From contig JAJECT010000019.1 in NCBI GenBank assembly GCA_022821845.1, positions 129,814 to 193,813 of the forward strand: a stretch of 64,000 nucleotides of DNA. The letters run 5' to 3'. Numbering within the stretch: position 1 is the first letter of the stretch; the number at the start of each line of letters is the position of its first letter. The translations under genes and the position numbers were made by a program. A model generated the notes under the pieces. That model saw only the letters and a program-made list of their open reading frames with translations, ran no database searches and had not been told where the DNA came from. This DNA comes from Rhodothermales bacterium (GTDB taxonomy: Bacteria > Bacteroidota > Rhodothermia > Rhodothermales > VXPQ01). This document shows positions 1 through 64,000 of this stretch, in pieces.

Positions 1-1337
1 TTCGGGTAGGCGTACGTTTCTACGTCCGGCCGGTCGTCCGTGGGCGTATCCGGGTGCAGCGGCACATTGGTCCGGTAAATGCGCCACGTGTCGCCGCCAT
101 TCTCGCTCTTCATGAGTCCCTCCGACGTGCCCGCCCATAACGCGTTGTACGTCCGCGCGACGGCGTACACGGACAGGTCCGGGCGAATCATTCGATCCGG
201 GTCCTCCGCATCCCGGAAATGCCGGATCGTCCGCCAGGTGACGCCAGCGTCGCGCGTAACGAACAGGCCGTTTTCCCCGGCGACATACACCGTCCGGGCG
301 CCATCGAAGGCAAAGTCGTGCACCCGCTCGCCGATCAGAACCTGTTCGAACGTTTCGCCCCCGTCCCGGGTCACCGTAACGCCGTATTTCTCCGACGGCC
401 CGGCCTCGGCGGGATCGTTCACCGGCCAGGTAGCCATCCAGATTGGATTCTGGCCTCCGGGCAAGGGCTGCTCTTCTATGGAAGTAACCCAGTTGCCCGT
501 CAGGGACCAGGACGTGCCGTCCGCAACGAAGCGGCGCCACGCCAACCCGTCCGAAGACCGATTCAGCCCGCCCGCCGTGCCGGCCCAGATCGTCCCGTCC
601 TCGGCGACAAGGACGCTAAATCCCCGGTGGTTCAGATGTCCTTCCAGGCCATCCCGCGATATGGGCGACACGGCAAAATCGTACGACGAATCCGGGTGGA
701 TCGCCTGCAAAAAATCCGGCGGAAGCACAACCCGCTCCCAGGTCTGCCCATCGTCCCGCGACCGGCGTATGCCGCTGGCCCAGGCGGCCACCCACACCTC
801 TTCCCGCACCGGATCGTAGTCGATGTCGAAAGGCGGGCTTTGCTCCGGCACGATCACCGGCAGCGCGGGCAGCACGGATACGCCATATTCTTGGGTCGTA
901 TCGTTCGGATCGTCGAGATGGGGCGGGCGCCAGTGAAACGGCGCGCCTGCCGCGAACGGCCCGCCTACCCCAATCAGGTCCGGCACAATGCCCGTAGCGA
1001 AGACATACCCTTCCACGCTGTTGACCGTCTGGCCGTCTTCCGTTCTGGAGGAACCGATGCCCGCCCACACCACAGGGGCTTCCACGTCCAGCGAATACAC
1101 GCTCAGCTGTCGCGTCGCCAGCGAATCGACGTCGGCCACAAGCCAGGTGCGCCCGCCATCCGGCGTCACATTAAGAAACGGACCGACCCAGAGCGCGTCG
1201 CCTTCCGCGTGCAGGTTCGTCACGCTGTTGCGCAGAATGCCGGGGACGGGCAAAAGCCCCTCCGGCACATCGACTTGCGCCTGCGCCTGCAAAACAAGCA
1301 GCAAACCGGCGAATATGCCAAGCAGCGCGCGCCTCAT
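1..1337 (-). CDS. Secreted BNR/Asp-box repeat protein, 3' end off window
   Basis: Partial gene entering from the left edge; about 445 codons are visible and there is no stop inside the window. The start ATG overlaps the TGA of the upstream lipoprotein gene (ATGA), so the two are co-transcribed. The N-terminus is a signal peptide (MRRALLGIFAGLLLVLQAQA). Repeated Asp-box-like motifs follow: PDGGRTW, SRDDGQTW, RDGGETF, RDAGVTW and ENGGDTW. Such motifs mark beta-propeller proteins of the sialidase/BNR and YCF48-like type. The role is unknown; it is probably an exported or surface propeller, and a C-terminal sorting domain could lie beyond the edge. Seen: frame, signal peptide, repeats. Inferred: propeller fold. 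Confidence 0.8.
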   Translation of the reverse strand, partial: MRRALLGIFAGLLLVLQAQAQVDVPEGLLPVPGILRNSVTNLHAEGDALWVGPFLNVTPDGGRTWLVADVDSLATRQLSVYSLDVEAPVVWAGIGSSRTEDGQTVNSVEGYVFATGIVPDLIGVGGPFAAGAPFHWRPPHLDDPNDTTQEYGVSVLPALPVIVPEQSPPFDIDYDPVREEVWVAAWASGIRRSRDDGQTWERVVLPPDFLQAIHPDSSYDFAVSPISRDGLEGHLNHRGFSVLVAEDGTIWAGTAGGLNRSSDGLAWRRFVADGTSWSLTGNWVTSIEEQPLPGGQNPIWMATWPVNDPAEAGPSEKYGVTVTRDGGETFEQVLIGERVHDFAFDGARTVYVAGENGLFVTRDAGVTWRTIRHFRDAEDPDRMIRPDLSVYAVARTYNALWAGTSEGLMKSENGGDTWRIYRTNVPLHPDTPTDDRPDVETYAYP

Positions 1338-2119
1338 TCCACCACCGTCTTTGCTTCCGCGACATTGCTGAGCAAACCGGCCCGGTCCCGCGCCTGGAAA
1401 GCAAGCGTAACGATTCCCGGATTATTCGACGACTCGATCTGCACGGTGCGCGTATAGCGACCGTCGGCGGCGGCCGCATCGGCCCCCGCGCCATCGTCAA
1501 GCATCGCGATTCGGTCGCCGGGCCTCTCCGTATTCCAGAATTCGACGGCGGCGATATTGGAAAGCCCGTCGGGATCGGAAACCACGGCGGCGATTTCCAG
1601 CAAAACGGGGGGGGCGCCCTCCGCAGGGCGATGCAAGGTATCCGGCGCCGACACGGCATGGATGACCGGCGGCGAACCGTCCCCGGACACAAGCAAGGTG
1701 CCGCGCACGGTGTTGCTCAACATGCCTTCGCGGTCTTCCGCAAAAACCAGCACGGTGTACGCGCCGAGTTCGCCCGCCGGAATCGTCACGTCGGAACGGC
1801 CCGTGTACCGCCCGCCGTTTCCGTAGTCCAGCAGGCCCTCGGCAAGCGTCGTATCTCCAAACACCACGAAGGAGACCGCAGCGATGTCCTGGTCCGGATC
1901 CCGCGCCGTAACCTCCATGGATAGCGGAATGACCGCATCGGCAGGGTCGTCGCCAAGCGGGGCGATATACTCTTGCGGCGAAAAGGAGAATTCGGACAAC
2001 GTCGGCGGCGAGGCCGTATGGTCCAGCGGGCCGGGCGCCTGATCGCACGCGCCGAGAGCCAAAGCGCCTGCAAAAATCCCCGAGGCAAGCGCCGTCGTAT
2101 AGCGAAAGGAACGGAACAA
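1334..2119 (-). CDS. Lipoprotein with Ig-like repeats
   Basis: 261-residue protein with a lipoprotein signal: a hydrophobic stretch ending LALGAC, so Cys-25 is the likely lipidated residue. The rest is beta-rich and shows two similar units, each with an SDPDG- or RDPDQ-like Ca/Ig-type motif followed by a DRxGxLSN motif (about residues 60-150 and 155-255), as in Ig-like or cadherin-like extracellular modules. It overlaps the downstream propeller gene by 4 bases, which suggests the two act together at the cell surface. An 8-base C run (1607-1614) lies in frame inside the gene. Function is otherwise unknown. Confidence 0.75.
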   Translation of the reverse strand: MFRSFRYTTALASGIFAGALALGACDQAPGPLDHTASPPTLSEFSFSPQEYIAPLGDDPADAVIPLSMEVTARDPDQDIAAVSFVVFGDTTLAEGLLDYGNGGRYTGRSDVTIPAGELGAYTVLVFAEDREGMLSNTVRGTLLVSGDGSPPVIHAVSAPDTLHRPAEGAPPVLLEIAAVVSDPDGLSNIAAVEFWNTERPGDRIAMLDDGAGADAAAADGRYTRTVQIESSNNPGIVTLAFQARDRAGLLSNVAEAKTVVE

Positions 2120-2425
2120 GGTAAAGCGTCCCGAAGGGTCTGGATTCGTTCGAAAAAAGGCGACCGTATCAGTTTACGCTTATCGAGGCTCCGTATGTAT
2201 TCAGCGGGACAGAAACGGGAACAAGGGGGCAGTGTGAACCGGGGGCAATCAGCGACGACCGGAAAAACCCGGGAAATACGCGACGTAGGGCGAAAGGCTG
2301 CGAACAAACAGGGGGCGTACTATAAACCGGTCCCGAACAAAAAAGATCCCGGCGGGCGAAACAGGCGCGGGCGCGCGAGCGCATCGCCAGAAAACGCTAT
2401 GCGACCGCAAGGCAAGCGCGCCAGG
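2120..2425. other. Intergenic region, no gene seen
   Basis: 306 bases between the protease gene and the lipoprotein gene, both on the minus strand. The open frames here are short and have no recognisable protein features. The region probably holds the promoter of the lipoprotein/propeller pair, but I could not pick a convincing promoter motif. Confidence 0.5.
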
Positions 2426-3637
2426 TCACGCCACGTACAGGGGCCGGAAACTGAAACACAGGATAAATATCAGTATGCCGAGCAAACCCAGCGCCATGCG
2501 TCCGGGCGTCAGGGGCTCCTCGCGAAGGACGGGCGGGTGATCGATTTTCACCAGAAAGACGAGCAACAGGCCCCACAGCAACCACCCCGTGTAAGCGAAA
2601 TCCTGCATCCACGGGAAAACGTACCGCCCCAAGGCGGCCAACGCCATCAGGCCCGCCAGCGCCAGGACAATGCGCTTCAGGTTTCCGGGGAAAATTTTCG
2701 ACAGATAAAAATACAATATGCCCGCCAGAATGAACCAGGAACCGCTCCCGAGCGGGGAATACAGCGCGTACAGCAGCGGCGGGATTTCGAGCGCGAACCC
2801 GATGGCGCCCGACAGCAGGAGCACAAGCAGGAAAGCCCGAGCGAGGCGGGCATGCCAAACCCGTCCGAATAAGGCGTACGTAATGTGTCCCCCGTCAAGT
2901 TGTCCGACAGGCAACAGGTTCAACGCCGTAAAAAACAGGCCCAGCCATCCGGCGAACAACATCGGATAATGATACATCTCCCAGTTGGGCGGCGCGTCGG
3001 CGAAGAATTGCTTGAGGAATTTGTACAACAGCGTATCGCCTACGACCAGCGTAATCGCTCCGTCGCCCGCTCCGAGCAAGCGGTCTGGATAGCGCCCGAA
3101 TTGCTCCACATACCGATGAATGGCTTCGTGCCCCGGACCCACGTCGAAGATATACGTTACGGGCGGCAACGTAGCGAAGGCCGCAAGCAAGAGCGCAAGG
3201 GCGACCGCGAAACCGGCAAGCGGCCCGGCGGCCCCTATATCGAACAGTTTCCGCAACGAGGGCACGGGTTCCCGAATGCGAATCACCGCGCCCAGCGTAC
3301 CCACCCCGAAATACGGGAGCGGGATGTAGTAGGGCAGCGACGCAGCCACCCCATGATACCGGGCGGCGAAATAATGCCCGAACTCGTGCACGGTCAAAAA
3401 AAGCAAGAGGGACAGCCCGAAACGCAGGCCGTCCGCCAGATACGCCGACCAGCCCTCGCTTGCGTACGCTACCAGCCGACCGGTAAGGTTGCCCCCCTCC
3501 CATACCGTGGTCGCCAGCGTGAGGGCGAAAAGCAGGGCGTGGAGCCAGTAGCGATCCCGGGGTTTCCGCGCAGCGGGGCGGGCGGTAGAGTCCGCCTCGG
3601 AAAAGAATGCGCGGGGTTCGCTATGCGACGGATACAT
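2426..3637 (-). CDS. Site-2 protease family (M50) membrane metalloprotease
   Basis: 403 residues with several hydrophobic segments. The zinc site is visible: HEFGH at residues 84-88 inside a membrane segment, and the second M50 signature N-LLPVGQLDGGH at about 240-251, whose Asp completes the zinc ligands. The family cleaves membrane-embedded substrates such as anti-sigma factors or signal-peptide remnants. The N-terminal 30 residues are polar, as in the Bacteroidota branch of the family. It follows the aminotransferase gene by about 45 bases on the same strand. The substrate cannot be inferred from context. Confidence 0.88.
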   Translation of the reverse strand: MYPSHSEPRAFFSEADSTARPAARKPRDRYWLHALLFALTLATTVWEGGNLTGRLVAYASEGWSAYLADGLRFGLSLLLFLTVHEFGHYFAARYHGVAASLPYYIPLPYFGVGTLGAVIRIREPVPSLRKLFDIGAAGPLAGFAVALALLLAAFATLPPVTYIFDVGPGHEAIHRYVEQFGRYPDRLLGAGDGAITLVVGDTLLYKFLKQFFADAPPNWEMYHYPMLFAGWLGLFFTALNLLPVGQLDGGHITYALFGRVWHARLARAFLLVLLLSGAIGFALEIPPLLYALYSPLGSGSWFILAGILYFYLSKIFPGNLKRIVLALAGLMALAALGRYVFPWMQDFAYTGWLLWGLLLVFLVKIDHPPVLREEPLTPGRMALGLLGILIFILCFSFRPLYVA

Positions 3638-3682
3638 ACAGACGTACGCGGTAAAAAGAAATGCGAAAGGAAACGGCGGGCG

Positions 3683-4879
3683 TCACCGGAGATCGGAAAG
3701 CCCCCGGACGATCCGCCGCATGGCTTCTTCCAGGTCTTCCATGGAGGCGGCATACGAAATGCGCAGTCCGCATGGATCGCCGAACGCGTTCCCGGGCACG
3801 AGCGCCACATGGTGTTCCTCCAGCAAATAGAAGCACAGGTCCTCGCTGGTCCGAATCGCTCTGCCAGAGGCGGACGTCGAATCGAGATAACGGGATATGT
3901 CGGGAAAAAGATAGAATGCGCCTTCGGGACGCGGGCAACGGACCCCTTCGATGGCGTTCAATCGCTCCAGCATGAAGTCCCGGCGGGTCCGAAAACGGCG
4001 CACCATGTCCGTTACGTACCGCTTGTCCATTTCCAGCGCGGCGATCCCCGCCTTTTGGGCGATGCTGCACGGAGCCGAGGTGGTCTGCCCCTGTATTTTC
4101 GCCGCGGCTTTTACGATGGCCGGATCGGCCGCCATGTACCCGAGGCGCCAGCCGGTCATGGCGTAGGCCTTGGAGAAGCCGTTCACCGTAATCGTTCGCT
4201 CCTTCATGCCGGGCAGCGAAGCGAACGCTACGTGTTCCGCGTCGAAAAGAATGTGTTCGTAAATCTCGTCCGAAAGCACGAATACCTGCGGACGCCCTCG
4301 CAACACCTCGGCCAGGGCTTCCAGTTCTTCCCGGGGATATACCGATCCGGTGGGGTTGGAGGGCGAACACAAGATCACGAGGCGCGTGGCGTCGTCGATG
4401 GCGGCCTCCAGATCGGAGGCGGCAAGGCGATATTCTCCGGCGGCGGTGGTGGGCAAGGGCTTGGGCGCCGCGCCGGCGAGGCGAACCATTTCCGGGTAAC
4501 TTACCCAGTACGGCGCCGGAATGAGGACCTCGTCCCCGGGACGGCACAGCGCCGCCACGGCCAGCGCCACGGACTGCTTCGCGCCTGTGGAGCATAGCAC
4601 CTCGTTCGGCGCGTACGAAAGGCCGTTGTCCGCCGCCAGTTTTCGGCAAATCGCCTCGCGCAAGGGAAGCATCCCCATATTTTCGGTATACCGGGTATAG
4701 CCTTCCCGAATGGCGGCTTGCCCGGCTTCGCGGATCGGCGCCGGCGTATCGAAATCGGGTTCCCCGGCGCTCAGGCCAATCACGGGGAACCCCTCGCGAC
4801 GCAACTGCTTGGCGCGCCCGGTCATCGCCAGGGTGGCGGAGGGCTGAACGGCTTCCACGTTGGGATTGAAACGAATCAT
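3683..4879 (-). CDS. Pyridoxal-phosphate class I/II aminotransferase (aspartate aminotransferase-like)
   Basis: 398 residues from the ATG at 4879. This start was chosen because the family begins close to this Met and because an upstream ATG at 4918 would overlap coaD. Fold-type I motifs are present: SPSNPTG near 172-178, SDEIYEH near 203-209 and SKAYAMTGWRLG at 236-247, with Lys-237 as the PLP Schiff-base lysine. The C-terminal Arg region that binds the substrate carboxylate is also present. It probably interconverts aspartate or aromatic amino acids with 2-oxoglutarate. Same-strand neighbours are coaD and rsmD. Confidence 0.87.
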   Translation of the reverse strand: MIRFNPNVEAVQPSATLAMTGRAKQLRREGFPVIGLSAGEPDFDTPAPIREAGQAAIREGYTRYTENMGMLPLREAICRKLAADNGLSYAPNEVLCSTGAKQSVALAVAALCRPGDEVLIPAPYWVSYPEMVRLAGAAPKPLPTTAAGEYRLAASDLEAAIDDATRLVILCSPSNPTGSVYPREELEALAEVLRGRPQVFVLSDEIYEHILFDAEHVAFASLPGMKERTITVNGFSKAYAMTGWRLGYMAADPAIVKAAAKIQGQTTSAPCSIAQKAGIAALEMDKRYVTDMVRRFRTRRDFMLERLNAIEGVRCPRPEGAFYLFPDISRYLDSTSASGRAIRTSEDLCFYLLEEHHVALVPGNAFGDPCGLRISYAASMEDLEEAMRRIVRGLSDLR

Positions 4880-4898
4880 GGCGGTAAGACGCAAAGGA

Positions 4899-5393
4899 TT
4901 AGGGACGGCGGCGCGCAAGGGCGCGCAAAACAGGTTCGGGTACGAAAGCGGACACGTCGCCGTTCCAGCGAAGAATATCGCGCACCAGCGTACCGCTTAC
5001 GAGGGCATGCCGCCCCGAAGCGGGCAGAAAAACGGTTTCAAGCCCCTCCCGGAGCGCCCGATTCGCCAGCGCCATGGGCAATTCGTATTCGAAATCACGG
5101 GCTTGCCGAAGCCCCCGAATGAGCGCCGCGGCCCCGGTTTCCCGGGCGCGATCCGCAATCAACCCTTCGTGCGCCACGACTTCCACGCCCGGCAAATGCG
5201 GAATGCACTGACGAATCAGCGCGCAGCGCTCCTCGATGGGAAAAAGCGTTTCCTTGTCGGCGTTCACGGCGACGGTCACTTCCACCCGGTCGAACAACGC
5301 CGCCGCGCGTTCGAGGATATCGAGATGCCCGAACGTGAACGGATCGAACGTGCCGGGATACAGCGCCCGTTTTATGGAAGGCGAGCGGGACAA
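4899..5393 (-). CDS. coaD: Phosphopantetheine adenylyltransferase
   Basis: 164 residues, the usual length. It transfers AMP from ATP to 4'-phosphopantetheine, giving dephospho-CoA, the penultimate step of coenzyme A synthesis. Visible nucleotidyltransferase motifs are GTFDPFTFGHLDI near the N-terminus (T/HxGH site), IRGLRQARDFEYE in the middle and SGTLVRDILRWNGDVSAFVP near the C-terminus. It sits 12 bases downstream of rsmD, the common rsmD-coaD pairing. Confidence 0.95.
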   Translation of the reverse strand: MSRSPSIKRALYPGTFDPFTFGHLDILERAAALFDRVEVTVAVNADKETLFPIEERCALIRQCIPHLPGVEVVAHEGLIADRARETGAAALIRGLRQARDFEYELPMALANRALREGLETVFLPASGRHALVSGTLVRDILRWNGDVSAFVPEPVLRALARRRP

Positions 5394-5405
5394 GGTCGGA
5401 AAAGG

Positions 5406-6005
5406 TCAGGAGGAAACAGGGGGCGAGGCGGGTTCGTCGGCGTCGCGTTCCGGGGCTGCGGGCTTGCGGCGAAACACCGACACGACGGTGCGTCCGTACG
5501 AACGGGATGCGTCCAGGTCGGGATGCGCCGGGTCCCGGTCAAAGAAGATACGCCGATCATGTTCGAGAATAAACAAGCCCCCTTCCTTTACGCGCGGCAG
5601 CGCCAGCGAAGGCATGTGCGGCATGTCTTCCAGGTCGTACGGCGGATCGGCGAAAATAAAATCGAACGGCGGCCCCTTGTAGCGACGCACATAGCGTACG
5701 GCGTCCGTCCGTAAAAAGATGCATTGCGCTTCCACGCCGAGGAGGCGGGCGTTGCGGCGGGCGACCTGAAGCGCGCGTCCTTCTTTCTCTGCGAAGACCA
5801 CCGAGCGGGCGCCTCGGGAAAGCGCTTCGAACCCTATGGTCCCGGCCCCGGCGAACAGGTCCAGCACAGACGCGCCCGCAAAATCCTTCCTGTTTTCCGC
5901 AAGATGGAAAAGCGACTCGCGCGTCCGGTTCATGGTCGGACGGGTGTGGAGGCCTTTCGGGGCGAAAAGCTGCCTGCGCGCGAATTTTCCTGCAATAATT
6001 CTCAC
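5406..6005 (-). CDS. rsmD: 16S rRNA (guanine966-N2)-methyltransferase
   Basis: 199 residues starting at a GTG (6005) that overlaps the stop of the upstream gene (GTGA). Homology begins exactly there with VRIIAGKFARR, the family's typical N-terminus, so the much longer open frame upstream is not used. The SAM site DLFAGAGTIGFEAL (about 49-62) and the catalytic DPPY (120-123) are present. It methylates N2 of G966 in 16S rRNA. The C-terminal 15 residues are a low-complexity Pro/Glu/Ala tail. Confidence 0.93.
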   Translation of the reverse strand: MRIIAGKFARRQLFAPKGLHTRPTMNRTRESLFHLAENRKDFAGASVLDLFAGAGTIGFEALSRGARSVVFAEKEGRALQVARRNARLLGVEAQCIFLRTDAVRYVRRYKGPPFDFIFADPPYDLEDMPHMPSLALPRVKEGGLFILEHDRRIFFDRDPAHPDLDASRSYGRTVVSVFRRKPAAPERDADEPASPPVSS

Positions 6006-6973
6006 GACGAAAGAGAGGGATTGGCCTGAAAAAAGCGTCCTTCGCCGTCGTACAGGGCGGCTCCCACGCACGCGACGTAGCCCGGATCGTCCGCCTCGGA
6101 CGGCGAACAAGCGACGGAAACGCCGGGCAGGGCCGACGGACGCAACGTCCGGATATCCCCGCCGAACACCGCTTCCAGTTCGGGAAACAGGGCGTCGGGG
6201 ACGGAGTCGCCGTACGCATAGACCGCGCGCACGTCCGGCGGAGGAATGCCAAACCGGGCCGCCGCGGCGGCGCCCAGATACGCCGCGTCGATGGGCGCCA
6301 CGCCTTCCGCAAACCCGCCGAAACGCCATGCGTCGCCGACGAAAAAAACATAGTCGAGCCGATCCGCATGCCAGCCCAAGCCCAGGGCGGAAGCCGCTTC
6401 GTCGGCGGATTCCCTCGCCGCTTCCACGCGCCTGATCGCGCTGGCGGCCGCATGGGCGACGGACATAAGCCGTACGCGCTTCGCCGGTACGCCCCGAACA
6501 AGCTGCCGCAAGCGCGCTGCAATCTGCTCTTCCACCGCCAGGACATGCATCCATTCCACCGCGCCGCCGGCGTCCAGCGCCTCCCGATGCACCGCGTCGG
6601 CGGCGACGCGCAAGGGCCGCTTTGGCGCTACGAGCAGGTCAATCTCCTGCCGCAGGCGCTGGCGCCAAATGTCCGGCCCGGCTTCCGCAGCAAGCGGCGC
6701 GCGAAAAGCGTGGCCTGCCCGGGGAGAAATCGAAATGCGCAAATCCTCCAGACCGCCCGCGCGCCCGGAATCGGAAAAAACGTCGGCAAGCGCTTCGGAA
6801 ATCGCGCGAAGCCGCCCGTCTTCCCGCCCGGCGAACAGGTTGTGCAGCGCGCCTTCGCCCGCATCGATGCGTCCAAGGCGCGAAAGCCTGCATCCCGACG
6901 CATCCCGCGTTACTTCGGCGTACCGAATCGTTCGGCTGGAAAAATCGATCCCCGCCCGTACGTACGCGTCCAT
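6002..6973 (-). CDS. PilM-like actin/ATPase-fold protein, function uncertain
   Basis: 323 residues. The N-terminus AGIDFSSRTIRYAEV resembles the first phosphate loop of the PilM/FtsA/actin superfamily, and the middle part (about 140-260) alternates hydrophobic beta strands and Ala-rich helices as that fold does. No strong second phosphate motif was recognised, so the ATPase activity is uncertain. It lies 49 bases after a small single-membrane-span protein and overlaps rsmD by 4 bases. The pair resembles PilM plus a membrane partner of type IV pilus or type II secretion machines, but no other pilus gene is in the window. Confidence 0.5.
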   Translation of the reverse strand: MDAYVRAGIDFSSRTIRYAEVTRDASGCRLSRLGRIDAGEGALHNLFAGREDGRLRAISEALADVFSDSGRAGGLEDLRISISPRAGHAFRAPLAAEAGPDIWRQRLRQEIDLLVAPKRPLRVAADAVHREALDAGGAVEWMHVLAVEEQIAARLRQLVRGVPAKRVRLMSVAHAAASAIRRVEAARESADEAASALGLGWHADRLDYVFFVGDAWRFGGFAEGVAPIDAAYLGAAAAARFGIPPPDVRAVYAYGDSVPDALFPELEAVFGGDIRTLRPSALPGVSVACSPSEADDPGYVACVGAALYDGEGRFFQANPSLSS

Positions 6974-7022
6974 GAATCCGCTCGTCGGCGCAGCAATGCG
7001 CGGCGTGAAGTCGTCCGCGAAG

Positions 7023-7484
7023 CTACTCCCAGCTTGCGGCGTTCAGCCCCGTGGGGTCCGGCTCAAGGGTTCCGATCTCGTCGTCGGAATCCGGATCTCG
7101 AAGCAGATACACCATGACGCGCGACGTATCGTTCACCTCGTACTCGAAGGCCGCGCCCGTACGCGGCGAAAAAATGAAGGAGTCGAGGTTCGCGGCGCTG
7201 CCGAAAAGGCTGTCGCGGTGCGCCTGCATCGCCGAATCCGTCCGGACCCAGGTATGCAAGCTGTCCAGCGTACCCGGGAAACGCCCGTTGCTTTCGTCGT
7301 AGCGGATAAGCGCCGCCCGGACGTTGCTCATACGCATGCGCGTACGCTCGGTGAGTTCCTCCTGGCGCTCCACCGCAGCCCAGGGTTCGGTAATGGAATG
7401 ATAGAGGTAATACCCCATGCAGAGGATCAGTATCCCCAAAGCCACCTGAATAATGGTGCGTGTGTTCTGGCTGCCTGCCGCCAT
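7023..7484 (-). CDS. Single-pass membrane protein, pseudopilin-like
   Basis: 153 residues from the ATG at 7484. One transmembrane helix spans about residues 11-33 (IIQVALGILILCMGYYLYHS). It is followed by RAALIRYDESNGRFPGTLDSL, which matches the typical pseudopilin pattern of a helix, then a Tyr, an NGRFP turn and a leucine-rich segment. It lacks the N-terminal prepilin-peptidase site, so it is not a standard pseudopilin. It is encoded just upstream of the PilM-like gene and divergently from pdxJ. No specific function can be given. Confidence 0.55.
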   Translation of the reverse strand: MAAGSQNTRTIIQVALGILILCMGYYLYHSITEPWAAVERQEELTERTRMRMSNVRAALIRYDESNGRFPGTLDSLHTWVRTDSAMQAHRDSLFGSAANLDSFIFSPRTGAAFEYEVNDTSRVMVYLLRDPDSDDEIGTLEPDPTGLNAASWE

Positions 7485-7718
7485 AGTTGCGCTCCGGTTC
7501 CCACAGTGTATGATTGCATAACGAATTAGGACGAAACGGGAACCATGCGCACGGTACATGCGCGCAAAAGCGCCCGCATCTGCGCAAAAATACATGAATG
7601 CAATCCGAAAAGCAACAACCCGGGCATTATCTGTGTAGAGAACGGAATTTCTTTCGCGGATTGCGGTATTATTATCGCTTGCGCCCCCTGCTCCGCAACG
7701 CCTGATCCCGTACGCCCC

Positions 7719-8444
7719 ATGTCCACCGACCTGCTTATCAACATAGACCATGTGGCCACGCTGCGCAACGCCCGCAGGGAAACGATACCCGACCCCGCCC
7801 AGGCCGCCATGGCCGCAGAGGCTGCGGGAGCCGACGGCGTGGTGTTTCATTTGCGGGAAGATCGTCGCCATATCACCGACCGGGACGTGCGCCTCCTGAA
7901 AGAAGTCGTGCGGACGAAGATGGATTTTGAATTGTCCACGAACCCCGACGTCGTGCGGATTTGCTGCGAAACGCAGCCGGAACTGGCTACGCTGGTGCCG
8001 GAGCGGCGCGAGGAAGTCACGACGGAAAACGGCCTGGACGTGACCGGGCGCAAGGAACAGCTCCGGGACGTCGTCGCGCAACTGCGGGACGCGGGCATAG
8101 CCGAAGTCGCCCTGTTCGTCGATCCCGTGGACAAAGAGATCGACGCGGCGCGGGAAACCGGCGCCGATTGCATTGAACTGCACACGGGAGATTTCGCCAA
8201 TGCGAAAAGCCGGTTAGCACGCGCCCGCTGCGCGGCGGACCTGGCCCGCGCCGCCGAACGCGCCCATGCCCTCGGCCTTGTCGTGCACGCCGGCCACGGA
8301 CTGGACTACCGCAACTACGGGGCGTTTCGGGCCGCCGTGCCCCATGTTCGGGAGGTTTCCATCGGCTTCGCCGTCGTAGCGCGGGCCATCCTCGTGGGAA
8401 TGGAGCAGGCCGTGCGGGAAATGCGGGCGCTGGTGAAAGGGTGA
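7719..8444 (+). CDS. pdxJ: Pyridoxine 5'-phosphate synthase
   Basis: 241 residues from the ATG at 7719; the longer open frame upstream has no family similarity. It condenses 1-deoxyxylulose 5-phosphate with 3-amino-2-oxopropyl phosphate to make pyridoxine 5'-phosphate. Conserved blocks are NIDHVATLRNAR at the N-terminus, FHLREDRRHITDRD, ELSTNPDVV, TTENGLDV, FVDPVDKEI, ELHTGDFA and HAGHGLDYRN. Its last 150 bases are repeated in diverged form at 9042-9191. pdxB (16231-17409) belongs to the same DXP-dependent vitamin B6 pathway. Confidence 0.95.
   Translation: MSTDLLINIDHVATLRNARRETIPDPAQAAMAAEAAGADGVVFHLREDRRHITDRDVRLLKEVVRTKMDFELSTNPDVVRICCETQPELATLVPERREEVTTENGLDVTGRKEQLRDVVAQLRDAGIAEVALFVDPVDKEIDAARETGADCIELHTGDFANAKSRLARARCAADLARAAERAHALGLVVHAGHGLDYRNYGAFRAAVPHVREVSIGFAVVARAILVGMEQAVREMRALVKG
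8295..8444 (+). repeat. Left copy of the 150-bp pdxJ direct repeat
   Basis: Terminal part of the intact pdxJ, repeated in the same orientation at 9042-9191. The last ~40 bases, GAGCAGGCCGTGCGGGAAAT onward to the stop, are identical in both copies. Confidence 0.85.
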
Positions 8445-8700
8445 TTTGGGGGGATAATCCCTTGGCGCCGCTGGAACAGGGCGGCGTTGGGGGGCGTTTG
8501 GGGTTTGTGCGCGGCGAACGTACCCATTTCGGAAAATTGGCGTATAACGGAAAAACGCCATTGCCCGAGCCGACAGATTCACTATGCGTACACCGTCGGC
8601 GTAATCGCCGGACGCAGAGCCGTAGCCTGCTACTACGGAAAAGCGTGAAATAGAACGCCTGTTACCGTATACTATCACCTGCAAACCACCCGCAAAAGCC
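8445..8700. other. Insertion-junction region without an intact gene
   Basis: The first ~60 bases after the pdxJ stop resemble the bases following the second pdxJ fragment (9192-9250): both hold a CCGCTGGAACAGGG core followed by a G-rich stretch. The rest of the stretch up to 8700 has no recognisable gene. It lies at the left edge of the accessory insertion between pdxJ and era. Confidence 0.5.
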
Positions 8701-8930
8701 ATGATTGATACTCTTTCCATAGCCGAAAATCTCACCGCCGCAGGCTTTGAACTCAAACAAGCCAAAGCCATTGCAAACGCCGTCGGACAGCAGCACGAAG
8801 AAACCGCTATAAGGACTTCGTGCGCAGCGAAATAAGCCCCGTACGCTCGGACGTTGTCGCGCTGAAGTGGATGATGGGCGTAAACCTGGCTATAACCCTT
8901 GCCCTGTTCGCGGTCGTTCTCGCCGGTTAG
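8701..8930 (+). pseudogene. Broken small coiled-coil/membrane protein (DUF1640/CCDC90-like)
   Basis: The frame beginning at the ATG at 8701 reads MIDTLSIAENLTAAGFELKQ, then helical Ala/Gln-rich sequence, and ends after 44 codons at 8835. A second frame, starting near 8810, reads KDFVRSEISPVRSDVVALKW followed by MMGVNLAITLALFAVVLAG and stops at 8930. Together they look like the N-terminal helix and the C-terminal KWMMGxNLA membrane anchor of DUF1640-type proteins, with the central coiled coil shortened and the frame shifted. Seen: two frames and a membrane tail. The family is inferred from the pattern. Confidence 0.55.
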
Positions 8931-9041
8931 GGTGCAGAAACCGTTGAGGCGTTGCGCCGAACCGGGCTTGCCGCCTATCGATCCGCGGAGCACCGTTGCG
9001 TACGTCTGCGCATCATATTCTACGCCGTCAATCCGCATTAA
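8931..9041. other. Unassigned accessory stretch
   Basis: A frame without a start reads about 36 codons (AETVEALRRTGLAAYRSAEH, then a Arg/Ile/Tyr-rich end) and stops just before the pdxJ-like fragment. It could be a gene remnant, but no family was recognised. Confidence 0.3.
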
Positions 9042-9191
9042 CACCGACTGGACTACCGCAACCATGCACCGTTTCGGGCTGCCGCGCAACATGTTCGGGA
9101 GGTTTCCATCGGCTTTGCTGTCGTGTCGCAGGCCATCCTGGAGGGCATGGAGCAGGCCGTGCGGGAAATGCGGGCGCTGGTGAAAGGGTGA
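9042..9191 (+). pseudogene. Partial second copy of the pdxJ 3' end
   Basis: An ungapped 150-base match to 8295-8444, the last 49 codons and stop of pdxJ, with about 18 mismatches counted by eye. The frame is intact and encodes a plausible PdxJ C-terminus (LDYRN, REVSIGFAVV, EGMEQAVREMRALVKG, stop). Several differences change residues conservatively, so it looks like the end of a different pdxJ allele rather than a fresh duplication. No pdxJ sequence lies upstream of it. It marks a recombination junction of the accessory insertion. Confidence 0.85.
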
Positions 9192-9295
9192 TTTTCTGGA
9201 GATAACCCCGACGACCGCTGGAACAGGGGACCTTGGGGGACGTTCGCAGCCTATGAGCGATGAAAAGTTCGGAAATAACGAACCGCAAACAACAC

Positions 9296-9511
9296 ATGGC
9301 GCACAAATACGAAATTATCCTCTACTGGAGTAACGAGGACCAAGCCTTCATTGCGGAAGTCCCGGAATTACCCGGATGCATGGCGCATGGCGACGATCAG
9401 GAAATCGCCTTGCGCAACATCAACGACGCCGTGCAGTTCTGGATCGACACAGCCCGAGAAATGGGGCATCCTGTTCCAGAGCCAAAAGGTGAGCGTTTGA
9501 TATTCGCATGA
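9296..9511 (+). CDS. HicB-family antitoxin-like protein without a HicA partner
   Basis: 71 residues from the ATG at 9296; an in-frame ATG at 9260 would add 12 unmatched residues. The HicB partial RNase H-like fold is clear: YEIILYWSNEDQAFIAEVPE, PGCMAHGDDQEIALRNI and AVQFWIDTARE. Such proteins normally neutralise a HicA mRNA interferase, but no HicA-like ORF lies on either side. There is no C-terminal DNA-binding domain. It sits between the pdxJ fragment and the era fragment, so it may have belonged to a donor pdxJ-hicB-era locus. Confidence 0.8.
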   Translation: MAHKYEIILYWSNEDQAFIAEVPELPGCMAHGDDQEIALRNINDAVQFWIDTAREMGHPVPEPKGERLIFA

Positions 9512-9512
9512 C

Positions 9513-9582
9513 ATGAGCCCACCGCTCCCCATGCCCGGAAGTCGCACCCGAAGACCATAGATGCGGCTATGCCACACTAGCG
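9513..9582 (+). pseudogene. Decayed copy of the era 5' end
   Basis: These bases align with 15299-15367, the start of the intact era. The two share ATGCCC, the block CCATAGATGCGGCTATG and most bases between, with one extra G in this copy that shifts the frame into a TAG. Most differences are transitions towards A/T here, as expected for a decaying copy. It begins one base after the hicB stop. With the intact era at 15299 it forms a direct repeat flanking the type III RM genes. Confidence 0.75.
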
Positions 9583-9608
9583 AAACAAGCCATAAACCCC
9601 AGAACATA

Positions 9609-11575
9609 ATGGAAAAAATTGTAGATGGAAGCCCGGAAACCCGTTCAACGGACATCGTTGCCGAGAACCTTGCAAGGCTGAATACCCTGTTTCCCGAAGC
9701 ATTCGCCGAAGGTAAGGTGGACTTTGATGTGCTCCGCCAACTGCTCGGCGATGCAGTGGACGAACGCGAGGAGAAGTATGGCCTCAATTGGTACGGCAAG
9801 CGTCGCGCTCGACAAATTGCGCTAACGCCTTCGACCGGAACGTTGCGCCCATGCCCAGAGGATAGCGTTGATTGGGACACGACGCAGAATTTGATGATCG
9901 AGGGCGATAATTTGGAGGTTCTGAAGATTTTACAGAAAAGTTACGCAGGAAAAATCAAGTTGATCTACATCGACCCACCCTATAATACGGGCAAAGATTT
10001 TGTCTATCCAGACAATTATAGGGACAACGTTCAGAATTATTTAGCCCTTACTGGACAGTCAGATAAGGATAATCGGGGGGGGGGGGGCTAACTTCTAATC
10101 CCGAAACATCAGGTCGGTTTCATACGGAATGGCTGAACATGATGTATCCTCGGCTGAAGATTGCAAGAAATTTATTATCTAATGATGGTGCTCTTGTTTT
10201 AAGTATAGATGAACATGAATTATCAAATATTCTCCATATTCTTGACAATATTTTTGGAGAAGAAAATAATATTGGAATTATTTGCGTATCTCTTAATCCT
10301 AAAGGACGACAATTGGCACAATTTTTTGCGACATCTCACGAATATATTGTTATATATGCTAAAAATATAGATGAATGTAATATTGATCCAAGTTCTGTAG
10401 ATTTGATAGAAAAATCAGATTTTCCATTAACGGATAATCATGGTAATTATCGTCTATTGCCATTGCGAAATACCAATAAAAAATTTAACCCGGATAATCG
10501 ACCTAATCTTCATTATCCTTTGTATGTAAATAAATATACTGGTAAAGTATCATGCTCTCCTGATACAGGGATACAAATATATCCTATTTTTGGTGATGAA
10601 TCACCCGCCGTGTGGCGTTGGTCAATTGATAAAGTCAAGCAACAATCAAATGAATTACATGGACAAATAGTAAAAGGTCGTCGTGGTGATCGATGGGATA
10701 TTTTTCAAAAAGATTATTTATTTGAAGGACGCGCCAAAAAAATGAAAACTGTATGGATATCATCTGATATAGGTTCTACTGATACCGCTGTAAATGAATT
10801 GAAAAAAATGCTAGGTATAGTGTTTGATTCTCCTAAGCCAACACAACTCATAAGACGCTTGATTAGATCCGTTCCTCCAAATTCCTTGGTAATGGATTTT
10901 TTTGCTGGCTCTGGAACAACTGGTCATGCTCTTATTATTCAAAATTTAGAGGATCTTGGCACACGAAGTTATATCTGCGTACAAATTCCGTACCTGCTCG
11001 ATCCAAGAAATAGAGATCAAAAGACCGCAAGCGAATTCTGCGACGAGATCGGACAACCACGTAACATTGCCGAACTCACAAAGGAACGCCTCCGCCGGGC
11101 AGGAACAAGGATCAAGGACGAAAATCCCGAATACACCGGTGACCTCGGCTTCCGCGTCTTCAAACTCGACACCTCCAACATCCGCACCTGGGACCCAAGA
11201 CCAAGCGATCTGGAAGGTACGCTCCTTGCCAGTGTCGATCACATTGAACCTGGCCGAAGCGAGCAGGATATCCTGTACGAGTTGCTCTTGAAACTCGGTC
11301 TCGATCTTTGCGTCCCCATTGAAACGCGAAAAATTGCAGGTAAAACCGTCTATTCTGTTAGCGCAGGAACCCTGATAACCTGTCTTGACGAAACCATTGC
11401 CCGCAATGACGTGGAACCGCTCGCAATCGGCATCGCCGACTGGCAGGAGTCGCTTGCCCCCAGCGGAGAAACAACCGTCGTCTTTCGCGACAGTGCCTTT
11501 GCTGACGATGTCGCCAAAACAAATCTCGCCGCGATACTGGAACAGCGCGATCTCGGCAACGTTCGCAGTCTATAG
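9609..11575 (+). CDS. mod: Type III restriction-modification methyltransferase (Mod), frame broken at a poly-G tract
   Basis: N6-adenine methyltransferase and specificity subunit of a type III system. The first frame (9609-10091) carries the N-terminal region and LIYIDPPYNTGKDF (motif IV), then stops just after 13 G. The second frame (ATG 10139 to stop 11575) carries the target-recognition region and VMDFFAGSGTTGHAL (SAM motif I); motif IV before motif I is the beta-class order. Read back to the tract, the second frame gives TSNPETSGRFHTEWLNMMYP, the normal Mod sequence, so this is one gene. A tract of 14 or 11 G would restore about 655 codons. The recognition region (about 10090-11000) is markedly AT-rich against its flanks. 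Confidence 0.88.
10075..10087 (+). repeat. 13-G homopolymer in mod, likely phase-variation switch
   Basis: Thirteen consecutive G inside the mod coding sequence, encoding a Gly run after DNR. With 13 G the frame ends at a TAA immediately downstream. Tracts of 2+3n G (11, 14) keep the frame. Slipped-strand mispairing at such tracts switches mod genes in several pathogens; a sequencing homopolymer error is the alternative. Confidence 0.8.
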
Positions 11576-11620
11576 ACATGAATACGGCGAATTTTAAGGA
11601 ACATCATAACCCAAGAACGC

Positions 11621-12115
11621 ATGGCAAACAGCAATCCGAGCGCCCTGCCCGATGTCCTGAGCTACCGTCCCCACGCGTACGAACCACCCCGCATAGACAG
11701 GATGGCCCGCGCAAAACTTGCAGTGCGGTTGCACAACGCCTTTGACGGCGAGCCCGTGGCGGATGGAGAAGTACATGCAGCCGAGGACATTATCCGAAAG
11801 GCTTTGCAATCGCCCCAGCAGGCGAAAATGCTGACATGGCTACGTTCGTTTGCTTTGGACATAGAGCAGCCGATCTTTGCCGCATACACACTGCGGTGTC
11901 TGGGGCGCGAGCCGAAAATAGGTACGCCAAACTGGAGGGCCGACCTTGTGCGCGCCGCGCTTGCCGTAACGGATATCGAAATCCGGGACGCCGCAGCGCA
12001 GGCAGCCGAGTCGTGGGGCGGACCAAAAATACGAGAGGTACTCCAGTTGCATAGCGAGACGGTGCCTTGGCTGCGCGCTTATATTGACGACATACTTGAG
12101 GACTTTGTAAAGTGA
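11621..12115 (+). CDS. Hypothetical protein between mod and res
   Basis: 164 residues, Ala-rich and predominantly helical, with no recognised catalytic motif. The C-terminal half (RADLVRAALAVTDIEIRDAA, then EVLQLHSETVPWLRAYIDDI) has a HEAT-repeat or scaffold-like look. It lies 45 bases after mod and about 185 bases before res on the same strand, so it is probably part of the type III RM transcript. It could be an accessory subunit or a passenger gene. Confidence 0.65.
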   Translation: MANSNPSALPDVLSYRPHAYEPPRIDRMARAKLAVRLHNAFDGEPVADGEVHAAEDIIRKALQSPQQAKMLTWLRSFALDIEQPIFAAYTLRCLGREPKIGTPNWRADLVRAALAVTDIEIRDAAAQAAESWGGPKIREVLQLHSETVPWLRAYIDDILEDFVK

Positions 12116-12300
12116 GCCGAGGTAATGTTTCTTATGCGAAAAATCACGTGCGCCAAGTGGGATGGTATGCGCAACGCCCAAAGGGGCTTGGCGAAAGGGG
12201 AGATTTCCGCCGACGCCGTGACGGTTGACTTCCGAACCTGACCTCATGATCATATGGCGCCTACTGGGAAATGTCTCGTGTCATAGAAACTCCAACTACA

Positions 12301-15282
12301 ATGAAATTCAAATTTGAACCCAATCTCGACTTCCAGTTGCAAGCGGTAGAAGCCGTTTGCGAACTGTTCCGCGGCCAAGAAATTTGCCGGACGGAGTTCA
12401 CGGTCACCCAAGGCCTGATGGATCAGCAGGAGAGCTTGGCATTTGCCCAAACCGACCTCGGCATCGGAAACAGGCTCACGTTGCCCGACGACGAGGTTCT
12501 TAAGAATCTGAATGCCATTCAACTCCGCAACGGGCTGCCACCATCCACATCCCTGAAATCCGGCGACTTCACCGTGGAGATGGAGACAGGCACCGGCAAG
12601 ACCTACGTTTATCTGCGTACGATCTTCGAGCTGAACAAGCGCTACGGCTTTACCAAGTTCGTCATCGTCGTACCGTCGATAGCCATCAAAGAGGGTGTGT
12701 ACAAATCGCTCCAGATGACCAGGGAGCATTTTCGATCGCTCTATTCAGGCGTACCGTTTGAGTATTTTCTCTACGACTCTGCAAAGCTTGGGCAGGTCCG
12801 CAATTTCGCTGCCAGTCCACATATCCAAGTCATGGTGGTAACGGTCGGCGCCATCAATAAGAGGGCTATCAATAACCTCTACAAGGACAGTGAAAAAACG
12901 GGTGGAGAAAAACCGATCAGATTGATCCAGGCCACCCGGCCGATTCTCATTGTGGACGAACCACAAAGCGTTGATGGTGGCCTAAGGGGACAAGGTAAGG
13001 CAGCGCTTGAGGCCATGCACCCGCTTTGCACGCTCCGTTACTCGGCAACACATGTGGATAGGCACCACATGGTGTACCGACTCGATGCCGTAGACGCCTA
13101 CGAACGTAAACTGGTCAAACAGATTGAGGTAGCGTCCGCCACCGTTGAAGACGCTCACAACCGACCGTATGTCCGGCTCATCTCGACAAGAAACAAGGGT
13201 GGCGTCATCAGTGCGAGGGTCGAGATTGATGTCGAAATCGGCGGACAGGTACGACGCCGCGAAACAACAGTCCAAGATGGCGACGACCTTGAACAAGAAA
13301 CCAGACGCTCAGTCTATCGCGACTGCCGCATTGGGGAAATCCGGGTCGAACAAGACAATCAATTCGTTGAGATTCGCGTACCCGGCGACGAGACCTACCT
13401 CCGTAGAGGCGAAGCTTGGGGCGATGTGGATGCTGAGGCCGTACAACGTCACATGATTCGCCGGACCATTCGCGAGCATCTCGACAAAGAACAACGCTTG
13501 CGTCCACAAGGGATCAAAGTGCTCAGCCTGTTTTTCGTCGATAAAGTAGAACTCTACCGGCGCTATAACGAAGCAGGCAATGCGGTCAAGGGACCGTATG
13601 CCCTGATGTTCGAAGAGGAATACCGAAGGTTTACCCAAAATCCCGCCTACACCTCGCTATTCAAAACGGCTGGCCTCATATCGAGGGTCGATACAGTCCA
13701 TGACGGCTACTTCTCAATCGACAGAAGAGGCGGTTGGACGAATACCGCCGAGAACAACCAAACAAATCGCGATAACGCCGAGCGGGCGTACAACCTCATC
13801 ATGAGAGAGAAGGAAAAATTGCTGGACCTGGACGAGCCGCTCAGATTTATTTTCTCGCATTCGGCACTGCGCGAGGGCTGGGACAATCCCAATGTTTTTC
13901 AGATATGCGCGTTGCGCGACATCCAGACCGAACGCGAACGGCGGCAAACCATCGGACGGGGCCTGCGTCTCTGCGTCAACCAGCAGGGCGAGCGCTTGCG
14001 CGGATTTGAGGTAAATACGCTGACCGTGGTTGCCCGAGAAAACTACGAGGAGTTCGCCGAGAACTTGCAACGGGAAATCGAGGAGGATACCGGTATTCGC
14101 TTCGGTATCGTCGAGCCGCACCAGTTTGCACAGATCGCGGTTGCAAGCGATGGCGAAGAATCGACCGCTCTCGGATTCGACAATTCGCAGATATTGTACG
14201 ACCATCTACGGGCACAAGGCTACATTGACGCAAAAGGACGAATTCAAGACACCCTCCGCGAGGCAATCAAGGACGACGACCTCGCAGTGCCTGAGGAATT
14301 TACTGAACAACGGGAAGCCATCGTTTCCGTGTTGCGGAAACTCGCTGGGCGCCTCGAAATCAGGAATGCAGATGAGCGCCAAACTGTCCGCCCGCGGCAA
14401 GCCGTGCTCGACAGCCCGAAATTCAAGGCTTTATGGGATCGCATCAAATACAAAACCACCTATCGCATCGCCTTCGACAACGAAGCCTTGCTGCAACAAT
14501 GCATTGACGCATGCAAGAATGCACCAAAAATGCCCAAAACCCGGTTACAATGGCGCAAAGCCGATCTTGCCATTGGCAAAGCAGGAGTGGAAGCCACTGA
14601 AATTGGCGGAGCGGAGACTATCACTCTCGATGAGCCCGACATCGAACTACCCGACCTCCTCACTGAACTTCAGAACCGGACGCAGCTCACGCGCCGCAGT
14701 ATCCATAGAATTCTTGTCGAAAGTGATCGCCTCAACGAATTCACGAAAAATCCACAAAAATTCATCGAACTGACGGCGAAAACCATCAATCGCTGCAAAA
14801 AACGAGCATTGGTAGACGGCGTCAAGTATCAACGGATCGGAGACGAATGCTATTACGCGCAAGAACTCTTTGCGCAGGAAGAGCTTACCGGCTACCTCAG
14901 AAACATGATCGATACCGATAAATCGCTTTACGACAAGGTCATCTACGAATCTGACACCGAGAAACGATTTGCCGATCAACTTGAAAAAAACAGCCAAATC
15001 AAGATATATGCCAAGCTGCCTGGCTGGTTCAAGGTGCCGACGCCTCTTGGAGGCTACAACCCCGACTGGGCTGTTCTCATAGAATCCGACATCGGGGAAC
15101 GGCTGTATCTGGTTGTCGAAACCAAAGGGAGTATGCAGCCCGATGATCTCCGGCCAATGGAATACGAAAAGATCCAATACGGCAAGGCGCACTTCAAGGC
15201 CCTGGCAGTTCGAGAAAAACCGGCGCGCTACGAAGTAGCTACCAGCGTAGACGACTTGCTTTCGCGCATCGCCAGCGACTGA
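12301..15282 (+). CDS. res: Type III restriction enzyme subunit (Res)
   Basis: 993 residues from the ATG at 12301, which begins MKFKFEPNLDFQLQAVEAV as in the family; an ATG 30 bases earlier is possible. Superfamily-2 translocase motifs are present: METGTGKTYVYLR (Walker A) at about residue 95, ILIVDEPQSVDG (motif II) and a late RQTIGRGLRL (motif VI). The C-terminus carries the PD-(D/E)XK nuclease as NPDWAV followed by VVETKG. It cleaves DNA when two inversely oriented sites recognised by Mod are unmethylated. If Mod is OFF, Res has no specificity subunit. Confidence 0.92.
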   Translation: MKFKFEPNLDFQLQAVEAVCELFRGQEICRTEFTVTQGLMDQQESLAFAQTDLGIGNRLTLPDDEVLKNLNAIQLRNGLPPSTSLKSGDFTVEMETGTGKTYVYLRTIFELNKRYGFTKFVIVVPSIAIKEGVYKSLQMTREHFRSLYSGVPFEYFLYDSAKLGQVRNFAASPHIQVMVVTVGAINKRAINNLYKDSEKTGGEKPIRLIQATRPILIVDEPQSVDGGLRGQGKAALEAMHPLCTLRYSATHVDRHHMVYRLDAVDAYERKLVKQIEVASATVEDAHNRPYVRLISTRNKGGVISARVEIDVEIGGQVRRRETTVQDGDDLEQETRRSVYRDCRIGEIRVEQDNQFVEIRVPGDETYLRRGEAWGDVDAEAVQRHMIRRTIREHLDKEQRLRPQGIKVLSLFFVDKVELYRRYNEAGNAVKGPYALMFEEEYRRFTQNPAYTSLFKTAGLISRVDTVHDGYFSIDRRGGWTNTAENNQTNRDNAERAYNLIMREKEKLLDLDEPLRFIFSHSALREGWDNPNVFQICALRDIQTERERRQTIGRGLRLCVNQQGERLRGFEVNTLTVVARENYEEFAENLQREIEEDTGIRFGIVEPHQFAQIAVASDGEESTALGFDNSQILYDHLRAQGYIDAKGRIQDTLREAIKDDDLAVPEEFTEQREAIVSVLRKLAGRLEIRNADERQTVRPRQAVLDSPKFKALWDRIKYKTTYRIAFDNEALLQQCIDACKNAPKMPKTRLQWRKADLAIGKAGVEATEIGGAETITLDEPDIELPDLLTELQNRTQLTRRSIHRILVESDRLNEFTKNPQKFIELTAKTINRCKKRALVDGVKYQRIGDECYYAQELFAQEELTGYLRNMIDTDKSLYDKVIYESDTEKRFADQLEKNSQIKIYAKLPGWFKVPTPLGGYNPDWAVLIESDIGERLYLVVETKGSMQPDDLRPMEYEKIQYGKAHFKALAVREKPARYEVATSVDDLLSRIASD

Positions 15283-15298
15283 CCAAGCCCCAAAAACC

Positions 15299-16210
15299 AT
15301 GAACCCCCCGCCCCTCATGCCCGAAGCCGCGCCCGAAGGCCATAGATGCGGCTATGTCGCGCTGGCGGGGCCGCCCAATGTGGGCAAAAGTACGCTGCTG
15401 AACGCGCTCGTTGGACAAAAACTGTCCATCGTAACCCGGAAACCGCAAACCACGCGGCACCGGATCCTCGCCATGCTGACCGAGGACGATCACCAGATCA
15501 TTTTCCTCGACACGCCCGGCGTCGTGACCCCTCGGTATGGCCTGCACAAAGCCATGATGCATGCGGCGAACAATGCGGTCGGCGACGCGGATCTGCTGGT
15601 GTTCATTGCGGACGCTTCGCGCAGCGCGCCCGACGCCGCCGGCATAGACATGATCCGGGACCGCCCCGCCCTGCTTGCGCTGAACAAAATGGACCTCGTC
15701 CGGCAGGAAGACGCCCTGCCGCTCGCAGAAGCCTGGCTTGCGCTCGGCGATTTCGACGAAGTCGTGCCGATTTCGGCCCGGAAGAAAACGAATCTGGACA
15801 TTCTGCTGGGGGCCATCCGGAAACGCCTGCCCGTCGGCCCGCCGCTCTACCCGCGAAACATGATCACCGACCGCCCCGAACGCTTCTTCGTGGCCGAGAT
15901 CGTCCGGGAGAAAATATTCAATCTGTACCGACAGGAAATTCCGTACTCCACGGAAGTGCGCATTGTGCGTTTCGAGGAGCGGAAGAACGAAAAGGATTTC
16001 ATCTCCGCCGAAATCGTGCTGACGGCGGATACGCAAAAGGGCATCCTGATCGGCAAAAAAGGGCAGGCCCTGAAACGGCTGGGCACGGCGGCGCGAAAGG
16101 ATATCGAGGCTTTTCTGGACCGTCCCGTATACCTGGACCTGCACGTGAAAGTCCGCAGCGACTGGCGCAATCGCCCAACGTTCCTGCGCTCGTTCGGGTA
16201 TCGGACCTGA
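15299..16210 (+). CDS. era: GTPase Era
   Basis: 303 residues. GTP-binding motifs are ALAGPPNVGKSTLLNA (G1, about 22-37), FLDTPG (G3), NKMD (G4) and SARK (G5). The C-terminal KH domain contains the GILIGKKGQALKRLG loop. Era binds 16S rRNA near its 3' end during 30S subunit maturation. The first ~18 residues are a proline-rich extension. The first ~70 bases are duplicated in decayed form at 9513-9582, so this intact copy marks the right edge of the type III RM insertion. Confidence 0.95.
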   Translation: MNPPPLMPEAAPEGHRCGYVALAGPPNVGKSTLLNALVGQKLSIVTRKPQTTRHRILAMLTEDDHQIIFLDTPGVVTPRYGLHKAMMHAANNAVGDADLLVFIADASRSAPDAAGIDMIRDRPALLALNKMDLVRQEDALPLAEAWLALGDFDEVVPISARKKTNLDILLGAIRKRLPVGPPLYPRNMITDRPERFFVAEIVREKIFNLYRQEIPYSTEVRIVRFEERKNEKDFISAEIVLTADTQKGILIGKKGQALKRLGTAARKDIEAFLDRPVYLDLHVKVRSDWRNRPTFLRSFGYRT

Positions 16211-16230
16211 CCGGCGGGCCTTGCGCGAAA

Positions 16231-17409
16231 TCAGGGATCGAGCCGTACGCCCAGGCCGTCCCGAACCGCCTCGCGCAGCCCCTCTGGCACATGGCCCCGG
16301 GGCGCTTGCCGCATCGAAAAAGCGCGCCGTTCGGGATACGTTCGGCGGAGCATCCCGAATCGGCGGGCGGCTTCCTCCTCCGAGGCGGGCCAGCCACGCC
16401 GCATCCGGCGGTCGTCGCGCCCTATGTCGTACATGCCTCGAACCATATGGCAAAGCCAGTCCGTCTCCGGCAGGAAGGGGTCGGGCGCGTACGCCGAAAG
16501 CCTCTCCGCTTCGCCCGGCGCAGGGTCCGCCGCGCTTTCCCCGGCGAATGCCTCCAGGCCCGGCAGCGCAAGCATCGCGTCGCGCAACATGCGGGCGCCC
16601 GCCGCCTTGCCGTCCTGCGAATACCCGGCGATATGGGGCGTAGCGACGTCCACGCGCTCCAGCAGCGCCGCGGAAGGCGCGGGTTCGTCCTCCCACACGT
16701 CGAGCGCGACGGCGGCAGGCCGCTGCGGCGAACGGCGCAACGCCTCCAGAAGCGCCTCGTTGTCGATCACGGCGCCGCGGGAAGTATTGACGAGCCAGGC
16801 GCCCGCGCGGCACGCGGCCAGTTCGTCGCGACCGATCATGTGCCAGGTAGGATGCGGCCCTTCCCGGACCAGCGGCACATGCAAGGTCAGTATGTCCGCC
16901 TGCCGGATCAGGGCGTCCAGCGGAAGATAGGCGCCCGCCGCCCCCGCCTCCGCAAGCGGCGGATCGCACAACAGCGCCTGCATCCCCAGCGCCCCCGCCC
17001 GCCGCGCCAGACGGCTCCCGATACGCCCGCACCCTGCAATGCCCAGCGTCTTGCCCCGAAGCGCGGCGCCCCGGATCGTCGCCAGATGCAAAAGCGCAGC
17101 CAGCACATATTCGACCACGGAATCCGCATTGGCGCCCGGCGCGCAGGCGAACGGAATGCCGCGCCGCCGCAAATAATCCAGGTCGATATGATCCAGGCCA
17201 GACGTCGCCGACCCCACGAACCGGACGGCGCTGCCGTCCAGCAAGGCGGCGTCTACGCGAGTGACGCTGCGCACAAGCAGCATGTCCGCATGGCGGACCG
17301 TTTCGGGAGATATATTCCGCCCCGGCGCCAAACGGACAGGCCCCATCGAACCGAACAGCGCGCTTGCCAGCGGAATATTTTCGTCCGCTACGATGTCAAG
17401 GGGCCGCAT
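16231..17409 (-). CDS. pdxB: Erythronate-4-phosphate dehydrogenase
   Basis: 392 residues from the ATG at 17409 (MRPLDIVADENIPLA), where family similarity begins. It is a D-2-hydroxyacid dehydrogenase: the NAD motif GIAGCGRIGSRLARR, NTSRGAVID, the LDVWEDEP Glu region and the ATPHIAGYSQDGK catalytic His block are visible. The C-terminal PdxB-specific domain (about 290-390) separates it from SerA. It oxidises 4-phospho-erythronate on the route to pyridoxal phosphate. It is convergent with era. Confidence 0.88.
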   Translation of the reverse strand: MRPLDIVADENIPLASALFGSMGPVRLAPGRNISPETVRHADMLLVRSVTRVDAALLDGSAVRFVGSATSGLDHIDLDYLRRRGIPFACAPGANADSVVEYVLAALLHLATIRGAALRGKTLGIAGCGRIGSRLARRAGALGMQALLCDPPLAEAGAAGAYLPLDALIRQADILTLHVPLVREGPHPTWHMIGRDELAACRAGAWLVNTSRGAVIDNEALLEALRRSPQRPAAVALDVWEDEPAPSAALLERVDVATPHIAGYSQDGKAAGARMLRDAMLALPGLEAFAGESAADPAPGEAERLSAYAPDPFLPETDWLCHMVRGMYDIGRDDRRMRRGWPASEEEAARRFGMLRRTYPERRAFSMRQAPRGHVPEGLREAVRDGLGVRLDP

Positions 17410-17431
17410 GGCGTACCGAAATCCGCCCGGA

Positions 17432-18109
17432 TCAAAAACCAATGCCGAGACTGAGCACCGTCGCATTCAGGCGCTGCTCGTCGGGCCGGATGACGACGTC
17501 GGCGAACTCGTACTCCTTGCTGGTGAACCTCGACACCCCGAAGGCGCGCTTCGCTTCGGGATAGAACCGCAAGCCGAACAACCGGATTTCCAGGCCCACG
17601 CCCACGGCGGCGGCCATGGTGAGCGTACGGAGGCGGTCCTGATTGTTGGTATCCGTAGCGAATCGCAGGACAGGGCCGCCCACCACATACGGAGACGCCG
17701 TGGGCAGATCGTACTGATACCGGATATCAAGCGGGATTTCGATATAGGTTACGAAGTGTTCGTCGTTCACCGAGCCGGAAATGTCGGGAATCGCGCCGTC
17801 CGGGCCGCCGAAAACCGACCCCGGGTCCGGCGACGTGTCGAACCCTGCCGTATCGGACGGATCGAAAAGCCGCCCTGCGTCCATATACCGCAATCCCGGG
17901 CGCAGCGAGAACGACCCCAGCGGCAAATCAACCCACAAGTGAACATGCCAGCCGGGCACCCGCTGAAGAGAAGCCGACTGGTCCTCCGTAGCAATGTCGT
18001 CCAACTCGGAAAACATGGCGCCCGCGGAAACGCCCACCTGCGCGCGCGCGGAGATCGCCGCAACGCAGCAAAGCGCCGAAACGATGATAACACCCAGTCC
18101 TTTTCGCAT
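17432..18109 (-). CDS. Outer membrane beta-barrel protein (PorT-like)
   Basis: 225 residues from the ATG at 18109. A signal peptide (MRKGLGVIIVSALCCVAAIS, cleaved near ARAQ) is followed by alternating beta strands ending in a hydrophobic strand VLSLGIGF, the usual barrel terminus. Motifs such as YIEIPLDIRYQYDLP and SPYVVGGPVLRF are typical of the small Bacteroidota barrel family. It is 22 bases upstream of pdxB and divergent from bshA. The ligand is unknown. Confidence 0.75.
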   Translation of the reverse strand: MRKGLGVIIVSALCCVAAISARAQVGVSAGAMFSELDDIATEDQSASLQRVPGWHVHLWVDLPLGSFSLRPGLRYMDAGRLFDPSDTAGFDTSPDPGSVFGGPDGAIPDISGSVNDEHFVTYIEIPLDIRYQYDLPTASPYVVGGPVLRFATDTNNQDRLRTLTMAAAVGVGLEIRLFGLRFYPEAKRAFGVSRFTSKEYEFADVVIRPDEQRLNATVLSLGIGF

Positions 18110-18287
18110 AAAATGCCCCGTAAAAGATAGTTTGCGCAATCCGGCATGCGGCGACAGGACATGGCGCTTCCCGCAAAAGCCGGCAAAAGACATCTATTGC
18201 AACCTTACTCGCAGAAGCAAGTTTCTGAAGTGCGCATATCGAACATGCGATCCTGCCCTGCAACCCGGACCAATAGCAAAAGCGCCC

Positions 18288-19421
18288 GTGAATATCGGCA
18301 TTACGTGTTACCCGGTGTACGGGGGCAGCGGGGTCGTCGCCACAGAATTAGGCAAGGCCCTGGCGCTCCGGGGGCATCAGATTCATTTCATCGCCTACTC
18401 CATGCCGTTCCGGCTGGCGCACGTTACGGAGAACATCTCCTTTCACGAGGTGGCCGTCAATACCTATCCCCTGTTCGAATATCCGCCCTATTCCCTGGCG
18501 CTTACGGGGAAGATGGCGGACGTGGCGCAGTTCGAGCGCCTGGACCTCTTGCATGTGCATTACGCCATACCCCACGCCACAAGCGCCGTGCTGGCGCGGG
18601 AAATTCTGCGCGAGCAAGGGCTGCGCGTTCCGGTGTTCACCACGCTCCACGGCACGGACATTACGCTGGTGGGGCAAGATCCGGGGTTCGCGCCCGTGGT
18701 AAATCACGCCATCAACCATTCCGACGGCGTAACGGCGGTTTCCGAATACCTGCGCAGCGAAACGGAGCGGCATTTCCAGGTCGATGCGCCCATCGAAGTC
18801 ATTCCCAATTTCATCGACACGACGCGCTTTCGCCGCAACGAAAACACGGCTTTCAAACAAGCGGTGTGTCCGGATGGGGGAAAAGTCATTGTGCATGTTT
18901 CGAATTTCCGGCCCGTGAAGCGCGTGGAAGACGTGATCCGCGTTTTTCATCGCCTCGCGCAGGAGGGCATGGCTGTGAACTTGCTGATGGCGGGGGACGG
19001 ACCGGACCGAGCGTCCGCCGAGCGGCTGGCGCGCGACCTGGGCGTATGCGGACGGATTCGCTTCCTCGGCAAACAGGAACCCATCGAGGAGCTTTTGTCC
19101 ATTGCCGACGTGTTTCTCATTCCCAGCGGCTCGGAAACGTTCGGGCTGGCCGCGCTGGAAGCCATGGCGTGCAACGTCCCGATCGTATCGAGCCATATCG
19201 GCGGATTGCCGGAGCTGAATGTGGACGGCGAGACCGGGTTTCTGTGTCCGCTGGGCGACATCGACGCGCTGACGGAAAAAACCCGCGCCATTCTGAGCGA
19301 CGACGCGCTGCAACGGCGGCTTGCGGAAAATGCCCGGCGGCGGGCCGTGGACATGTTCGACCAGGACCAGATCGTACCTATGTACGAGGCCTACTACGAG
19401 CGGATTCTGGAACAAGCCTGA
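18288..19421 (+). CDS. bshA: N-acetyl-alpha-D-glucosaminyl L-malate synthase
   Basis: 377 residues from a GTG at 18288, the only start that fits the family's N-terminus VNIGITCYPVYGGSGVVATE. It is a GT4 (GT-B fold) glycosyltransferase joining GlcNAc from UDP-GlcNAc to L-malate, the first step of bacillithiol synthesis. Visible motifs are HVHYAIPHA, TTLHGTDITLVG, HVSNFRPVKR and the E-x7-E block SGSETFGLAALEAMAC. No bshB or bshC is in the window. Length and start match known BshA. Confidence 0.9.
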   Translation: MNIGITCYPVYGGSGVVATELGKALALRGHQIHFIAYSMPFRLAHVTENISFHEVAVNTYPLFEYPPYSLALTGKMADVAQFERLDLLHVHYAIPHATSAVLAREILREQGLRVPVFTTLHGTDITLVGQDPGFAPVVNHAINHSDGVTAVSEYLRSETERHFQVDAPIEVIPNFIDTTRFRRNENTAFKQAVCPDGGKVIVHVSNFRPVKRVEDVIRVFHRLAQEGMAVNLLMAGDGPDRASAERLARDLGVCGRIRFLGKQEPIEELLSIADVFLIPSGSETFGLAALEAMACNVPIVSSHIGGLPELNVDGETGFLCPLGDIDALTEKTRAILSDDALQRRLAENARRRAVDMFDQDQIVPMYEAYYERILEQA

Positions 19422-19614
19422 AACGTCGCCCGGCCTCTTGCGCGTTTATCGAAAACGCAGAAGGCCGCGCCTGGTCGGTGCATACGCAAAAATTCGAATG
19501 AAAATCACCTGAAAAGGTTTTTTTCTGTTGCGGTTTTCGTGGAAAACGCCTATTCATACCAAGTAGCAGTAGTAGAGCCGCCGCAGATTCACGCACCCAA
19601 ACCCCGAGAACGTC

Positions 19615-20094
19615 ATGCTGAGCAACCTGATGAAGAACAGAATCGTTATTGCCGCGGTCGCGCTTTTCGCCGGATTCGCGCTGGCGTATCTCGTCTTGCC
19701 GAAACCCGATTCGGGATACCCGGACATTGACATTGTCGTGAACGACCCCGCCGACGACATCCCGGACCATCTGACGGAGACGAAGGACGACGTATATTTC
19801 GTGGTAGAAGAAATGCCCACGCTGGTCGGAGGCCTCGAGGCGATCGCGAAGCAAGTGAAATACCCTGAGATCGCCCATAAAGCGGGCATAGAAGGGCGCG
19901 TATTCGTGCAATTCGTCGTGAACGAGGAAGGCAGCGTGGAAGACGTGGTCGTTGCGCGCGGCATTGGAGCCGGTTGCGACGAAGAAGCCGTCCGCGTCGT
20001 GCGCAACGCCAAATTCACGCCCGGCATACAGGAAGGCGAACCGGTCAAGGTGCGCATGACGCTGCCCGTTACCTTCAAACTCGCGAAGACATAG
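19615..20094 (+). CDS. TonB C-terminal domain protein
   Basis: 159 residues: a single N-terminal transmembrane helix (about 8-26, IVIAAVALFAGFALAYLV), a short periplasmic linker and a TonB C-terminal domain (about 68-158) with YPEIAHKAGIEGRVFVQFVV and GCDEEAVRVVRNAKFTPG. The Pro-rich spacer of full TonB is missing, so it is short for a TonB that spans the periplasm. It may energise a receptor or be a TonB-fold accessory protein. An alternative start is the ATG at 19630. No ExbBD genes are nearby. Confidence 0.8.
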   Translation: MLSNLMKNRIVIAAVALFAGFALAYLVLPKPDSGYPDIDIVVNDPADDIPDHLTETKDDVYFVVEEMPTLVGGLEAIAKQVKYPEIAHKAGIEGRVFVQFVVNEEGSVEDVVVARGIGAGCDEEAVRVVRNAKFTPGIQEGEPVKVRMTLPVTFKLAKT

Positions 20095-20107
20095 TTTGCC
20101 TGGGCGG

Positions 20108-20131
20108 CCTTGCATGTTTTTCCTTGCAAGG
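20108..20131 (+). terminator. Weak stem-loop after the TonB-like gene
   Basis: CCTTGCA pairs with TGCAAGG across a 10-base T-rich loop. There is no T-run after the stem, so a role as a terminator is uncertain. Confidence 0.3.
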
Positions 20132-20215
20132 CGGGCTGTCAAGTCAAACTTGTAAAGACGGACGCCGGGCGCCTCGCGCCTTTGGGATTGGTTGGCCAGA
20201 AAATCCCGTCCCGCC

Positions 20216-20857
20216 ATGCACATTCAGGGATTTACCTGCAACCCGTTCCAGACGAATTGCTATGTCTGCCACAGCGACGGCGAGGGCGTATTGATCGATG
20301 CATCCTGCTCGACCCCGGAAGAATGCGCCGAGGTGGAGCGCTATATCGCCGATCATGGCCTGACGATCCGCCGCCTGCTGCTGACGCACGGGCATATAGA
20401 CCATATCCTGGGCTGCGCGCACTTTGCGCGGACGTTCGGCATGGGCTTCTGGATGCATCGGGACGATCAGGCGTTCATCCTCCAGGCAGAAGAGCAAGCC
20501 CGGGTTTTTGGAACCTGGATCGAAAAGCCGCCCGCGCCGGAAGGCTTTCTGGGCGAAGGGGACCGCGTATCGTTTGGCGGCGCATCCCTTGAGGTCCTGC
20601 ATACGCCAGGACATTCTCCGGGATCGATTGCCTTCTACCATGCCGATTCGCAGGCCGTGATTTCCGGGGACGTGCTGTTTCAGGGCTCCATCGGGCGGAC
20701 GGACCTGTGGCGAGGCAGCCTGCCGGAACTGATGCAATCCATTTTCGGGAAAATCCTTGCGCTTGGGGACGCCGTGCGCGTCTACCCCGGACACGGCCCG
20801 GACACGACCGCGGGAATCGAGCGGCAAACCAACCCGTTTCTTCTATCCACCCCATGA
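20216..20857 (+). CDS. MBL-fold metallo-hydrolase (glyoxalase II-like)
   Basis: 213 residues from the ATG at 20216 (MHIQGFTCNPFQTNCYV); upstream in-frame sequence is not conserved in type. The dinuclear metal site is visible: THGHIDH, a later His in HTPGHSPGS, Asp in SGDVLF and His in YPGHGPDT. The family hydrolyses thioesters such as S-lactoylglutathione or related metabolites. The stop overlaps the start of the next gene (ATGA). In a bacillithiol-type organism the thiol partner could differ, but this is inference. Confidence 0.85.
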   Translation: MHIQGFTCNPFQTNCYVCHSDGEGVLIDASCSTPEECAEVERYIADHGLTIRRLLLTHGHIDHILGCAHFARTFGMGFWMHRDDQAFILQAEEQARVFGTWIEKPPAPEGFLGEGDRVSFGGASLEVLHTPGHSPGSIAFYHADSQAVISGDVLFQGSIGRTDLWRGSLPELMQSIFGKILALGDAVRVYPGHGPDTTAGIERQTNPFLLSTP

Positions 20858-22287
20858 AACGGCTGCACGGACTTATTCTGCGCATGCTCCCGGGGCGCGC
20901 GCTCGGGTGGCTGGCGACGCTCATGTTTCTGCTGGTGATGCAGTTCCTGATCAAGTACCTGCCCGATCTGGCGGGGAAGGGGCTGCCGCTCGGCGTATTG
21001 CTCGAACTGATCGCCTACAACCTGGCCTATATGGTGGTGCTCGCCGTGCCCATGTCGCTCCTCATCGGAACGATGATGACGTTTGGCCGCATCGCCGAAT
21101 CCCGGGCCTGGACGGTGATCAAGGCGTCCGGCGTGTCGCCTTTTCGTCTGATCTGGCCCACCTTGCTGGTCGGCGCGTTCCTTGCCGTCGGCATGACGTA
21201 TTTCAACAACCGCGTACTGCCCGAAGCAAACTTTCGCGCCCGCAACCTGTGGTACGACATCCGCCGCAAGCGCCCGGACTTCGAACTGCGCCCGGGCAGG
21301 TTCTACGAAGGGATACGAGGGTACAGCATGCTCGTGCAGCGGGTGGCTGCCGGCGACGGCGCGCTGGAAGATATTCTTATTTACGACTATACGGACAATG
21401 CCCAGACCGTGATCAAGGCGCGCGCAGGACGTTTGCTCCCCCTCGCGGATCGACCGGAACTGGCGCTCACCCTGTTCGATGGAGAAATACACCGCACGCC
21501 GGAGGGGCAAGCATTCTCCCGAACGGAAGAACGCTACGAACGGCTTGCCTTCGAGCGGTACCGTATGACGCTGGACGCTTCCGAATTCGCTTTCGAGCGA
21601 ACGGCGGAGGGGCGCGCCAACCGTTCGGACCGCACGATGCCCACGCGGGACATGGTCCGCTTCGTGGATTCCCTGCGGCAAAGCATCGATTCCTCGCTGG
21701 TCTACCTGGCAGCGCATTTCGCGCCGGAGCATTTCGGCAGCCACGCTCCGCCGAACGGGGCGGCGGGCGCGCTGGAACCCTTCCTGACCGCGCGCCCGGC
21801 AGCGCCGGAGCAAGCCGAATCGGGGGCCGGACGCTCCCCGCCCGATTCCGACGCCATCCTTTCCCGGGCCATCGAACAAGCCCGCAACGTCCGCACGATC
21901 CTGGACGATACGCAGCGCGGCACGGCCTGGGAATTGCAGCGGGCCGACCGGTTTCTGGTGGAAATCCATAAAAAATACTCGATCGCCGTGGCGTGCCTTA
22001 TCTTCATGCTGATTGGCGCGCCCCTCGGATTAACGACCCGGCGCGGCGGCCTGAGTTCGGCGGGCATTCCGGCGGCGGGCATTTTCCTGTTTTACTGGGT
22101 AACGCTTGTGCAGGGGGAAAAACTGGCGGACCGCGGCTTTCTCGATCCCTGGATCGGTATGTGGATCGCCAACCTGGCCATACTTGTCGCAGGGCTGTGG
22201 CTGATGGTTTACGTAACGCTGGACCTGCGCGCCACGCCCCCGCTCCGCGCGCGGCTCCTGCGTCGTTTGCGCAAACAGGATTCCTGA
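20854..22287 (+). CDS. LptF/LptG (YjgP/YjgQ) family permease
   Basis: 477 residues from the ATG at 20854. Membrane segments lie at the N-terminus (about 15-115) and C-terminus (about 370-465), with a large periplasmic domain between, the LptF/LptG layout. Family motifs include FNNRVLPEAN after the third helix. The inner-membrane LptB2FG complex extracts lipopolysaccharide for export. An Ala/Pro-rich insert at about 290-335 makes it longer than usual. Only one paralogue is in the window, so F and G cannot be told apart. Confidence 0.87.
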   Translation: MKRLHGLILRMLPGRALGWLATLMFLLVMQFLIKYLPDLAGKGLPLGVLLELIAYNLAYMVVLAVPMSLLIGTMMTFGRIAESRAWTVIKASGVSPFRLIWPTLLVGAFLAVGMTYFNNRVLPEANFRARNLWYDIRRKRPDFELRPGRFYEGIRGYSMLVQRVAAGDGALEDILIYDYTDNAQTVIKARAGRLLPLADRPELALTLFDGEIHRTPEGQAFSRTEERYERLAFERYRMTLDASEFAFERTAEGRANRSDRTMPTRDMVRFVDSLRQSIDSSLVYLAAHFAPEHFGSHAPPNGAAGALEPFLTARPAAPEQAESGAGRSPPDSDAILSRAIEQARNVRTILDDTQRGTAWELQRADRFLVEIHKKYSIAVACLIFMLIGAPLGLTTRRGGLSSAGIPAAGIFLFYWVTLVQGEKLADRGFLDPWIGMWIANLAILVAGLWLMVYVTLDLRATPPLRARLLRRLRKQDS

Positions 22288-22312
22288 AAACCGCCTTCTG
22301 TTCCCCGCCCCG

Positions 22313-23005
22313 ATGCTGTATCTCGTCCCCACGCCCATCGGCAACCTGGAGGATATTACGCTTCGCGCCCTCCGCATTCTGAAGGAGGCGGACCTGATCG
22401 CCTGCGAGGACACGCGCGCTTCGGGCATCCTCCTGGCCCGCTATGAAATCGACGTCCCGACCATCAGTTACCACGCGCACAACGAACGGCGGCGGACGGC
22501 GGACCTCATTGCGCGGATGCAGGGGGGACAACGCATCGCCCTCGTCAGCGACGCCGGATCGCCGGGGATTTCGGACCCTGGATTCTATCTGGTGCGGGCC
22601 TGCATGCAGCACGGCGTTCCGGTAGAGGCGCTGCCCGGTCCCACGGCTATCGTACCAGCGCTCACCGTTTCGGCGCTGCCTGCGGAGCGATTCGTTTTCG
22701 AAGGATTCCTGCCCGCGAAGAAGGGGCGGCGGACGCGGCTCGAAGCGCTCCGGGACGAACCCCGGACCATGGTTTTTTACGAATCTCCGCACCGGGCCGC
22801 CGCCGCGATGCGCCAGTTTGCGGAAATATTCGGACCGGACCGCCCGGCAGCCATCGCGCGGGAACTGACCAAAAAGTTCGAGGAAGTCCAGCGGGGCACG
22901 ACAGGCGAACTAGCGACCTTACTCGAAGAAAAACCCCGCGTCCGGGGAGAAATCGTGCTGGTCGTGGCAGGCGCAGGGGTTACGACGGCGTTGTGGGAAG
23001 GGTGA
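22313..23005 (+). CDS. rsmI: 16S rRNA (cytidine1402-2'-O)-methyltransferase
   Basis: 230 residues. Begins MLYLVPTPIGNLEDITLRAL, the signature of the family, followed by CEDTR, SDAGSPGISDPG and GPTAIVPAL of the tetrapyrrole-methylase SAM fold, then YESPHR and ARELTKKFEE. It 2'-O-methylates C1402 in 16S rRNA. The length is somewhat short because the C-terminal extension of the E. coli enzyme is absent. It is the last core gene before the minus-strand defence island. Confidence 0.94.
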   Translation: MLYLVPTPIGNLEDITLRALRILKEADLIACEDTRASGILLARYEIDVPTISYHAHNERRRTADLIARMQGGQRIALVSDAGSPGISDPGFYLVRACMQHGVPVEALPGPTAIVPALTVSALPAERFVFEGFLPAKKGRRTRLEALRDEPRTMVFYESPHRAAAAMRQFAEIFGPDRPAAIARELTKKFEEVQRGTTGELATLLEEKPRVRGEIVLVVAGAGVTTALWEG

Positions 23006-23095
23006 GGTTGGACTGCCACTAAAAATTCATGGCGAATAGCTACTATAACAGCAGGATATTCAGTGCAATTATTTAATTTTTTTATTCTGCTTGGA

Positions 23096-23764
23096 TTACG
23101 ATATATTAAACGACAAAAATGCATGGTGCAATACTATTTTGGTGGCAGATTGTGTCCTCGGATGGCAACTTTCCCAAGCCCAGTTTTCATTGATAATCTC
23201 TGAAGGTTTGAGGTTTTCTTCACTACGCGATTTCCTATCCAAATGATTATTGATGCCAATCACAGCAGCATTGACATCATCGGCTATCAAGTATCCTATC
23301 ATGAAACCGGTCGAATGGTTTCCTGAGTACTTGCCGGTTCGAAAACGATCAATGCCTTCCTTGACGTACTCGCGGCACAAACGAGCATTGTTTCCGGCAA
23401 CACGCTTGCATTCAATGATCGCGTGGGGGTCGTGCTCCCCGAAACGTATGAATATCTGTATCAAAAAAATAGAAATGTCGGTTCGACCATCCGGCAAAAG
23501 TACGTCAGGGCCGGAACGAGATTCTGTTCCAGGCAGCACAACCATACTGCAACTCCATGGAAGATCTTCATGTTGTAACGCTTGGCGCATACCATCACGC
23601 AGTCGTTCCGTAATGGGCTCTTCGTAAGCATCGACATTAACATCCGAACATTCTTGTGCACGTACCCATCCAGCCTCGACAGTTTGCATAATTGCCGTAG
23701 CTATCTCAGGTTTAAGATCGATGGGGCGGTCGGGCACAGCGGGCCCGTCATGTGGTAACTTCAT
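23096..23764 (-). CDS. Probable PD-(D/E)XK nuclease partner of the adjacent DNA methylase
   Basis: 222 residues; start overlaps the methylase stop by 4 bases (ATGA), so it is translationally coupled. Around residues 85-125 a GRTDISIFLI strand followed by DPHAIIECKR fits the D-x(n)-(E)xK active-site pattern of restriction-type nucleases. The rest has no recognised motif. Coupling to an N6-adenine methylase suggests a restriction subunit, but no close family was identified. Base composition is less GC-rich than the core genes around it, consistent with transfer. Confidence 0.6.
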   Translation of the reverse strand: MKLPHDGPAVPDRPIDLKPEIATAIMQTVEAGWVRAQECSDVNVDAYEEPITERLRDGMRQALQHEDLPWSCSMVVLPGTESRSGPDVLLPDGRTDISIFLIQIFIRFGEHDPHAIIECKRVAGNNARLCREYVKEGIDRFRTGKYSGNHSTGFMIGYLIADDVNAAVIGINNHLDRKSRSEENLKPSEIINENWAWESCHPRTQSATKIVLHHAFLSFNIS

Positions 23765-26712
23765 ACAGCACGTTGGGAAAAACTTTCAACAACAACCGAA
23801 TCCGCGTCTTCCAACGCAGATACGCCCATCCAGTGCCGCCGGGCAGCGGGTTTGACAATCACAACCTCGTTGGAGTCGTGAATCCGAAGCTCGCGTTGGC
23901 CAATCAAGTTACTCGCAAGCGGAAAATTCATGCGTTCGCCAATCCGCCTGAGAATATCTCTGAGACTGTTTTGTGGAGAAACGACCTCGACCGAAGAGGA
24001 ACCAGAGCCTTCTTCAAGGACAAAACGAACAACCCGGAGCGGTGCATGTTCGCCAAGATCAAAGACTTCAGCACGCATATGGCGTTTATTCGCGGCTGAT
24101 AACCAAACACCTATTGCCGATAGAAACGTACGTGCATAGTCCAAGATGTGGTCAATGCTAGCCGGTCGTACAGAATTATTTCTGCCGGGTTGCCATTGCC
24201 AACTGGCACGGAACAGACCGTCGCGTACAACAATGCGATCAGCTTCGCCGAATTGATACAGATCGAAAACAGCCTCATCAAGAGCTTGCCAATACTCATC
24301 ATTAATATACTCTGGCTGTAACCCCTCTGTGAGTTGTAGCAGACGCTCACCGGTCTTGGAATCCAGGGCCGGTGCGAGGGCGGGCACAGGCATGCGCTGG
24401 ATATCGCCAATTTTGATTCGTCGCATCGACAGCCCAAAGGTAGAAGCGGTCATCAGAAAAAACCAGGATGCAAACGACGAACTCAAAATAGCGGAAAGGA
24501 GGCATGCAGTTTCGCGCTGTGTAACTGGAAATGAGGCACCGAAGAAAGAATCGTTGAAAATCGTATCCTGATTGAAAACGGCAACGATAGGGCGAGGGGA
24601 TTGAACCATCAATTCCTTGACGATTAGCAATGGTGCTCGATAAATATCACGACTGCGCGGCCATTGAACCTCTGTAGCTTCAAACGGGATTAAATCATCC
24701 GGTACGCATAACCGGCTAAAGGATTGTGCAGTTAGCAAAGGAAGCCCCTGAAGAAATCTGGAATCACGACTTCTGTGATTTTTATTTCCAAACGTCAATC
24801 CAGAATGAAAATTGACACTCAATCTGTCAAGTTGATCTTCCAGAACTGAATGACTACGCATTATTCTGTCCAGCAGCGAAAGATCACGACGATATCCGAA
24901 AAATGCGGCTTTCAGAAATTCCGGTTGCCGTTGCCATTCACTGCGTGGCAATGTGATTATATCGCTGCGTGCGATCTCAAAAGTATGAGTTTGCACACCT
25001 TTTGGAGACCACGGGACCTGTACCGCGGTGATTTCGTCACGGCGGGATGGGCGATGTCGTGCAAAGAGAACCATTGCAGGCATGTTGCCCCGTGCAAATA
25101 GCCAGTTGGTATGGTTAGACAAATTTACCAAGGTCACTGGAGATAGCACTTCTATGAGCTGCCGCGAAGCATCCATGCCGGTATTGCTCAGACTGAAAAA
25201 CTGGACGGCACTCAGAACCAGACCAAAACGTGTCTCTTCAGAAGCAAAATCCATGGCCCGATACACAAAATCCAGACTTTCTCCCCGAGGTGAGCGAATA
25301 TTTTGTAGAGCAATTCGATTACGACGAATAGCAGTGCCTGCCTCACCTTGAAAGCTCCACGGTGGATTGCCCACAATGACATCGAATTTCTTTGTATCTC
25401 CATTTTCAATCAGCGCAGCCTGTCCAGCAAAACTTTCTTCCACATTCCATGCATCGCCAACCATTAATGTCTTTCCAATCAGTGGCTCGAATTTCAACTT
25501 TTCTAATGGTTGTGGATCAGGATCAAGTTCCAAAGCCGCCAGATACAAACTAAACGCCGCTACCCGCACCGCAGCTTCGCTGATATCCACACCGTAAATT
25601 TGTTGATGCAACGTGGAACGAATCACTTCGCGACTTGGCGGCTCACCTGTCTCTTTTGAGCGAAGGTGGACAAGTCTCCGTAGCGCTTCGACCAGAAAGA
25701 CGCCGGACCCGCATGTCAGGTCAAGCACTGTTTCCTCCCCCGTAAGCCCTTCTGTAAGTTCGTCCAGAACAAGGGAAACGAGTGCCAACCTGGTGTAGAA
25801 AACATCCCTTCGGGAATTGGAATCAGAAGTTGACTGGTCCGAATGGGCGAACTGTTCATAGATTGAACTGATCAATTCAACTGGTATCACGTCGAATTGG
25901 TACGGAAAGAGCGATCCTTGTCCCGACTGCTGATCCGTGGCTTCAAGAAAACTTGCAGTCATGCGGAGTTGTTTATTGCTCGGCACGGTTCTATCGTGCG
26001 GCGAAAACATGTCCCCATTGAAAGTGTCTCGAAGCCAAGCGAACAACCGTTCTATAGCAGAACGATCTCGTAATATGGCGGGGAGTGCTTCGTGACCGTA
26101 TGTATTCTTGAGGAATTCCGTTGTAACGATATTTCGATCAATCAGGTACTGGACGAATATCGACTGGCCGATCAGCCTTTGTGCGCCAAGGCGTTCAAGC
26201 CCCGCCGCCACGAGCTTACGCTCAAGCCCGGCGAGGTCTAACAAAAGCTGTTGATCGACACTGGTTTTGCGATTAACGCGGGTTTCTTGTTGCCAAAACT
26301 GCCCTGTCTCCATAGCGAGCCTGCCCGCGAATGCATCAAGCTTGCCCAATTCATTTTCAACTCTCTCGAATGTCCGTAACCGGTGCTCGGTTGCATTTCC
26401 GGCTTCATAAGGTCTGCCAAAGCCATTGTATATCTCGATCTTTTCCGGCGAAATTATCCACAGCAACGGGGCAAACCCCCGATTCCAGACATCTCGATGC
26501 CATTGAGCCACCTTTGCGTCAGAAGGAGTACTCGCTACATACTTGAAATAGACTGTGAGCCCCGAATTGCTACGCCACAAGGCATCGGGAGAAAGCTCGC
26601 GGAAGCGTTCGGTGCGCGCAGCGTCGTCCAGCAACACATCGTCGTGCGCCGGCTTGCCATCCGCCAAGTATCCCGTCGCCTCAAGTACTTCATGCAGGTT
26701 CTGGACACTCAT
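23761..26712 (-). CDS. Large N6-adenine DNA methyltransferase (Eco57I/type IIG-like)
   Basis: 983 residues. Gamma-class order is visible: VLDLTCGSGVFLVEAL (SAM motif I, about residue 325) followed by VIVGNPPW (motif IV, about 450). The N-terminal ~280 residues resemble the helical lead-in of type IIG or BREX PglX-like enzymes. The C-terminal half probably contains the target-recognition domain. No fused nuclease motif was found at the N-terminus, which fits a separate nuclease in the coupled downstream gene. It modifies adenine in a specific DNA sequence; the specificity is unknown. Confidence 0.8.
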   Translation of the reverse strand: MSVQNLHEVLEATGYLADGKPAHDDVLLDDAARTERFRELSPDALWRSNSGLTVYFKYVASTPSDAKVAQWHRDVWNRGFAPLLWIISPEKIEIYNGFGRPYEAGNATEHRLRTFERVENELGKLDAFAGRLAMETGQFWQQETRVNRKTSVDQQLLLDLAGLERKLVAAGLERLGAQRLIGQSIFVQYLIDRNIVTTEFLKNTYGHEALPAILRDRSAIERLFAWLRDTFNGDMFSPHDRTVPSNKQLRMTASFLEATDQQSGQGSLFPYQFDVIPVELISSIYEQFAHSDQSTSDSNSRRDVFYTRLALVSLVLDELTEGLTGEETVLDLTCGSGVFLVEALRRLVHLRSKETGEPPSREVIRSTLHQQIYGVDISEAAVRVAAFSLYLAALELDPDPQPLEKLKFEPLIGKTLMVGDAWNVEESFAGQAALIENGDTKKFDVIVGNPPWSFQGEAGTAIRRNRIALQNIRSPRGESLDFVYRAMDFASEETRFGLVLSAVQFFSLSNTGMDASRQLIEVLSPVTLVNLSNHTNWLFARGNMPAMVLFARHRPSRRDEITAVQVPWSPKGVQTHTFEIARSDIITLPRSEWQRQPEFLKAAFFGYRRDLSLLDRIMRSHSVLEDQLDRLSVNFHSGLTFGNKNHRSRDSRFLQGLPLLTAQSFSRLCVPDDLIPFEATEVQWPRSRDIYRAPLLIVKELMVQSPRPIVAVFNQDTIFNDSFFGASFPVTQRETACLLSAILSSSFASWFFLMTASTFGLSMRRIKIGDIQRMPVPALAPALDSKTGERLLQLTEGLQPEYINDEYWQALDEAVFDLYQFGEADRIVVRDGLFRASWQWQPGRNNSVRPASIDHILDYARTFLSAIGVWLSAANKRHMRAEVFDLGEHAPLRVVRFVLEEGSGSSSVEVVSPQNSLRDILRRIGERMNFPLASNLIGQRELRIHDSNEVVIVKPAARRHWMGVSALEDADSVVVESFSQRAV

Positions 26713-27090
26713 CTACGCTTCCTCGCAAAGCCCCGACTTAAGTAATTTATTTTGAATGGTTTACGCAAAAAAGGGTCTGGCAGATTGGCCACAGCGAAGA
26801 TGCGCTCGAACGCCTCCCCTGGCGTACAGTGGCGCCCATATCCCCGAGCGGCTCCACTTGCACTTCTCTGCCTTAGTCAAGCATTGCTCCCGCAGATCGG
26901 ACCTTGGCAAGATAAGCCAAGCGAGGACGGTAGTCAAGCCAAAAATGTTACCCCTCGCCGTGCTCGTCCGTTGTCGCAACAGATACCAATTCAGTTGTTC
27001 GGAAATTCCGAATAACTCCCGGCGATCATCCCCAGCCGGGCGGTAGCGTGTATTCCCGCCTAACTTCGACGGTGAAAGCCCAGGGGCAAA
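26713..27090. other. Intergenic region with possible decayed ORF tail
   Basis: 378 bases between two minus-strand defence operons. A minus-strand frame without a start runs for roughly 50 codons and ends in a TGA overlapping the methylase ATG (ATGA); its end reads EAFERIFAVANLPDPFLRKP and a basic tail. Part of an adjacent frame reads VEPLGDMGATVRQG. This may be the remains of an upstream gene of the methylase operon. No family was recognised. Confidence 0.35.
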
Positions 27091-27813
27091 TCAGTAACGC
27101 CAGTCTTCGTGTGCGAGGGGCGCACGGTTGAGTTCGTCCCTGTGCAGACGCCACTGGGGCATAAACCGATCCATCAGCCCCTGAAACCGGGCATTGTGGC
27201 GACGCTCTATCAGGTGGACCATCTCGTGCACGAACACATATTCCAGGCAGGACGGCGGCTTCTTGATCAATTCGAGATTCAGCCAGATGCGCCTTGCTTC
27301 GATATTGCAAGACCCCCAAAGCGTTTTCATTTTCCTGATGCGCACGTCCGCGACCGCAACGCCGACCCGCGGCTCCCATTTCGCCAGAAACCCTGGCAAC
27401 TGATCGCGAAGTTCATGGCGATACCATCGGTACAGCGCTGCCTCTCGCCCGTCCCGGTCGGTTCCCGGTCGAACGCCTAATTCCATCGTCGTATTATTAC
27501 GCAAACGAATTGTTGGCGGCCTATCGCGTTCGATCACGTCAAGCCGGTAGCGGCGGCCCTGGAAGTAATGGCTCTCCCCGCTCACGAATTCCCGTTGCGA
27601 TTGGCGGTGTTGCCGCTCGAAATCCGCTTGTTTTCTGCGAATCCATCCGAGGCGAGAAATCACGGCCAGCCGTACGGCGGCGTCATCCAGATACAGCGGG
27701 GCCGCCACCCGAACCCGGCCATTCGGCGGATATACCCCCAGATGAAGATTCTTGATGTCCTTGCGGACAATTTCGACCGTCGTTCCCCGTACGTGGATGA
27801 GATGGCCCGACAC
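27091..27813 (-). CDS. YgjP-like (SprT/M48-like) metallopeptidase
   Basis: 240 residues. The zinc motif HEMVHLIERRH is at about residues 195-205, and WGSCN with an upstream KMKTLWGSC stretch matches the YgjP/DUF45 signature. Such genes very often sit directly beside hsdR in type I systems, as here: the start is 3 bases after the hsdR stop. Its role in restriction is not established; it may process or protect a component. Belongs to the type I RM operon by position. Confidence 0.87.
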   Translation of the reverse strand: MSGHLIHVRGTTVEIVRKDIKNLHLGVYPPNGRVRVAAPLYLDDAAVRLAVISRLGWIRRKQADFERQHRQSQREFVSGESHYFQGRRYRLDVIERDRPPTIRLRNNTTMELGVRPGTDRDGREAALYRWYRHELRDQLPGFLAKWEPRVGVAVADVRIRKMKTLWGSCNIEARRIWLNLELIKKPPSCLEYVFVHEMVHLIERRHNARFQGLMDRFMPQWRLHRDELNRAPLAHEDWRY

Positions 27814-27816
27814 CTT

Positions 27817-30800
27817 TTAGTACTCCGATTGATTCTTTACGATTTCGAATATCCGCTCTACGAGGCCCTCGTTGCCGTTGAGCGCCGACCTGATGGCCCG
27901 GCGGATTTCTCGTTCCTTGTGCAAGTTTCCCCGCCAGTCGGCCTTTTTAGTGCTACGGATGGCGTTGTCCAGATCAAGCGCCAACCTCATCCTTGCAGAT
28001 GAATCGGGTTCGCGCACCGCCATTATCCCCGCCGCATTCGCGTGATCGTCAAGATTATCGTACAAGGCGCGCAAGGCAAGCGTATTGATTTGGGATGGGT
28101 ACGCAGCCCCGTCTCCGGCATTGCCAACCTTCGTGGCTATATCGACAATGCCTTCAAGATACTCCTTGTAGTCGAGCGCTTCCTGCTTGCGCTGCCGGAT
28201 CAGGTTATCCAGCAGTTTCGACATGTGTTCGTAGTACTTGGGGTTGACCGCCATTTCGTCGATGATCAGCCGGCGGACATTGTTCTCTATCGTCTCGGCA
28301 ATCGCTTCCCGGTTCGCCCGGATGCTTTCGGGCAACGCATCGACCGCTTCGTCTCCGCGCTCGACGATCAACTGAACGAGCGTCTTGTCGTCGAACGTTG
28401 AAAGCGTCTCGCTATCTTCCGCCCGGATGTAGCTGTCAAGCAGATGTCGCATGGCGGGCTCGTAGAGCTTCAGATCAATGTAGTCGCCACTCGCCAGCTT
28501 GACCTCTTTGCGAACCTTTTCGTAATGGCTTACCTCGGCCTTGATCTCTTGCGCTTCGGCCTCGGAATAATCGGCCTTTTGCATTTCGTTGGCCAGATTG
28601 GCGTAGGCCCGCAGATACGCCGCCGTCTGTTTGTAAAGGGACAACCGCTTTGGCTCGTTGCTTTTGAGTTGCGCGGCGTTGCCGCTGTCGCAAGCGCAAA
28701 AATAATGAAGGTACGCCGCGGTATCGTATGGCGGCGCAACCGGTTCGCAAAGCGCCTTGATCGCCTCGCGCTTCTCGTCCAACCGCCTTCGGCCTTGCTC
28801 CAAACGATCCTGCAAAAGGCCTTGTACGTCGTCGGGATCATAGCCGTCGAATGCCTCTCTGGTATAATCCTTGACGGACGCTTCCAATGAACGAAACAAG
28901 TCCTTGTAGTCGATAACGTATCCGTATTCCTTGTCCTCGCCGTCCAGGCGATTAACCCGGCAGATCGCCTGGAAAAGGCCATGGTCCCTCATCTGCTTGT
29001 CGATATACAGGTACGTAGCAGGCGGCGCGTCGAAACCCGTCAATAACTTGTCCACCACAACCAGCAGTTTCATTTGACCCGGTTCGTCAACGAAACGCTT
29101 TTTTACCTCCTTTTCAAACTTCCCGACCTTGTTCATCGCCTTGTCTTCCGGCTCGTTGAAATACGCAGCAAGCATCTTTCGGTAGATAGTGTACTGACGC
29201 AGTTTTTCGGTAAACCCCTCGCCGCTCTCCTCGCCCTTTATATCGGCGCGAGTCGGTTTGTAGGAAGTGACAATAGCGCACTTGCCCGCCAAATCGGTCT
29301 GCTGAAACATTTCGAAGAAGCGACAAGCAGAATAGATGCTACCGGAAACGAGCATCGCATTGCCGCGCCCGCTTTTCAGCCGGTCCTGCGTTGCCATATC
29401 GAGGAGAATATCCGAAACGATCTTCTCAAGGCGATCCTGAGAACTCAGCACATTCCGCATCGTGCCCCAGCGCTGCTTGAGTTGCGCTTTCGCCAAATCG
29501 GTCAATCCCTGCGTCTTGACTTCGAACCACTGGTCTATTCTTTCCTGCGACGTGATGTGCTGGTCAATATCGCGCGCTTCGTACCGCAGGTCCAGCACCA
29601 CGCCGTCACCAACCGCCTCATCATACTTGTACGTGTGGATATATGGCCCGAAGGTCTCAATGCTTCGACGCTTGTCGTTTTTGAGCAGCGGGGTGCCAGT
29701 AAAGCCGATCAGCATGGCGCCCGGAAGCAATTCTTTCATCGCATCGTGCAACTTGCCGGACTGGGTGCGGTGGCATTCGTCCACGAAAACGAAGATGTTT
29801 CCCTTCGGAGAGAAGCCCTTGGGCAATTTGCCCCGTATTTCTTTGATAAATGCATCTATGTCGCCTTCCTCCGATGCACCGAATTTGTGAATCAGCGACC
29901 CGATCAGCCATTTGTCATGGCGATCAAGTACATTTACCAGATCGGCGCCGCTTTCCGTACGGTGAATATTCTCACTGACGCCCTTGAATACCTTCTCTAT
30001 CTGCTCGTCGAGCTCCGTCCGATCAGTAATAAGCAATACGCGGGAATTACGGACTTTTTCGCGAATCCACTTGGCCAGCCAGACCATCGTCAGGCTCTTG
30101 CCGCTACCCTGGGTATGCCAGATAATGCCGCCCTCCCGGCGCTGCACGCGATCCTGCGCTGCCCGTACGCCGAAATACTGGTTATGGCGGCATATTTTCT
30201 TGACACCCGCATCAAAGACGATAAAATCATGCACAATTTGAAGGAATCGCGCCTTGTCGCAGAGTTGGCTCAATTCCCGAAGCAGCGGATTGTCTCCGGC
30301 ATCCGGGTGGGCATCGGCTTCTTTCCAGCGTAACCAGTATTTTTCGGGCGTTTCGATCACGCCGTAGCGCAGCCCTTCGGTTTCGTTGCCTGCCATCACG
30401 AGTTGCATGGCGGCGAAAAACGGCTGGATGAACTCCTTCTTCTGATTGTCCAGATTCTGGCGAATGCCCTCGGCAACCGACACGATCGAACGTTTCAATT
30501 CGAGTACGCCGAGGGCAATGCCATTGACATACAGCACAATATCCGGCCGCTTGTCGCCCCTGTGGGAAACGGTTACTTCCTCCGCAAGGGCGAAATCGTT
30601 GTTGGCGGGGTTATCCCAGTCAATGAGCCAGACCGTGACATTCTGTTTGCCCACGTCTGGCTGCACCTTGACGCCGTAACGAAGCAAACCGTAGACTTCG
30701 CGGTTCCCGTCGTAGAGCGTTTTGCTGCCGTCGATTTGCGCCGCACGGCTCAATTTGACCCGCGCCTTGTCCGCAATCTTGTCGCTGTAGCCTTGCTTTT

Positions 30801-30948
30801 CCAGCCAGGCAGAGAGCAACGCATCCTCAATGTTTCGGTTATGCTCGCGGTCCTTCCAATCACCAAGATAGCGATAGCCCAAGGCGTCCTGGAAGAACTC
30901 GACCACGCGCCACTGCGTACGGATTTCTCGTTCGCCAACCCTATTCAT
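27817..30948 (-). CDS. hsdR: Type I restriction enzyme, restriction/translocase subunit
   Basis: 1043 residues. The N-terminal nuclease shows PDIVLYVNGIALGVLELKRS with D136, E150 and K152 in the PD-(D/E)XK arrangement. The helicase part has HTQGSGKSLTM (Walker A, about 290), VFVDECHRTQ (motif II) and GFTGTPLL (motif III). The C-terminal helical domain binds the HsdM2S core. It cuts DNA at a distance from unmodified sites. It is the sixth gene in the minus-strand run from hsdM and is followed by a YgjP-like gene. Confidence 0.94.
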   Translation of the reverse strand: MNRVGEREIRTQWRVVEFFQDALGYRYLGDWKDREHNRNIEDALLSAWLEKQGYSDKIADKARVKLSRAAQIDGSKTLYDGNREVYGLLRYGVKVQPDVGKQNVTVWLIDWDNPANNDFALAEEVTVSHRGDKRPDIVLYVNGIALGVLELKRSIVSVAEGIRQNLDNQKKEFIQPFFAAMQLVMAGNETEGLRYGVIETPEKYWLRWKEADAHPDAGDNPLLRELSQLCDKARFLQIVHDFIVFDAGVKKICRHNQYFGVRAAQDRVQRREGGIIWHTQGSGKSLTMVWLAKWIREKVRNSRVLLITDRTELDEQIEKVFKGVSENIHRTESGADLVNVLDRHDKWLIGSLIHKFGASEEGDIDAFIKEIRGKLPKGFSPKGNIFVFVDECHRTQSGKLHDAMKELLPGAMLIGFTGTPLLKNDKRRSIETFGPYIHTYKYDEAVGDGVVLDLRYEARDIDQHITSQERIDQWFEVKTQGLTDLAKAQLKQRWGTMRNVLSSQDRLEKIVSDILLDMATQDRLKSGRGNAMLVSGSIYSACRFFEMFQQTDLAGKCAIVTSYKPTRADIKGEESGEGFTEKLRQYTIYRKMLAAYFNEPEDKAMNKVGKFEKEVKKRFVDEPGQMKLLVVVDKLLTGFDAPPATYLYIDKQMRDHGLFQAICRVNRLDGEDKEYGYVIDYKDLFRSLEASVKDYTREAFDGYDPDDVQGLLQDRLEQGRRRLDEKREAIKALCEPVAPPYDTAAYLHYFCACDSGNAAQLKSNEPKRLSLYKQTAAYLRAYANLANEMQKADYSEAEAQEIKAEVSHYEKVRKEVKLASGDYIDLKLYEPAMRHLLDSYIRAEDSETLSTFDDKTLVQLIVERGDEAVDALPESIRANREAIAETIENNVRRLIIDEMAVNPKYYEHMSKLLDNLIRQRKQEALDYKEYLEGIVDIATKVGNAGDGAAYPSQINTLALRALYDNLDDHANAAGIMAVREPDSSARMRLALDLDNAIRSTKKADWRGNLHKEREIRRAIRSALNGNEGLVERIFEIVKNQSEY

Positions 30949-31307
30949 TGTTCGTTCCCGTTACCTGCCAATAGCCGCCCTTGTCGGGAACGATGCCTGC
31001 AAACATGCCCATTCGTTTCATTGCGCGAATCTGCCACTCGACCCCTTTTGAGGTGATTTCGAGGCGGTTCGCGCATGATAATGGAGGGGTTGGACGCAAC
31101 CAAAGCCAAATTTTTCTCCCCAGTTTTCTCCCTAATTTTCTCTCCAGTTTTTCCTCTTTCTGGCTGTCCGTTCGCTTGGACCCTTGCTTGGACCCCTACT
31201 TGGACCCCCGCTTGGACCCCCGCCAAGCGCATTGCATATGCCTGCTGGCAAATCGTCGTTGCGAATTCCTTCTGTGCGCCGCTGGTCAAAACGCAAAGGG
31301 GGATCAT
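30941..31307 (-). pseudogene. Frameshifted winged-helix regulator fragment upstream of hsdR
   Basis: One frame, from 31307, carries GVQAGVQVGVQARVQ repeats, then GEKIREKTGEKNLALVASNP. After a frameshift near 31075 another frame continues as RLEITSKGVEWQIRAMKRMG and MFAGIVPDKGGYWQVTG and stops at 30941, inside the hsdR start. Joined, they read like the linker and C-terminal winged helix of AlbA_2/Fic-type regulators, which often have such VQ-rich repeats. The N-terminal domain is missing. Seen: two frames with complementary parts of one fold. Family: inferred. Confidence 0.5.
31175..31222 (-). repeat. Four tandem 12-bp repeats
   Basis: Four consecutive units of CTTGGACCC plus three variable bases on the plus strand (31175, 31187, 31199, 31211). 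On the minus strand they encode the GVQA-type repeat of the decayed regulator. Units of 12 keep the frame, so copy-number change would lengthen the linker without shifting it. Confidence 0.85.
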
Positions 31308-31516
31308 GATTCCGAGGATTTCGCATCCTGGTCGTGTCCGTTCGACATCTCGGGATCCGGAGGCTGCACTGGCGCGTCGGGACCCTCGAAAACCACGCGT
31401 CCATCGCGCCAGAACACGGCGTACTGGCCCAGTTTACGCTTGCGCTCCAAGGCCTCGGCTACTGCTTGCCGCAGGCACTCGAGCCCTTGTCTTGTATGCT
31501 CATCCAGTTCAGCCAT
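31304..31516 (-). CDS. Small partner protein of the zeta-like ATPase
   Basis: 70 residues; it overlaps the upstream zeta-like gene by 8 bases. The N-terminal half is a charged helix (ELDEHTRQGLECLRQAVAEA) followed by QYAVFWRDGRVVFEGP, a short beta unit. Tiny proteins of this pattern commonly follow COG4185-type P-loop genes and may be the antitoxin or a co-factor. No DNA-binding motif is visible. Confidence 0.6.
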   Translation of the reverse strand: MAELDEHTRQGLECLRQAVAEALERKRKLGQYAVFWRDGRVVFEGPDAPVQPPDPEMSNGHDQDAKSSES

Positions 31517-32099
31517 CGCGCCGTATTTGCTCCAGAATTTGCAGAATACCGGGTTCGGCTATGTCCCGGCGTGGTCCTTGCTGTGTGAATATGGGTAGCG
31601 GGTCTCTATCAACGTTGAGATAGCAAACCGCACGATCAACCAGAAACACATATTCGCCGAAAAAGTTGTCCAAACTGCGAAAATATCGCCGCTCGATATC
31701 CGCTTCGGGGATGTTGTGGCCGCCATGGCGTACGCGCTCGGCCACGCGAGACTTCGCCAATTCAACGCTTGGAAGCGCCAGATAGATCAGCTCGACCCGC
31801 CAGCCCTCCGATTGCAAGCGCTTGATCAAATTCCGGTACGCAAGGCCGGAGAGCGTCGTTTCGAAGCCGAAATCCTGCCTTGCCCGGATGTTCTTTTCAA
31901 TCTCATGCAAGAACATGCGACTGGCCGCAACGGCCCTGCCTTCCGGCGCCAGCGGCGCAAAACCCGCCGCGATAAGGTCGGCGTTCATGAATATCTCGCA
32001 ACCTGCTACGCGCGGCAAATACTGCAATGCAAAGGTGGTTTTGCCCGCCCCGTTCGGACCTGCAATAATCCAGCAAACCGGTTGATGTTTTCGAGTCAT
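31509..32099 (-). CDS. Zeta toxin/COG4185-like P-loop ATPase
   Basis: 196 residues. Walker A is GPNGAGKTTFALQYLP (about 14-29); NADLIAAGFAPLAPE and FGFETTLSG follow, as in zeta toxins and COG4185 kinases. Zeta toxins phosphorylate UDP-GlcNAc, but the substrate of this branch is not established. The gene overlaps the hsdS stop by 4 bases and the next small gene by 8, placing a toxin-antitoxin-like pair inside the type I RM operon. Confidence 0.75.
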   Translation of the reverse strand: MTRKHQPVCWIIAGPNGAGKTTFALQYLPRVAGCEIFMNADLIAAGFAPLAPEGRAVAASRMFLHEIEKNIRARQDFGFETTLSGLAYRNLIKRLQSEGWRVELIYLALPSVELAKSRVAERVRHGGHNIPEADIERRYFRSLDNFFGEYVFLVDRAVCYLNVDRDPLPIFTQQGPRRDIAEPGILQILEQIRRDG

Positions 32100-33328
32100 A
32101 TCAATCGCACCCTCCCGGTGAGAAGCTGCTGCATCATTCCCTGCTTGACAGCGCGAGCCTTGTCTCGGCGTTGTTCCAGCGCAGCGATCTCGGCGTCCAT
32201 GTCGGATACGACTGAAACAAGAACCCGTTGTTCATTAACATCGGGAACGAATAATTCAATATTTTGATATTCTGAAATATAGTACCTCTTATGATCACCC
32301 AAAGGGAAACAAATCAATCGAATACGTTCAAAAACATATCTGAGATCTGCTTGATCTTGACGGGCGCGAAGAATTTTGATTGCTGACGATTTTACTTTGA
32401 ATGAAAATGTTGCATATTTACAATCGGTCGTAAAATCATCAAAAATGATAACAGGAACATCAGTACAAATACCAAATTCTTCGTCAGTATAGCCTAACAA
32501 AAATGATTTATTTGCGGTCAATACTGGAATATTACCGTAATCGCTATACTCTGTGGACCGCACAATGTAATGATCCGGTCGTTCGTAATAAAGTAAGTCG
32601 CCAATCCGCTTCCTCTCCCATTCTCCACTAAACCCCGGCAAACGGGTCTTGCCAGTGAGGAGTTGCTGCATGGCGGCCTTCTTGATGGCCTGCTTTTTGG
32701 CGATCAGCGCCTCCAGCGCCGCAAGCAGCCCATCCACATCCGACAACGCCTCGGCGATGGCGCGTTGTTCGGTTCTTTTAGGGAGAGCAACAAAAATGGA
32801 TTTAATGTCATGTTTACCTATTTCTAGAAATGTTGAGCCAATTGCTCGTTCAATCATTTTTGATTTTAATATTAGCAGTGCATAATAAATAAATTCGTTA
32901 GAATTGTCGTGCTTGCATACAAGAGATTTAAATCCCTGATTAGTACAGACCTCGACCTGAGCGATCTTGACCTCACCAATGGTTGCACGACTACAAAGAA
33001 GCAGCGCCCCTACTGGAAGCAAGGATGCCGAACAACTGGCCAATCCTTTGGCAGTAATGTATCGCTCGGTCGTCGCCAGATATTTCCCTTTCGTGCCGGT
33101 GATATCAGTAGGAATACACCAAGGAAGTTGGCCACCCCAATATGTCGCAATTTGTGTACTTGGTGTCGCGCCATTGTACACATCTGTAATTTCTCCCAAC
33201 CGCCTCGCTTCCCAATCCTCCGGAATCACCCCCGCCTCCGTCTGCTTGTATCCCACGGGCACTGCTTCCGCTAACGCCCGGCGTCCATTTCCAACGGTGC
33301 GACCTATTGTCCCTTGCTCGCTATTCAT
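32096..33328 (-). CDS. hsdS: Type I RM specificity subunit
   Basis: 410 residues with the usual two-fold layout: target-recognition domain 1 (about 30-190), conserved helix around LSDVDGLLAALEALIAKKQA, target-recognition domain 2 (about 225-375) and a final conserved helix around SDMDAEIAALEQRRDKARAV. Both conserved helices end in the MQQLLTGKTRLP/MQQLLTGRVRLI motif. Each recognition domain binds one half of a bipartite site. Both recognition domains are visibly more AT-rich than the rest, as expected for exchanged modules. Confidence 0.92.
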   Translation of the reverse strand: MNSEQGTIGRTVGNGRRALAEAVPVGYKQTEAGVIPEDWEARRLGEITDVYNGATPSTQIATYWGGQLPWCIPTDITGTKGKYLATTERYITAKGLASCSASLLPVGALLLCSRATIGEVKIAQVEVCTNQGFKSLVCKHDNSNEFIYYALLILKSKMIERAIGSTFLEIGKHDIKSIFVALPKRTEQRAIAEALSDVDGLLAALEALIAKKQAIKKAAMQQLLTGKTRLPGFSGEWERKRIGDLLYYERPDHYIVRSTEYSDYGNIPVLTANKSFLLGYTDEEFGICTDVPVIIFDDFTTDCKYATFSFKVKSSAIKILRARQDQADLRYVFERIRLICFPLGDHKRYYISEYQNIELFVPDVNEQRVLVSVVSDMDAEIAALEQRRDKARAVKQGMMQQLLTGRVRLI

Positions 33329-33647
33329 CGTCTCCGCCTCCCCGGTAGCTCAACGCTTGCTGGATGTGCGCCATTTTAGATTTAACAGACAGCGTTGGTC
33401 GACTTCCCGGTATTTCCAAGCCTCTATTTGCGAATTCTGCAGACGGCGTCTGCAGAATCGCCAAGTTCGCCAAGACCGCACCAATCAGACTCGGCACAGC
33501 ACATTTCACGGATAGCGTCTGTGGAATCTGTGCGGTAAATAACCATCCGCTCAGCGGGGTGGCCAATTTCCGCGACACTGTCTCGGATTTTTCCCGGATA
33601 CCCCGAGACAAATCGACGAAATCCTCCAAATCGAATATTCGACTCAT
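33321..33647 (-). CDS. 108-aa ORF with QTxS repeats, between hsdM and hsdS
   Basis: The ATG overlaps the hsdM stop (ATGA) and the stop overlaps the hsdS start by 8 bases, so it is embedded in the operon. The sequence has four imperfect copies of an xTxS motif: SETVSRKL, PQTLSVKC, LQTPSAEF and RPTLSVKS, about 18-24 residues apart. Nothing else is recognisable. Coupling suggests it is translated; it could be a small regulator or a spacer ORF that couples hsdM to hsdS translation. Confidence 0.55.
   Translation of the reverse strand: MSRIFDLEDFVDLSRGIREKSETVSRKLATPLSGWLFTAQIPQTLSVKCAVPSLIGAVLANLAILQTPSAEFANRGLEIPGSRPTLSVKSKMAHIQQALSYRGGGDDE
33434..33458. repeat. Perfect inverted repeat inside the 108-aa ORF
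   Basis: ATTCTGCAGAC and GTCTGCAGAAT, 11-base arms with a 3-base centre. It could form an mRNA hairpin ahead of hsdS or be a protein-binding dyad. It may also be a by-product of the repeated QTxS codons. Confidence 0.8.
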
Positions 33648-36090
33648 AGCAAAACCCCCATCCGTTTCAGGTGCTCTTCAACCTTGGCGCTATACGCCTC
33701 GACATCCTGCTCCAGTTCCGGGAGCGGACGGGCATAGCGCTCTTCAAGTTCCTGTACGCGCCCGGCAAGCCGCTGGGTAAGCCGTTCCACCTCCCCCTCG
33801 ATAGCAGCCCGAATATCGGCGAACCATTTGTCCTCCACCACGACCGCCTTGATTTCGGCTTCGGCGAGTACGCCATAGCGGGCCAACGCCTGTTCATCCA
33901 AAACAGATTGGGCCGATTTGACCGATTTGGTCGCTTTCGCCTCAACCGCCATCAGATCCCGGCATCGCTGAAGAACAGTACGCTCCTCATCGCCTTCTGG
34001 TTCATAGCGGAGAGCCTTGAGCCTTGCTGCCACCGAAGTTTTAGTAATCTTGCCCTTGTCGTTGACCACATCCTCCAGCAAACCCTCCTCGCCGGTGTAT
34101 TCCTCGACAAATTCCTCCAGTTTGCGGGCGGCTGCCTCCTGTCTGGCCCGTAGCCCCTCTATCTCGGTCTGCTCACCGGCAAAATAACGCGCAACGATCA
34201 ATTCCGGGGGAATCAAGTCCATCTTGTATTTCGCGCCCTTGACCGTCAAATCCGGCGTTTCCTTGATTTTCTTTTTCTTTTCGTGGATAATCCCGCGCGG
34301 CCTGGCGGCGTCGGCCCAGCCCTCCGTTACGATAAGATACACATCGTCCTGCATTGCCTCGTCCCAGTAATTCATCAGCCGCTGGTAGACATTGTACCGA
34401 TCCAGTAGCGGCAAATCGGAAAACCGCGCCAGCAGGTCTTCCGACAGTTCATAGATGACGTCTCTGGGATTGTCTCCCGGCGCAAGCTCCTTCAGAAACG
34501 GTTCGTGCTTCTCGCGCCAATCGTCGAAAACAGCCGTAATCCTGCCCCTGTATTTCCTGAATTCCTCGTGGGCAAGAATCGTGTTTTTGATTTGTCCCGC
34601 CTCGATTCGCGCCTCGCTGTAGCCTGGACGACCGTTGCCCGTAAACAATGTCTGGCGCAACGAGGGGAAAACATGCCAGTACGCTTCCAGCGAATCAATG
34701 TCGCGGTCGGGAATGCCGCCGTACAGATGCCCGCTCAGGTCGTGCAAGTCTTCCGGCTCGCTGGAATCTATGTAGCGCGGGATGTTCAAATTGTAATCGT
34801 TGGCAGCATTGGCGATCTCCGATACCGGCACCATGCGGGAATAGCCGGGCAATTCAATCTGCTTGTTAAACACATCCACGATCTTGTGGATGTCCTGCGC
34901 GCGCAGGCGGTTCTTGGGCCCTTCCTTGAGAAAACCCTTGCTTGCATCCACCATAAAGATACCGGTGCGGGCACGGGCATATTCCTTGTCGATGATCAAA
35001 ATACAAGCGGGTATGCCCGTCCCGTAAAACAGGTTGGCGGGCAAACCGATGACCCCCTTGACGAAACCGCACCGGATCAGATTTTTGCGAATATCGGCCT
35101 CCTTGTTTCCGCGAAACAAAACGCCGTGGGGCAGAATGATCGCGCCCTTGCCGCTACTCTTGAGCGATGCAATGAGATGCAGCAGGAAAGCGTAGTCTCC
35201 GTTTTTCGGCGGGGGAACGCCGTACTCGAAACGCCCGAATTGGTCGTGGGCCGGATCAAGCCCGTTCGTCCAGGCCTTGTCGGAGAATGGCGGATTAGCA
35301 ACCGCAAAATCGAAGACCTTGACCCCCCCCCCCGGGTTGTAAAGTGTGGAGCAGCCAATGTATTACCATTCCTCAGTTCGGCGGTCGAATTACCCTGCAG
35401 AACCATGTTCATCTTCGCCAACGCCCAAGTGGCATTATCCTTCTCCTGACCGTAGATGGCAAGTTTCTGCGTGTCCGCTTCGTCATATGCCTTGATCAGG
35501 AGCGAGCCAGAGCCGCAAGTGGGATCGTAGACAGTGGGATCCGTCAGTTCGCAGGCGCGCTCAATATCAATGACCTTCGCCATAACCCGGGACACCTCGG
35601 CAGGCGTATAGAATTGCCCTTTGCTTTTGCCAGACTCGGTGGCGAAATGCTTCATCAGATACTCGTACGCATCGCCCAAAAGATCGTCGCCCCCGGCGCG
35701 GTTGGCGCGAAAATCCAGGCCTTCGAACAAAGCGACCAGTTTCGAGAGCCGGTCCTGCATTTCCTTGCCTTTGCCGAGTTTGGCTTCGTCGTTGAAATCG
35801 GCCTGGTCAATAACGCCCTTGAGTTCGTTGGCCTCGGCGAGCCTGGATATGATCTTGTTGATTTTGTCTCCGATCTCCTTGTCGCCCTTGAGTCTCGCCA
35901 TGTCGGTGAAACTGCCGCCGGGCGGCACCTCAATAGCCGCATCCGGGGTGCCATCGTGCTTGTCGGATACGTACTTCATGAACAGCAGCGTCAGGACATA
36001 ATCCTTGTACTGCGAAGCATCCATGCCGCCGCGCAATTCGTCGCAGCTTTGCCAAAGCGAGGAATAGAGTTGAGACTTCTTGAGGGCCAT
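33644..36090 (-). CDS. hsdM: Type I RM methyltransferase subunit, frame broken at a poly-G tract
   Basis: One gene in two frames. The first (36090 to a stop at 35077) starts MALKKSQLYSSLWQSCDELR and carries GQFYTPAEVSRVM and VYDPTCGSGSLLIKAY (SAM motif I). At 11 coding-strand G (35323-35333) the frame slips. The correct continuation, in the frame ending at 33644, reads VKVFDFAVANPPFSDKAW (motif IV, NPPF) and the C-terminal region. A tract of 12 or 9 G would give about 815 residues. In the present state the product lacks NPPF and cannot methylate. The C-terminus is a charged coiled coil. Confidence 0.88.
35323..35333 (-). repeat. 11-base homopolymer in hsdM, likely phase-variation switch
   Basis: Eleven C on the plus strand, eleven G on the coding strand, encoding TTRGGG. 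The frame is open with 9 or 12 G and broken with 11. It lies between SAM motif I and NPPF, so slippage separates the two halves of the active site. Confidence 0.8.
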
Positions 36091-36239
36091 TCGAGGCTAC
36101 TCAGGATTTTATTGGTGCATACCGGGTATGGAAAATAGCATATCCGCCGCTTCTTGTTCGGATGACACGGGCGAAAGCGCAGTATCGCCTAAAGTACAGA
36201 CAACGCCCGAAACCTTTGGACAAACTGCTGCGACACCCC

Positions 36240-37400
36240 CTACCGCTGATACCGATACTGCCGCAGTACCTCCGGCTCCCGTGTTCTGTCCACGATATCC
36301 CCGCAATCCTCGCATCGAAACACGATCTCTTTGGGCGGGCCGGTGACGCCGAGCAGGAAAAACACCGCGCTGAACATGCCGTAGCGAGCATGCGGGGAGA
36401 GACGCGGATTACCTTTGCATTGACCACAGGGATAGGCAGCAGGGGGCGCCGGAGAAAACTCCGACGGAAGGAGCGGTTCCGCCTCGGTCGCCGCCTTGCC
36501 CAGCGCCTGCGCGTGGCGATAGTGCTCTGCGCCCGCCGGACGCTCCACGATATGCTTGTCCACCGAGAGCCTGCCGGAACCCCACAACACAAGCAGAATC
36601 AGCAGGAACAACACCAGGGCCGAAAACTCCAGCGACTGCGTGGCGGCCAGCAGCCCGCCCTGCAAGTGCACAACGAACACGGCCCCGACCAGGATGGGCA
36701 GCTGCGCCAGCGCAGCGACGCGCGTAAAGAGGCCAACGGCAATCATAACCCCGCCCACAAGGTGAGAAAGCGCCACGTAATGGATCAACACGACAGAGGT
36801 AAGCCAGGCCGAGGACGAAGAGCCAATCAGGTCAATAAACGCAGACGAGTTCGAAATAAAGAGCACGCCCCGCGCAAACAGCCCGACGCCGAGATAGATT
36901 CTGAGCAGCTCGAACGCAATGTTGCCGAGCCGTTCCAGCCGCTCGCCGATCGAACGAAACGGCGCGAAGCGCCGCGCGCTCCAGGAAGCGTCCACGGACC
37001 AGCGACCGGCGCCATGCAAAAAAATCGGGATCAGCAAAAACAGCACCAGCGCCGAAAATTCGAAGGATTGGCCCGCGGTAAACAAGCCGCCGCGGAGATG
37101 AACCAGAAAAACGGCGCCTGCGAGAATCGGTACTTGCGACAAGGCCGCCAAGCGGGTATACAATCCAATGGCCAGCATGGCCCCGCCCAGGAGGTGTACG
37201 CCCGCCACGCTATACATCACGGCGGGCGAAGCAAGGACCGTGGCTTCGCTACCGGCCACCAGCGCCGCGAAAGCGTCGGGACGAATCAAAAAAAACAGGC
37301 CCCGGACCAAGAGTCCAGCCCCCAGATAGATGCGCAGCAAATCGAAGGCGAGATCGCGATTCGCCTCAAGGCGCTGCGCCAGTGTCATGGACACAGACAT
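36240..37400 (-). CDS. Tandem DoxX-family membrane protein with C-terminal zinc-ribbon-like tail
   Basis: 386 residues from the ATG at 37400. Two homologous four-helix DoxX units lie at about 15-150 and 165-290; each begins with a LLRIYLG(A/V)GL motif and contains an LVHL(R/Q)GGL(F/L) motif. The C-terminal ~80 residues hold CGQC and later CEDC, a possible Cys4 zinc site. DoxX proteins are linked to quinone or redox stress functions. It starts 2 bases after the hpf stop and is on the right flank of the defence island. Confidence 0.8.
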   Translation of the reverse strand: MSVSMTLAQRLEANRDLAFDLLRIYLGAGLLVRGLFFLIRPDAFAALVAGSEATVLASPAVMYSVAGVHLLGGAMLAIGLYTRLAALSQVPILAGAVFLVHLRGGLFTAGQSFEFSALVLFLLIPIFLHGAGRWSVDASWSARRFAPFRSIGERLERLGNIAFELLRIYLGVGLFARGVLFISNSSAFIDLIGSSSSAWLTSVVLIHYVALSHLVGGVMIAVGLFTRVAALAQLPILVGAVFVVHLQGGLLAATQSLEFSALVLFLLILLVLWGSGRLSVDKHIVERPAGAEHYRHAQALGKAATEAEPLLPSEFSPAPPAAYPCGQCKGNPRLSPHARYGMFSAVFFLLGVTGPPKEIVFRCEDCGDIVDRTREPEVLRQYRYQR

Positions 37401-37402
37401 AA

Positions 37403-37717
37403 CTATTTTTGATAATGTTGAGTGGTGGAACGCAACCGCGCCTTGTACTTCTTGAGCCGTCGGCGAAGGATCCGCGTACATTCGTCGAGCGCCTCCTCGT
37501 GCGTAGCGCCGTCGCTCGTCGCGGCGAGCGTCTGCTGGTACACATGCACGATAACTTCCGCGGATTTGACCTTGTCCGGGTGGCCATTCCCGGAGAATAC
37601 GATGCGCGCCTCCGTTATGCCGTCGTATACCCGCTCCAGTTTCGCCAATCGGGCTTCGGCATATTCCTTAAGCGTCGGAGACGCATCGAAATGACGGGCC
37701 GTAATTTGTGTTTGCAT
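37403..37717 (-). CDS. hpf: Ribosome hibernation-promoting factor, short form
   Basis: 104 residues. Begins MQTQITARHFDASPTLKEYA and continues with KLERVYDGITEARIVF and a basic C-terminal helix RRRLKKYKARLR, the layout of short HPF/YfiA. It binds the decoding region of the 30S subunit and helps form inactive ribosomes in stationary phase. No long-form dimerisation domain is present. Confidence 0.92.
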   Translation of the reverse strand: MQTQITARHFDASPTLKEYAEARLAKLERVYDGITEARIVFSGNGHPDKVKSAEVIVHVYQQTLAATSDGATHEEALDECTRILRRRLKKYKARLRSTTQHYQK

Positions 37718-37838
37718 CAGGATACCTCCTTGCGTCGAACAACTTTAGCGATGCCGCGCAAACGCGTACCCTTTCGTATTACGGAATTGACAGGAAATTA
37801 TCAATGGATAAGACGATTAAAACGGAAATTTCTGTCCA

Positions 37839-38291
37839 TTATGCGGAAAAATACCCCGTTGCGCGCAAGTATCGATCTTCGATTGCGCGCATTTGGGCTT
37901 TGCCCGCCGGGGTTTTGTCCCGGTAGCCCATGAGATGCAGAAGGCCATGGATCGCATAGCGCATGGCTTCTTCCGCCTCGTCCGCCCCGAATTCCCGGCA
38001 ACGTTCGCGGGCCGTATCGAAATCGACGTAGATTTCTCCGTCCACCGCAGGGGCGTTCGGATCCGCTTGTTCGGCGCCATAGTCGAAGGCCAGCACGTCC
38101 GTAGGCTCGTCGCGGTCCAGATAGCGCCGATGCAGTTCCTGCACCGTCTCGCGCGAAGCCACGACCAGCGCAAGGCAGCGAACCGCAACCCCCTCGGCAG
38201 ACAGCACATGGGTCAACACGCGACGAAAACGATCCGCCGGAAGGCCGCAGGACGCATGCTGCAACGCTACCGTTACGTCGCCCCCGGACAT
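37839..38291 (-). CDS. ybeY: Endoribonuclease YbeY / rRNA maturation factor
   Basis: 150 residues from the ATG at 38291, overlapping the upstream stop by one base. The metal site reads HGLLHLMGYRDKT: two His as usual, but the third ligand position is Asp rather than His, as in Bacteroidota YbeY. DVLAFDY and EIYVDFDTA precede it. It acts in 16S rRNA 3' processing and ribosome quality control. Confidence 0.9.
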   Translation of the reverse strand: MSGGDVTVALQHASCGLPADRFRRVLTHVLSAEGVAVRCLALVVASRETVQELHRRYLDRDEPTDVLAFDYGAEQADPNAPAVDGEIYVDFDTARERCREFGADEAEEAMRYAIHGLLHLMGYRDKTPAGKAQMRAIEDRYLRATGYFSA

Positions 38292-38746
38292 CAACGAAGA
38301 TCGTCGAAAAGCGTCTCCGTCATCGAAAGGGCAACGCTGCTCATGACGAGTTCCGGAGCCAACTGCGTGAAATCGGCGGACAGCAGGCGTTCGTCCACGT
38401 TCGAATACAGCGAACATCCCGCCTCCCGTTCGATCACCAGGCCATGCGCAACGCCTGCGCGCCGGGCAAAGAAAAGGACTTCGCCCAATTCCTCGCTGGC
38501 GATAAACCCCGTGCACCCCTGGAGTTGCAGGAACGAACCGATAGCGTATACGGAAATGAGGTTATTGGCCTGATCTTCCCCTACCGCGCCGGGGAGCGCC
38601 AGGTCGGGCGTGATTTCCAGCGAGAGCCGCCGACCGCTTGCCTCGTCCAGCAGTTCATAGCGGACCATAGCGGGTTCGCGCCGAGCCGGTACGCCCAGCA
38701 CGGTAGCGATGCGATCGAAGTCCTTGTCGGAAAATGCGAACGGCAT
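38291..38746 (-). CDS. Hypothetical protein upstream of ybeY
   Basis: 151 residues, soluble, mixed alpha/beta, no signal peptide and no recognised motif. It contains a SLEITPDLALPG segment and ends in an acidic helix (MTETLFDDLR). It is directly upstream of ybeY with a one-base overlap, so co-expression is likely. Function unknown. Confidence 0.65.
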   Translation of the reverse strand: MPFAFSDKDFDRIATVLGVPARREPAMVRYELLDEASGRRLSLEITPDLALPGAVGEDQANNLISVYAIGSFLQLQGCTGFIASEELGEVLFFARRAGVAHGLVIEREAGCSLYSNVDERLLSADFTQLAPELVMSSVALSMTETLFDDLR

Positions 38747-38788
38747 AACAGGAACGCGCCTGCAAAAAACAAACGATCGCCTAAGGAA

Positions 38789-38804
38789 AAGGCCTGCGGG
38801 CCTT
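38789..38804 (-). terminator. Rho-independent terminator of the cold-shock gene
   Basis: On the minus strand AAGGCC pairs with GGCCTT over a 4-base loop and is followed by TTCC, right at the stop codon of the cold-shock gene. Short stem, moderate T-run. Confidence 0.5.
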
Positions 38805-39105
38805 AGTACGGCTCCTCGGGATATTCCTCCTCTGCCTCTTCGGCAGGGGCATCGTCTTCTTCCCAGGAGGAGTACTCTTCATAATCCTCCTGCTCGTCGG
38901 GAATGACGTTCACGGCGTGCAACCCCTTGGAGCCTTCCTCCAGATCGAACGTAACGCCTTGCTCCTTGCGCAAGGTTTTGAAACGTTCTTCTGACTGGAT
39001 CGAGGAGTAATGTACGAAAATGTCTGCTCCTCCGTCCGGGTTCACGATAAATCCGTAACCTCTTTTGGCGTCGAACCATTTCACGACGCTCTGGTGCGTA
39101 CTCAT
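38803..39105 (-). CDS. Cold-shock domain protein with acidic tail
   Basis: 100 residues from the ATG at 39105. The cold-shock OB fold covers about 1-68, with RNP1 KRGYGFIV and RNP2 ADIFVHYSS. The last 30 residues are very acidic (EEDDAPAEEAEEEYPEEP), unlike compact CspA. It is a single-stranded nucleic-acid chaperone. The 5' leader of ~140 bases ahead of the start is typical of thermo-regulated csp mRNAs. Confidence 0.92.
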   Translation of the reverse strand: MSTHQSVVKWFDAKRGYGFIVNPDGGADIFVHYSSIQSEERFKTLRKEQGVTFDLEEGSKGLHAVNVIPDEQEDYEEYSSWEEDDAPAEEAEEEYPEEPY

Positions 39106-39245
39106 GATACTTTTTTTGAAATTCAGGATGGTTTGGGGGAAAGCGGCTGCGTGATGACGCGCAATGCTTGGGGCTTGCTCCGAATTTCTCGCAGAAATCC
39201 GGTACATACTGAATATACGACAAGAAATGGTATCAGGCCACCCCT

Positions 39246-39273
39246 CGTATACAATTTTTTCATTTTTCTTCAA
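39246..39273 (-). promoter_or_regulatory. Possible promoter of the cold-shock gene
   Basis: Minus strand: TTGAAG, 16 bases, TATACG. This would give a leader of about 135 bases, in line with known csp leaders. Spacing is one base short of the best sigma-70 value. Confidence 0.35.
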
Positions 39274-39314
39274 AAAAACCACGAGTCCACGGGTGCCCGC
39301 TCCTTGCCGACAGG

Positions 39315-42260
39315 CTATTCGGGGCTGGTTTCCCCCTCAAGCGCTTCTTCGTATCGCTCGTCCGCCGCCCGATATTCTTCCGCAGACCGCCTGAGCGTGG
39401 AGTCCTCGAAAATGTCCGCAAGGCGTCCGCTCAGCGCCGCCGCGGCTTCGTAATCGTTCACCTGGAGATAAATGCCCCGGAGTATTTGCAAATACGATCC
39501 GGCGCGTTCCAGTTCGCGGGTCGTAACCGCCCGTTCAAGGCGGCGCAGCAGCATCGGTTCGGCGCCTTTCGCCACATCCACCGCCTTGTCGACATAACCG
39601 GCTTCGAAATAGGCCCGCGCCAGCAACAGGTACGACTGCTCGTCGCCGGGAATCGTATCGAAGGGAACCCTGGCCATGAGCGTATCAAGCAAGGCGACCG
39701 CCTGCTCCGCTTCTCCGGCCAACGCAAGCGACTGGGCGGTGTGGGCGAAAATATTCCGGTAATTGTCCACCATCCTCCGGGTGGTTTCGTCGTAATAGAC
39801 GGTCGGATCGTTCAGGTTGCGGAACCGGAACTGCTCCAGAATGGGCGGCGCGACGGACGGTACGACGCGCCCGAACGGTTCTCCATGCCGGACAGGCGCG
39901 ACCTTCAGCGCCTGGCCTTCAAGATGGAAAAAGTCCTGCAAGTCGAGTTGGCCGTCCGGGCTGACCGTCACCGCGAAATACACGGGCCGACGCCACCCTT
40001 CTCGCGCATTGGTGGCCACGATGTCCAGCGAGGCCTGGTCGGCGACGTACAACATGCCGTATTCGTCGTTATAGGGCCGACCCTCCAGCCGCCAGCGCAT
40101 CGGGTTCATGATCAAACTGGAGTCGACGCCGGGCAGGGACATCTCGGATTCCGCGGCGAACCGATCCGTATTCGCCGGTATCTCGATCTCGCGCGGGGTC
40201 CAGGGCGCCACGCGAATCTGATCGATCGTATCATCCGACATGGTGAAGGAAAGGGGCGGCGAGTCCCGCGACCACTGATGCTTGAGCTGCCGGATGTACC
40301 AGGGCGTATTGAGCAAAGACAGGTTCACGACGCGCACATCCCTTCGCGTACCCTCGACTTCCTGCAAATACCAGAGCGGAAACGTGTCGTTGTCCCCGTT
40401 GGTGAACAGGAGGGCTTCTTCCTCCAGCCCGTTCAGCAGGTTCCAGGCGTAATCCGGCGCCACGTAATTGCCGGAACGGTCGTGCTCGAACCAGTTTTCC
40501 TGAACCATCCAGACGGGCACGGCAAGAAACAGGAGCCCGCCCAACGCCAGCATGGCGGCGCGAACCCTGGGCCCGTTCCACCTTTTTTCAAGCATGCCGC
40601 GCAAGGAATAGAGCAGGCTGACCGCGCCCAATCCTATCCAGAAGGAAAAAGCGAAGAAACTGGCCACATAGGCGTAGTCCCGCTCCCGGGGCTGCAACGG
40701 CGTCTGGTTCAGATACACCACAATGCCGAGGCCGGTGATAAGAAACAGCGTAAGCACGCTCGTCGCCCGCCGCCAGTCCCGGCGGAAGTGAAATCCGGCG
40801 CCAAGCAGCCCGAGCAGCAAGGGCAACGCATAATACCCGTTGCGGGACGCCCGCGAGGACGGCGTGGTCGCAATCTGCGCGCCGCTCCCGGCCTCCTCGG
40901 CGGCAGAACGGTATACCTCCGGCAAGCACAAGTCCTGACCGGAGGCCAAGCGATAATTTTCGCAAATACGCCGGTCGATAAACCCGAAGCCGGTCGCGTA
41001 CGGCGCATTCTGCTCGTCGCTTGCCCGGCCCACGAATTGCCACAGGAAATAGCGGACGTACATATGTTGAATCTGGTAGTCCCAGAAGAACTGCCCGTCC
41101 GAATCGTACCGCGCATACGAGGCGTGATGCGAGGGTTCCGGCGAATACCTGCGGGGGAAGAATTTCTCCTCCGAGAAATCGATGGCGCGGGTCCGGTCGT
41201 CGAACGAGTGCCCCTTCAGCAGGGGCAATTGCCCGTATTGCTCGCGTTTCAGATAGGAAACGATGGCCTCGGTCGTTTCCGGGTCGTTCTCGTCGATAGG
41301 CGGATCGGCGGCGCTGCGAATGAAGATCAGGGCATAGGTCGAATACCCGATCAGCACCACCACGAAACTCAAGGCCGCAAGGTTGGCCGCGGCCCACCCG
41401 CGTTTGTGCGTGTACCATACGCCGAACGCGGCGGCGGCCACGACGAACAGCGCAAACAGCACGGGGCTCCCGGTCTGCCCGGCTATGGACGGCAAATACT
41501 GCACGACGCCGGGATATACGACCAGAAAAACGACCACGGAAATACATCCGGTCCACAGGATGCCCCGCCAGCGCTGCGCCATGCCCCAGGAGGGCTTGTC
41601 TATTTCCGTAAAATAAACGATGAGGGCAATATAGAATACGGCCAGCAGATTGAGCAAATGCACCCCGATGGCAAGGCCCACCAGATAGGAAATGAGCACA
41701 AGGTAGCGGTGCGCGTACCGCCCCGCCGGGCGCTGGTCCCCGGCGATGGCCCGCTCTTCCTTGCGGGTTTCCTCGCTCCATTTCATAACCAGCCACACCA
41801 CAAGGGCCGTAAAGCACATGGACAGGCCGTATACTTCCGCCTCCACCGCGTTGAACCAGAATGAATCCGTGGCGGCGAACGCGATGGCGCCCACAACGCC
41901 GCCCGTCAGCGTTGCAATGCGGTGCTCGGGGGACGGATCCTCTTCCCCGCGTTCCTGCACGTGCCATTCGCGGACGAGGCGGACGATAATCAGGTGCGTG
42001 AGGAGCACCGTAACGGCGCTGGACAACACGGACACGAAATTTACCGAAAGCGCCACGTACGCCGTGGGCGCGAACATCGAAAAGAGGCGCCCGACCAGCA
42101 TGTAGAACGGCGCGCCCGGCGGGTGGGATACCTCGAGCAGGTTGGCGATGGCGATAAATTCGCCCGCGTCCCAGAAAGAGGCCGTCGGCGCTACGGTAAG
42201 CCCGTACAACGCGAGCGCGAACAGAAAAACGGCGCCCGCAACGATTCTATGCGTGGTCAT
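39315..42260 (-). CDS. DUF2723 multi-spanning membrane protein with TPR-like C-terminus
   Basis: 981 residues. The DUF2723 signature FWDAGEFIAIANLLEVSHPP is at about 29-48, followed by about a dozen membrane helices up to residue ~580. A periplasmic region with NGDNDTFPLWYLQEVEG follows, then helical TPR-like repeats (about 850-960: QAVALLDTLM, YLLLARAYFEAGYVDKAVDV). The family resembles GT-C glycosyltransferases of protein O-mannosylation; the Asp in FWDAGE fits a metal/substrate site. Lipid-linked sugar donor and acceptor are unknown. Confidence 0.85.
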   Translation of the reverse strand: MTTHRIVAGAVFLFALALYGLTVAPTASFWDAGEFIAIANLLEVSHPPGAPFYMLVGRLFSMFAPTAYVALSVNFVSVLSSAVTVLLTHLIIVRLVREWHVQERGEEDPSPEHRIATLTGGVVGAIAFAATDSFWFNAVEAEVYGLSMCFTALVVWLVMKWSEETRKEERAIAGDQRPAGRYAHRYLVLISYLVGLAIGVHLLNLLAVFYIALIVYFTEIDKPSWGMAQRWRGILWTGCISVVVFLVVYPGVVQYLPSIAGQTGSPVLFALFVVAAAAFGVWYTHKRGWAAANLAALSFVVVLIGYSTYALIFIRSAADPPIDENDPETTEAIVSYLKREQYGQLPLLKGHSFDDRTRAIDFSEEKFFPRRYSPEPSHHASYARYDSDGQFFWDYQIQHMYVRYFLWQFVGRASDEQNAPYATGFGFIDRRICENYRLASGQDLCLPEVYRSAAEEAGSGAQIATTPSSRASRNGYYALPLLLGLLGAGFHFRRDWRRATSVLTLFLITGLGIVVYLNQTPLQPRERDYAYVASFFAFSFWIGLGAVSLLYSLRGMLEKRWNGPRVRAAMLALGGLLFLAVPVWMVQENWFEHDRSGNYVAPDYAWNLLNGLEEEALLFTNGDNDTFPLWYLQEVEGTRRDVRVVNLSLLNTPWYIRQLKHQWSRDSPPLSFTMSDDTIDQIRVAPWTPREIEIPANTDRFAAESEMSLPGVDSSLIMNPMRWRLEGRPYNDEYGMLYVADQASLDIVATNAREGWRRPVYFAVTVSPDGQLDLQDFFHLEGQALKVAPVRHGEPFGRVVPSVAPPILEQFRFRNLNDPTVYYDETTRRMVDNYRNIFAHTAQSLALAGEAEQAVALLDTLMARVPFDTIPGDEQSYLLLARAYFEAGYVDKAVDVAKGAEPMLLRRLERAVTTRELERAGSYLQILRGIYLQVNDYEAAAALSGRLADIFEDSTLRRSAEEYRAADERYEEALEGETSPE

Positions 42261-42467
42261 GGGTGGAGGACATGTACGGGAATAAACATCCTGTTGCTAA
42301 CGCCGACCGGCGGCGGGCGTTTCATGGAGGCGGGGGCAAGGGACCGGAAAGGACGGGGCTTTACCGGGTTTGCGCGGCAGTTATTTAGAATTCCTTAATA
42401 ACTGATTCGGCGCGCGAATATCCCCGCTGCAAGCATCGCGCCGCTCCATATCCCGAAACAAGCCCCC

Positions 42468-43238
42468 CTACGCCCCGGCCCGCTCGTACTGCTCCGCCAG
42501 CCAGGCGGCGTAGCCCTCCGCCGTGTGCACCGTAAAGTAGCCACGCATGCGATAATGACCCACGCCGCAGAGTTGCGCGCACGCGATTTCCCACTCGCCC
42601 GTGCGGATGGGCGTGAAATACAACGGAATGGACAATCCGGGAATCGCGTCCTGCTTCACCCGCATTTCCGTCAGGGTGAAACTGTGGATCACATCCTTGG
42701 ACGTAAGGTGTACGATGACCGGCTTGTCCACGGGCACATGCATCTCGTTGACGGTAACGAGGTCGTCCGCCGCCGCCGGATCGTCCGGCTTTAACCCGAT
42801 CGGGTTGGTTTGCAGGTCCACCAGGTGGATGTCCCGCTCGCCGAAGACGCCGTCGGGTCCCGGATAATGGATATTCCACGCGAACTGCTCCGCAATCACA
42901 TGCACCACCGTGGATTCTTCCTCAGACGGATAGTTCGCCTCTGCCCGCAGCGTCGCCCAGGTAGGAATCGCGAACGCAAAGAGCAGCACCAGTTCCGCTA
43001 CGACCACGCCGACCTCCTGATAGGTAGAGAAGTGCGACTTGGCGCCGTAGTAGTCCGCTTTGGGGTTTCTGGAGGCCCGGAACCGGTACAACGTGTAGAG
43101 AAAGAACGGCGCCCAAATAAGGAAAAGCACCAGCATCAACCAGTGCACCAGCCCCATCATGGCGTCGATTTCCGCGCTGTGCGCCGACGCCGCTTCGGGC
43201 AACCCAAGGTAATTTGTAAGATCAAGCCACTTTAGCAT
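42468..43238 (-). CDS. coxB: Cytochrome c oxidase subunit II
   Basis: 256 residues. Two membrane helices (about 25-50 and 75-98) precede the CuA cupredoxin domain. CuA ligands are seen: His in DVIHSF, then CAQLCGVGHYRM supplying two Cys, His and Met, with Glu. No CXXCH, so it lacks the fused cytochrome c domain of many caa3 enzymes. It accepts electrons from a soluble or membrane cytochrome c, or a cupredoxin. It closes the oxidase gene run. Confidence 0.94.
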   Translation of the reverse strand: MLKWLDLTNYLGLPEAASAHSAEIDAMMGLVHWLMLVLFLIWAPFFLYTLYRFRASRNPKADYYGAKSHFSTYQEVGVVVAELVLLFAFAIPTWATLRAEANYPSEEESTVVHVIAEQFAWNIHYPGPDGVFGERDIHLVDLQTNPIGLKPDDPAAADDLVTVNEMHVPVDKPVIVHLTSKDVIHSFTLTEMRVKQDAIPGLSIPLYFTPIRTGEWEIACAQLCGVGHYRMRGYFTVHTAEGYAAWLAEQYERAGA

Positions 43239-43265
43239 GGGAACGATCAGGCGGATGGATTGGCG

Positions 43266-43589
43266 TTATAAGTCTGTTTCGCTCACGGGGTCGCGCGAAT
43301 TTTCCCCTACCGGGCGGAGCGTGCCCTCCTCCGTCATGACCGCCTCGCCCCGGGCAAGCAGCCGGGCGCGGCGGCGCATGCGAAGAAAAAACGCCCCGAC
43401 GCCTCCGCCCACGAAACCGGTCACGCCGATGAGAAGCAGCATGGCCATGCTGATGCCCTGCGTCACGGGATTGTCCCCGGCGCCGGCGCCCCAGCACATC
43501 TCGCAAGCAACCGCCGCATGAGGAAATAGCGCGAGGCACATCAGCGCAAGCGGCGGAAACAAGGCAGCGATACGGTAAACGACGCGCAT
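43266..43589 (-). CDS. Small exported membrane protein with CxxC in oxidase operon
   Basis: 107 residues from the ATG at 43589. A signal peptide (LFPPLALMCLALFPHAAVA) precedes CEMCWGAGAGDNP, then one membrane helix (about 48-70) and a basic/acidic cytoplasmic tail. The CxxC is not followed by His, so it is not a heme site. In this operon it could deliver or hold copper for subunit II assembly. Function inferred from position only. Confidence 0.65.
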   Translation of the reverse strand: MRVVYRIAALFPPLALMCLALFPHAAVACEMCWGAGAGDNPVTQGISMAMLLLIGVTGFVGGGVGAFFLRMRRRARLLARGEAVMTEEGTLRPVGENSRDPVSETDL

Positions 43590-43798
43590 TACAACCTGCC
43601 TCCGGCGATGTACCCCGTACGCGCCACTTTTTTCAGGAAACGCCTGCCGTAGACGGCCAGCGCGGCGGCAAGCGAAAACGCAACCGCGGCGGCCGTGATA
43701 GACAGCGCGCCGCCGTCCGCAAGCGCCCATGCCCCGAAACCGAGGGACAGCAGCGCCGAGGCCGCAATGAACACGATATGGAAGGCTTTCAACGACAC
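43589..43798 (-). CDS. Small two-helix membrane protein in oxidase operon
   Basis: 69 residues from a GTG at 43798, two bases after the stop of the subunit IV gene. Two hydrophobic helices (about 3-22 and 29-48) and a basic C-terminal tail. No family recognised. Start chosen by operon spacing; the longer upstream frame overlaps subunit IV. Confidence 0.55.
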   Translation of the reverse strand: MSLKAFHIVFIAASALLSLGFGAWALADGGALSITAAAVAFSLAAALAVYGRRFLKKVARTGYIAGGRL

Positions 43799-43800
43799 GG

Positions 43801-44124
43801 TCAGAACCCGAAAATTTCGGTGCCCCCCTGGTCTACGTAATACACGCTCAGGATCGCAAACATCGCCAGCAAAAGTCCCAGGCTCAGCCACACCAGCCAT
43901 CGGACGATTTGCTCCTCTGAAACGAGGTGCATGAAATACGCCGCCACGAGCCCGGCCTTGACGGTCGCGATCAGCAAGGCGACAATGAGCGCGGGCGCGA
44001 AGGGCAGTTCAAGGTACCCCACGACGACGGTGACCACCGTAAGGACGGCCAGCGACGCAAAAACGAACATGTACACGCGAACGTGCTTTTTTATTTCCTC
44101 GATGGAATGTCCTGTATCGCTCAT
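43801..44124 (-). CDS. Cytochrome c oxidase subunit IV (prokaryotic)
   Basis: 107 residues with three membrane helices. The pattern EIKKHVRVYMFVFASLAVLT, IVALLIATVKAGLVAAYFMH and a last helix LLLAMFAILSVYYVD is that of bacterial subunit IV of heme-copper oxidases. It stabilises subunit I. It lies between subunit III and two small operon proteins. Confidence 0.88.
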   Translation of the reverse strand: MSDTGHSIEEIKKHVRVYMFVFASLAVLTVVTVVVGYLELPFAPALIVALLIATVKAGLVAAYFMHLVSEEQIVRWLVWLSLGLLLAMFAILSVYYVDQGGTEIFGF

Positions 44125-44163
44125 AATGCGCGGAATGTTGTCCAGGCGTGCAGGCCCGGGGTG

Positions 44164-44814
44164 TTAAAGCAGATAAATCGTCGGAAAGAGGAATATCCAC
44201 ACGAGATCGACGAAATGCCAGTACAGCCCGGCGATCTCGATCCGGTTCGTGAACCGTTTCGGGTCGGTCTTCCACATTCGGGCGCCCGGCCACATGAAAT
44301 ACATGTTGACGAGGATGCCGCCGATCACGTGCAAGCCGTGCAAGCCAGTCAACACGAAGTAGATGGCGAGAAAATTATTCTCGGCGGGAAGATACCCGTG
44401 GCTAAACTTTTCGCCGTACTCAAAGGCCTTTACGACAAGAAAGACGAAGCCGAGAGCAATGGTTGCGCCCATGTACAACCGGTACCGGTCGAATCGCTGC
44501 ATGGCGAGGGAGGCCCACGACATCACCATCGTGACGCTCGATCCGATAAGCACCATCGTGTTGAGCGTAGCCAGCGGCACGTTCAGAATGTCCGACGCCC
44601 GTTCGTACGCATGTCCCCCAACCATGCCGGGCCATTCGGGCGCCCCGATGCGCAGAAAAATATACGCCGAGAACAGCCCCCCGAAGAGCATGACTTCGGA
44701 GGCAAGGAAAAGCCACACGCCGAGCTTTGCATTATTCACGCCCGTATCGGGGCGCGGGGCGACGGTGAATGGAATTTGCATGGCGGTCTGAATTCGCGAA
44801 ACGGATGCTTGCAT
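44164..44814 (-). CDS. coxC: Cytochrome c oxidase subunit III
   Basis: 216 residues, five predicted helices. Conserved elements are WLFLASEVMLFGGLFSAYI, TGLHGLHVIGG and the C-terminal AGLYWHFVDLVWIFLFP. The conserved Glu in the SEVMLF segment and the His pair are present. Membrane subunit of the proton-pumping oxidase. Confidence 0.94.
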   Translation of the reverse strand: MQASVSRIQTAMQIPFTVAPRPDTGVNNAKLGVWLFLASEVMLFGGLFSAYIFLRIGAPEWPGMVGGHAYERASDILNVPLATLNTMVLIGSSVTMVMSWASLAMQRFDRYRLYMGATIALGFVFLVVKAFEYGEKFSHGYLPAENNFLAIYFVLTGLHGLHVIGGILVNMYFMWPGARMWKTDPKRFTNRIEIAGLYWHFVDLVWIFLFPTIYLL

Positions 44815-44838
44815 AGGTAGGAACGTTCCGGCGGCGGA

Positions 44839-46617
44839 CTAATTTTCCGACGCTTCGGCAGGCGGAACATCCTGCGGCCAGTAATCTTCGTCGTGGTCCG
44901 GGTGGCTGTATTCGTACGGATCCCGGTACACGGTCGGCAGGTCGCGGAAGTTGCCGTGTCCCACCGGCGGCGACGGCGCGGCGGACCATTCGAGCGTCGT
45001 GGCGTTCCAGTGGTTGTCCGCGGCGGCCTTGCCCTTCTTCATGCTGACGAGCAGATTCACGATAAACGGAATCTGGAAAACGAACAGCACCCACGCGGCG
45101 ATCGACATCACTTCGTTGTAGACGAGCACGTCCTGCGCATGGGCATAGATTTGCCCCCCGTCGTACAGCCGTCGCGACACGCCGGCCAGCCCCTGAATGA
45201 GCATCGGGAAGAAAATAAAATTCATGCTGACGAGGGTGCCCCAGAAATGAATCTTGCCGAGCGTATCGTTCATCGTTCGCCCGGTCATCTTCGGGAACCA
45301 GTAATAGATCCCGCCCATGAGCGCGAGAATGGTGCCTGGCGCCACCACGTAATGGAAATGTCCGATCACGTAATAGGTGTCGTGCAGGGGAATGTCCGTG
45401 GCGGCGAGTCCCAGCGGCAATCCGGTGAGCCCGCCAATGCCGAACATGGGCAAAAAGCCCAGCGCAAAGAGCATGGGCGTCGTAAAGCGAATGGAACCGC
45501 CCCACAGCGACAGGAAAAGGGCCGTGAGAATAATCACCGACGGGACCGATATGATCATCGTGGTGGTCTGGAAGAAGGTGCTCATCACCTGGCCCATGCC
45601 GGTAATGAACATGTGGTGCGCCCAGACGATGAACGACATGAAGCCAAGGAAAACAAGGGAGTAGACCAGGACCTTGTAGCCCTTGAGCGGCTTGCGGGCG
45701 TTATTGGCGATAATTTCCGCGACAATGCCCATGGCCGGCAGCACCAGCACGTAGACCTCCGGGTGCGCCAGAAACCAGAAGAGATGCTGCCATAGCAATG
45801 GACTGCCCCCGCCCGCCACATCGACCACTTCTCCGCTTACGACCAGGCCCGACGGCATGAAAAAACTGGTGTCGAGCAAGCGATCCGACAATTGCAGGAC
45901 GGCCGCCGCCTCCAGCGGAGGAAACGCCAGCAGCAACAGAAACGACGTAATGAACTGCGCCCACACGAAAAAGGGCATCTGCATGAAGCCCATCCCGTCG
46001 GCCCGCAACTGCACGATGGTCGTCAGGAAATTGACGGCCCCCAGAAGGGAAGACGTGATGAGAAAAACCATGCTGATAAGCCACATGGTCTGCCCCATCG
46101 ACTCGATGACGGACAAGGGAGCGTACGAAGTCCATCCGGCCTTGGCGGCGCCGGCGGGCACGAAGAAACTGCCCAGCATGATTACGCCGCCCACGAAAAA
46201 GACCCAGTAGCTGGCCATGTTCAGCTTCGGAAACGCCATGTCTGGCGCGCCGATCTGCAGCGGCACGACATAGTTGCCGAACGCGCCCACCGCCAGCGGC
46301 ACGATGCCCAGGAACACCATGATGGTGCCGTGCATGGCCCCCAACTGGTTGTAGAACTCGGGCAGCATGATCCCGCCCGGCATCGTGTCGTCGCTAAAAA
46401 GCCAGCCGATCAGCGGCACCGGCTGACCCGGATAGGCCAGCTGCCATCGCATGAGCATGACGAGCGAAAACCCGAACAGCAGGAAAAGAAGCGATGTAAT
46501 GCCGTACTGAATCCCGATAACCTTATGATCGGTCGAGAAAATATATTTTCTCCAGAAAGACTCGTGATGACCGTCTTCCCCGTGGTGGCCTTCCGGGACG
46601 GCTGCATGATCAGCCAT
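44839..46617 (-). CDS. coxA: Cytochrome c oxidase subunit I
   Basis: 592 residues with 12-14 helices. Heme a and CuB ligands are visible: HGTIMVF (low-spin heme His), FWFLAHPEVYVLVLP (CuB His and the cross-linked Tyr), AHHMFITG (CuB His pair) and GHFHYVVAPG (heme His pair). This is an A-type heme-copper oxidase. It reduces O2 to water and pumps protons. Confidence 0.96.
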   Translation of the reverse strand: MADHAAVPEGHHGEDGHHESFWRKYIFSTDHKVIGIQYGITSLLFLLFGFSLVMLMRWQLAYPGQPVPLIGWLFSDDTMPGGIMLPEFYNQLGAMHGTIMVFLGIVPLAVGAFGNYVVPLQIGAPDMAFPKLNMASYWVFFVGGVIMLGSFFVPAGAAKAGWTSYAPLSVIESMGQTMWLISMVFLITSSLLGAVNFLTTIVQLRADGMGFMQMPFFVWAQFITSFLLLLAFPPLEAAAVLQLSDRLLDTSFFMPSGLVVSGEVVDVAGGGSPLLWQHLFWFLAHPEVYVLVLPAMGIVAEIIANNARKPLKGYKVLVYSLVFLGFMSFIVWAHHMFITGMGQVMSTFFQTTTMIISVPSVIILTALFLSLWGGSIRFTTPMLFALGFLPMFGIGGLTGLPLGLAATDIPLHDTYYVIGHFHYVVAPGTILALMGGIYYWFPKMTGRTMNDTLGKIHFWGTLVSMNFIFFPMLIQGLAGVSRRLYDGGQIYAHAQDVLVYNEVMSIAAWVLFVFQIPFIVNLLVSMKKGKAAADNHWNATTLEWSAAPSPPVGHGNFRDLPTVYRDPYEYSHPDHDEDYWPQDVPPAEASEN

Positions 46618-46735
46618 AATGATCGATTGGGACTTGTTCTTCAGATAAATACGTCGGGAAAATGAACGGCGGCTCGTTTCCGGCGCGGCATGGAAAAACG
46701 CCCGCCGCGCCGGAAACGCGCGATTGTCGCCAGCG

Positions 46736-47533
46736 TCAGACTCCTCCTCCGTCGCCGAAGGTAAAGTCGAGCAGGACGGATTCGCCGTCGGCCACGGTCA
46801 CGCTCTGTTCCTGTACGCCGTATTCTTCGTGCCAGGCCTCGATGACATAGTCTCCGGCGGGCAGGTCTCCTATCGAATAGCCCCCCGTCTCGTCGGACGT
46901 GCTGAAAAAGGGATGGTCCGTGACGCCGGCCCAGGATTCCATCCAGGGATGCACGTCGCACTTGATGCGGGCGGCGACCTCGGGAACGCGGAACGTTTCC
47001 GTGCGCTCCTGCCCCGCCGTGGGCATCCCGAAATTAAACGGACGATTCGCTTCCGGCAACGCATGGATGTTGTGCAAGAGCGCGTCGCTGTTTTTAATCA
47101 GGATGGGCTGCCCGGCCTGTACGCCGAACACATGCGGGGTATAGGTGCATCCCACCTGGTCCAGCACCACCGGCTCGGAGGAAGCAGGGAACGTCATATC
47201 TCCAAGCCCATCCTTGACGTATACGAAGACCCAGCGCAGCGTGCCGTTGTCGTTGACGATGACTTTCTGGCTGAGGGCAGGATCCATTTCGTTCTGGCTG
47301 CGGATGTCCATGCATTCGCGGTCCAGGTTGAGTTCCTGCGGCTCGGGAGCCATGCCCGTAAATTGAATGGATCCCGATACGACGGCGCTTCCCGCCGGGG
47401 TATATTCCTCTGCGGCCGCCTCGCCGCCATCCGCGGCCTCGCCGCCGGCGTCGTCGGCCGCGCCGCCGCCGCATCCCGCGACGAGCAGGGCGACCAGAGC
47501 GAGCGGAAGCATGGAAAACATAATTCTGTTCAT
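46736..47533 (-). CDS. Cupredoxin-like lipoprotein heading the oxidase operon
   Basis: 265 residues. The lipobox is LLVAGC (Cys-21), followed by a Gly/Ala/Glu-rich linker. A cupredoxin-type domain at about 50-205 has type-1 copper ligand candidates: His in LLHNIH and CDVHPWM (Cys, His, Met). A short carboxypeptidase-regulatory-like beta domain (about 210-262, GGYSIGDLPAGDYVIEAWH) follows. Likely an electron donor or copper carrier for the oxidase. An AAGGACG-type ribosome site lies upstream. Confidence 0.8.
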   Translation of the reverse strand: MNRIMFSMLPLALVALLVAGCGGGAADDAGGEAADGGEAAAEEYTPAGSAVVSGSIQFTGMAPEPQELNLDRECMDIRSQNEMDPALSQKVIVNDNGTLRWVFVYVKDGLGDMTFPASSEPVVLDQVGCTYTPHVFGVQAGQPILIKNSDALLHNIHALPEANRPFNFGMPTAGQERTETFRVPEVAARIKCDVHPWMESWAGVTDHPFFSTSDETGGYSIGDLPAGDYVIEAWHEEYGVQEQSVTVADGESVLLDFTFGDGGGV

Positions 47534-47568
47534 GGGGTACGTCCTTCGGTTTGATTAAGGAGCAATAT

Positions 47569-47589
47569 GTGCGTACGATGCGTATGCAC
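47569..47589. promoter_or_regulatory. 21-bp palindrome ahead of the oxidase operon
   Basis: GTGCGTACG and CGTATGCAC-type half sites around a 3-base centre; 8 of 9 positions in each arm are symmetric. It lies 36-56 bases upstream of the cupredoxin start, within the divergent promoter region shared with the gene at 47640. It looks like the operator of a dimeric regulator. Confidence 0.4.
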
Positions 47590-47639
47590 GCTTCATCGGA
47601 CACAGTATACCAATACTATAAATAATTTTTTGTGAAAAT

Positions 47640-47999
47640 ATGGAATGGCTTTGGCCTCTTTTCGAGCCCTACGTGCGAAAAAACTTCGAGCGGCGCGGGA
47701 TAGAGGACCCCGATATGTCCGATCTCGACGCGGCCTTCCTGCGCCTCGTCGGGTCGTCGACCGTAACCATTCTGGTGCAGGAGCCCTGGCGCGGGTCGGT
47801 CCGCTTCAAGGGACTGGACCGCCTTGCGGCGGCGGAATGCATGGACCTGTTCCGGGATCCGGAGGGCTATCTGTTCGGACGCTTCGGCGGCGGAAAGTAC
47901 AAGCTCAACTTCCACGAAGGATGGAATTTCGTGGCCACGCAGAACTTCAAGCCCGAAGGCGAGCCGAAATGGACGGACCTGCCCGATCTGGGGACGTAA
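47640..47999 (+). CDS. Small hypothetical protein
   Basis: 119 residues, soluble. It begins MEWLWPLFEPYVRKNFERRG and ends in an aromatic GKYKLNFHEGWNFVATQNF segment. No membrane helix, no motif. Divergent from the oxidase operon and convergent with the receptor gene. Function unknown. Confidence 0.6.
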   Translation: MEWLWPLFEPYVRKNFERRGIEDPDMSDLDAAFLRLVGSSTVTILVQEPWRGSVRFKGLDRLAAAECMDLFRDPEGYLFGRFGGGKYKLNFHEGWNFVATQNFKPEGEPKWTDLPDLGT

Positions 48000-48041
48000 G
48001 GAAGCCGTCGCGAGGCCTTCTCCCCTGACCCGGCGCGGGGG

Positions 48042-50888
48042 CTACATGCTTCGTATGATGATTTTGCCTCCCTTGGAAGGCAATCCGCCGCCCGCTCCCG
48101 GAGAAAGCCGCCAGGAGAATTTCAACAAGACGTAGCGCCCCAGCGCCGCGATGCGTTCTTCGCGAACGTAGGTGTTCGTATTCGAAAAACGGATGTTCTC
48201 GTTGCGCCCAAGCAAATCGAATCCCGCCAGTTCGACGTCGGCGCGATCATTCAGCACGGACCGCGCGACGGACGCCTCCAGAATGGGCACGCTCGTAGCG
48301 TCTCCGAACACTTCCCGGGAATAAATCCGATAATTCAGCGCGCCGGACACGCGCCATTTTTCCGTGAGATACCAGGTCGCGTCCACATAATACGTACGGT
48401 TGACGTATTGCTGGTTCTGTTCCGGGTTCAGCGAATAGTCCGTCGCATTGAAGGCGTAGCGGGCGCCGGTCCGTATATCGAAACGGTCCGTGTTGCGGTT
48501 ATTCAGCGATACGTTCAGCGTATGGCGCAAAATGCGCGCCGTGTTTTCGGCTCCGTTGACGTATTCGAGGCTGCGTTCGAAAAACGGATCGTTGTCCACG
48601 TTCAGTTCCACGCCGAGGGGACGGACGGGCATGCCGAAATGAATTCCCCCGGAGACATTCCAGGAGCCGCCCGGGCTGTTGACCGGCGTAATCACCTGCC
48701 GAAGCCGCTCGTCCACGGTGCGGGATTGCACGATGGCGTCGTCTACGTATTCGCCCCGAAGAAACGTAAAAACCTTCATGAACGTGAACGGATCGTAAAA
48801 CGAAAATCGCAACTCTGCGCCATGGCGATATTCCGGCTTGAGCGACGGATTGCCCGCCCGCGCCAGCAGCGGATTCGTGTTGTCCGTCAGGGGCTGGAGC
48901 TGCGCAATGGACGGCTCCCGCGCGCGGGCTTCGTACTCCGCCCGAATATCCATGCGCTCGCCGAAATCATAGTCGAAATGCGCCCGCGGCAGGACATGCG
49001 TATACGCGTTCTTGATGGACGAAGAGGCCGCGCCGCGCCCCGTATTCCCCGAATTTCCCGCAAGAGACGACCGCTGGAAATAAATGCCGGCGCCCGCCTT
49101 GATATATTCTCCGCTTGCCTGGTAGCTCAGGCCCCCCTGCGTATAGGACGAGGTCCGGTCGTATCCGGAAGAAAGCATTTCGTTGCGTATGGAAACGCCG
49201 GGCGCCACATCGAACGCCAACTGCTCGCGGTCTTCTTCGAGATAGCGCCGTTCGACCTCGACTTCCAGCTTGCCGCTTTCTCCAACAGGTTCGACGTACG
49301 AAAGCGTTTGCGTCGCGCGGAACGAACTTCCCGGACGCTCCTGCAACTGCCTGATTTCCTCCCTCGAAAGCACATTTCCCTCTTCAAGGAATTCCGTGAT
49401 CGAATGCAGGTCGCCGGACAGGTCGTTGTCGTTCAGGCGGCCATCCAGTCTTAGCGCCAGGCTCCGGCCCTTTTCGCCCAGCCGGCGCCGCCAGGTAAGC
49501 GAGGCGTCGCCCCCCAGATTGTCGCTTTCGGAAAGGTAGTTGGTGCGGGCTTCGTTGCCGCTCCCGTCGCGGGCCTGCGTAGCGGTCCTGGAACGATTCT
49601 CAAGGGAGGACGCGCCCGCCGTCAGGTTGCCCCGCAAGCGCAGGTCGTGCCCGTCTGCGAATTCATGCGAGGCATTGAAGGTAACCCGGTGGGTCCGGTT
49701 GTCGGCGATCCGTTCGGCGGTCTCGTTGACGCGAGAAGACCGCGCAGCCCCGAGGAGCTGCTGCTGTTGCGCCACCCGATCCTGCCGGTTATCCACATTC
49801 GACAGGAAATAACTGGCGTGGGCCGAGGTTTTTTCCCCGAAATCCCTGTTGAGATTCGCGCCCACCGAAACCGTCTCGGACAATCCGTCTCGCTCGTTGA
49901 GCAAATCCCCCATAATGGTAAACCGTCCGCCCATGCGATCCAGCCCGCCCAGCAGCGAAAAAATGTCCTTCAACGAGAAATTCTGCCGGTTGACGTTGTT
50001 GACGTTCCCCAGAAAAGATACCTGCGCAGCGGGACTGAACCGGTTGATAGAAACATTGCCATCGTAGCGGCGCTCGCTTCCGTACCCTCCGGTCAAATGG
50101 CCGAAATACCCTGTTTCCGCCTCCTCTTTCAGGTCTATGTTGATGGTTTTGACGTCTTCCCCGTCTTCGACGCCGGTGAACTCCTCCATGTCCGACGCCT
50201 TGTCGTACACCTGCACTTTTTCGACCACGCTGGCGGGCAGGTTTCTGGTGGCGATCGACGGGTCGCTGCCAAAGAATTCCTTGTCCTCGACCAGCACTTT
50301 CTCCACTTCCTCGCCTTGCGCCCGAATGGTCCCGTCGCGCTCGACCTCGACGCCGGGCAACCGCCGCAGCAAATCTTCCACCATGTCGTTGGGACGCGAG
50401 CCGAACGCAGCCGCATTGTATTCTATCGTATCGGCCTTGACGACAATGGGAATGTGCTCGGCGCCAACCACCAGTTCGTCCAGTTCGAGCGTGGCGGGCG
50501 CAAGCATAATGGTTCCCGCGTCGTAGTCGCCCCCGGCCAGGTCGATATCCTCCCGATGCGTCTGGAATCCGACGAAGGTGATTTGCAGGATATAGTCCCC
50601 TGCCGGAACGCGCCGGAGCGTGAACGCCCCTTCCCGGTCGCTCGTCGCAAACCGGGTCAGCACGGAATCCGCGCGGGTAAGCGCGACCACCGTGGCGGAC
50701 GTAAGCGGCGCGCCGGTCGAATCCGCCACGACGCCGGAGATTTCAAACCGCTGGGCCTGGGCCGTCGCGATCCCCGATGAAAAAAATGCGGCAAGCAGGC
50801 AAAAAATCGCGCAGCGAACCGCAGCCTGCCAGGCCGTCCGCGCGCGCGGAACGGCGCGCCGCGCAGCACAGGATCGAAACGGGCGCAT
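48042..50888 (-). CDS. TonB-dependent receptor-like outer membrane barrel protein
   Basis: 948 residues from the ATG at 50888. Signal peptide to about residue 45; carboxypeptidase-regulatory domain at about 46-130 (ISGVVADSTGAPLTSATVVA); plug-like domain with DMVEDLLRRLPGVEVERDG; then a long beta barrel. This subfamily often pairs with a GLPGLI protein. It takes up a large or unknown substrate. The TonB-like protein at 19615 is the only candidate energiser in the window. Confidence 0.85.
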   Translation of the reverse strand: MRPFRSCAARRAVPRARTAWQAAVRCAIFCLLAAFFSSGIATAQAQRFEISGVVADSTGAPLTSATVVALTRADSVLTRFATSDREGAFTLRRVPAGDYILQITFVGFQTHREDIDLAGGDYDAGTIMLAPATLELDELVVGAEHIPIVVKADTIEYNAAAFGSRPNDMVEDLLRRLPGVEVERDGTIRAQGEEVEKVLVEDKEFFGSDPSIATRNLPASVVEKVQVYDKASDMEEFTGVEDGEDVKTINIDLKEEAETGYFGHLTGGYGSERRYDGNVSINRFSPAAQVSFLGNVNNVNRQNFSLKDIFSLLGGLDRMGGRFTIMGDLLNERDGLSETVSVGANLNRDFGEKTSAHASYFLSNVDNRQDRVAQQQQLLGAARSSRVNETAERIADNRTHRVTFNASHEFADGHDLRLRGNLTAGASSLENRSRTATQARDGSGNEARTNYLSESDNLGGDASLTWRRRLGEKGRSLALRLDGRLNDNDLSGDLHSITEFLEEGNVLSREEIRQLQERPGSSFRATQTLSYVEPVGESGKLEVEVERRYLEEDREQLAFDVAPGVSIRNEMLSSGYDRTSSYTQGGLSYQASGEYIKAGAGIYFQRSSLAGNSGNTGRGAASSSIKNAYTHVLPRAHFDYDFGERMDIRAEYEARAREPSIAQLQPLTDNTNPLLARAGNPSLKPEYRHGAELRFSFYDPFTFMKVFTFLRGEYVDDAIVQSRTVDERLRQVITPVNSPGGSWNVSGGIHFGMPVRPLGVELNVDNDPFFERSLEYVNGAENTARILRHTLNVSLNNRNTDRFDIRTGARYAFNATDYSLNPEQNQQYVNRTYYVDATWYLTEKWRVSGALNYRIYSREVFGDATSVPILEASVARSVLNDRADVELAGFDLLGRNENIRFSNTNTYVREERIAALGRYVLLKFSWRLSPGAGGGLPSKGGKIIIRSM

Positions 50889-50892
50889 GGCG

Positions 50893-51060
50893 TCAACGTT
50901 CGATTCGGATATGAAAATTCCCGCCGCCACGGTTTTGCATTTCCTCCAGTTTTTCCTGTTCAATGGTCTCAAACTCTGCCCGCGTCACCTTTCTTCCCTT
51001 GTCCGGCGCCCGGAGTTCGGCTTCGTCGGGCGGCGCCAGCGAAACATGCGTGGCGCTATG
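50893..51060 (-). pseudogene. Possible C-terminal remnant of a GLPGLI-type gene
   Basis: A minus-strand frame with no ATG runs 55 codons between a TAG (51063-51061) and a TGA (50895-50893). It reads PPDEAELRAPDKGRKVTRAE, then EFETIEQEKLEEMQ and ends RGGGNFHIRIER. The charged EKLEEM helix and Gly-rich RGGG end look coding. GLPGLI genes often sit beside this receptor type, and often end this way; that link is inference. Confidence 0.35.
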
Positions 51061-51168
51061 CTATAACGACGACTGCAATACGCCTGTAACGAACGATGGG
51101 CGGCGTATATTGTTTGCGAAACGCTCCCTGCCCGAACCTGTCCGCGCCGGTCGAAATATCCGTGAATA

Positions 51169-51642
51169 ATGCAAAATAACGCCGATAACGCGCTGGCCCC
51201 CACGCCCGATCACCGGCGGCGCATGACCACGCTGCTGGGCTTGCTGGCCAGCGAAGACGCCCAGGAAACGCTGGCGAAGCGCTTCGAACGCCCGCAGTTG
51301 GCCTACGAACTGGCCTGCGCCTGGTTCGACGACGTGTACGTCCCAAGCGAACGCTATATGGACGGGCTGAAGGGCGACCTTTCCCCGGAGGCGGCGGAAA
51401 CATTCCGGGACGCCTTCGATCCTGTGGAAATAGCCGCCATGGAGCGCTTCCACCGTTTTTTCGAGCTCCGCATCGACATGCTGTCGCCCGCATTGCTGGC
51501 CTCGCGGCGCATCCCGATAGACGACCGCTGGCAAAGCCTGATGAAAGACGCGGGCTATCTGCTGGAAGATCTCGGCGGCGCAAAGGATTTGCAGCGGCGG
51601 CTTGCCGAATCCGAAGACCTTGCTGGCTTTAGGATACGCTGA
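51169..51642 (+). CDS. Hypothetical protein
   Basis: 157 residues, helical, acidic. Segments ERPQLAYELACAWFDDVYVP and EAAETFRDAFDPVEIAAMER have alternating charged/hydrophobic pattern without known motif. It is divergent from the receptor and convergent with the 13-gene operon; its stop lies inside the shared hairpin. Function unknown. Confidence 0.65.
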   Translation: MQNNADNALAPTPDHRRRMTTLLGLLASEDAQETLAKRFERPQLAYELACAWFDDVYVPSERYMDGLKGDLSPEAAETFRDAFDPVEIAAMERFHRFFELRIDMLSPALLASRRIPIDDRWQSLMKDAGYLLEDLGGAKDLQRRLAESEDLAGFRIR

Positions 51643-51669
51643 TCAAGTCCACTTCGCTCAGCGTATCCT
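51631..51669. terminator. Bidirectional hairpin between convergent genes
   Basis: AGGATACGCTGA and TCAGCGTATCCT, perfect 12-base arms around a 15-base loop. It overlaps the last codons of the 51169 gene and abuts the stop of the minus-strand operon, so it can end transcription from both sides. No clear T-run. Confidence 0.6.
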
Positions 51670-52122
51670 CTATCCGAACCGCAACTTGAGTCCGAGATAC
51701 AGGACCACCGCCGCAAGCGCCGCATTGACCAGCGCCGACCACAGGGCGATCCGCGTTCTGCCTTGCGGAACGAGCGCCAGGCTGTACCACGCCTGATTGA
51801 CGCCCATCGCGAGGAACAGAACGAACTTGGCCCCGACCAGCTGTAGCCAGGCGGCGGGATAGCTGAAGTTCGTGAGCCACCCGGCATTGATGAGGTTGAA
51901 AATGCCGGTCAGTAAAATGGCGAAAAAAAGCTCCCTGCTGAATCGCTGAAACCGCCGAACCAGCGTTTCGACGAGCGCGGCGGCGCGGTCGGGCGCGAAG
52001 TGTTCGCCTGCAAAACGCCGCACGGCGGGCGCCGCCACGAACGGCACAACGATCATCCCGCCCACCCAGACAATGATCGCCGCCAGATGAATCCAGAGCA
52101 CGACGGCCCGAAACGTGAACAT
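51670..52122 (-). CDS. CopD/HemJ-like four-helix membrane protein
   Basis: 150 residues, four helices. The first is WIHLAAIIVWVGGMIVV, the His-x(n)-W-x-GG pattern of CopD copper-transport and HemJ-type protoporphyrinogen oxidase families. It is the last gene of the 13-gene operon, 4 bases after the PCP_red/zinc-ribbon gene. A heme- or copper-linked role would fit the operon; neither can be chosen from sequence. Confidence 0.65.
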   Translation of the reverse strand: MFTFRAVVLWIHLAAIIVWVGGMIVVPFVAAPAVRRFAGEHFAPDRAAALVETLVRRFQRFSRELFFAILLTGIFNLINAGWLTNFSYPAAWLQLVGAKFVLFLAMGVNQAWYSLALVPQGRTRIALWSALVNAALAAVVLYLGLKLRFG

Positions 52123-52126
52123 GGCT

Positions 52127-52606
52127 CTACATGCCCATGCCGCGGCGCGCCTCGTTCAGGACCGACTCGGTCACTTCCGCAAACCCCTCTGCTTCCGCAT
52201 AGCGCTCCACCCCCTGCATAACCATCCCGCGGGCGGAAGCAGGGATATTCTCCATGCGCTGGAGCGCGCCCTCGGTCCAGGGCATGCCGCTGCGCGCGAA
52301 GGCGTCGTTGACCATACCCGTAAACGGGCATTTCGAGGCGCCGCCATGCGCAGCCGGGGCGGCATCCTCGACCGACGAGGCCGCCAGGCCGTTTCGTATG
52401 CCCTCCATCGGCTCGGCGGGAACGGCCTGTCCGCCAATCTTCACGCCCAGGGAGCGCACCACTTGCGTCTCGCTCGCATTGGTGAGCATGGCCGTTTGAT
52501 TGCCGCACGCGGGGCAACCAAATACAACCGTCATGGAGCCGCGGTCCGGGCCGCGCGTTTCGTCGAGGCGCATGGCCTCGTCACATTGCACGCAAAGAAA
52601 TTTCAT
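52127..52606 (-). CDS. Zinc-ribbon protein with PCP_red-like domain
   Basis: 159 residues. The N-terminus has CVQC and CPACG, a Cys4 zinc ribbon. After a loose linker the C-terminal 60 residues (GMPWTEGALQRMENIPASAR, then a IE-YA-like helix pair) match the PCP_red domain found at the end of light-independent protochlorophyllide reductase subunit B. In that enzyme it contacts the tetrapyrrole substrate. Start overlaps the Mrp stop by 4 bases. Confidence 0.65.
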   Translation of the reverse strand: MKFLCVQCDEAMRLDETRGPDRGSMTVVFGCPACGNQTAMLTNASETQVVRSLGVKIGGQAVPAEPMEGIRNGLAASSVEDAAPAAHGGASKCPFTGMVNDAFARSGMPWTEGALQRMENIPASARGMVMQGVERYAEAEGFAEVTESVLNEARRGMGM

Positions 52607-53496
52607 GAGGCGTCCAGAAGCAAGGTTAGTCGATCGGCCAGTTCGGCGAAGGCGCGCGCCGCCGGACGATCAGGATATTCTAGAAGGTACGCATTTCCAT
52701 CGTCGGCAGCCATGCCGAGCGCTGGATCGAAGGGGATACGGGCAAGCACGGGGACGTCCAGCGCATCCGCCAGCGGTTCTGTACGACCCGGCGGGTACAA
52801 CGGATCCTCCTTGCCGCAATGCGGACAGGCGCGCGACGCCATGTTTTCGACCAGCCCCAGCAAAGGCACGTCAAGGTATTCCCGGACCATGCGCACGGAA
52901 CGTCCCACCACCTCCAGAGACACCGCCGAAGGGATCGTCACTGCCACCGCGGCGTCGATGCGCGGCGCCACGTCGGTCAGCGTCGGCAAACGCTCCGATC
53001 CCGGAGGCAAATCCACCAGAAGCATATCCAGCGCGCCCCATTCGGTATCGGCGATCAGCTCCCGCAACGCGCCGGCCTCGCGGAGCCCCCGCCACGCGGC
53101 GCCGCCCGCTTGCGAAGGCGCGTCCCACGCCACCGGCGCGGTTTCGTCGCGCAAAAAGAGCGCCATGGACATGACGCGCACGCCCCATGTCGTTTCGGGA
53201 GGAATCACGGTTCCTTCCATGCGCGACAGGCTGATGGGGGTCTGTACGCCCGTCATGCGTCCAAGCGAGGGGCCATTGATATCCCCGTCCACGAGTCCGA
53301 TGCGCCCGCCTGCCCGCGCCAGCGCCGCGGCAAGATTCACCGCCACCGTACTCTTCCCGACGCCCCCCTTCCCGCTCATAATCGCCACGATACGGCGTAC
53401 GTCGCGGAGGCGGTCTGCAAGCTGGTTCGCCTGCTCGGCCACCTGGCCCGCCACATCGGACCCCCCGTCGGTCGCTATGTCGCGCCAGGTTTTCAT
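52603..53496 (-). CDS. Mrp/NBP35-type Fe-S cluster carrier ATPase
   Basis: 297 residues. The deviant Walker A is MSGKGGVGKSTVAVNLAAAL (about 40-59) and DGDINGPS follows; LLVDLPPGS is the switch region. CPHC near residue 225 is the CxxC that binds the bridging Fe-S cluster. It loads Fe-S clusters on apoproteins. In this operon the radical SAM protein and the ferredoxin are obvious clients. Confidence 0.88.
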   Translation of the reverse strand: MKTWRDIATDGGSDVAGQVAEQANQLADRLRDVRRIVAIMSGKGGVGKSTVAVNLAAALARAGGRIGLVDGDINGPSLGRMTGVQTPISLSRMEGTVIPPETTWGVRVMSMALFLRDETAPVAWDAPSQAGGAAWRGLREAGALRELIADTEWGALDMLLVDLPPGSERLPTLTDVAPRIDAAVAVTIPSAVSLEVVGRSVRMVREYLDVPLLGLVENMASRACPHCGKEDPLYPPGRTEPLADALDVPVLARIPFDPALGMAADDGNAYLLEYPDRPAARAFAELADRLTLLLDAS

Positions 53497-53518
53497 CCGC
53501 GCGCCTCCATGGTCCCCA

Positions 53519-55453
53519 TCACGAAGCGGCCTTTTCCGCCTGCTGCTTGCGAATGGCTTCTTCCATGGCCTTCCGGGACACTTCCACGCCTTCTTCGGCG
53601 ATCTCCAGCGTAATGATGGCGGTGTTGCGCCCGTCCGCCGCCGTCTCCATCCGTCCCTGGGTCTTGTCGCGCATGAATCCCTCGGGAACCCGTTCGAGGC
53701 GGGCCCAGGCTTCCGGCGTCCACCTGTAGGCGCCCTTCTCGATGAATTCGACCGGGACCGCTTCGCGGCCCGGGGCCTCGCCCGCCGGATTCTCCTTCAG
53801 TCCGGCGCCGGGCGCAGAAAGCGCCGAAGTATCCTCAAGCAAATCGCCCACGACCGCCGCCACCATGTCGCGGGTAATCGTATCCAGCCCCTTGACGCGG
53901 GCGCTCTTTTCGATCTGCGCCCGCGCGCGGCGCATCTGGTAGCCGTCTGGCACTTTTCGCAGCAGTTCGCGCGCGTCCCGCGTCCACTTGATCTTCTTTT
54001 TGTCGAAGGTTTCGACCTCTTCGACGGCGCCTTCCAGCGGCGCCAGTTTCCGAAGCGCTTCCTTGTCTATTTTCTGGAACTGTTCGGGGGCGGCGCCGCA
54101 AACCGCGCACACGGCCGGCCTGAATCCGCGCGCCGCGTAGCCGCACTGGCTGCATACGTACGTCTCTTCGTCGTCGGCGGCAATTTTGTCGCGGGCCACG
54201 GTTTCGGCGATAATGCCCATGGACCGCATGGCGGATTCCGGCAGAATGGTGGCCATGGCCTGCTCCACCACTTTTTGCGTAATCACCGAGTGCCCTCGCT
54301 CCATGGCCCAGCGATGAATCGTCGTGCGGGCAATGTTGCGGGCAAAGTCGGGCGCGGTGTTGACGAGGGCGGTCGCCTCGTCCGTCCAGATCATGGACTC
54401 TTCGGCCTGCACGTCGAGCGGAGGCGTATACCGTTTGCTGGACAGCAACACATTGCAGGGAACCATCCGCAACAGATTTTCGGTGTTGCTGCCGATATCC
54501 ATGTCCTCGTCGCTATGCACCCCGATACGGCCCAGCACCAGCAACCAGGGCTTCTCCCGGCGGACGTACTGAAGAATCTTGTCGAACGCTTTGCCGTCCA
54601 GCAGCGTGATTTTCAAATCCACGCCCTCCTCGGCGGCCACGCGATGCGCCACTTCAAGGTGCGACTGGTAGATTTTCGCAAGTCCTGTGTCGATCACCTC
54701 TTCGTGAAGTTGCTCCTGCTCCTTGAACCGGAATACTTTCGAGGCCTTTTCGGTAAGCACATTCACGATGCTATTGAACATCGCATAGTGCAAATACGGA
54801 TCGTAGACCGACACCGCCTCCACGCGCTTGTCCAGTTTCCGGCTCAGTTCGAGCGCCGTTTTGAGGCCCGCAAACGATTCGGGGCTGCCGTCGACGCCCA
54901 CGACGATGTGTCCGCCGTCCGCCTCGCCCACAGCATGGCCGTTCATCTGGCGCTCGAACGAATCCGTGTTCTTTACGATCAACATGTCCGTGCGCGCCCG
55001 CCGCACCACCCGCGAACATACGCTGCCCAGTACGCTGTCCCGAACGGCGCCCAGGCCAAGCGCGCCCATCACCACGAGGTCGTAGTCGCTTTCCTCTATA
55101 TCCTCCACGATCACCTTCCAGTTCTTCCCGTCGTACATTTTCGGCTGAAAAGGCAATTTTTCCTCGCGGCAGCGCTTGTCCATCACGGTCAGGTACGAAT
55201 CCGAAATCAGTTCGAGCCCCATGGTGATGAGCGTGTCGTGCACCTTGCGCTGCTTTTCCATCTCCTCTTCGACGAGGTATTCCTCCGGCAGCGTAAACTC
55301 CATCTGCTTGAAGCGATAGTCGTGCATCCGGGCGGCGTAGGCATGGCTGCCCACGAGCTCCGCGTCGAGTCGCTTCGCCAGCTCGACGGAAAGGTCGATA
55401 CTCGCCATCGAATGGTCCGAGTTGTCCACCGGAACGAATATGGTCTTGTACAT
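53519..55453 (-). CDS. Fusion of two universal-stress domains, three PCP_red-like domains and a rubredoxin-like zinc site
   Basis: 644 residues. Usp domain 1 (about 1-160) has the ATP-binding GALGLGAVRDSVLGS loop; Usp domain 2 (about 182-345) has GRIGVHSDEDMDIGS. PCP_red-like units begin with WTDEATALVNTAPDFARN (about 363), WTRDARELLRKVPDGYQ (about 490) and WTPEAWARLERVPEGFM (about 575). Between the first two is CSQCGYAARGFRPAVCAVCG, a rubredoxin-type Cys4 site. Cytoplasmic. An energy- or redox-sensing scaffold for the operon's cofactor chemistry is one reading; the true role is unknown. Confidence 0.75.
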   Translation of the reverse strand: MYKTIFVPVDNSDHSMASIDLSVELAKRLDAELVGSHAYAARMHDYRFKQMEFTLPEEYLVEEEMEKQRKVHDTLITMGLELISDSYLTVMDKRCREEKLPFQPKMYDGKNWKVIVEDIEESDYDLVVMGALGLGAVRDSVLGSVCSRVVRRARTDMLIVKNTDSFERQMNGHAVGEADGGHIVVGVDGSPESFAGLKTALELSRKLDKRVEAVSVYDPYLHYAMFNSIVNVLTEKASKVFRFKEQEQLHEEVIDTGLAKIYQSHLEVAHRVAAEEGVDLKITLLDGKAFDKILQYVRREKPWLLVLGRIGVHSDEDMDIGSNTENLLRMVPCNVLLSSKRYTPPLDVQAEESMIWTDEATALVNTAPDFARNIARTTIHRWAMERGHSVITQKVVEQAMATILPESAMRSMGIIAETVARDKIAADDEETYVCSQCGYAARGFRPAVCAVCGAAPEQFQKIDKEALRKLAPLEGAVEEVETFDKKKIKWTRDARELLRKVPDGYQMRRARAQIEKSARVKGLDTITRDMVAAVVGDLLEDTSALSAPGAGLKENPAGEAPGREAVPVEFIEKGAYRWTPEAWARLERVPEGFMRDKTQGRMETAADGRNTAIITLEIAEEGVEVSRKAMEEAIRKQQAEKAAS

Positions 55454-55458
55454 ACGGG

Positions 55459-55863
55459 CTAATAGATCAGTTTGAGGCGGTCGTAAATGTACGTAAGGCG
55501 ATACATAACATAACGCAACGGTTCGAAATCTTCTGCAAGAAGCGAAACCGCGAGCAAGGCGCGCTGCAAATGGTCGGCGCGGCCCGCAAGCGAAGCGCGT
55601 TTCGCGTCTTCCAGGCCGTCGGCGAACGCATGCATCCCGAAACGCGCCCGCACCAGCGCGTTCCAGGCATCGCTGCCCGGCTCAACGCCTTCCATGACCC
55701 GCTCCAGCCGCCCCGTTTCCATGCGCACGATGGCGGGGGCCATGCGTCGGAATTCCTTCCAGCCCACGAAATCCAGCTCGTTCCAGTCCAGCCGCTTCGC
55801 AGCCAACTCGGCGGCGCGCGCTTCCAGCGCGTCGGACGGCGCTATGTCCCGAGAGGAGGCCAT
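55459..55863 (-). CDS. Hypothetical protein in cytochrome/PCP_red operon
   Basis: 134 residues from the ATG at 55863, 14 bases after the upstream stop. All helical; contains RLDWNELDFVGWKEFRRMAP and a C-terminal Tyr-rich helix (MYRLTYIYDRLKLIY). No membrane helix, no Cys motif. Known only by its operon. Confidence 0.6.
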   Translation of the reverse strand: MASSRDIAPSDALEARAAELAAKRLDWNELDFVGWKEFRRMAPAIVRMETGRLERVMEGVEPGSDAWNALVRARFGMHAFADGLEDAKRASLAGRADHLQRALLAVSLLAEDFEPLRYVMYRLTYIYDRLKLIY

Positions 55864-55877
55864 GGCGACGAAGGGCC

Positions 55878-56474
55878 TCAAAACGGACGGTGGACGACGC
55901 CGGGATCGAGGCGGTCCGCCATTTGAAGCAAGCCCTTGTACTTGCGGCGAAATTCCGCCGGGTCCTGCGCGATCGTTTCCATGGAAAACCTGGGCAAAAG
56001 CGCGGTCAGGCGCTCGTGCATCTCTTCCCGGTCGATCCAGCCATATTTCATGTACGTCAGCACAATATGATAATCTGGTTCGTCGCCCCGGGCTATGTGC
56101 CGGAACGCAACCGAATACGGATCGAAATGGCCCAGCGTCAATCCGGAATCCGACAACTCCCGAACCAGCCGATGGCGCGCTTCGAATCCATCGGGCAAGG
56201 GGATCAGGTCGCCGGGATATTCCTGGTCCAGCGCCAGGCCGAACTGCGCCGCGGCGCGGGCCGCCGCCGCATCCCATTCGGGTCGATGGCCCACGTCCGC
56301 GTACAAACGCACGGCGTCCGTCCACGAACGCCATCCCTCCAGGACTTGCGACGTTTCGCCAAGCAACAGGACGCGCCCGGCAAGCGCCTTGCCGGGAACC
56401 GATTCGGCGTAGCCGCGGGCTGCCGCCGTCAAAAAATCCTGCAGCACGACAGGAGTCGCCAACGCGCCAATCAT
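55878..56474 (-). CDS. Hypothetical protein in cytochrome/PCP_red operon
   Basis: 198 residues from the ATG at 56474, overlapping the ferredoxin stop (ATGA). Mixed helices with LGHFDPYSVAFRHIARGDEP and a C-terminal helical pair. It has no motif I recognise. The overlap with the ferredoxin gene suggests joint synthesis. Confidence 0.6.
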   Translation of the reverse strand: MIGALATPVVLQDFLTAAARGYAESVPGKALAGRVLLLGETSQVLEGWRSWTDAVRLYADVGHRPEWDAAAARAAAQFGLALDQEYPGDLIPLPDGFEARHRLVRELSDSGLTLGHFDPYSVAFRHIARGDEPDYHIVLTYMKYGWIDREEMHERLTALLPRFSMETIAQDPAEFRRKYKGLLQMADRLDPGVVHRPF

Positions 56475-56686
56475 GATGTACCCTCCGTATTGGGTGTAGC
56501 GCCGGTTTCTTCCCAGTCGGGAATGGGCACGATCGCTTCCTCGGGACACTCCGCTACGCATTCCATGAAGTCGCAACAGGTGTCGTCAATGACGTAAATC
56601 GGATCTCCGGGCGAAATCGCGCTAATGGGGCACACATCCACGCACAGTCCGCACTGCGCGCAAGCGTCTGTGATCATGTGAGGCAT
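56471..56686 (-). CDS. 2[4Fe-4S] ferredoxin-like protein
   Basis: 71 residues. The first cluster motif CAQCGLCVDVCP is complete. The second is modified, CCDFMECVAECP, in the C-x(n)-C-x3-CP style of Chromatium/Azotobacter-type ferredoxins. It is cytoplasmic and acidic. It likely supplies electrons to the radical SAM protein encoded two genes upstream. Confidence 0.88.
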   Translation of the reverse strand: MPHMITDACAQCGLCVDVCPISAISPGDPIYVIDDTCCDFMECVAECPEEAIVPIPDWEETGATPNTEGTS

Positions 56687-56749
56687 GGCCGCAAAACGAT
56701 GGGTGCAACAAGACGCGAAACCATCCGAAAAACCCCGGAGACGCGCGGA

Positions 56750-57544
56750 TTATCCTTGCCTGTGTCCGTTCAGGGCCTGCTTGTCGATCACGCCGCCCGC
56801 CTCGTTCACGGTGTTGTCGCTCCGCTTGCCCGGATACCGGCGCTTCGGCGTCTTGTCTTTCCAGCGGTAAATCCAGAAGCAGTAGGCATACGGATAAATG
56901 GTCTGGACTACATGGAACGGCTCATATTCGAACAGGCGCCGCATCGCCCAGCAGAAACGGTACCGCTTGTCCTCCGGCTCCATGATTTCCACCACGCAAT
57001 CCGCCTGAAAACTCACGAACACCGGCGCGTTGCCGGTCCACAACACGGAAGCAAAGGGATTCTCGACCAGGTTCCGAAGCGTCGATCCCTCGAAAATCTC
57101 AAGCAGCCCGACGCGCCGAAAATCGATATGCTCGGGATGAGAATACAGTTCGCGGGCCGTCCGAATGCGCAAATCGCGCGTCTCGTTGACGGCATGAGGA
57201 GGCAGCTCCTCGATCTGCGCGACGGCGTCCTCGACCAGTTTAAGGTAATGATCGATATGCTCGTCCTTCGGGGTGAACCCTACGCCCTTGTTGGCCAGGT
57301 TCGGCACGAGCGCGTCCTCGGCCCATGTGGCCACCACCGGCAAATGGCCTGCGTTGAACGCAATGTACTGATCCTGTTCTATCGCGTCGTAAATGCTGTG
57401 TTTGTAATCGAGCTGCCACCGAATGAACTTCTCCGGCAGTTCGATGACGTCCAGATGCTGATCGGCGCCCTCCTTTTTGAGGCGGGCTACGCCATTGGTT
57501 ACCTGTACTTGCTCCGTGAGCGTTTTTGCGTCAAGCTGTTCCAT
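56750..57544 (-). CDS. Conserved-looking hypothetical protein, cytoplasmic
   Basis: 264 residues. Soluble, rich in aromatic residues (PEKFIRWQLDYKHSIYDAIE; VVQTIYPYAYCFWIYRWKDK). A Cys/His/Trp-rich C-terminal half might bind a cofactor. It lies 33 bases after the radical SAM gene and 63 before the ferredoxin. No family recognised. Confidence 0.6.
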   Translation of the reverse strand: MEQLDAKTLTEQVQVTNGVARLKKEGADQHLDVIELPEKFIRWQLDYKHSIYDAIEQDQYIAFNAGHLPVVATWAEDALVPNLANKGVGFTPKDEHIDHYLKLVEDAVAQIEELPPHAVNETRDLRIRTARELYSHPEHIDFRRVGLLEIFEGSTLRNLVENPFASVLWTGNAPVFVSFQADCVVEIMEPEDKRYRFCWAMRRLFEYEPFHVVQTIYPYAYCFWIYRWKDKTPKRRYPGKRSDNTVNEAGGVIDKQALNGHRQG

Positions 57545-57577
57545 GAATACGGGGATGGTAAATGAATAAAAAGCGGG

Positions 57578-58882
57578 CTACGCGAGTCGTTCCGGAATAG
57601 AAACTTCTTTAATAGCCTGACTATCCTGTGGTTTCCCGACCGGCTCCGAAAAAGACGGCGCCCCCCGGTCCATGCCTGCAAGGGCTTCCTGCATGACGCG
57701 GGCGGAGATGCGCCGAACCCCGTGACGGTCGGCGTACGCTTCAAGGCCCTTGCGGACTTTGTTGCGAATGAAAGAGATGGGAATGCGGTCCAGCCGCGCT
57801 TGCGCTTCGGGGGACCATTCGATATCGCATTGGTCCAGCGCCCGGCCCGTCGGCTGGTACAGACAGGCCGGGTCCTCGGCCAGATAATCCTTGAAGGCCG
57901 CCTGGGCGCGACACCGGCAACCGCCGCAAAGTTCGTTGAACTCGCAGGCCCCGCATTTGCCCTTGAGGCGGGCAGGGTCTCGCAAATCCGTCAGCACGGG
58001 GGACGAAGCCCATATCTCCGAAAAGGACTGTTCGCGGACATTTCCGGCAACCACCGTCATGTACGGACACGGCGTAACGTCCCCGCCCGGCGTGATGCGG
58101 CAATATTCCGTGCCCGCCATGCACCCCCCGCTCTCCAGGCCTCCCAGTCCTTCGTCGTACGCGATCTGTTTGAATTGGGGGGCGCACTTGGACCGAACCA
58201 GCATGGGGCGGTACTCGTCCTGCACATGCGCCATTTCTCGAAGGAGCGCGTCTGTGGCGAGGGCGGAAAGGTCGTTCATCTCCTGCCCCCGACCCGTCTG
58301 CACCAGAAAATACAGATTGAAGGACCAGGCGCCTTTCTCCCGCGCAAACGCCATGAGTTCCGGGATTTCCTCCCGGTTCATGTCCATCGCGGTCGTTTGC
58401 ACGAGCGTTTGCAGCCCATGGCGACGGCAGGTTTCCAGGGCGCGCACCGAATGCGCCCAGGCGTTCGGCCCGCCGCGAAAAGCGTTGTGTTTTTCGGGGT
58501 CGATAGAGTCGATGCTTATGCCCACCCCTTTTACGCCGCATTCCGCCATCTTGCGGGCCACGAAATCGTTGACCATGACGCCGTTCGTCCCCATCACGAC
58601 CCACATTCCCCGCTCCGAGGCTTTCTGCGCAATCTGATAAATATCCCGGCGCAGCAGCGGCTCGCCGCCGGTCAGGATGAGCATCTCCGTGCCCAGCGCC
58701 TCCATCTCGTCAATGAGCGCAAGGCACTCGTCCGTGGTCAACTCGTTCTCTTCGGCGGCGCCTCCTTCCATATAGCAATGCGGGCACTTGAGATTGCATT
58801 TCCTGGTCAGATTCCAGGAAACCAGCGAAGGACGATGCCCTGTGGAGGGAGACACGAAAGACAGGGAGCGGGCGGCGTCCAT
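57578..58882 (-). CDS. Radical SAM/SPASM protein with C-terminal PCP_red-like domain
   Basis: 434 residues. CNLKCPHC (about 29-36) is the radical SAM cluster site, followed by LTGGEPLL and SIDSIDPEKH. The SPASM region has CGACEFNELCGGCRCRA and further Cys for auxiliary Fe-S clusters. After CLYQPTGRALDQC a PCP_red-like unit (about 350-400) begins WSPEAQARLDRIPISFIRNK. The core resembles AhbD/NirJ-type heme or heme d1 enzymes that decarboxylate or trim propionates of tetrapyrroles. A tetrapyrrole substrate is therefore plausible but inferred. Confidence 0.8.
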   Translation of the reverse strand: MDAARSLSFVSPSTGHRPSLVSWNLTRKCNLKCPHCYMEGGAAEENELTTDECLALIDEMEALGTEMLILTGGEPLLRRDIYQIAQKASERGMWVVMGTNGVMVNDFVARKMAECGVKGVGISIDSIDPEKHNAFRGGPNAWAHSVRALETCRRHGLQTLVQTTAMDMNREEIPELMAFAREKGAWSFNLYFLVQTGRGQEMNDLSALATDALLREMAHVQDEYRPMLVRSKCAPQFKQIAYDEGLGGLESGGCMAGTEYCRITPGGDVTPCPYMTVVAGNVREQSFSEIWASSPVLTDLRDPARLKGKCGACEFNELCGGCRCRAQAAFKDYLAEDPACLYQPTGRALDQCDIEWSPEAQARLDRIPISFIRNKVRKGLEAYADRHGVRRISARVMQEALAGMDRGAPSFSEPVGKPQDSQAIKEVSIPERLA

Positions 58883-58921
58883 TGGGTACTCGCGGGAAAG
58901 ACTTCTAAAGCATCCTGAAAG

Positions 58922-60538
58922 TCAGGCGGAAACGGGCGTACGGCGGCGAAAACGCATCAGTCCGACGATGCAGAGCAGCGCCAGCAAGGTCAGGCCGCCC
59001 GCGCGCAGCATGGGCATCACGGGCGAAGGACGCTCGGAAGGCGCAATGTACAGATAGTACCATCCGGTAATGCCCCGGCGATTGCCCCGCTCGTCGTTGA
59101 ACCCGTCCCATACCGAAAAGGCGATGGGGACGAACGCGCCTTCCGCAAAACGCTCGTCGCGCGGCATGGCGAACACGGCGGTCCATTCTCCGTCCTCGTA
59201 CGTCGCATGCACGGACGGAGCGGTTTCGCCGGCAATCAGGTTGCCGCTGCCTCGTCCGACATACGAACGGCCCGCGCCCGACGCCAGATCGGCGAACCAT
59301 AAATCCACCGGCTGCCCGGCGTCTCCGAACAGGAAATACGGCAGGCCTTCCGGCGCCAGTTCCTGCGGAAACTGTATGGCGACCGCATCGGACCAGACGC
59401 TGGCCACCGTATCCCGAACAACCTGCTCGATGGGCGGAACCGCCATATCCGGCGCATTTTCGCCCGTCGTTTCCGCAGACATGTCGTTCCATGCAAGCAG
59501 GATAGCGATTTCGTCTGCATTGTAGCGGGCTTTCACTTCGACGCCGTCCACGCCCGGCATAAAGGAGCGTCCCGGTTCGATCACTTGCCCCACGACGGGG
59601 AAATAGGCGCCGCGCGCCGCGCCAAAAGCAGCCCGGCCCTGCGCCGGATCGACGGGATCGGCTGCGTAGCGCGCCGTGGCGGCGGTCGCATAGTCGGGTT
59701 CGTCCTGCGACAGCGAGTAGACATAATCGACAAGGGCCCAGCTGTCCTCTATCGGGGTAATGCTGTAGGATGGCATGGGCGAGCCGTCCAGCCCCGTGGT
59801 GAACGTGCGGTAAATGTCCTGGCGCGTGGCGCCCCCGATAAAGGTCCAGCGTTTCGTCAGGTCGGCGGGGCGGATATGGTTGCCCCACTGCTCCTGCAGG
59901 GTCGGGGCGGAAGGTCCGTCCCCGCGCCCGGCCATGCCGTGGCAATCGAAGCACTGGTTCTCTTCGTACACCGCGCGTCCTCGCTCGGCGGACGCTTCGC
60001 TAAACGACGGAGGATCCGGAATCTCGACGAGGTCCGGCACGCCATACGGCCCGGAAAAATCGGCGTTGAAGGTTTTGAGGTAGTAGACGAGATTGCGAAT
60101 TTCGTCGTCGCTGAGTTGCGGCCAGGGGGGCATGCCCGTATACGGCATCCCGTCGCGAATCACCCGCGCAAGGTCGTCGTCCGTGGGCAGTTGCCCGCTC
60201 GGCGTGGTGCGAACCTTGTACACGCCCGCGGTAAAATCGCGGGGCATCGGACGCATGAAAGGCGCCGCCACGCCATCCCCTTGCCCGGCGTCTCCGTGAC
60301 ACTGCGCGCACTTGTCCATATACAAGGACCGGCCGGCTTCGCGTTGTTCGTCGCTGCCCAGATCGGGCGCGGGTTGCGCCCAGGCCGCGAGCGGAAGCCC
60401 CGCGACGCCCAGGCACGCCGCAAGGACGCACGACAGAAAGCCCGATCGGGAAAAACGCCCAACGGCGCGTCTTGCCCGGCAAGCAGCAAGGCGAATCGCT
60501 ATGTCGGTTTTATTCCTAATGACCGTCTCCCCCTCCAC
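58922..60538 (-). CDS. Di-heme cytochrome c fused to an ethylbenzene dehydrogenase-like heme domain
   Basis: 538 residues. A signal peptide region reaches about residue 54 (AAWAQ). Two cytochrome c units follow with CAQCHG (about 76) and CFDCHG (about 197). The C-terminal half (about 290-500) resembles the heme-b binding gamma-subunit/DOMON-type domain of ethylbenzene dehydrogenase, with a final membrane helix LTLLALLCIVGLM. The start overlaps the upstream gene by 23 bases; a GTG at 60523 is an alternative. Periplasmic, membrane-anchored electron carrier. Confidence 0.8.
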   Translation of the reverse strand: MEGETVIRNKTDIAIRLAACRARRAVGRFSRSGFLSCVLAACLGVAGLPLAAWAQPAPDLGSDEQREAGRSLYMDKCAQCHGDAGQGDGVAAPFMRPMPRDFTAGVYKVRTTPSGQLPTDDDLARVIRDGMPYTGMPPWPQLSDDEIRNLVYYLKTFNADFSGPYGVPDLVEIPDPPSFSEASAERGRAVYEENQCFDCHGMAGRGDGPSAPTLQEQWGNHIRPADLTKRWTFIGGATRQDIYRTFTTGLDGSPMPSYSITPIEDSWALVDYVYSLSQDEPDYATAATARYAADPVDPAQGRAAFGAARGAYFPVVGQVIEPGRSFMPGVDGVEVKARYNADEIAILLAWNDMSAETTGENAPDMAVPPIEQVVRDTVASVWSDAVAIQFPQELAPEGLPYFLFGDAGQPVDLWFADLASGAGRSYVGRGSGNLIAGETAPSVHATYEDGEWTAVFAMPRDERFAEGAFVPIAFSVWDGFNDERGNRRGITGWYYLYIAPSERPSPVMPMLRAGGLTLLALLCIVGLMRFRRRTPVSA

Positions 60539-61349
60539 CGTGATCCTCCCGCGCCCGCGGTCGGTGTCCAGTGAAATCGTACAGGAAAAGCGTCACGTCC
60601 CACATCTCCTCTTCCGTAAGAAAATTTTCCCAGGCGGGCATGGCCGACAACCAGGGCGTGGATTCGCTCGGCAGGCCCGGACCGCCCTTGGCGATGCGCC
60701 AGAAGATATAGCCCTCCTGAAGCATGGCGATCGTCGTGGCGTCCTGAAAATTCGCCGGAATGGGATCGTATCCGTGGGCGAAAAGGCCGTCCCCCGCCAT
60801 ATCGTCCCCGTGGCAGTACACGCAATTCTCGTAGTACACGCGCCGCCCGTTCGCCACATGTTCCGCAAAAGCGGCCGGATCTTCCGTCTCCAGCGCGCGA
60901 TACGGGTTGTCGTCGTTGACCAGGTCGATCATGCGGCCGGCCACCTCGATGCTCACCGGCGGCGGCGGATGAATCGTGCGGCTGCTGAGTGGAGGCGCAG
61001 GCCCTTCCGTAATGTCGAAATATACCCGGAGCGCCACAAGACAAGGCAACAGCACGAGGGTGACCGCGAGGGCAACCGTATACTTCTTCTCCGTAGCAAA
61101 GGCCACGGCCCGGTCCAGCACGAAACGGAAATGCACCGAATTCGCCGAAATGTACGCCAGGAGCGCAAGCGTAAGAATCGCAAGGAACATCCCCTGAATC
61201 GAGGTGGGCAAGGGCGGATTGATGCCCCAGCGCAGAAAAACGAAGGTGGCGGCCCACCATCCAACGAGCCAGCCGAGGATGTTCATCTTCGGGACGAAGC
61301 GCAGCGCAAGAAGCCCCGCGCACGCCGCAAGCAGGATAAGGATATTCAT
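60516..61349 (-). CDS. Membrane-anchored mono-heme cytochrome c
   Basis: 277 residues. Four hydrophobic helices in the first ~115 residues, then a cytochrome c domain with CVYCHGDDMAGDG (about 175) and a Met-rich C-terminal half. Ends with His-rich HGGGGDGH. It overlaps its neighbours (4 and 23 bases). Part of the same electron chain as the CydA-like protein. Confidence 0.85.
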   Translation of the reverse strand: MNILILLAACAGLLALRFVPKMNILGWLVGWWAATFVFLRWGINPPLPTSIQGMFLAILTLALLAYISANSVHFRFVLDRAVAFATEKKYTVALAVTLVLLPCLVALRVYFDITEGPAPPLSSRTIHPPPPVSIEVAGRMIDLVNDDNPYRALETEDPAAFAEHVANGRRVYYENCVYCHGDDMAGDGLFAHGYDPIPANFQDATTIAMLQEGYIFWRIAKGGPGLPSESTPWLSAMPAWENFLTEEEMWDVTLFLYDFTGHRPRAREDHGGGGDGH

Positions 61350-62170
61350 GACCCTCCCTTTTGCATTGCCAGGTAATCAACCAGCGTTTTGAGCTGTCCG
61401 GACGAGATCTTGTCGTAAAATCCGGTCGCGTTCAGCTGGGCGGACATCAGGCCCGCCGTAAATTCCTCCGCCACGACGGCGTCGGGGTCCATGATCGCCT
61501 CGTAGAGTTCGGCGGTCGAAAAATCGTTGCCCGCATTGTACAAACTGGGACCAAGAAGCGGCGTGGGTTCGGTAACGCTGTGGCATGTGCCGCAGGCGTA
61601 CATGGCGAACAATTCCTCGCCGGACAGATTCTCCGCCGAAGGCCCCGCCGCCGCGCCGGCTTGCGAAGCCGCAGCAGCGGCGGCGGAATTTTCCTCGCTC
61701 TGCCAGCGCAATTCCGTATCCAGCGTAACCGTGGCGACGCCGCCAAGACTCTGGAGGTACGCAATCACGGCAAGGATTTCTTCGTCGTTCAAGTCGATGG
61801 GCGGATCGGAGATGGGCGTCATGCCGGGCAAAAAGCCCTCGACGATATATTCGTTGGGGTCGTAAAGCGATTCGGCGAGATACTCCACGTCGCTGAACCC
61901 CTCCTTCCGGTCGGCGGCCACCAGCCCGATGTTCGCCAGATCGGGAAAACGCCCCCCGGTATCCCCGGATACGGTATGGCACGTAAGGCACGTCCCCTTG
62001 CCCCCCGCGATTTCCTCCCCGGCGACGACCAGTTCCTCCGTAGTCATGTCGGCGCCCAGCTCCGTCTCTTCGGGCGGATACGTCACCTTCTGCGGCACCA
62101 TCTGGCTGACGTAGCTATAAAAGGCAGCCACGAGGACCGTGAAGACGCATATCTTGAGTGCATTCATCAT
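61346..62170 (-). CDS. Membrane-anchored di-heme cytochrome c
   Basis: 274 residues. One N-terminal anchor (about 5-22), then two cytochrome c domains with CLTCHTVSGDTGGRFPDL (about 61) and CGTCHSVTEPTPLLGPSL (about 193). An Ala-rich linker joins them. The stop codon and start overlap the neighbours by 4 bases each (ATGA). It resembles the cytochrome c partner of alternative quinol or oxidase complexes. Confidence 0.88.
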   Translation of the reverse strand: MMNALKICVFTVLVAAFYSYVSQMVPQKVTYPPEETELGADMTTEELVVAGEEIAGGKGTCLTCHTVSGDTGGRFPDLANIGLVAADRKEGFSDVEYLAESLYDPNEYIVEGFLPGMTPISDPPIDLNDEEILAVIAYLQSLGGVATVTLDTELRWQSEENSAAAAAASQAGAAAGPSAENLSGEELFAMYACGTCHSVTEPTPLLGPSLYNAGNDFSTAELYEAIMDPDAVVAEEFTAGLMSAQLNATGFYDKISSGQLKTLVDYLAMQKGGS

Positions 62171-63912
62171 GACGACGCGCCCCCCTCGGCCTCAATTTTT
62201 TTCTTACCGGACAAGCTGGACAGGAAAAATACGACCGCAATAAACGCAAAGAAGATCAGCACGGTGACAGACACCACATTGGCGGCGTAGCCCAGCGTAG
62301 GCGTAAACGCATGCTCCGAGGTGTCGCGCATCACGCCGTATACGTGCCAGTGCTGTCGAATGCCCGAACGGACGTAGCCCATCAGCCCCATCGTCCAGGC
62401 AAACGTGATGGCAATGAAAAAAAGCGCGTACTGCGCCCGGTTGGGAATCTTGCCCCACTCGATCGGCCCCAGAATCCTTGCGTTCCTGAACATGAACACA
62501 TCGATGATGGTGATCGATATCATGGCGAAAAGCACCAGGCCCACCTGCGGAATGGACAGCCCGATCCGCACGGACGCTTCGACGAAGTACCCGTAGACGC
62601 CAAGGAAAATAACGACCCCCACGACCGCCGCCAGAATCCCGAATTGCACGATATTGCCCGTTTTCGCCCAGGAAACGGTCGCTTCCTTGTTGGCCCGGCG
62701 ATAAAACAGAAAGCTCAGGTAGGTGGTGAGAATCAGTACGTTGACGGCGGTGTTCTTGGCGGACATCACCCCCAGCACGTTCAGAATCGGGTGATGGGAA
62801 CCGCCCATGGCGCGGGCTTCCTCCACCGTGGCGACCAGCGAATGCGGCGTCGCCCAGACAATGAAACAGACGGTGATGGACGCAAGCAGCCACTTGGTGA
62901 ACTTGCGGTATCGCTCCGCCCCGTGGATGCGCTCCATGCTTAGCCACAGATAATAATTGGCGGCAAGGAACAGGTTGCCGATCAGCACGGCCTGAATGAT
63001 GAACAACCAGGAAAAGGTGCCGCCCATGAGCGCAATGCCCAGACTCTGGGAAAAGGCGTAAATTTCGCGGCCCAGCCAGTACCCTGCGAACGGCAAAGGC
63101 AACAGCGCCGCGATGGCGATGAAATTGCCCATATAGCCCATCCAGTCGTAATGCGCCCGCTCCTCTTCGGTCTTCGCGCCGAGAAACTTGTAGGCCCCGT
63201 ACGCCGCCGCGATGGAACCGCCGAAACAGATGTTCGCGATGAGCCGGTGGATGTTGATGGGCATCCACGTGAAGTTATTGATGGCGTCCCAGGTGCTGAG
63301 CAAATTCCCTTCCGCGTCGATGCCGTTGGGGGAATTCATGAAGGTCAGCCAGGAGTCGGCGATAAAGATGATGGCGATGCCGACCATGTTGAGGCCCAGG
63401 CCAAGCAAAAGGTGTAGCCACTTCGGCATCTTGCCCCATCCGTAATAATAACTGTACAGGAACACGGCTTCGAGAAAGAAGACGCAGGCGTACAGCATGA
63501 ACGTCCAGTCGAAGATGGAGACCAGGTACTCCATCAACCGGGGATACAGAATAAACAGGAAGAACGTAAGGAGAGCGCCGAGGCTTGCCGTAAAGGAGAA
63601 CGAGACGGACAGCAGGCGCGTGAATTCGTGCGCCAGATCGTCGTAGCGCTTGTCGCCGTTGCGAAATCCGATGAACTCGATGGTGAGCGCGAACATCGGG
63701 ACGGCAAGCACGAACGCGCCGAACATCAGGTGCAACTGGGCGATAACCCATACCACCACGCGGCTGCCGACGACGGGGAAGGATCGGTATTCGACGGGTC
63801 CGGCGGCGTCCTGGGCCCATGCGTCGGGCGCCCAGAACGCAACAAGCGCCATGCCCGCTAACATCAAAAACAGGAGGGACCCGGCGGGCAGCCTCCTCGC
63901 AAGCCACTTCAT
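62167..63912 (-). CDS. CydA-like quinol oxidase subunit I, no CydB
   Basis: 581 residues with an extra N-terminal signal-like stretch (about 1-34) before the CydA core. Candidate heme ligands are H61 (QLHLMFGAF) and H222 (NIHRLIANI), the equivalents of CydA H19 and H186. FFLEAVFLYSYYYGWG (E149) and DSWLTFMNSPNG match the CydA helix pattern, and GREIYAF replaces the usual GRxP. No CydB or CydX gene is present in the operon. First gene of the 13-gene run. Oxidase activity is uncertain without CydB. Confidence 0.85.
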   Translation of the reverse strand: MKWLARRLPAGSLLFLMLAGMALVAFWAPDAWAQDAAGPVEYRSFPVVGSRVVVWVIAQLHLMFGAFVLAVPMFALTIEFIGFRNGDKRYDDLAHEFTRLLSVSFSFTASLGALLTFFLFILYPRLMEYLVSIFDWTFMLYACVFFLEAVFLYSYYYGWGKMPKWLHLLLGLGLNMVGIAIIFIADSWLTFMNSPNGIDAEGNLLSTWDAINNFTWMPINIHRLIANICFGGSIAAAYGAYKFLGAKTEEERAHYDWMGYMGNFIAIAALLPLPFAGYWLGREIYAFSQSLGIALMGGTFSWLFIIQAVLIGNLFLAANYYLWLSMERIHGAERYRKFTKWLLASITVCFIVWATPHSLVATVEEARAMGGSHHPILNVLGVMSAKNTAVNVLILTTYLSFLFYRRANKEATVSWAKTGNIVQFGILAAVVGVVIFLGVYGYFVEASVRIGLSIPQVGLVLFAMISITIIDVFMFRNARILGPIEWGKIPNRAQYALFFIAITFAWTMGLMGYVRSGIRQHWHVYGVMRDTSEHAFTPTLGYAANVVSVTVLIFFAFIAVVFFLSSLSGKKKIEAEGGASS

Positions 63913-63955
63913 CCGCGTTTCTGAATCTTTCGTAGTAAAAAAAGGACTTCCGGGT

Positions 63956-63986
63956 AAAGAATACGCAACAGGCGGCGAGAGTGCAA
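63956..63986 (-). promoter_or_regulatory. Possible promoter of the cytochrome/PCP_red operon
   Basis: Minus strand: TTG, 20 bases, TATTCTTT. This fits the Bacteroidota -33 TTG / -7 TAnnTTTG type with one mismatch. It lies about 44 bases upstream of the CydA-like start. Confidence 0.35.
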
Positions 63987-64000
63987 AAATTTTTTAGCGG

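Follow-up and report, generated by a model that had tools for sequence, protein, structure and literature searches.

A Usp-PCP_red-rubredoxin-like fusion protein encoded beside a CydA-like respiratory complex in Rhodothermales and other bacteria

The fusion gene and its operon

The window analyzed here is a 64,000-nucleotide stretch of a Rhodothermales contig (JAJECT010000019.1), and its minus strand carries, from 63912 down to 51670, genes for a CydA-like protein, two c-type cytochromes, a double cytochrome c protein with an EB_dh domain, a radical SAM enzyme with PCP_red, three proteins of 264, 232 and 134 amino acids, the fusion protein that is our subject, a Mrp/NBP35 ATPase, a small PCP_red protein and a CopD-like membrane protein (sub-threshold match). 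The features, in order of transcription, are as follows:

62167..63912, minus strand: CydA-like cytochrome bd subunit I homologue (581 aa; PF01654)
61346..62170, minus strand: c-type cytochrome of the CydA-like complex (Pfam Cytochrom_C; conserved order)
60516..61349, minus strand: c-type cytochrome with a membrane-like N-terminus (Pfam; conserved order)
58922..60538, minus strand: double cytochrome c and EB_dh (ethylbenzene-dehydrogenase heme b subunit-like) protein (Pfam; conserved order)
57578..58882, minus strand: radical SAM/SPASM enzyme of the AhbD/NirJ2 kind with C-terminal PCP_red (Pfam and NCBIfam)
56750..57544, minus strand: 264-aa protein conserved in part of the Rhodothermales (no Pfam match; C-terminal VNEAGG)
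55459..55863, minus strand: conserved 134-aa protein encoded just before the fusion (confined to Rhodothermales; without Pfam match)
53519..55453, minus strand: Usp-Usp-PCP_red-Cys4-PCP_red-PCP_red fusion (ATG start, intact ORF, 644 aa)
52603..53496, minus strand: Mrp/NBP35-type P-loop NTPase (PF10609, 223.2 bits)
52127..52606, minus strand: small protein with a CxxC..CxxC ribbon, an invariant CPF(T/S)G and C-terminal PCP_red (PF08369, 41.7 bits)

The genes are tightly packed: overlaps of 4 bp join the CydA-cytochrome genes to one another and the Mrp gene to the small PCP_red gene, 5 bp separate the fusion from the 134-aa gene, and gaps elsewhere in the operon are short. Upstream, the operon reading ends at the CydA-like gene, and the contig stops about 0.9 kb past the window. 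The fusion protein was complete in all five other genomes of the genus (92–98% identity), and a chance ORF or mis-assembly is excluded by its presence in all six genus genomes and in several phyla.

Downstream of the operon lie genes for cytochrome c oxidase subunits I (44839-46617) and II (42468-43238), and between these and the operon (46736-47533, minus strand) is a gene for a 265-aa lipoprotein-like protein whose tail is carboxypeptidase-regulatory-like and which has a cupredoxin-looking stretch of H..C..H..M type; its relatives flank the cox genes and stand ahead of the fusion in Rokubacteria (L138, L142). Many fusions of other phyla (L099, L101, L107, L109, L110, L118, L123, L124) end in a (L/I)NE(V/I/A)(G/S) motif, possibly a docking tag, whereas the Rhodothermales fusion lacks this ending and the neighboring 264-aa protein ends in VNEAGG. 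Elsewhere in the window, a type I restriction-modification methyltransferase-like gene (33644-36090, minus strand) appears split into two overlapping ORFs of 337 and 491 aa, which may reflect a frameshift, and adjoins HsdS-like (32096-33328) and HsdR-like (27817-30948) ORFs named from reading the sequence. On the plus strand (10139-15282), methyltransferase-like and helicase/restriction-like ORFs of 478 and 1003 aa resemble a type III restriction-modification system.

Domains, conservation and fold of the fusion

The six-part architecture that the earlier note had read from the letters was borne out by Pfam searches, and its parts are located as follows:

54971..55453, minus strand: Usp domain 1 (aa 1-161; ATP motif G130-x2-G133-x9-G143-S; long conserved helical insert, aa about 37-97)
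54434..54910, minus strand: Usp domain 2 (aa about 182-340; ATP motif G308-x2-G311-x9-G321-S; second conserved insert, aa about 217-275)
54257..54388, minus strand: PCP_red domain 1 (aa 356-399; 41.5 bits; fold match 2KRU)
54077..54160, minus strand: Cys4 rubredoxin/rubrerythrin-like site (C434, C437, C449, C452)
53855..53986, minus strand: PCP_red domain 2 (36.5 bits)
53594..53722, minus strand: PCP_red domain 3 (36.4 bits; fold match 2L09)

The Usp family (PF00582, cut-off 24 bits) matched in two stretches with 135.1 bits (E 3.2e-39), which places the protein in that family. PCP_red (PF08369, cut-off 32.5 bits) matched in three stretches with 89.5 bits together (E 1.4e-25), and each stretch, searched as DNA, exceeded the cut-off by itself and belongs to the family. 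The claim of a rubredoxin-like Cys4 site stood in part: RUBY_RBDX (PF21349) scored 21.5 bits, below its cut-off of 26.5, while the CxxCG...CxxC pattern and a fold match identify a rubredoxin-like fold, and rubrerythrin chains match the site by profile (E 8e-7). We predict a metal here, Fe or Zn, and zinc could be the one bound. Pfam found no Oxidored_nitro (PF00148) match in the fusion, and a DPOR-like reductase or BchB enzyme, whose catalytic site lies in that domain, was rejected. The label 'porphyrin-enzyme-type' that the PCP_red domains had been given is thus overstated, as in BchB itself PCP_red is a C-terminal add-on to the Oxidored_nitro domain.

In an alignment of 47 fusion homologues, every domain except PCP_red 3 held invariant residues. 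All four cysteines of the Cys4 site and the ATP motifs (GxxGx9G) of both Usp domains were kept in 47/47 sequences, as was the acidic residue of the first strand in each Usp domain. The cores of PCP_red 1 and 2 were nearly invariant, with W356, A360, P368, R381, E385 and G387 unchanged throughout in the first and A494, Y505, R508, R509, A512, K516 and A518 in the second; relatives from Dormibacterota, Entotheonella and Tectomicrobia have a degenerate PCP_red 3 or have lost it. Each Usp domain also carries one long helical insert, unusual for Usp, that is rich in invariant His, Glu, Tyr and Arg and was modelled with only moderate confidence. By its G-2x-G-9x-G(S/T) motif the fusion falls in the ATP-binding Usp class, and it most likely binds ATP.

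Structurally, the prediction that had been proposed as a check recovered tandem Usp, PCP_red and rubrerythrin-type folds. The model of the full fusion (mean pLDDT 77) had tandem Usp proteins as its top Foldseek matches, with TTHA0350, which has bound ATP, among the nearest folds and TeaD, the Usp of a transporter, among the matches; low-coverage matches to KCC transporters were taken as resemblance to Usp-like domains. Modelled alone (pLDDT 83), the C-terminal arm best matched the solved PCP_red domains 2KRU (Z 8.5) and 2L09 (Z 8.3), with a Foldseek probability of 1.00, followed by nigerythrin and rubrerythrin (probability 0.8-0.94), and a sequence profile search raised PCP_red and rubrerythrin-type domains too. 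PCP_red also resembles the AAA+ lid of RuvB and RuvBL (Z 6.5-7.5), scores that are common among helical folds. The possibility that the PCP_red parts are mere helical linkers without conserved residues, which the earlier note had named as what would refute it, was rejected on the conserved residues and the match to solved PCP_red domains.

Searched as DNA, the host genome holds five PCP_red copies, all in this cluster: three in the fusion, one in the radical-SAM/SPASM enzyme and one in the small protein. Other carriers found were BchB models (which match only the PCP_red tail), BchZ, the AhbD/NirJ-like radical SAM enzyme and a Chlorobi-type flavodoxin, and PCP_red is not confined to BchB; a single Chlorobi-type genome (G061) encodes both a flavodoxin-domain protein with C-terminal PCP_red and a BchZ with PCP_red (L144, L145). 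The PCP_red domains of the fusion may contact a tetrapyrrole, or could instead be docking modules. Cys-Pro is the core of known heme-regulatory motifs, and a Cys-Pro-Phe motif was invariant in 8/8 sequences of the small PCP_red protein; in Acidobacteriota and Dormibacterota, CPxH-type motifs occur in the tail of the fusion. A Dormibacterota-type genome (G390) encodes a small protein (L139:782-1480) in which PCP_red occurs twice and the N-terminal part has CPYP / CPVPHG motifs; it apparently replaces the small PCP_red protein of other phyla. Three Dormibacterota genomes retain the fusion together with a distant CydA-like gene; their PCP_red matches were confined to the fusion and a single small gene, and a PCP_red-tailed radical-SAM gene was seen in none.

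The radical-SAM neighbor scored 345.7 bits against NirJ2 and 296.3 bits against AhbD, both below the equivalog cut-off of 500 bits. The host genome (95.8% complete) contains ferrochelatase and gave no match to siroheme decarboxylase (PF17805), a profile that does match archaeal controls. Because ferrochelatase is present and siroheme decarboxylase absent, a place for this enzyme in the Ahb route to heme b is unlikely, and it is probably not needed for ordinary heme b.

Co-occurrence and gene order with the CydA-like gene

A homologue scan with one genome per species found 147 relatives of the fusion. The 80 kept came from Rhodothermales, Rokubacteria, Methylomirabilota, Acidobacteria, Thermoanaerobaculia, Holophagae, Tectomicrobia, Entotheonella, Dormibacterota, Planctomycetota and others, and homologues with the full architecture were present in several other phyla; the family is spread across several bacterial phyla and is no local oddity.

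Within the order of the host, the fusion was present in 26/114 genomes and the CydA-like gene in 28/114, with no genome holding the fusion without the CydA-like gene; in the two that have the CydA-like gene and no fusion (G307, G371), this gene is close to the end of its contig, at the flank on which the fusion is expected. Acidobacteriota gave a similar picture (fusion in 24/247 genomes, CydA-like gene in 25/247, fusion never alone), and in the exception (G621) a contig end cuts the CydA-like gene. Fisher tests gave p of about 1e-23 for the order and 2e-32 for Acidobacteriota, values that are inflated by relatedness. Within one genus (g9), four genomes (G251, G275, G302, G304) lack both genes and other members carry both, and this joint absence suggests that the two were gained or lost together. 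Outside the order and Acidobacteriota, CydA-like relatives were also found in 19/19 genomes tested, those of three Dormibacterota-type genomes being distant (23-32% identity). The identity patterns of fusion and CydA-like protein correlated with r 0.68 over 17 pairs, weak mirror-tree support. These counts show a genomic partnership of the fusion with the CydA-like complex, near one-to-one in two phyla, and thus a stronger link to the adjacent respiratory complex than the earlier note had suggested. Because the fusion occurs, in both phyla, only in genomes that carry the CydA-like gene, it probably helps to build or control this complex.

Gene order is shared as well, with neighbors of the fusion alike in at least three phyla. 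Seven genomes from other families of the order repeat the series CydA-like, cytochromes, radical SAM, fusion, Mrp and small PCP_red, with a fusion that is 65-70% identical; the radical-SAM enzyme is 67-74% identical across the order. Thermoanaerobaculia-type loci run from CydA through two cytochromes and the cytochrome-EB_dh gene at once into the fusion, with multiheme and Fe-S genes upstream, and Holophagae place the fusion directly before the CydA-like gene. Two Rokubacteria hold CydA, both cytochromes, the cytochrome-EB_dh gene, cox2, cox1 and the fusion in one locus, and in one of these phylum members (L142) radical SAM and Mrp come next after the fusion, with a small PCP_red gene in related loci. 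Acidobacteriota keep the fusion by the structural genes and have the radical-SAM, Mrp and small-PCP genes elsewhere, unlinked or more distant, a layout equally in keeping with a regulatory subunit and with a maturation factor. At two loci (L117, L114), the fusion lies beside two CydA-like genes and a cytochrome b/b6 gene, which suggests a bc-like complex coupled to a CydAA'-type pair.

The quinol-oxidizing cytochrome bd (qOR) motif is GWxxxExGRQPW. The CydA-like protein belongs to the cytochrome bd superfamily (PF01654, 85.8 bits against a cut-off of 26.2) and departs from the qOR motif, with RQHW for the canonical RQPW in 6/6 aligned sequences; its alignment to solved bd oxidases is weak in this region. 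Divergent CydA subunits of the OR-N type have been proposed to use cytochrome c, the OR-N CydAA' bd-like oxidases are discussed as uncharacterized, and in Nitrospirales one CydA type adjoins alternative complex III genes (PMC10839748, PMC12342949). The present CydA-like protein is likewise a divergent CydA-type subunit, and multiheme and Fe-S protein genes adjoin its locus in two cases (L109, L123), comparable to the Nitrospirales complex III arrangement; searches for Usp in both papers, and for PCP or radical SAM in one of them, gave no hit.

Possible roles and comparison with known systems

We tentatively propose that the fusion is a dedicated cytosolic accessory factor, ATP-/redox-responsive, for maturation of the adjacent CydA-like, c-type-cytochrome-linked respiratory complex. 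We infer ATP binding, tetrapyrrole contact, a metal at the Cys4 site and the maturation role. Mechanistically, the tandem Usp half would most likely bind ATP as an energy or state signal, its family-specific inserts would probably contact the complex or a partner, and the PCP_red/rubredoxin-like/PCP_red arm would most likely dock or handle either a tetrapyrrole or the two further PCP_red proteins that the operon encodes, the radical-SAM enzyme and the small CPF-motif protein. The Cys4 site, redox or structural, could be a redox switch or an electron carrier, and the PCP_red modules would bring all three proteins to a common client or cofactor, with the CydA-like subunit as the client and cofactor preparation or insertion as the step. 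This maturation role is supported by the co-occurrence and adjacency, the tight operon, the confinement of PCP_red to the cluster and the universally kept Usp motifs, and also by the other PCP_red hosts found: BchB and BchZ, which reduce tetrapyrroles, the flavodoxin and the AhbD/NirJ-like radical SAM enzyme. Counted against it are the Dormibacterota in which no radical-SAM gene was seen, the modest r, the moderate confidence of the inserts and the zinc that the Cys4 site could hold.

The main rival, possible if somewhat unlikely, makes the fusion a peripheral regulatory subunit of the finished complex, in which the Usp pair would sense ATP and the rubredoxin-like site redox state; together they would gate the passage of electrons through the CydA-like subunit, in the manner of Usp proteins that sit on transporters. 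The near one-to-one co-occurrence serves this reading too, as do the conserved family-specific inserts, the Foldseek matches to Usp domains such as TeaD, and the fact that the fusion still adjoins the CydA-cytochrome genes where the radical-SAM, Mrp and small-PCP genes have moved; alone, however, it leaves the PCP_red shared with the radical-SAM enzyme and small protein unexplained. That sharing within one operon, together with the invariant rubrerythrin-type Cys4 site, would suit a fusion that serves the radical-SAM enzyme, its rubredoxin-like site feeding electrons and its PCP_red joining enzyme and substrate, but the three Dormibacterota keep fusion and CydA-like gene where no PCP_red-tailed radical-SAM gene was seen, which argues against a role solely as its helper, and Acidobacteriota, which keep fusion and CydA linked, have the radical-SAM gene farther off or unlinked; we consider this reading improbable. 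Usp proteins are common, and they frequently occur joined to further domains (PMC12159084); an ordinary stress protein could have entered a respiratory cluster by chance; given near one-to-one co-occurrence in two phyla, alike neighbors in at least three and invariant residues in all domains except PCP_red 3, such hitchhiking is hard to sustain and very improbable.

Beyond a maturation role for the fusion, the whole cluster might be a new cofactor-loading system, in which the radical-SAM enzyme would make a modified tetrapyrrole that the fusion and the small CPF-motif protein would, under ATP/redox control, carry and insert into an oxidoreductase of the cytochrome bd superfamily to which c-type cytochromes supply electrons; we regard this combined scenario as unlikely. 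If it were true, PCP_red would be a general tetrapyrrole-handling module outside photosynthesis. More broadly, divergent CydA-type complexes linked to c-type cytochromes occur widely among uncultured bacteria and are uncharacterized in their biochemistry, and a protein found only with one such complex, across phyla, offers a direct handle on its assembly or regulation. The repeated reuse of PCP_red in one respiratory operon is a route to learning what this domain does, and the fusion may also point to an unusual heme.

As the earlier note had supposed of the architecture, no description of the fusion protein or its operon was found in the open papers searched, nor anything relevant on PCP_red, PF08369 or PCP reductase with Usp or with radical SAM. 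The bare pairing of Usp with a PCP_red-type domain is not wholly unreported, because a 2025 survey of archaeal Usp proteins noted in Methanomicrobiaceae, by automatic annotation, a Usp joined to a domain like subunit B of LI-POR (PMC12159084). That protein, the only published note found, resembles ours in domain type alone, whereas the six-domain layout, the operon and the link to a cytochrome complex are absent there. Like the solved tandem Usp proteins (Rv2623 3CIS, TTHA0350 3AB8, UspE 5CB0), the fusion has two Usp domains in tandem; unlike them, it has long conserved inserts and a 300-residue C-terminal PCP_red/Cys4 arm. It shares with DPOR BchB (2KRU; 2YNM) and Nostoc Asr4154 (2L09) the small helical PCP_red domain, by Pfam, profile and fold, but differs from BchB in lacking the nitrogenase-like Oxidored_nitro domain, in carrying three PCP_red domains per chain and in lying in a CydA-like operon and not among chlorophyll synthesis genes. 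The Cys4 spacing and the profile and fold matches recall the rubredoxin domain of rubrerythrin and nigerythrin; in contrast to rubrerythrin, the Pfam score is sub-threshold and no di-iron domain is among the Pfam matches. Every single domain is thus already known, and what is new is their combination and the strict partnership with a CydA-like gene.
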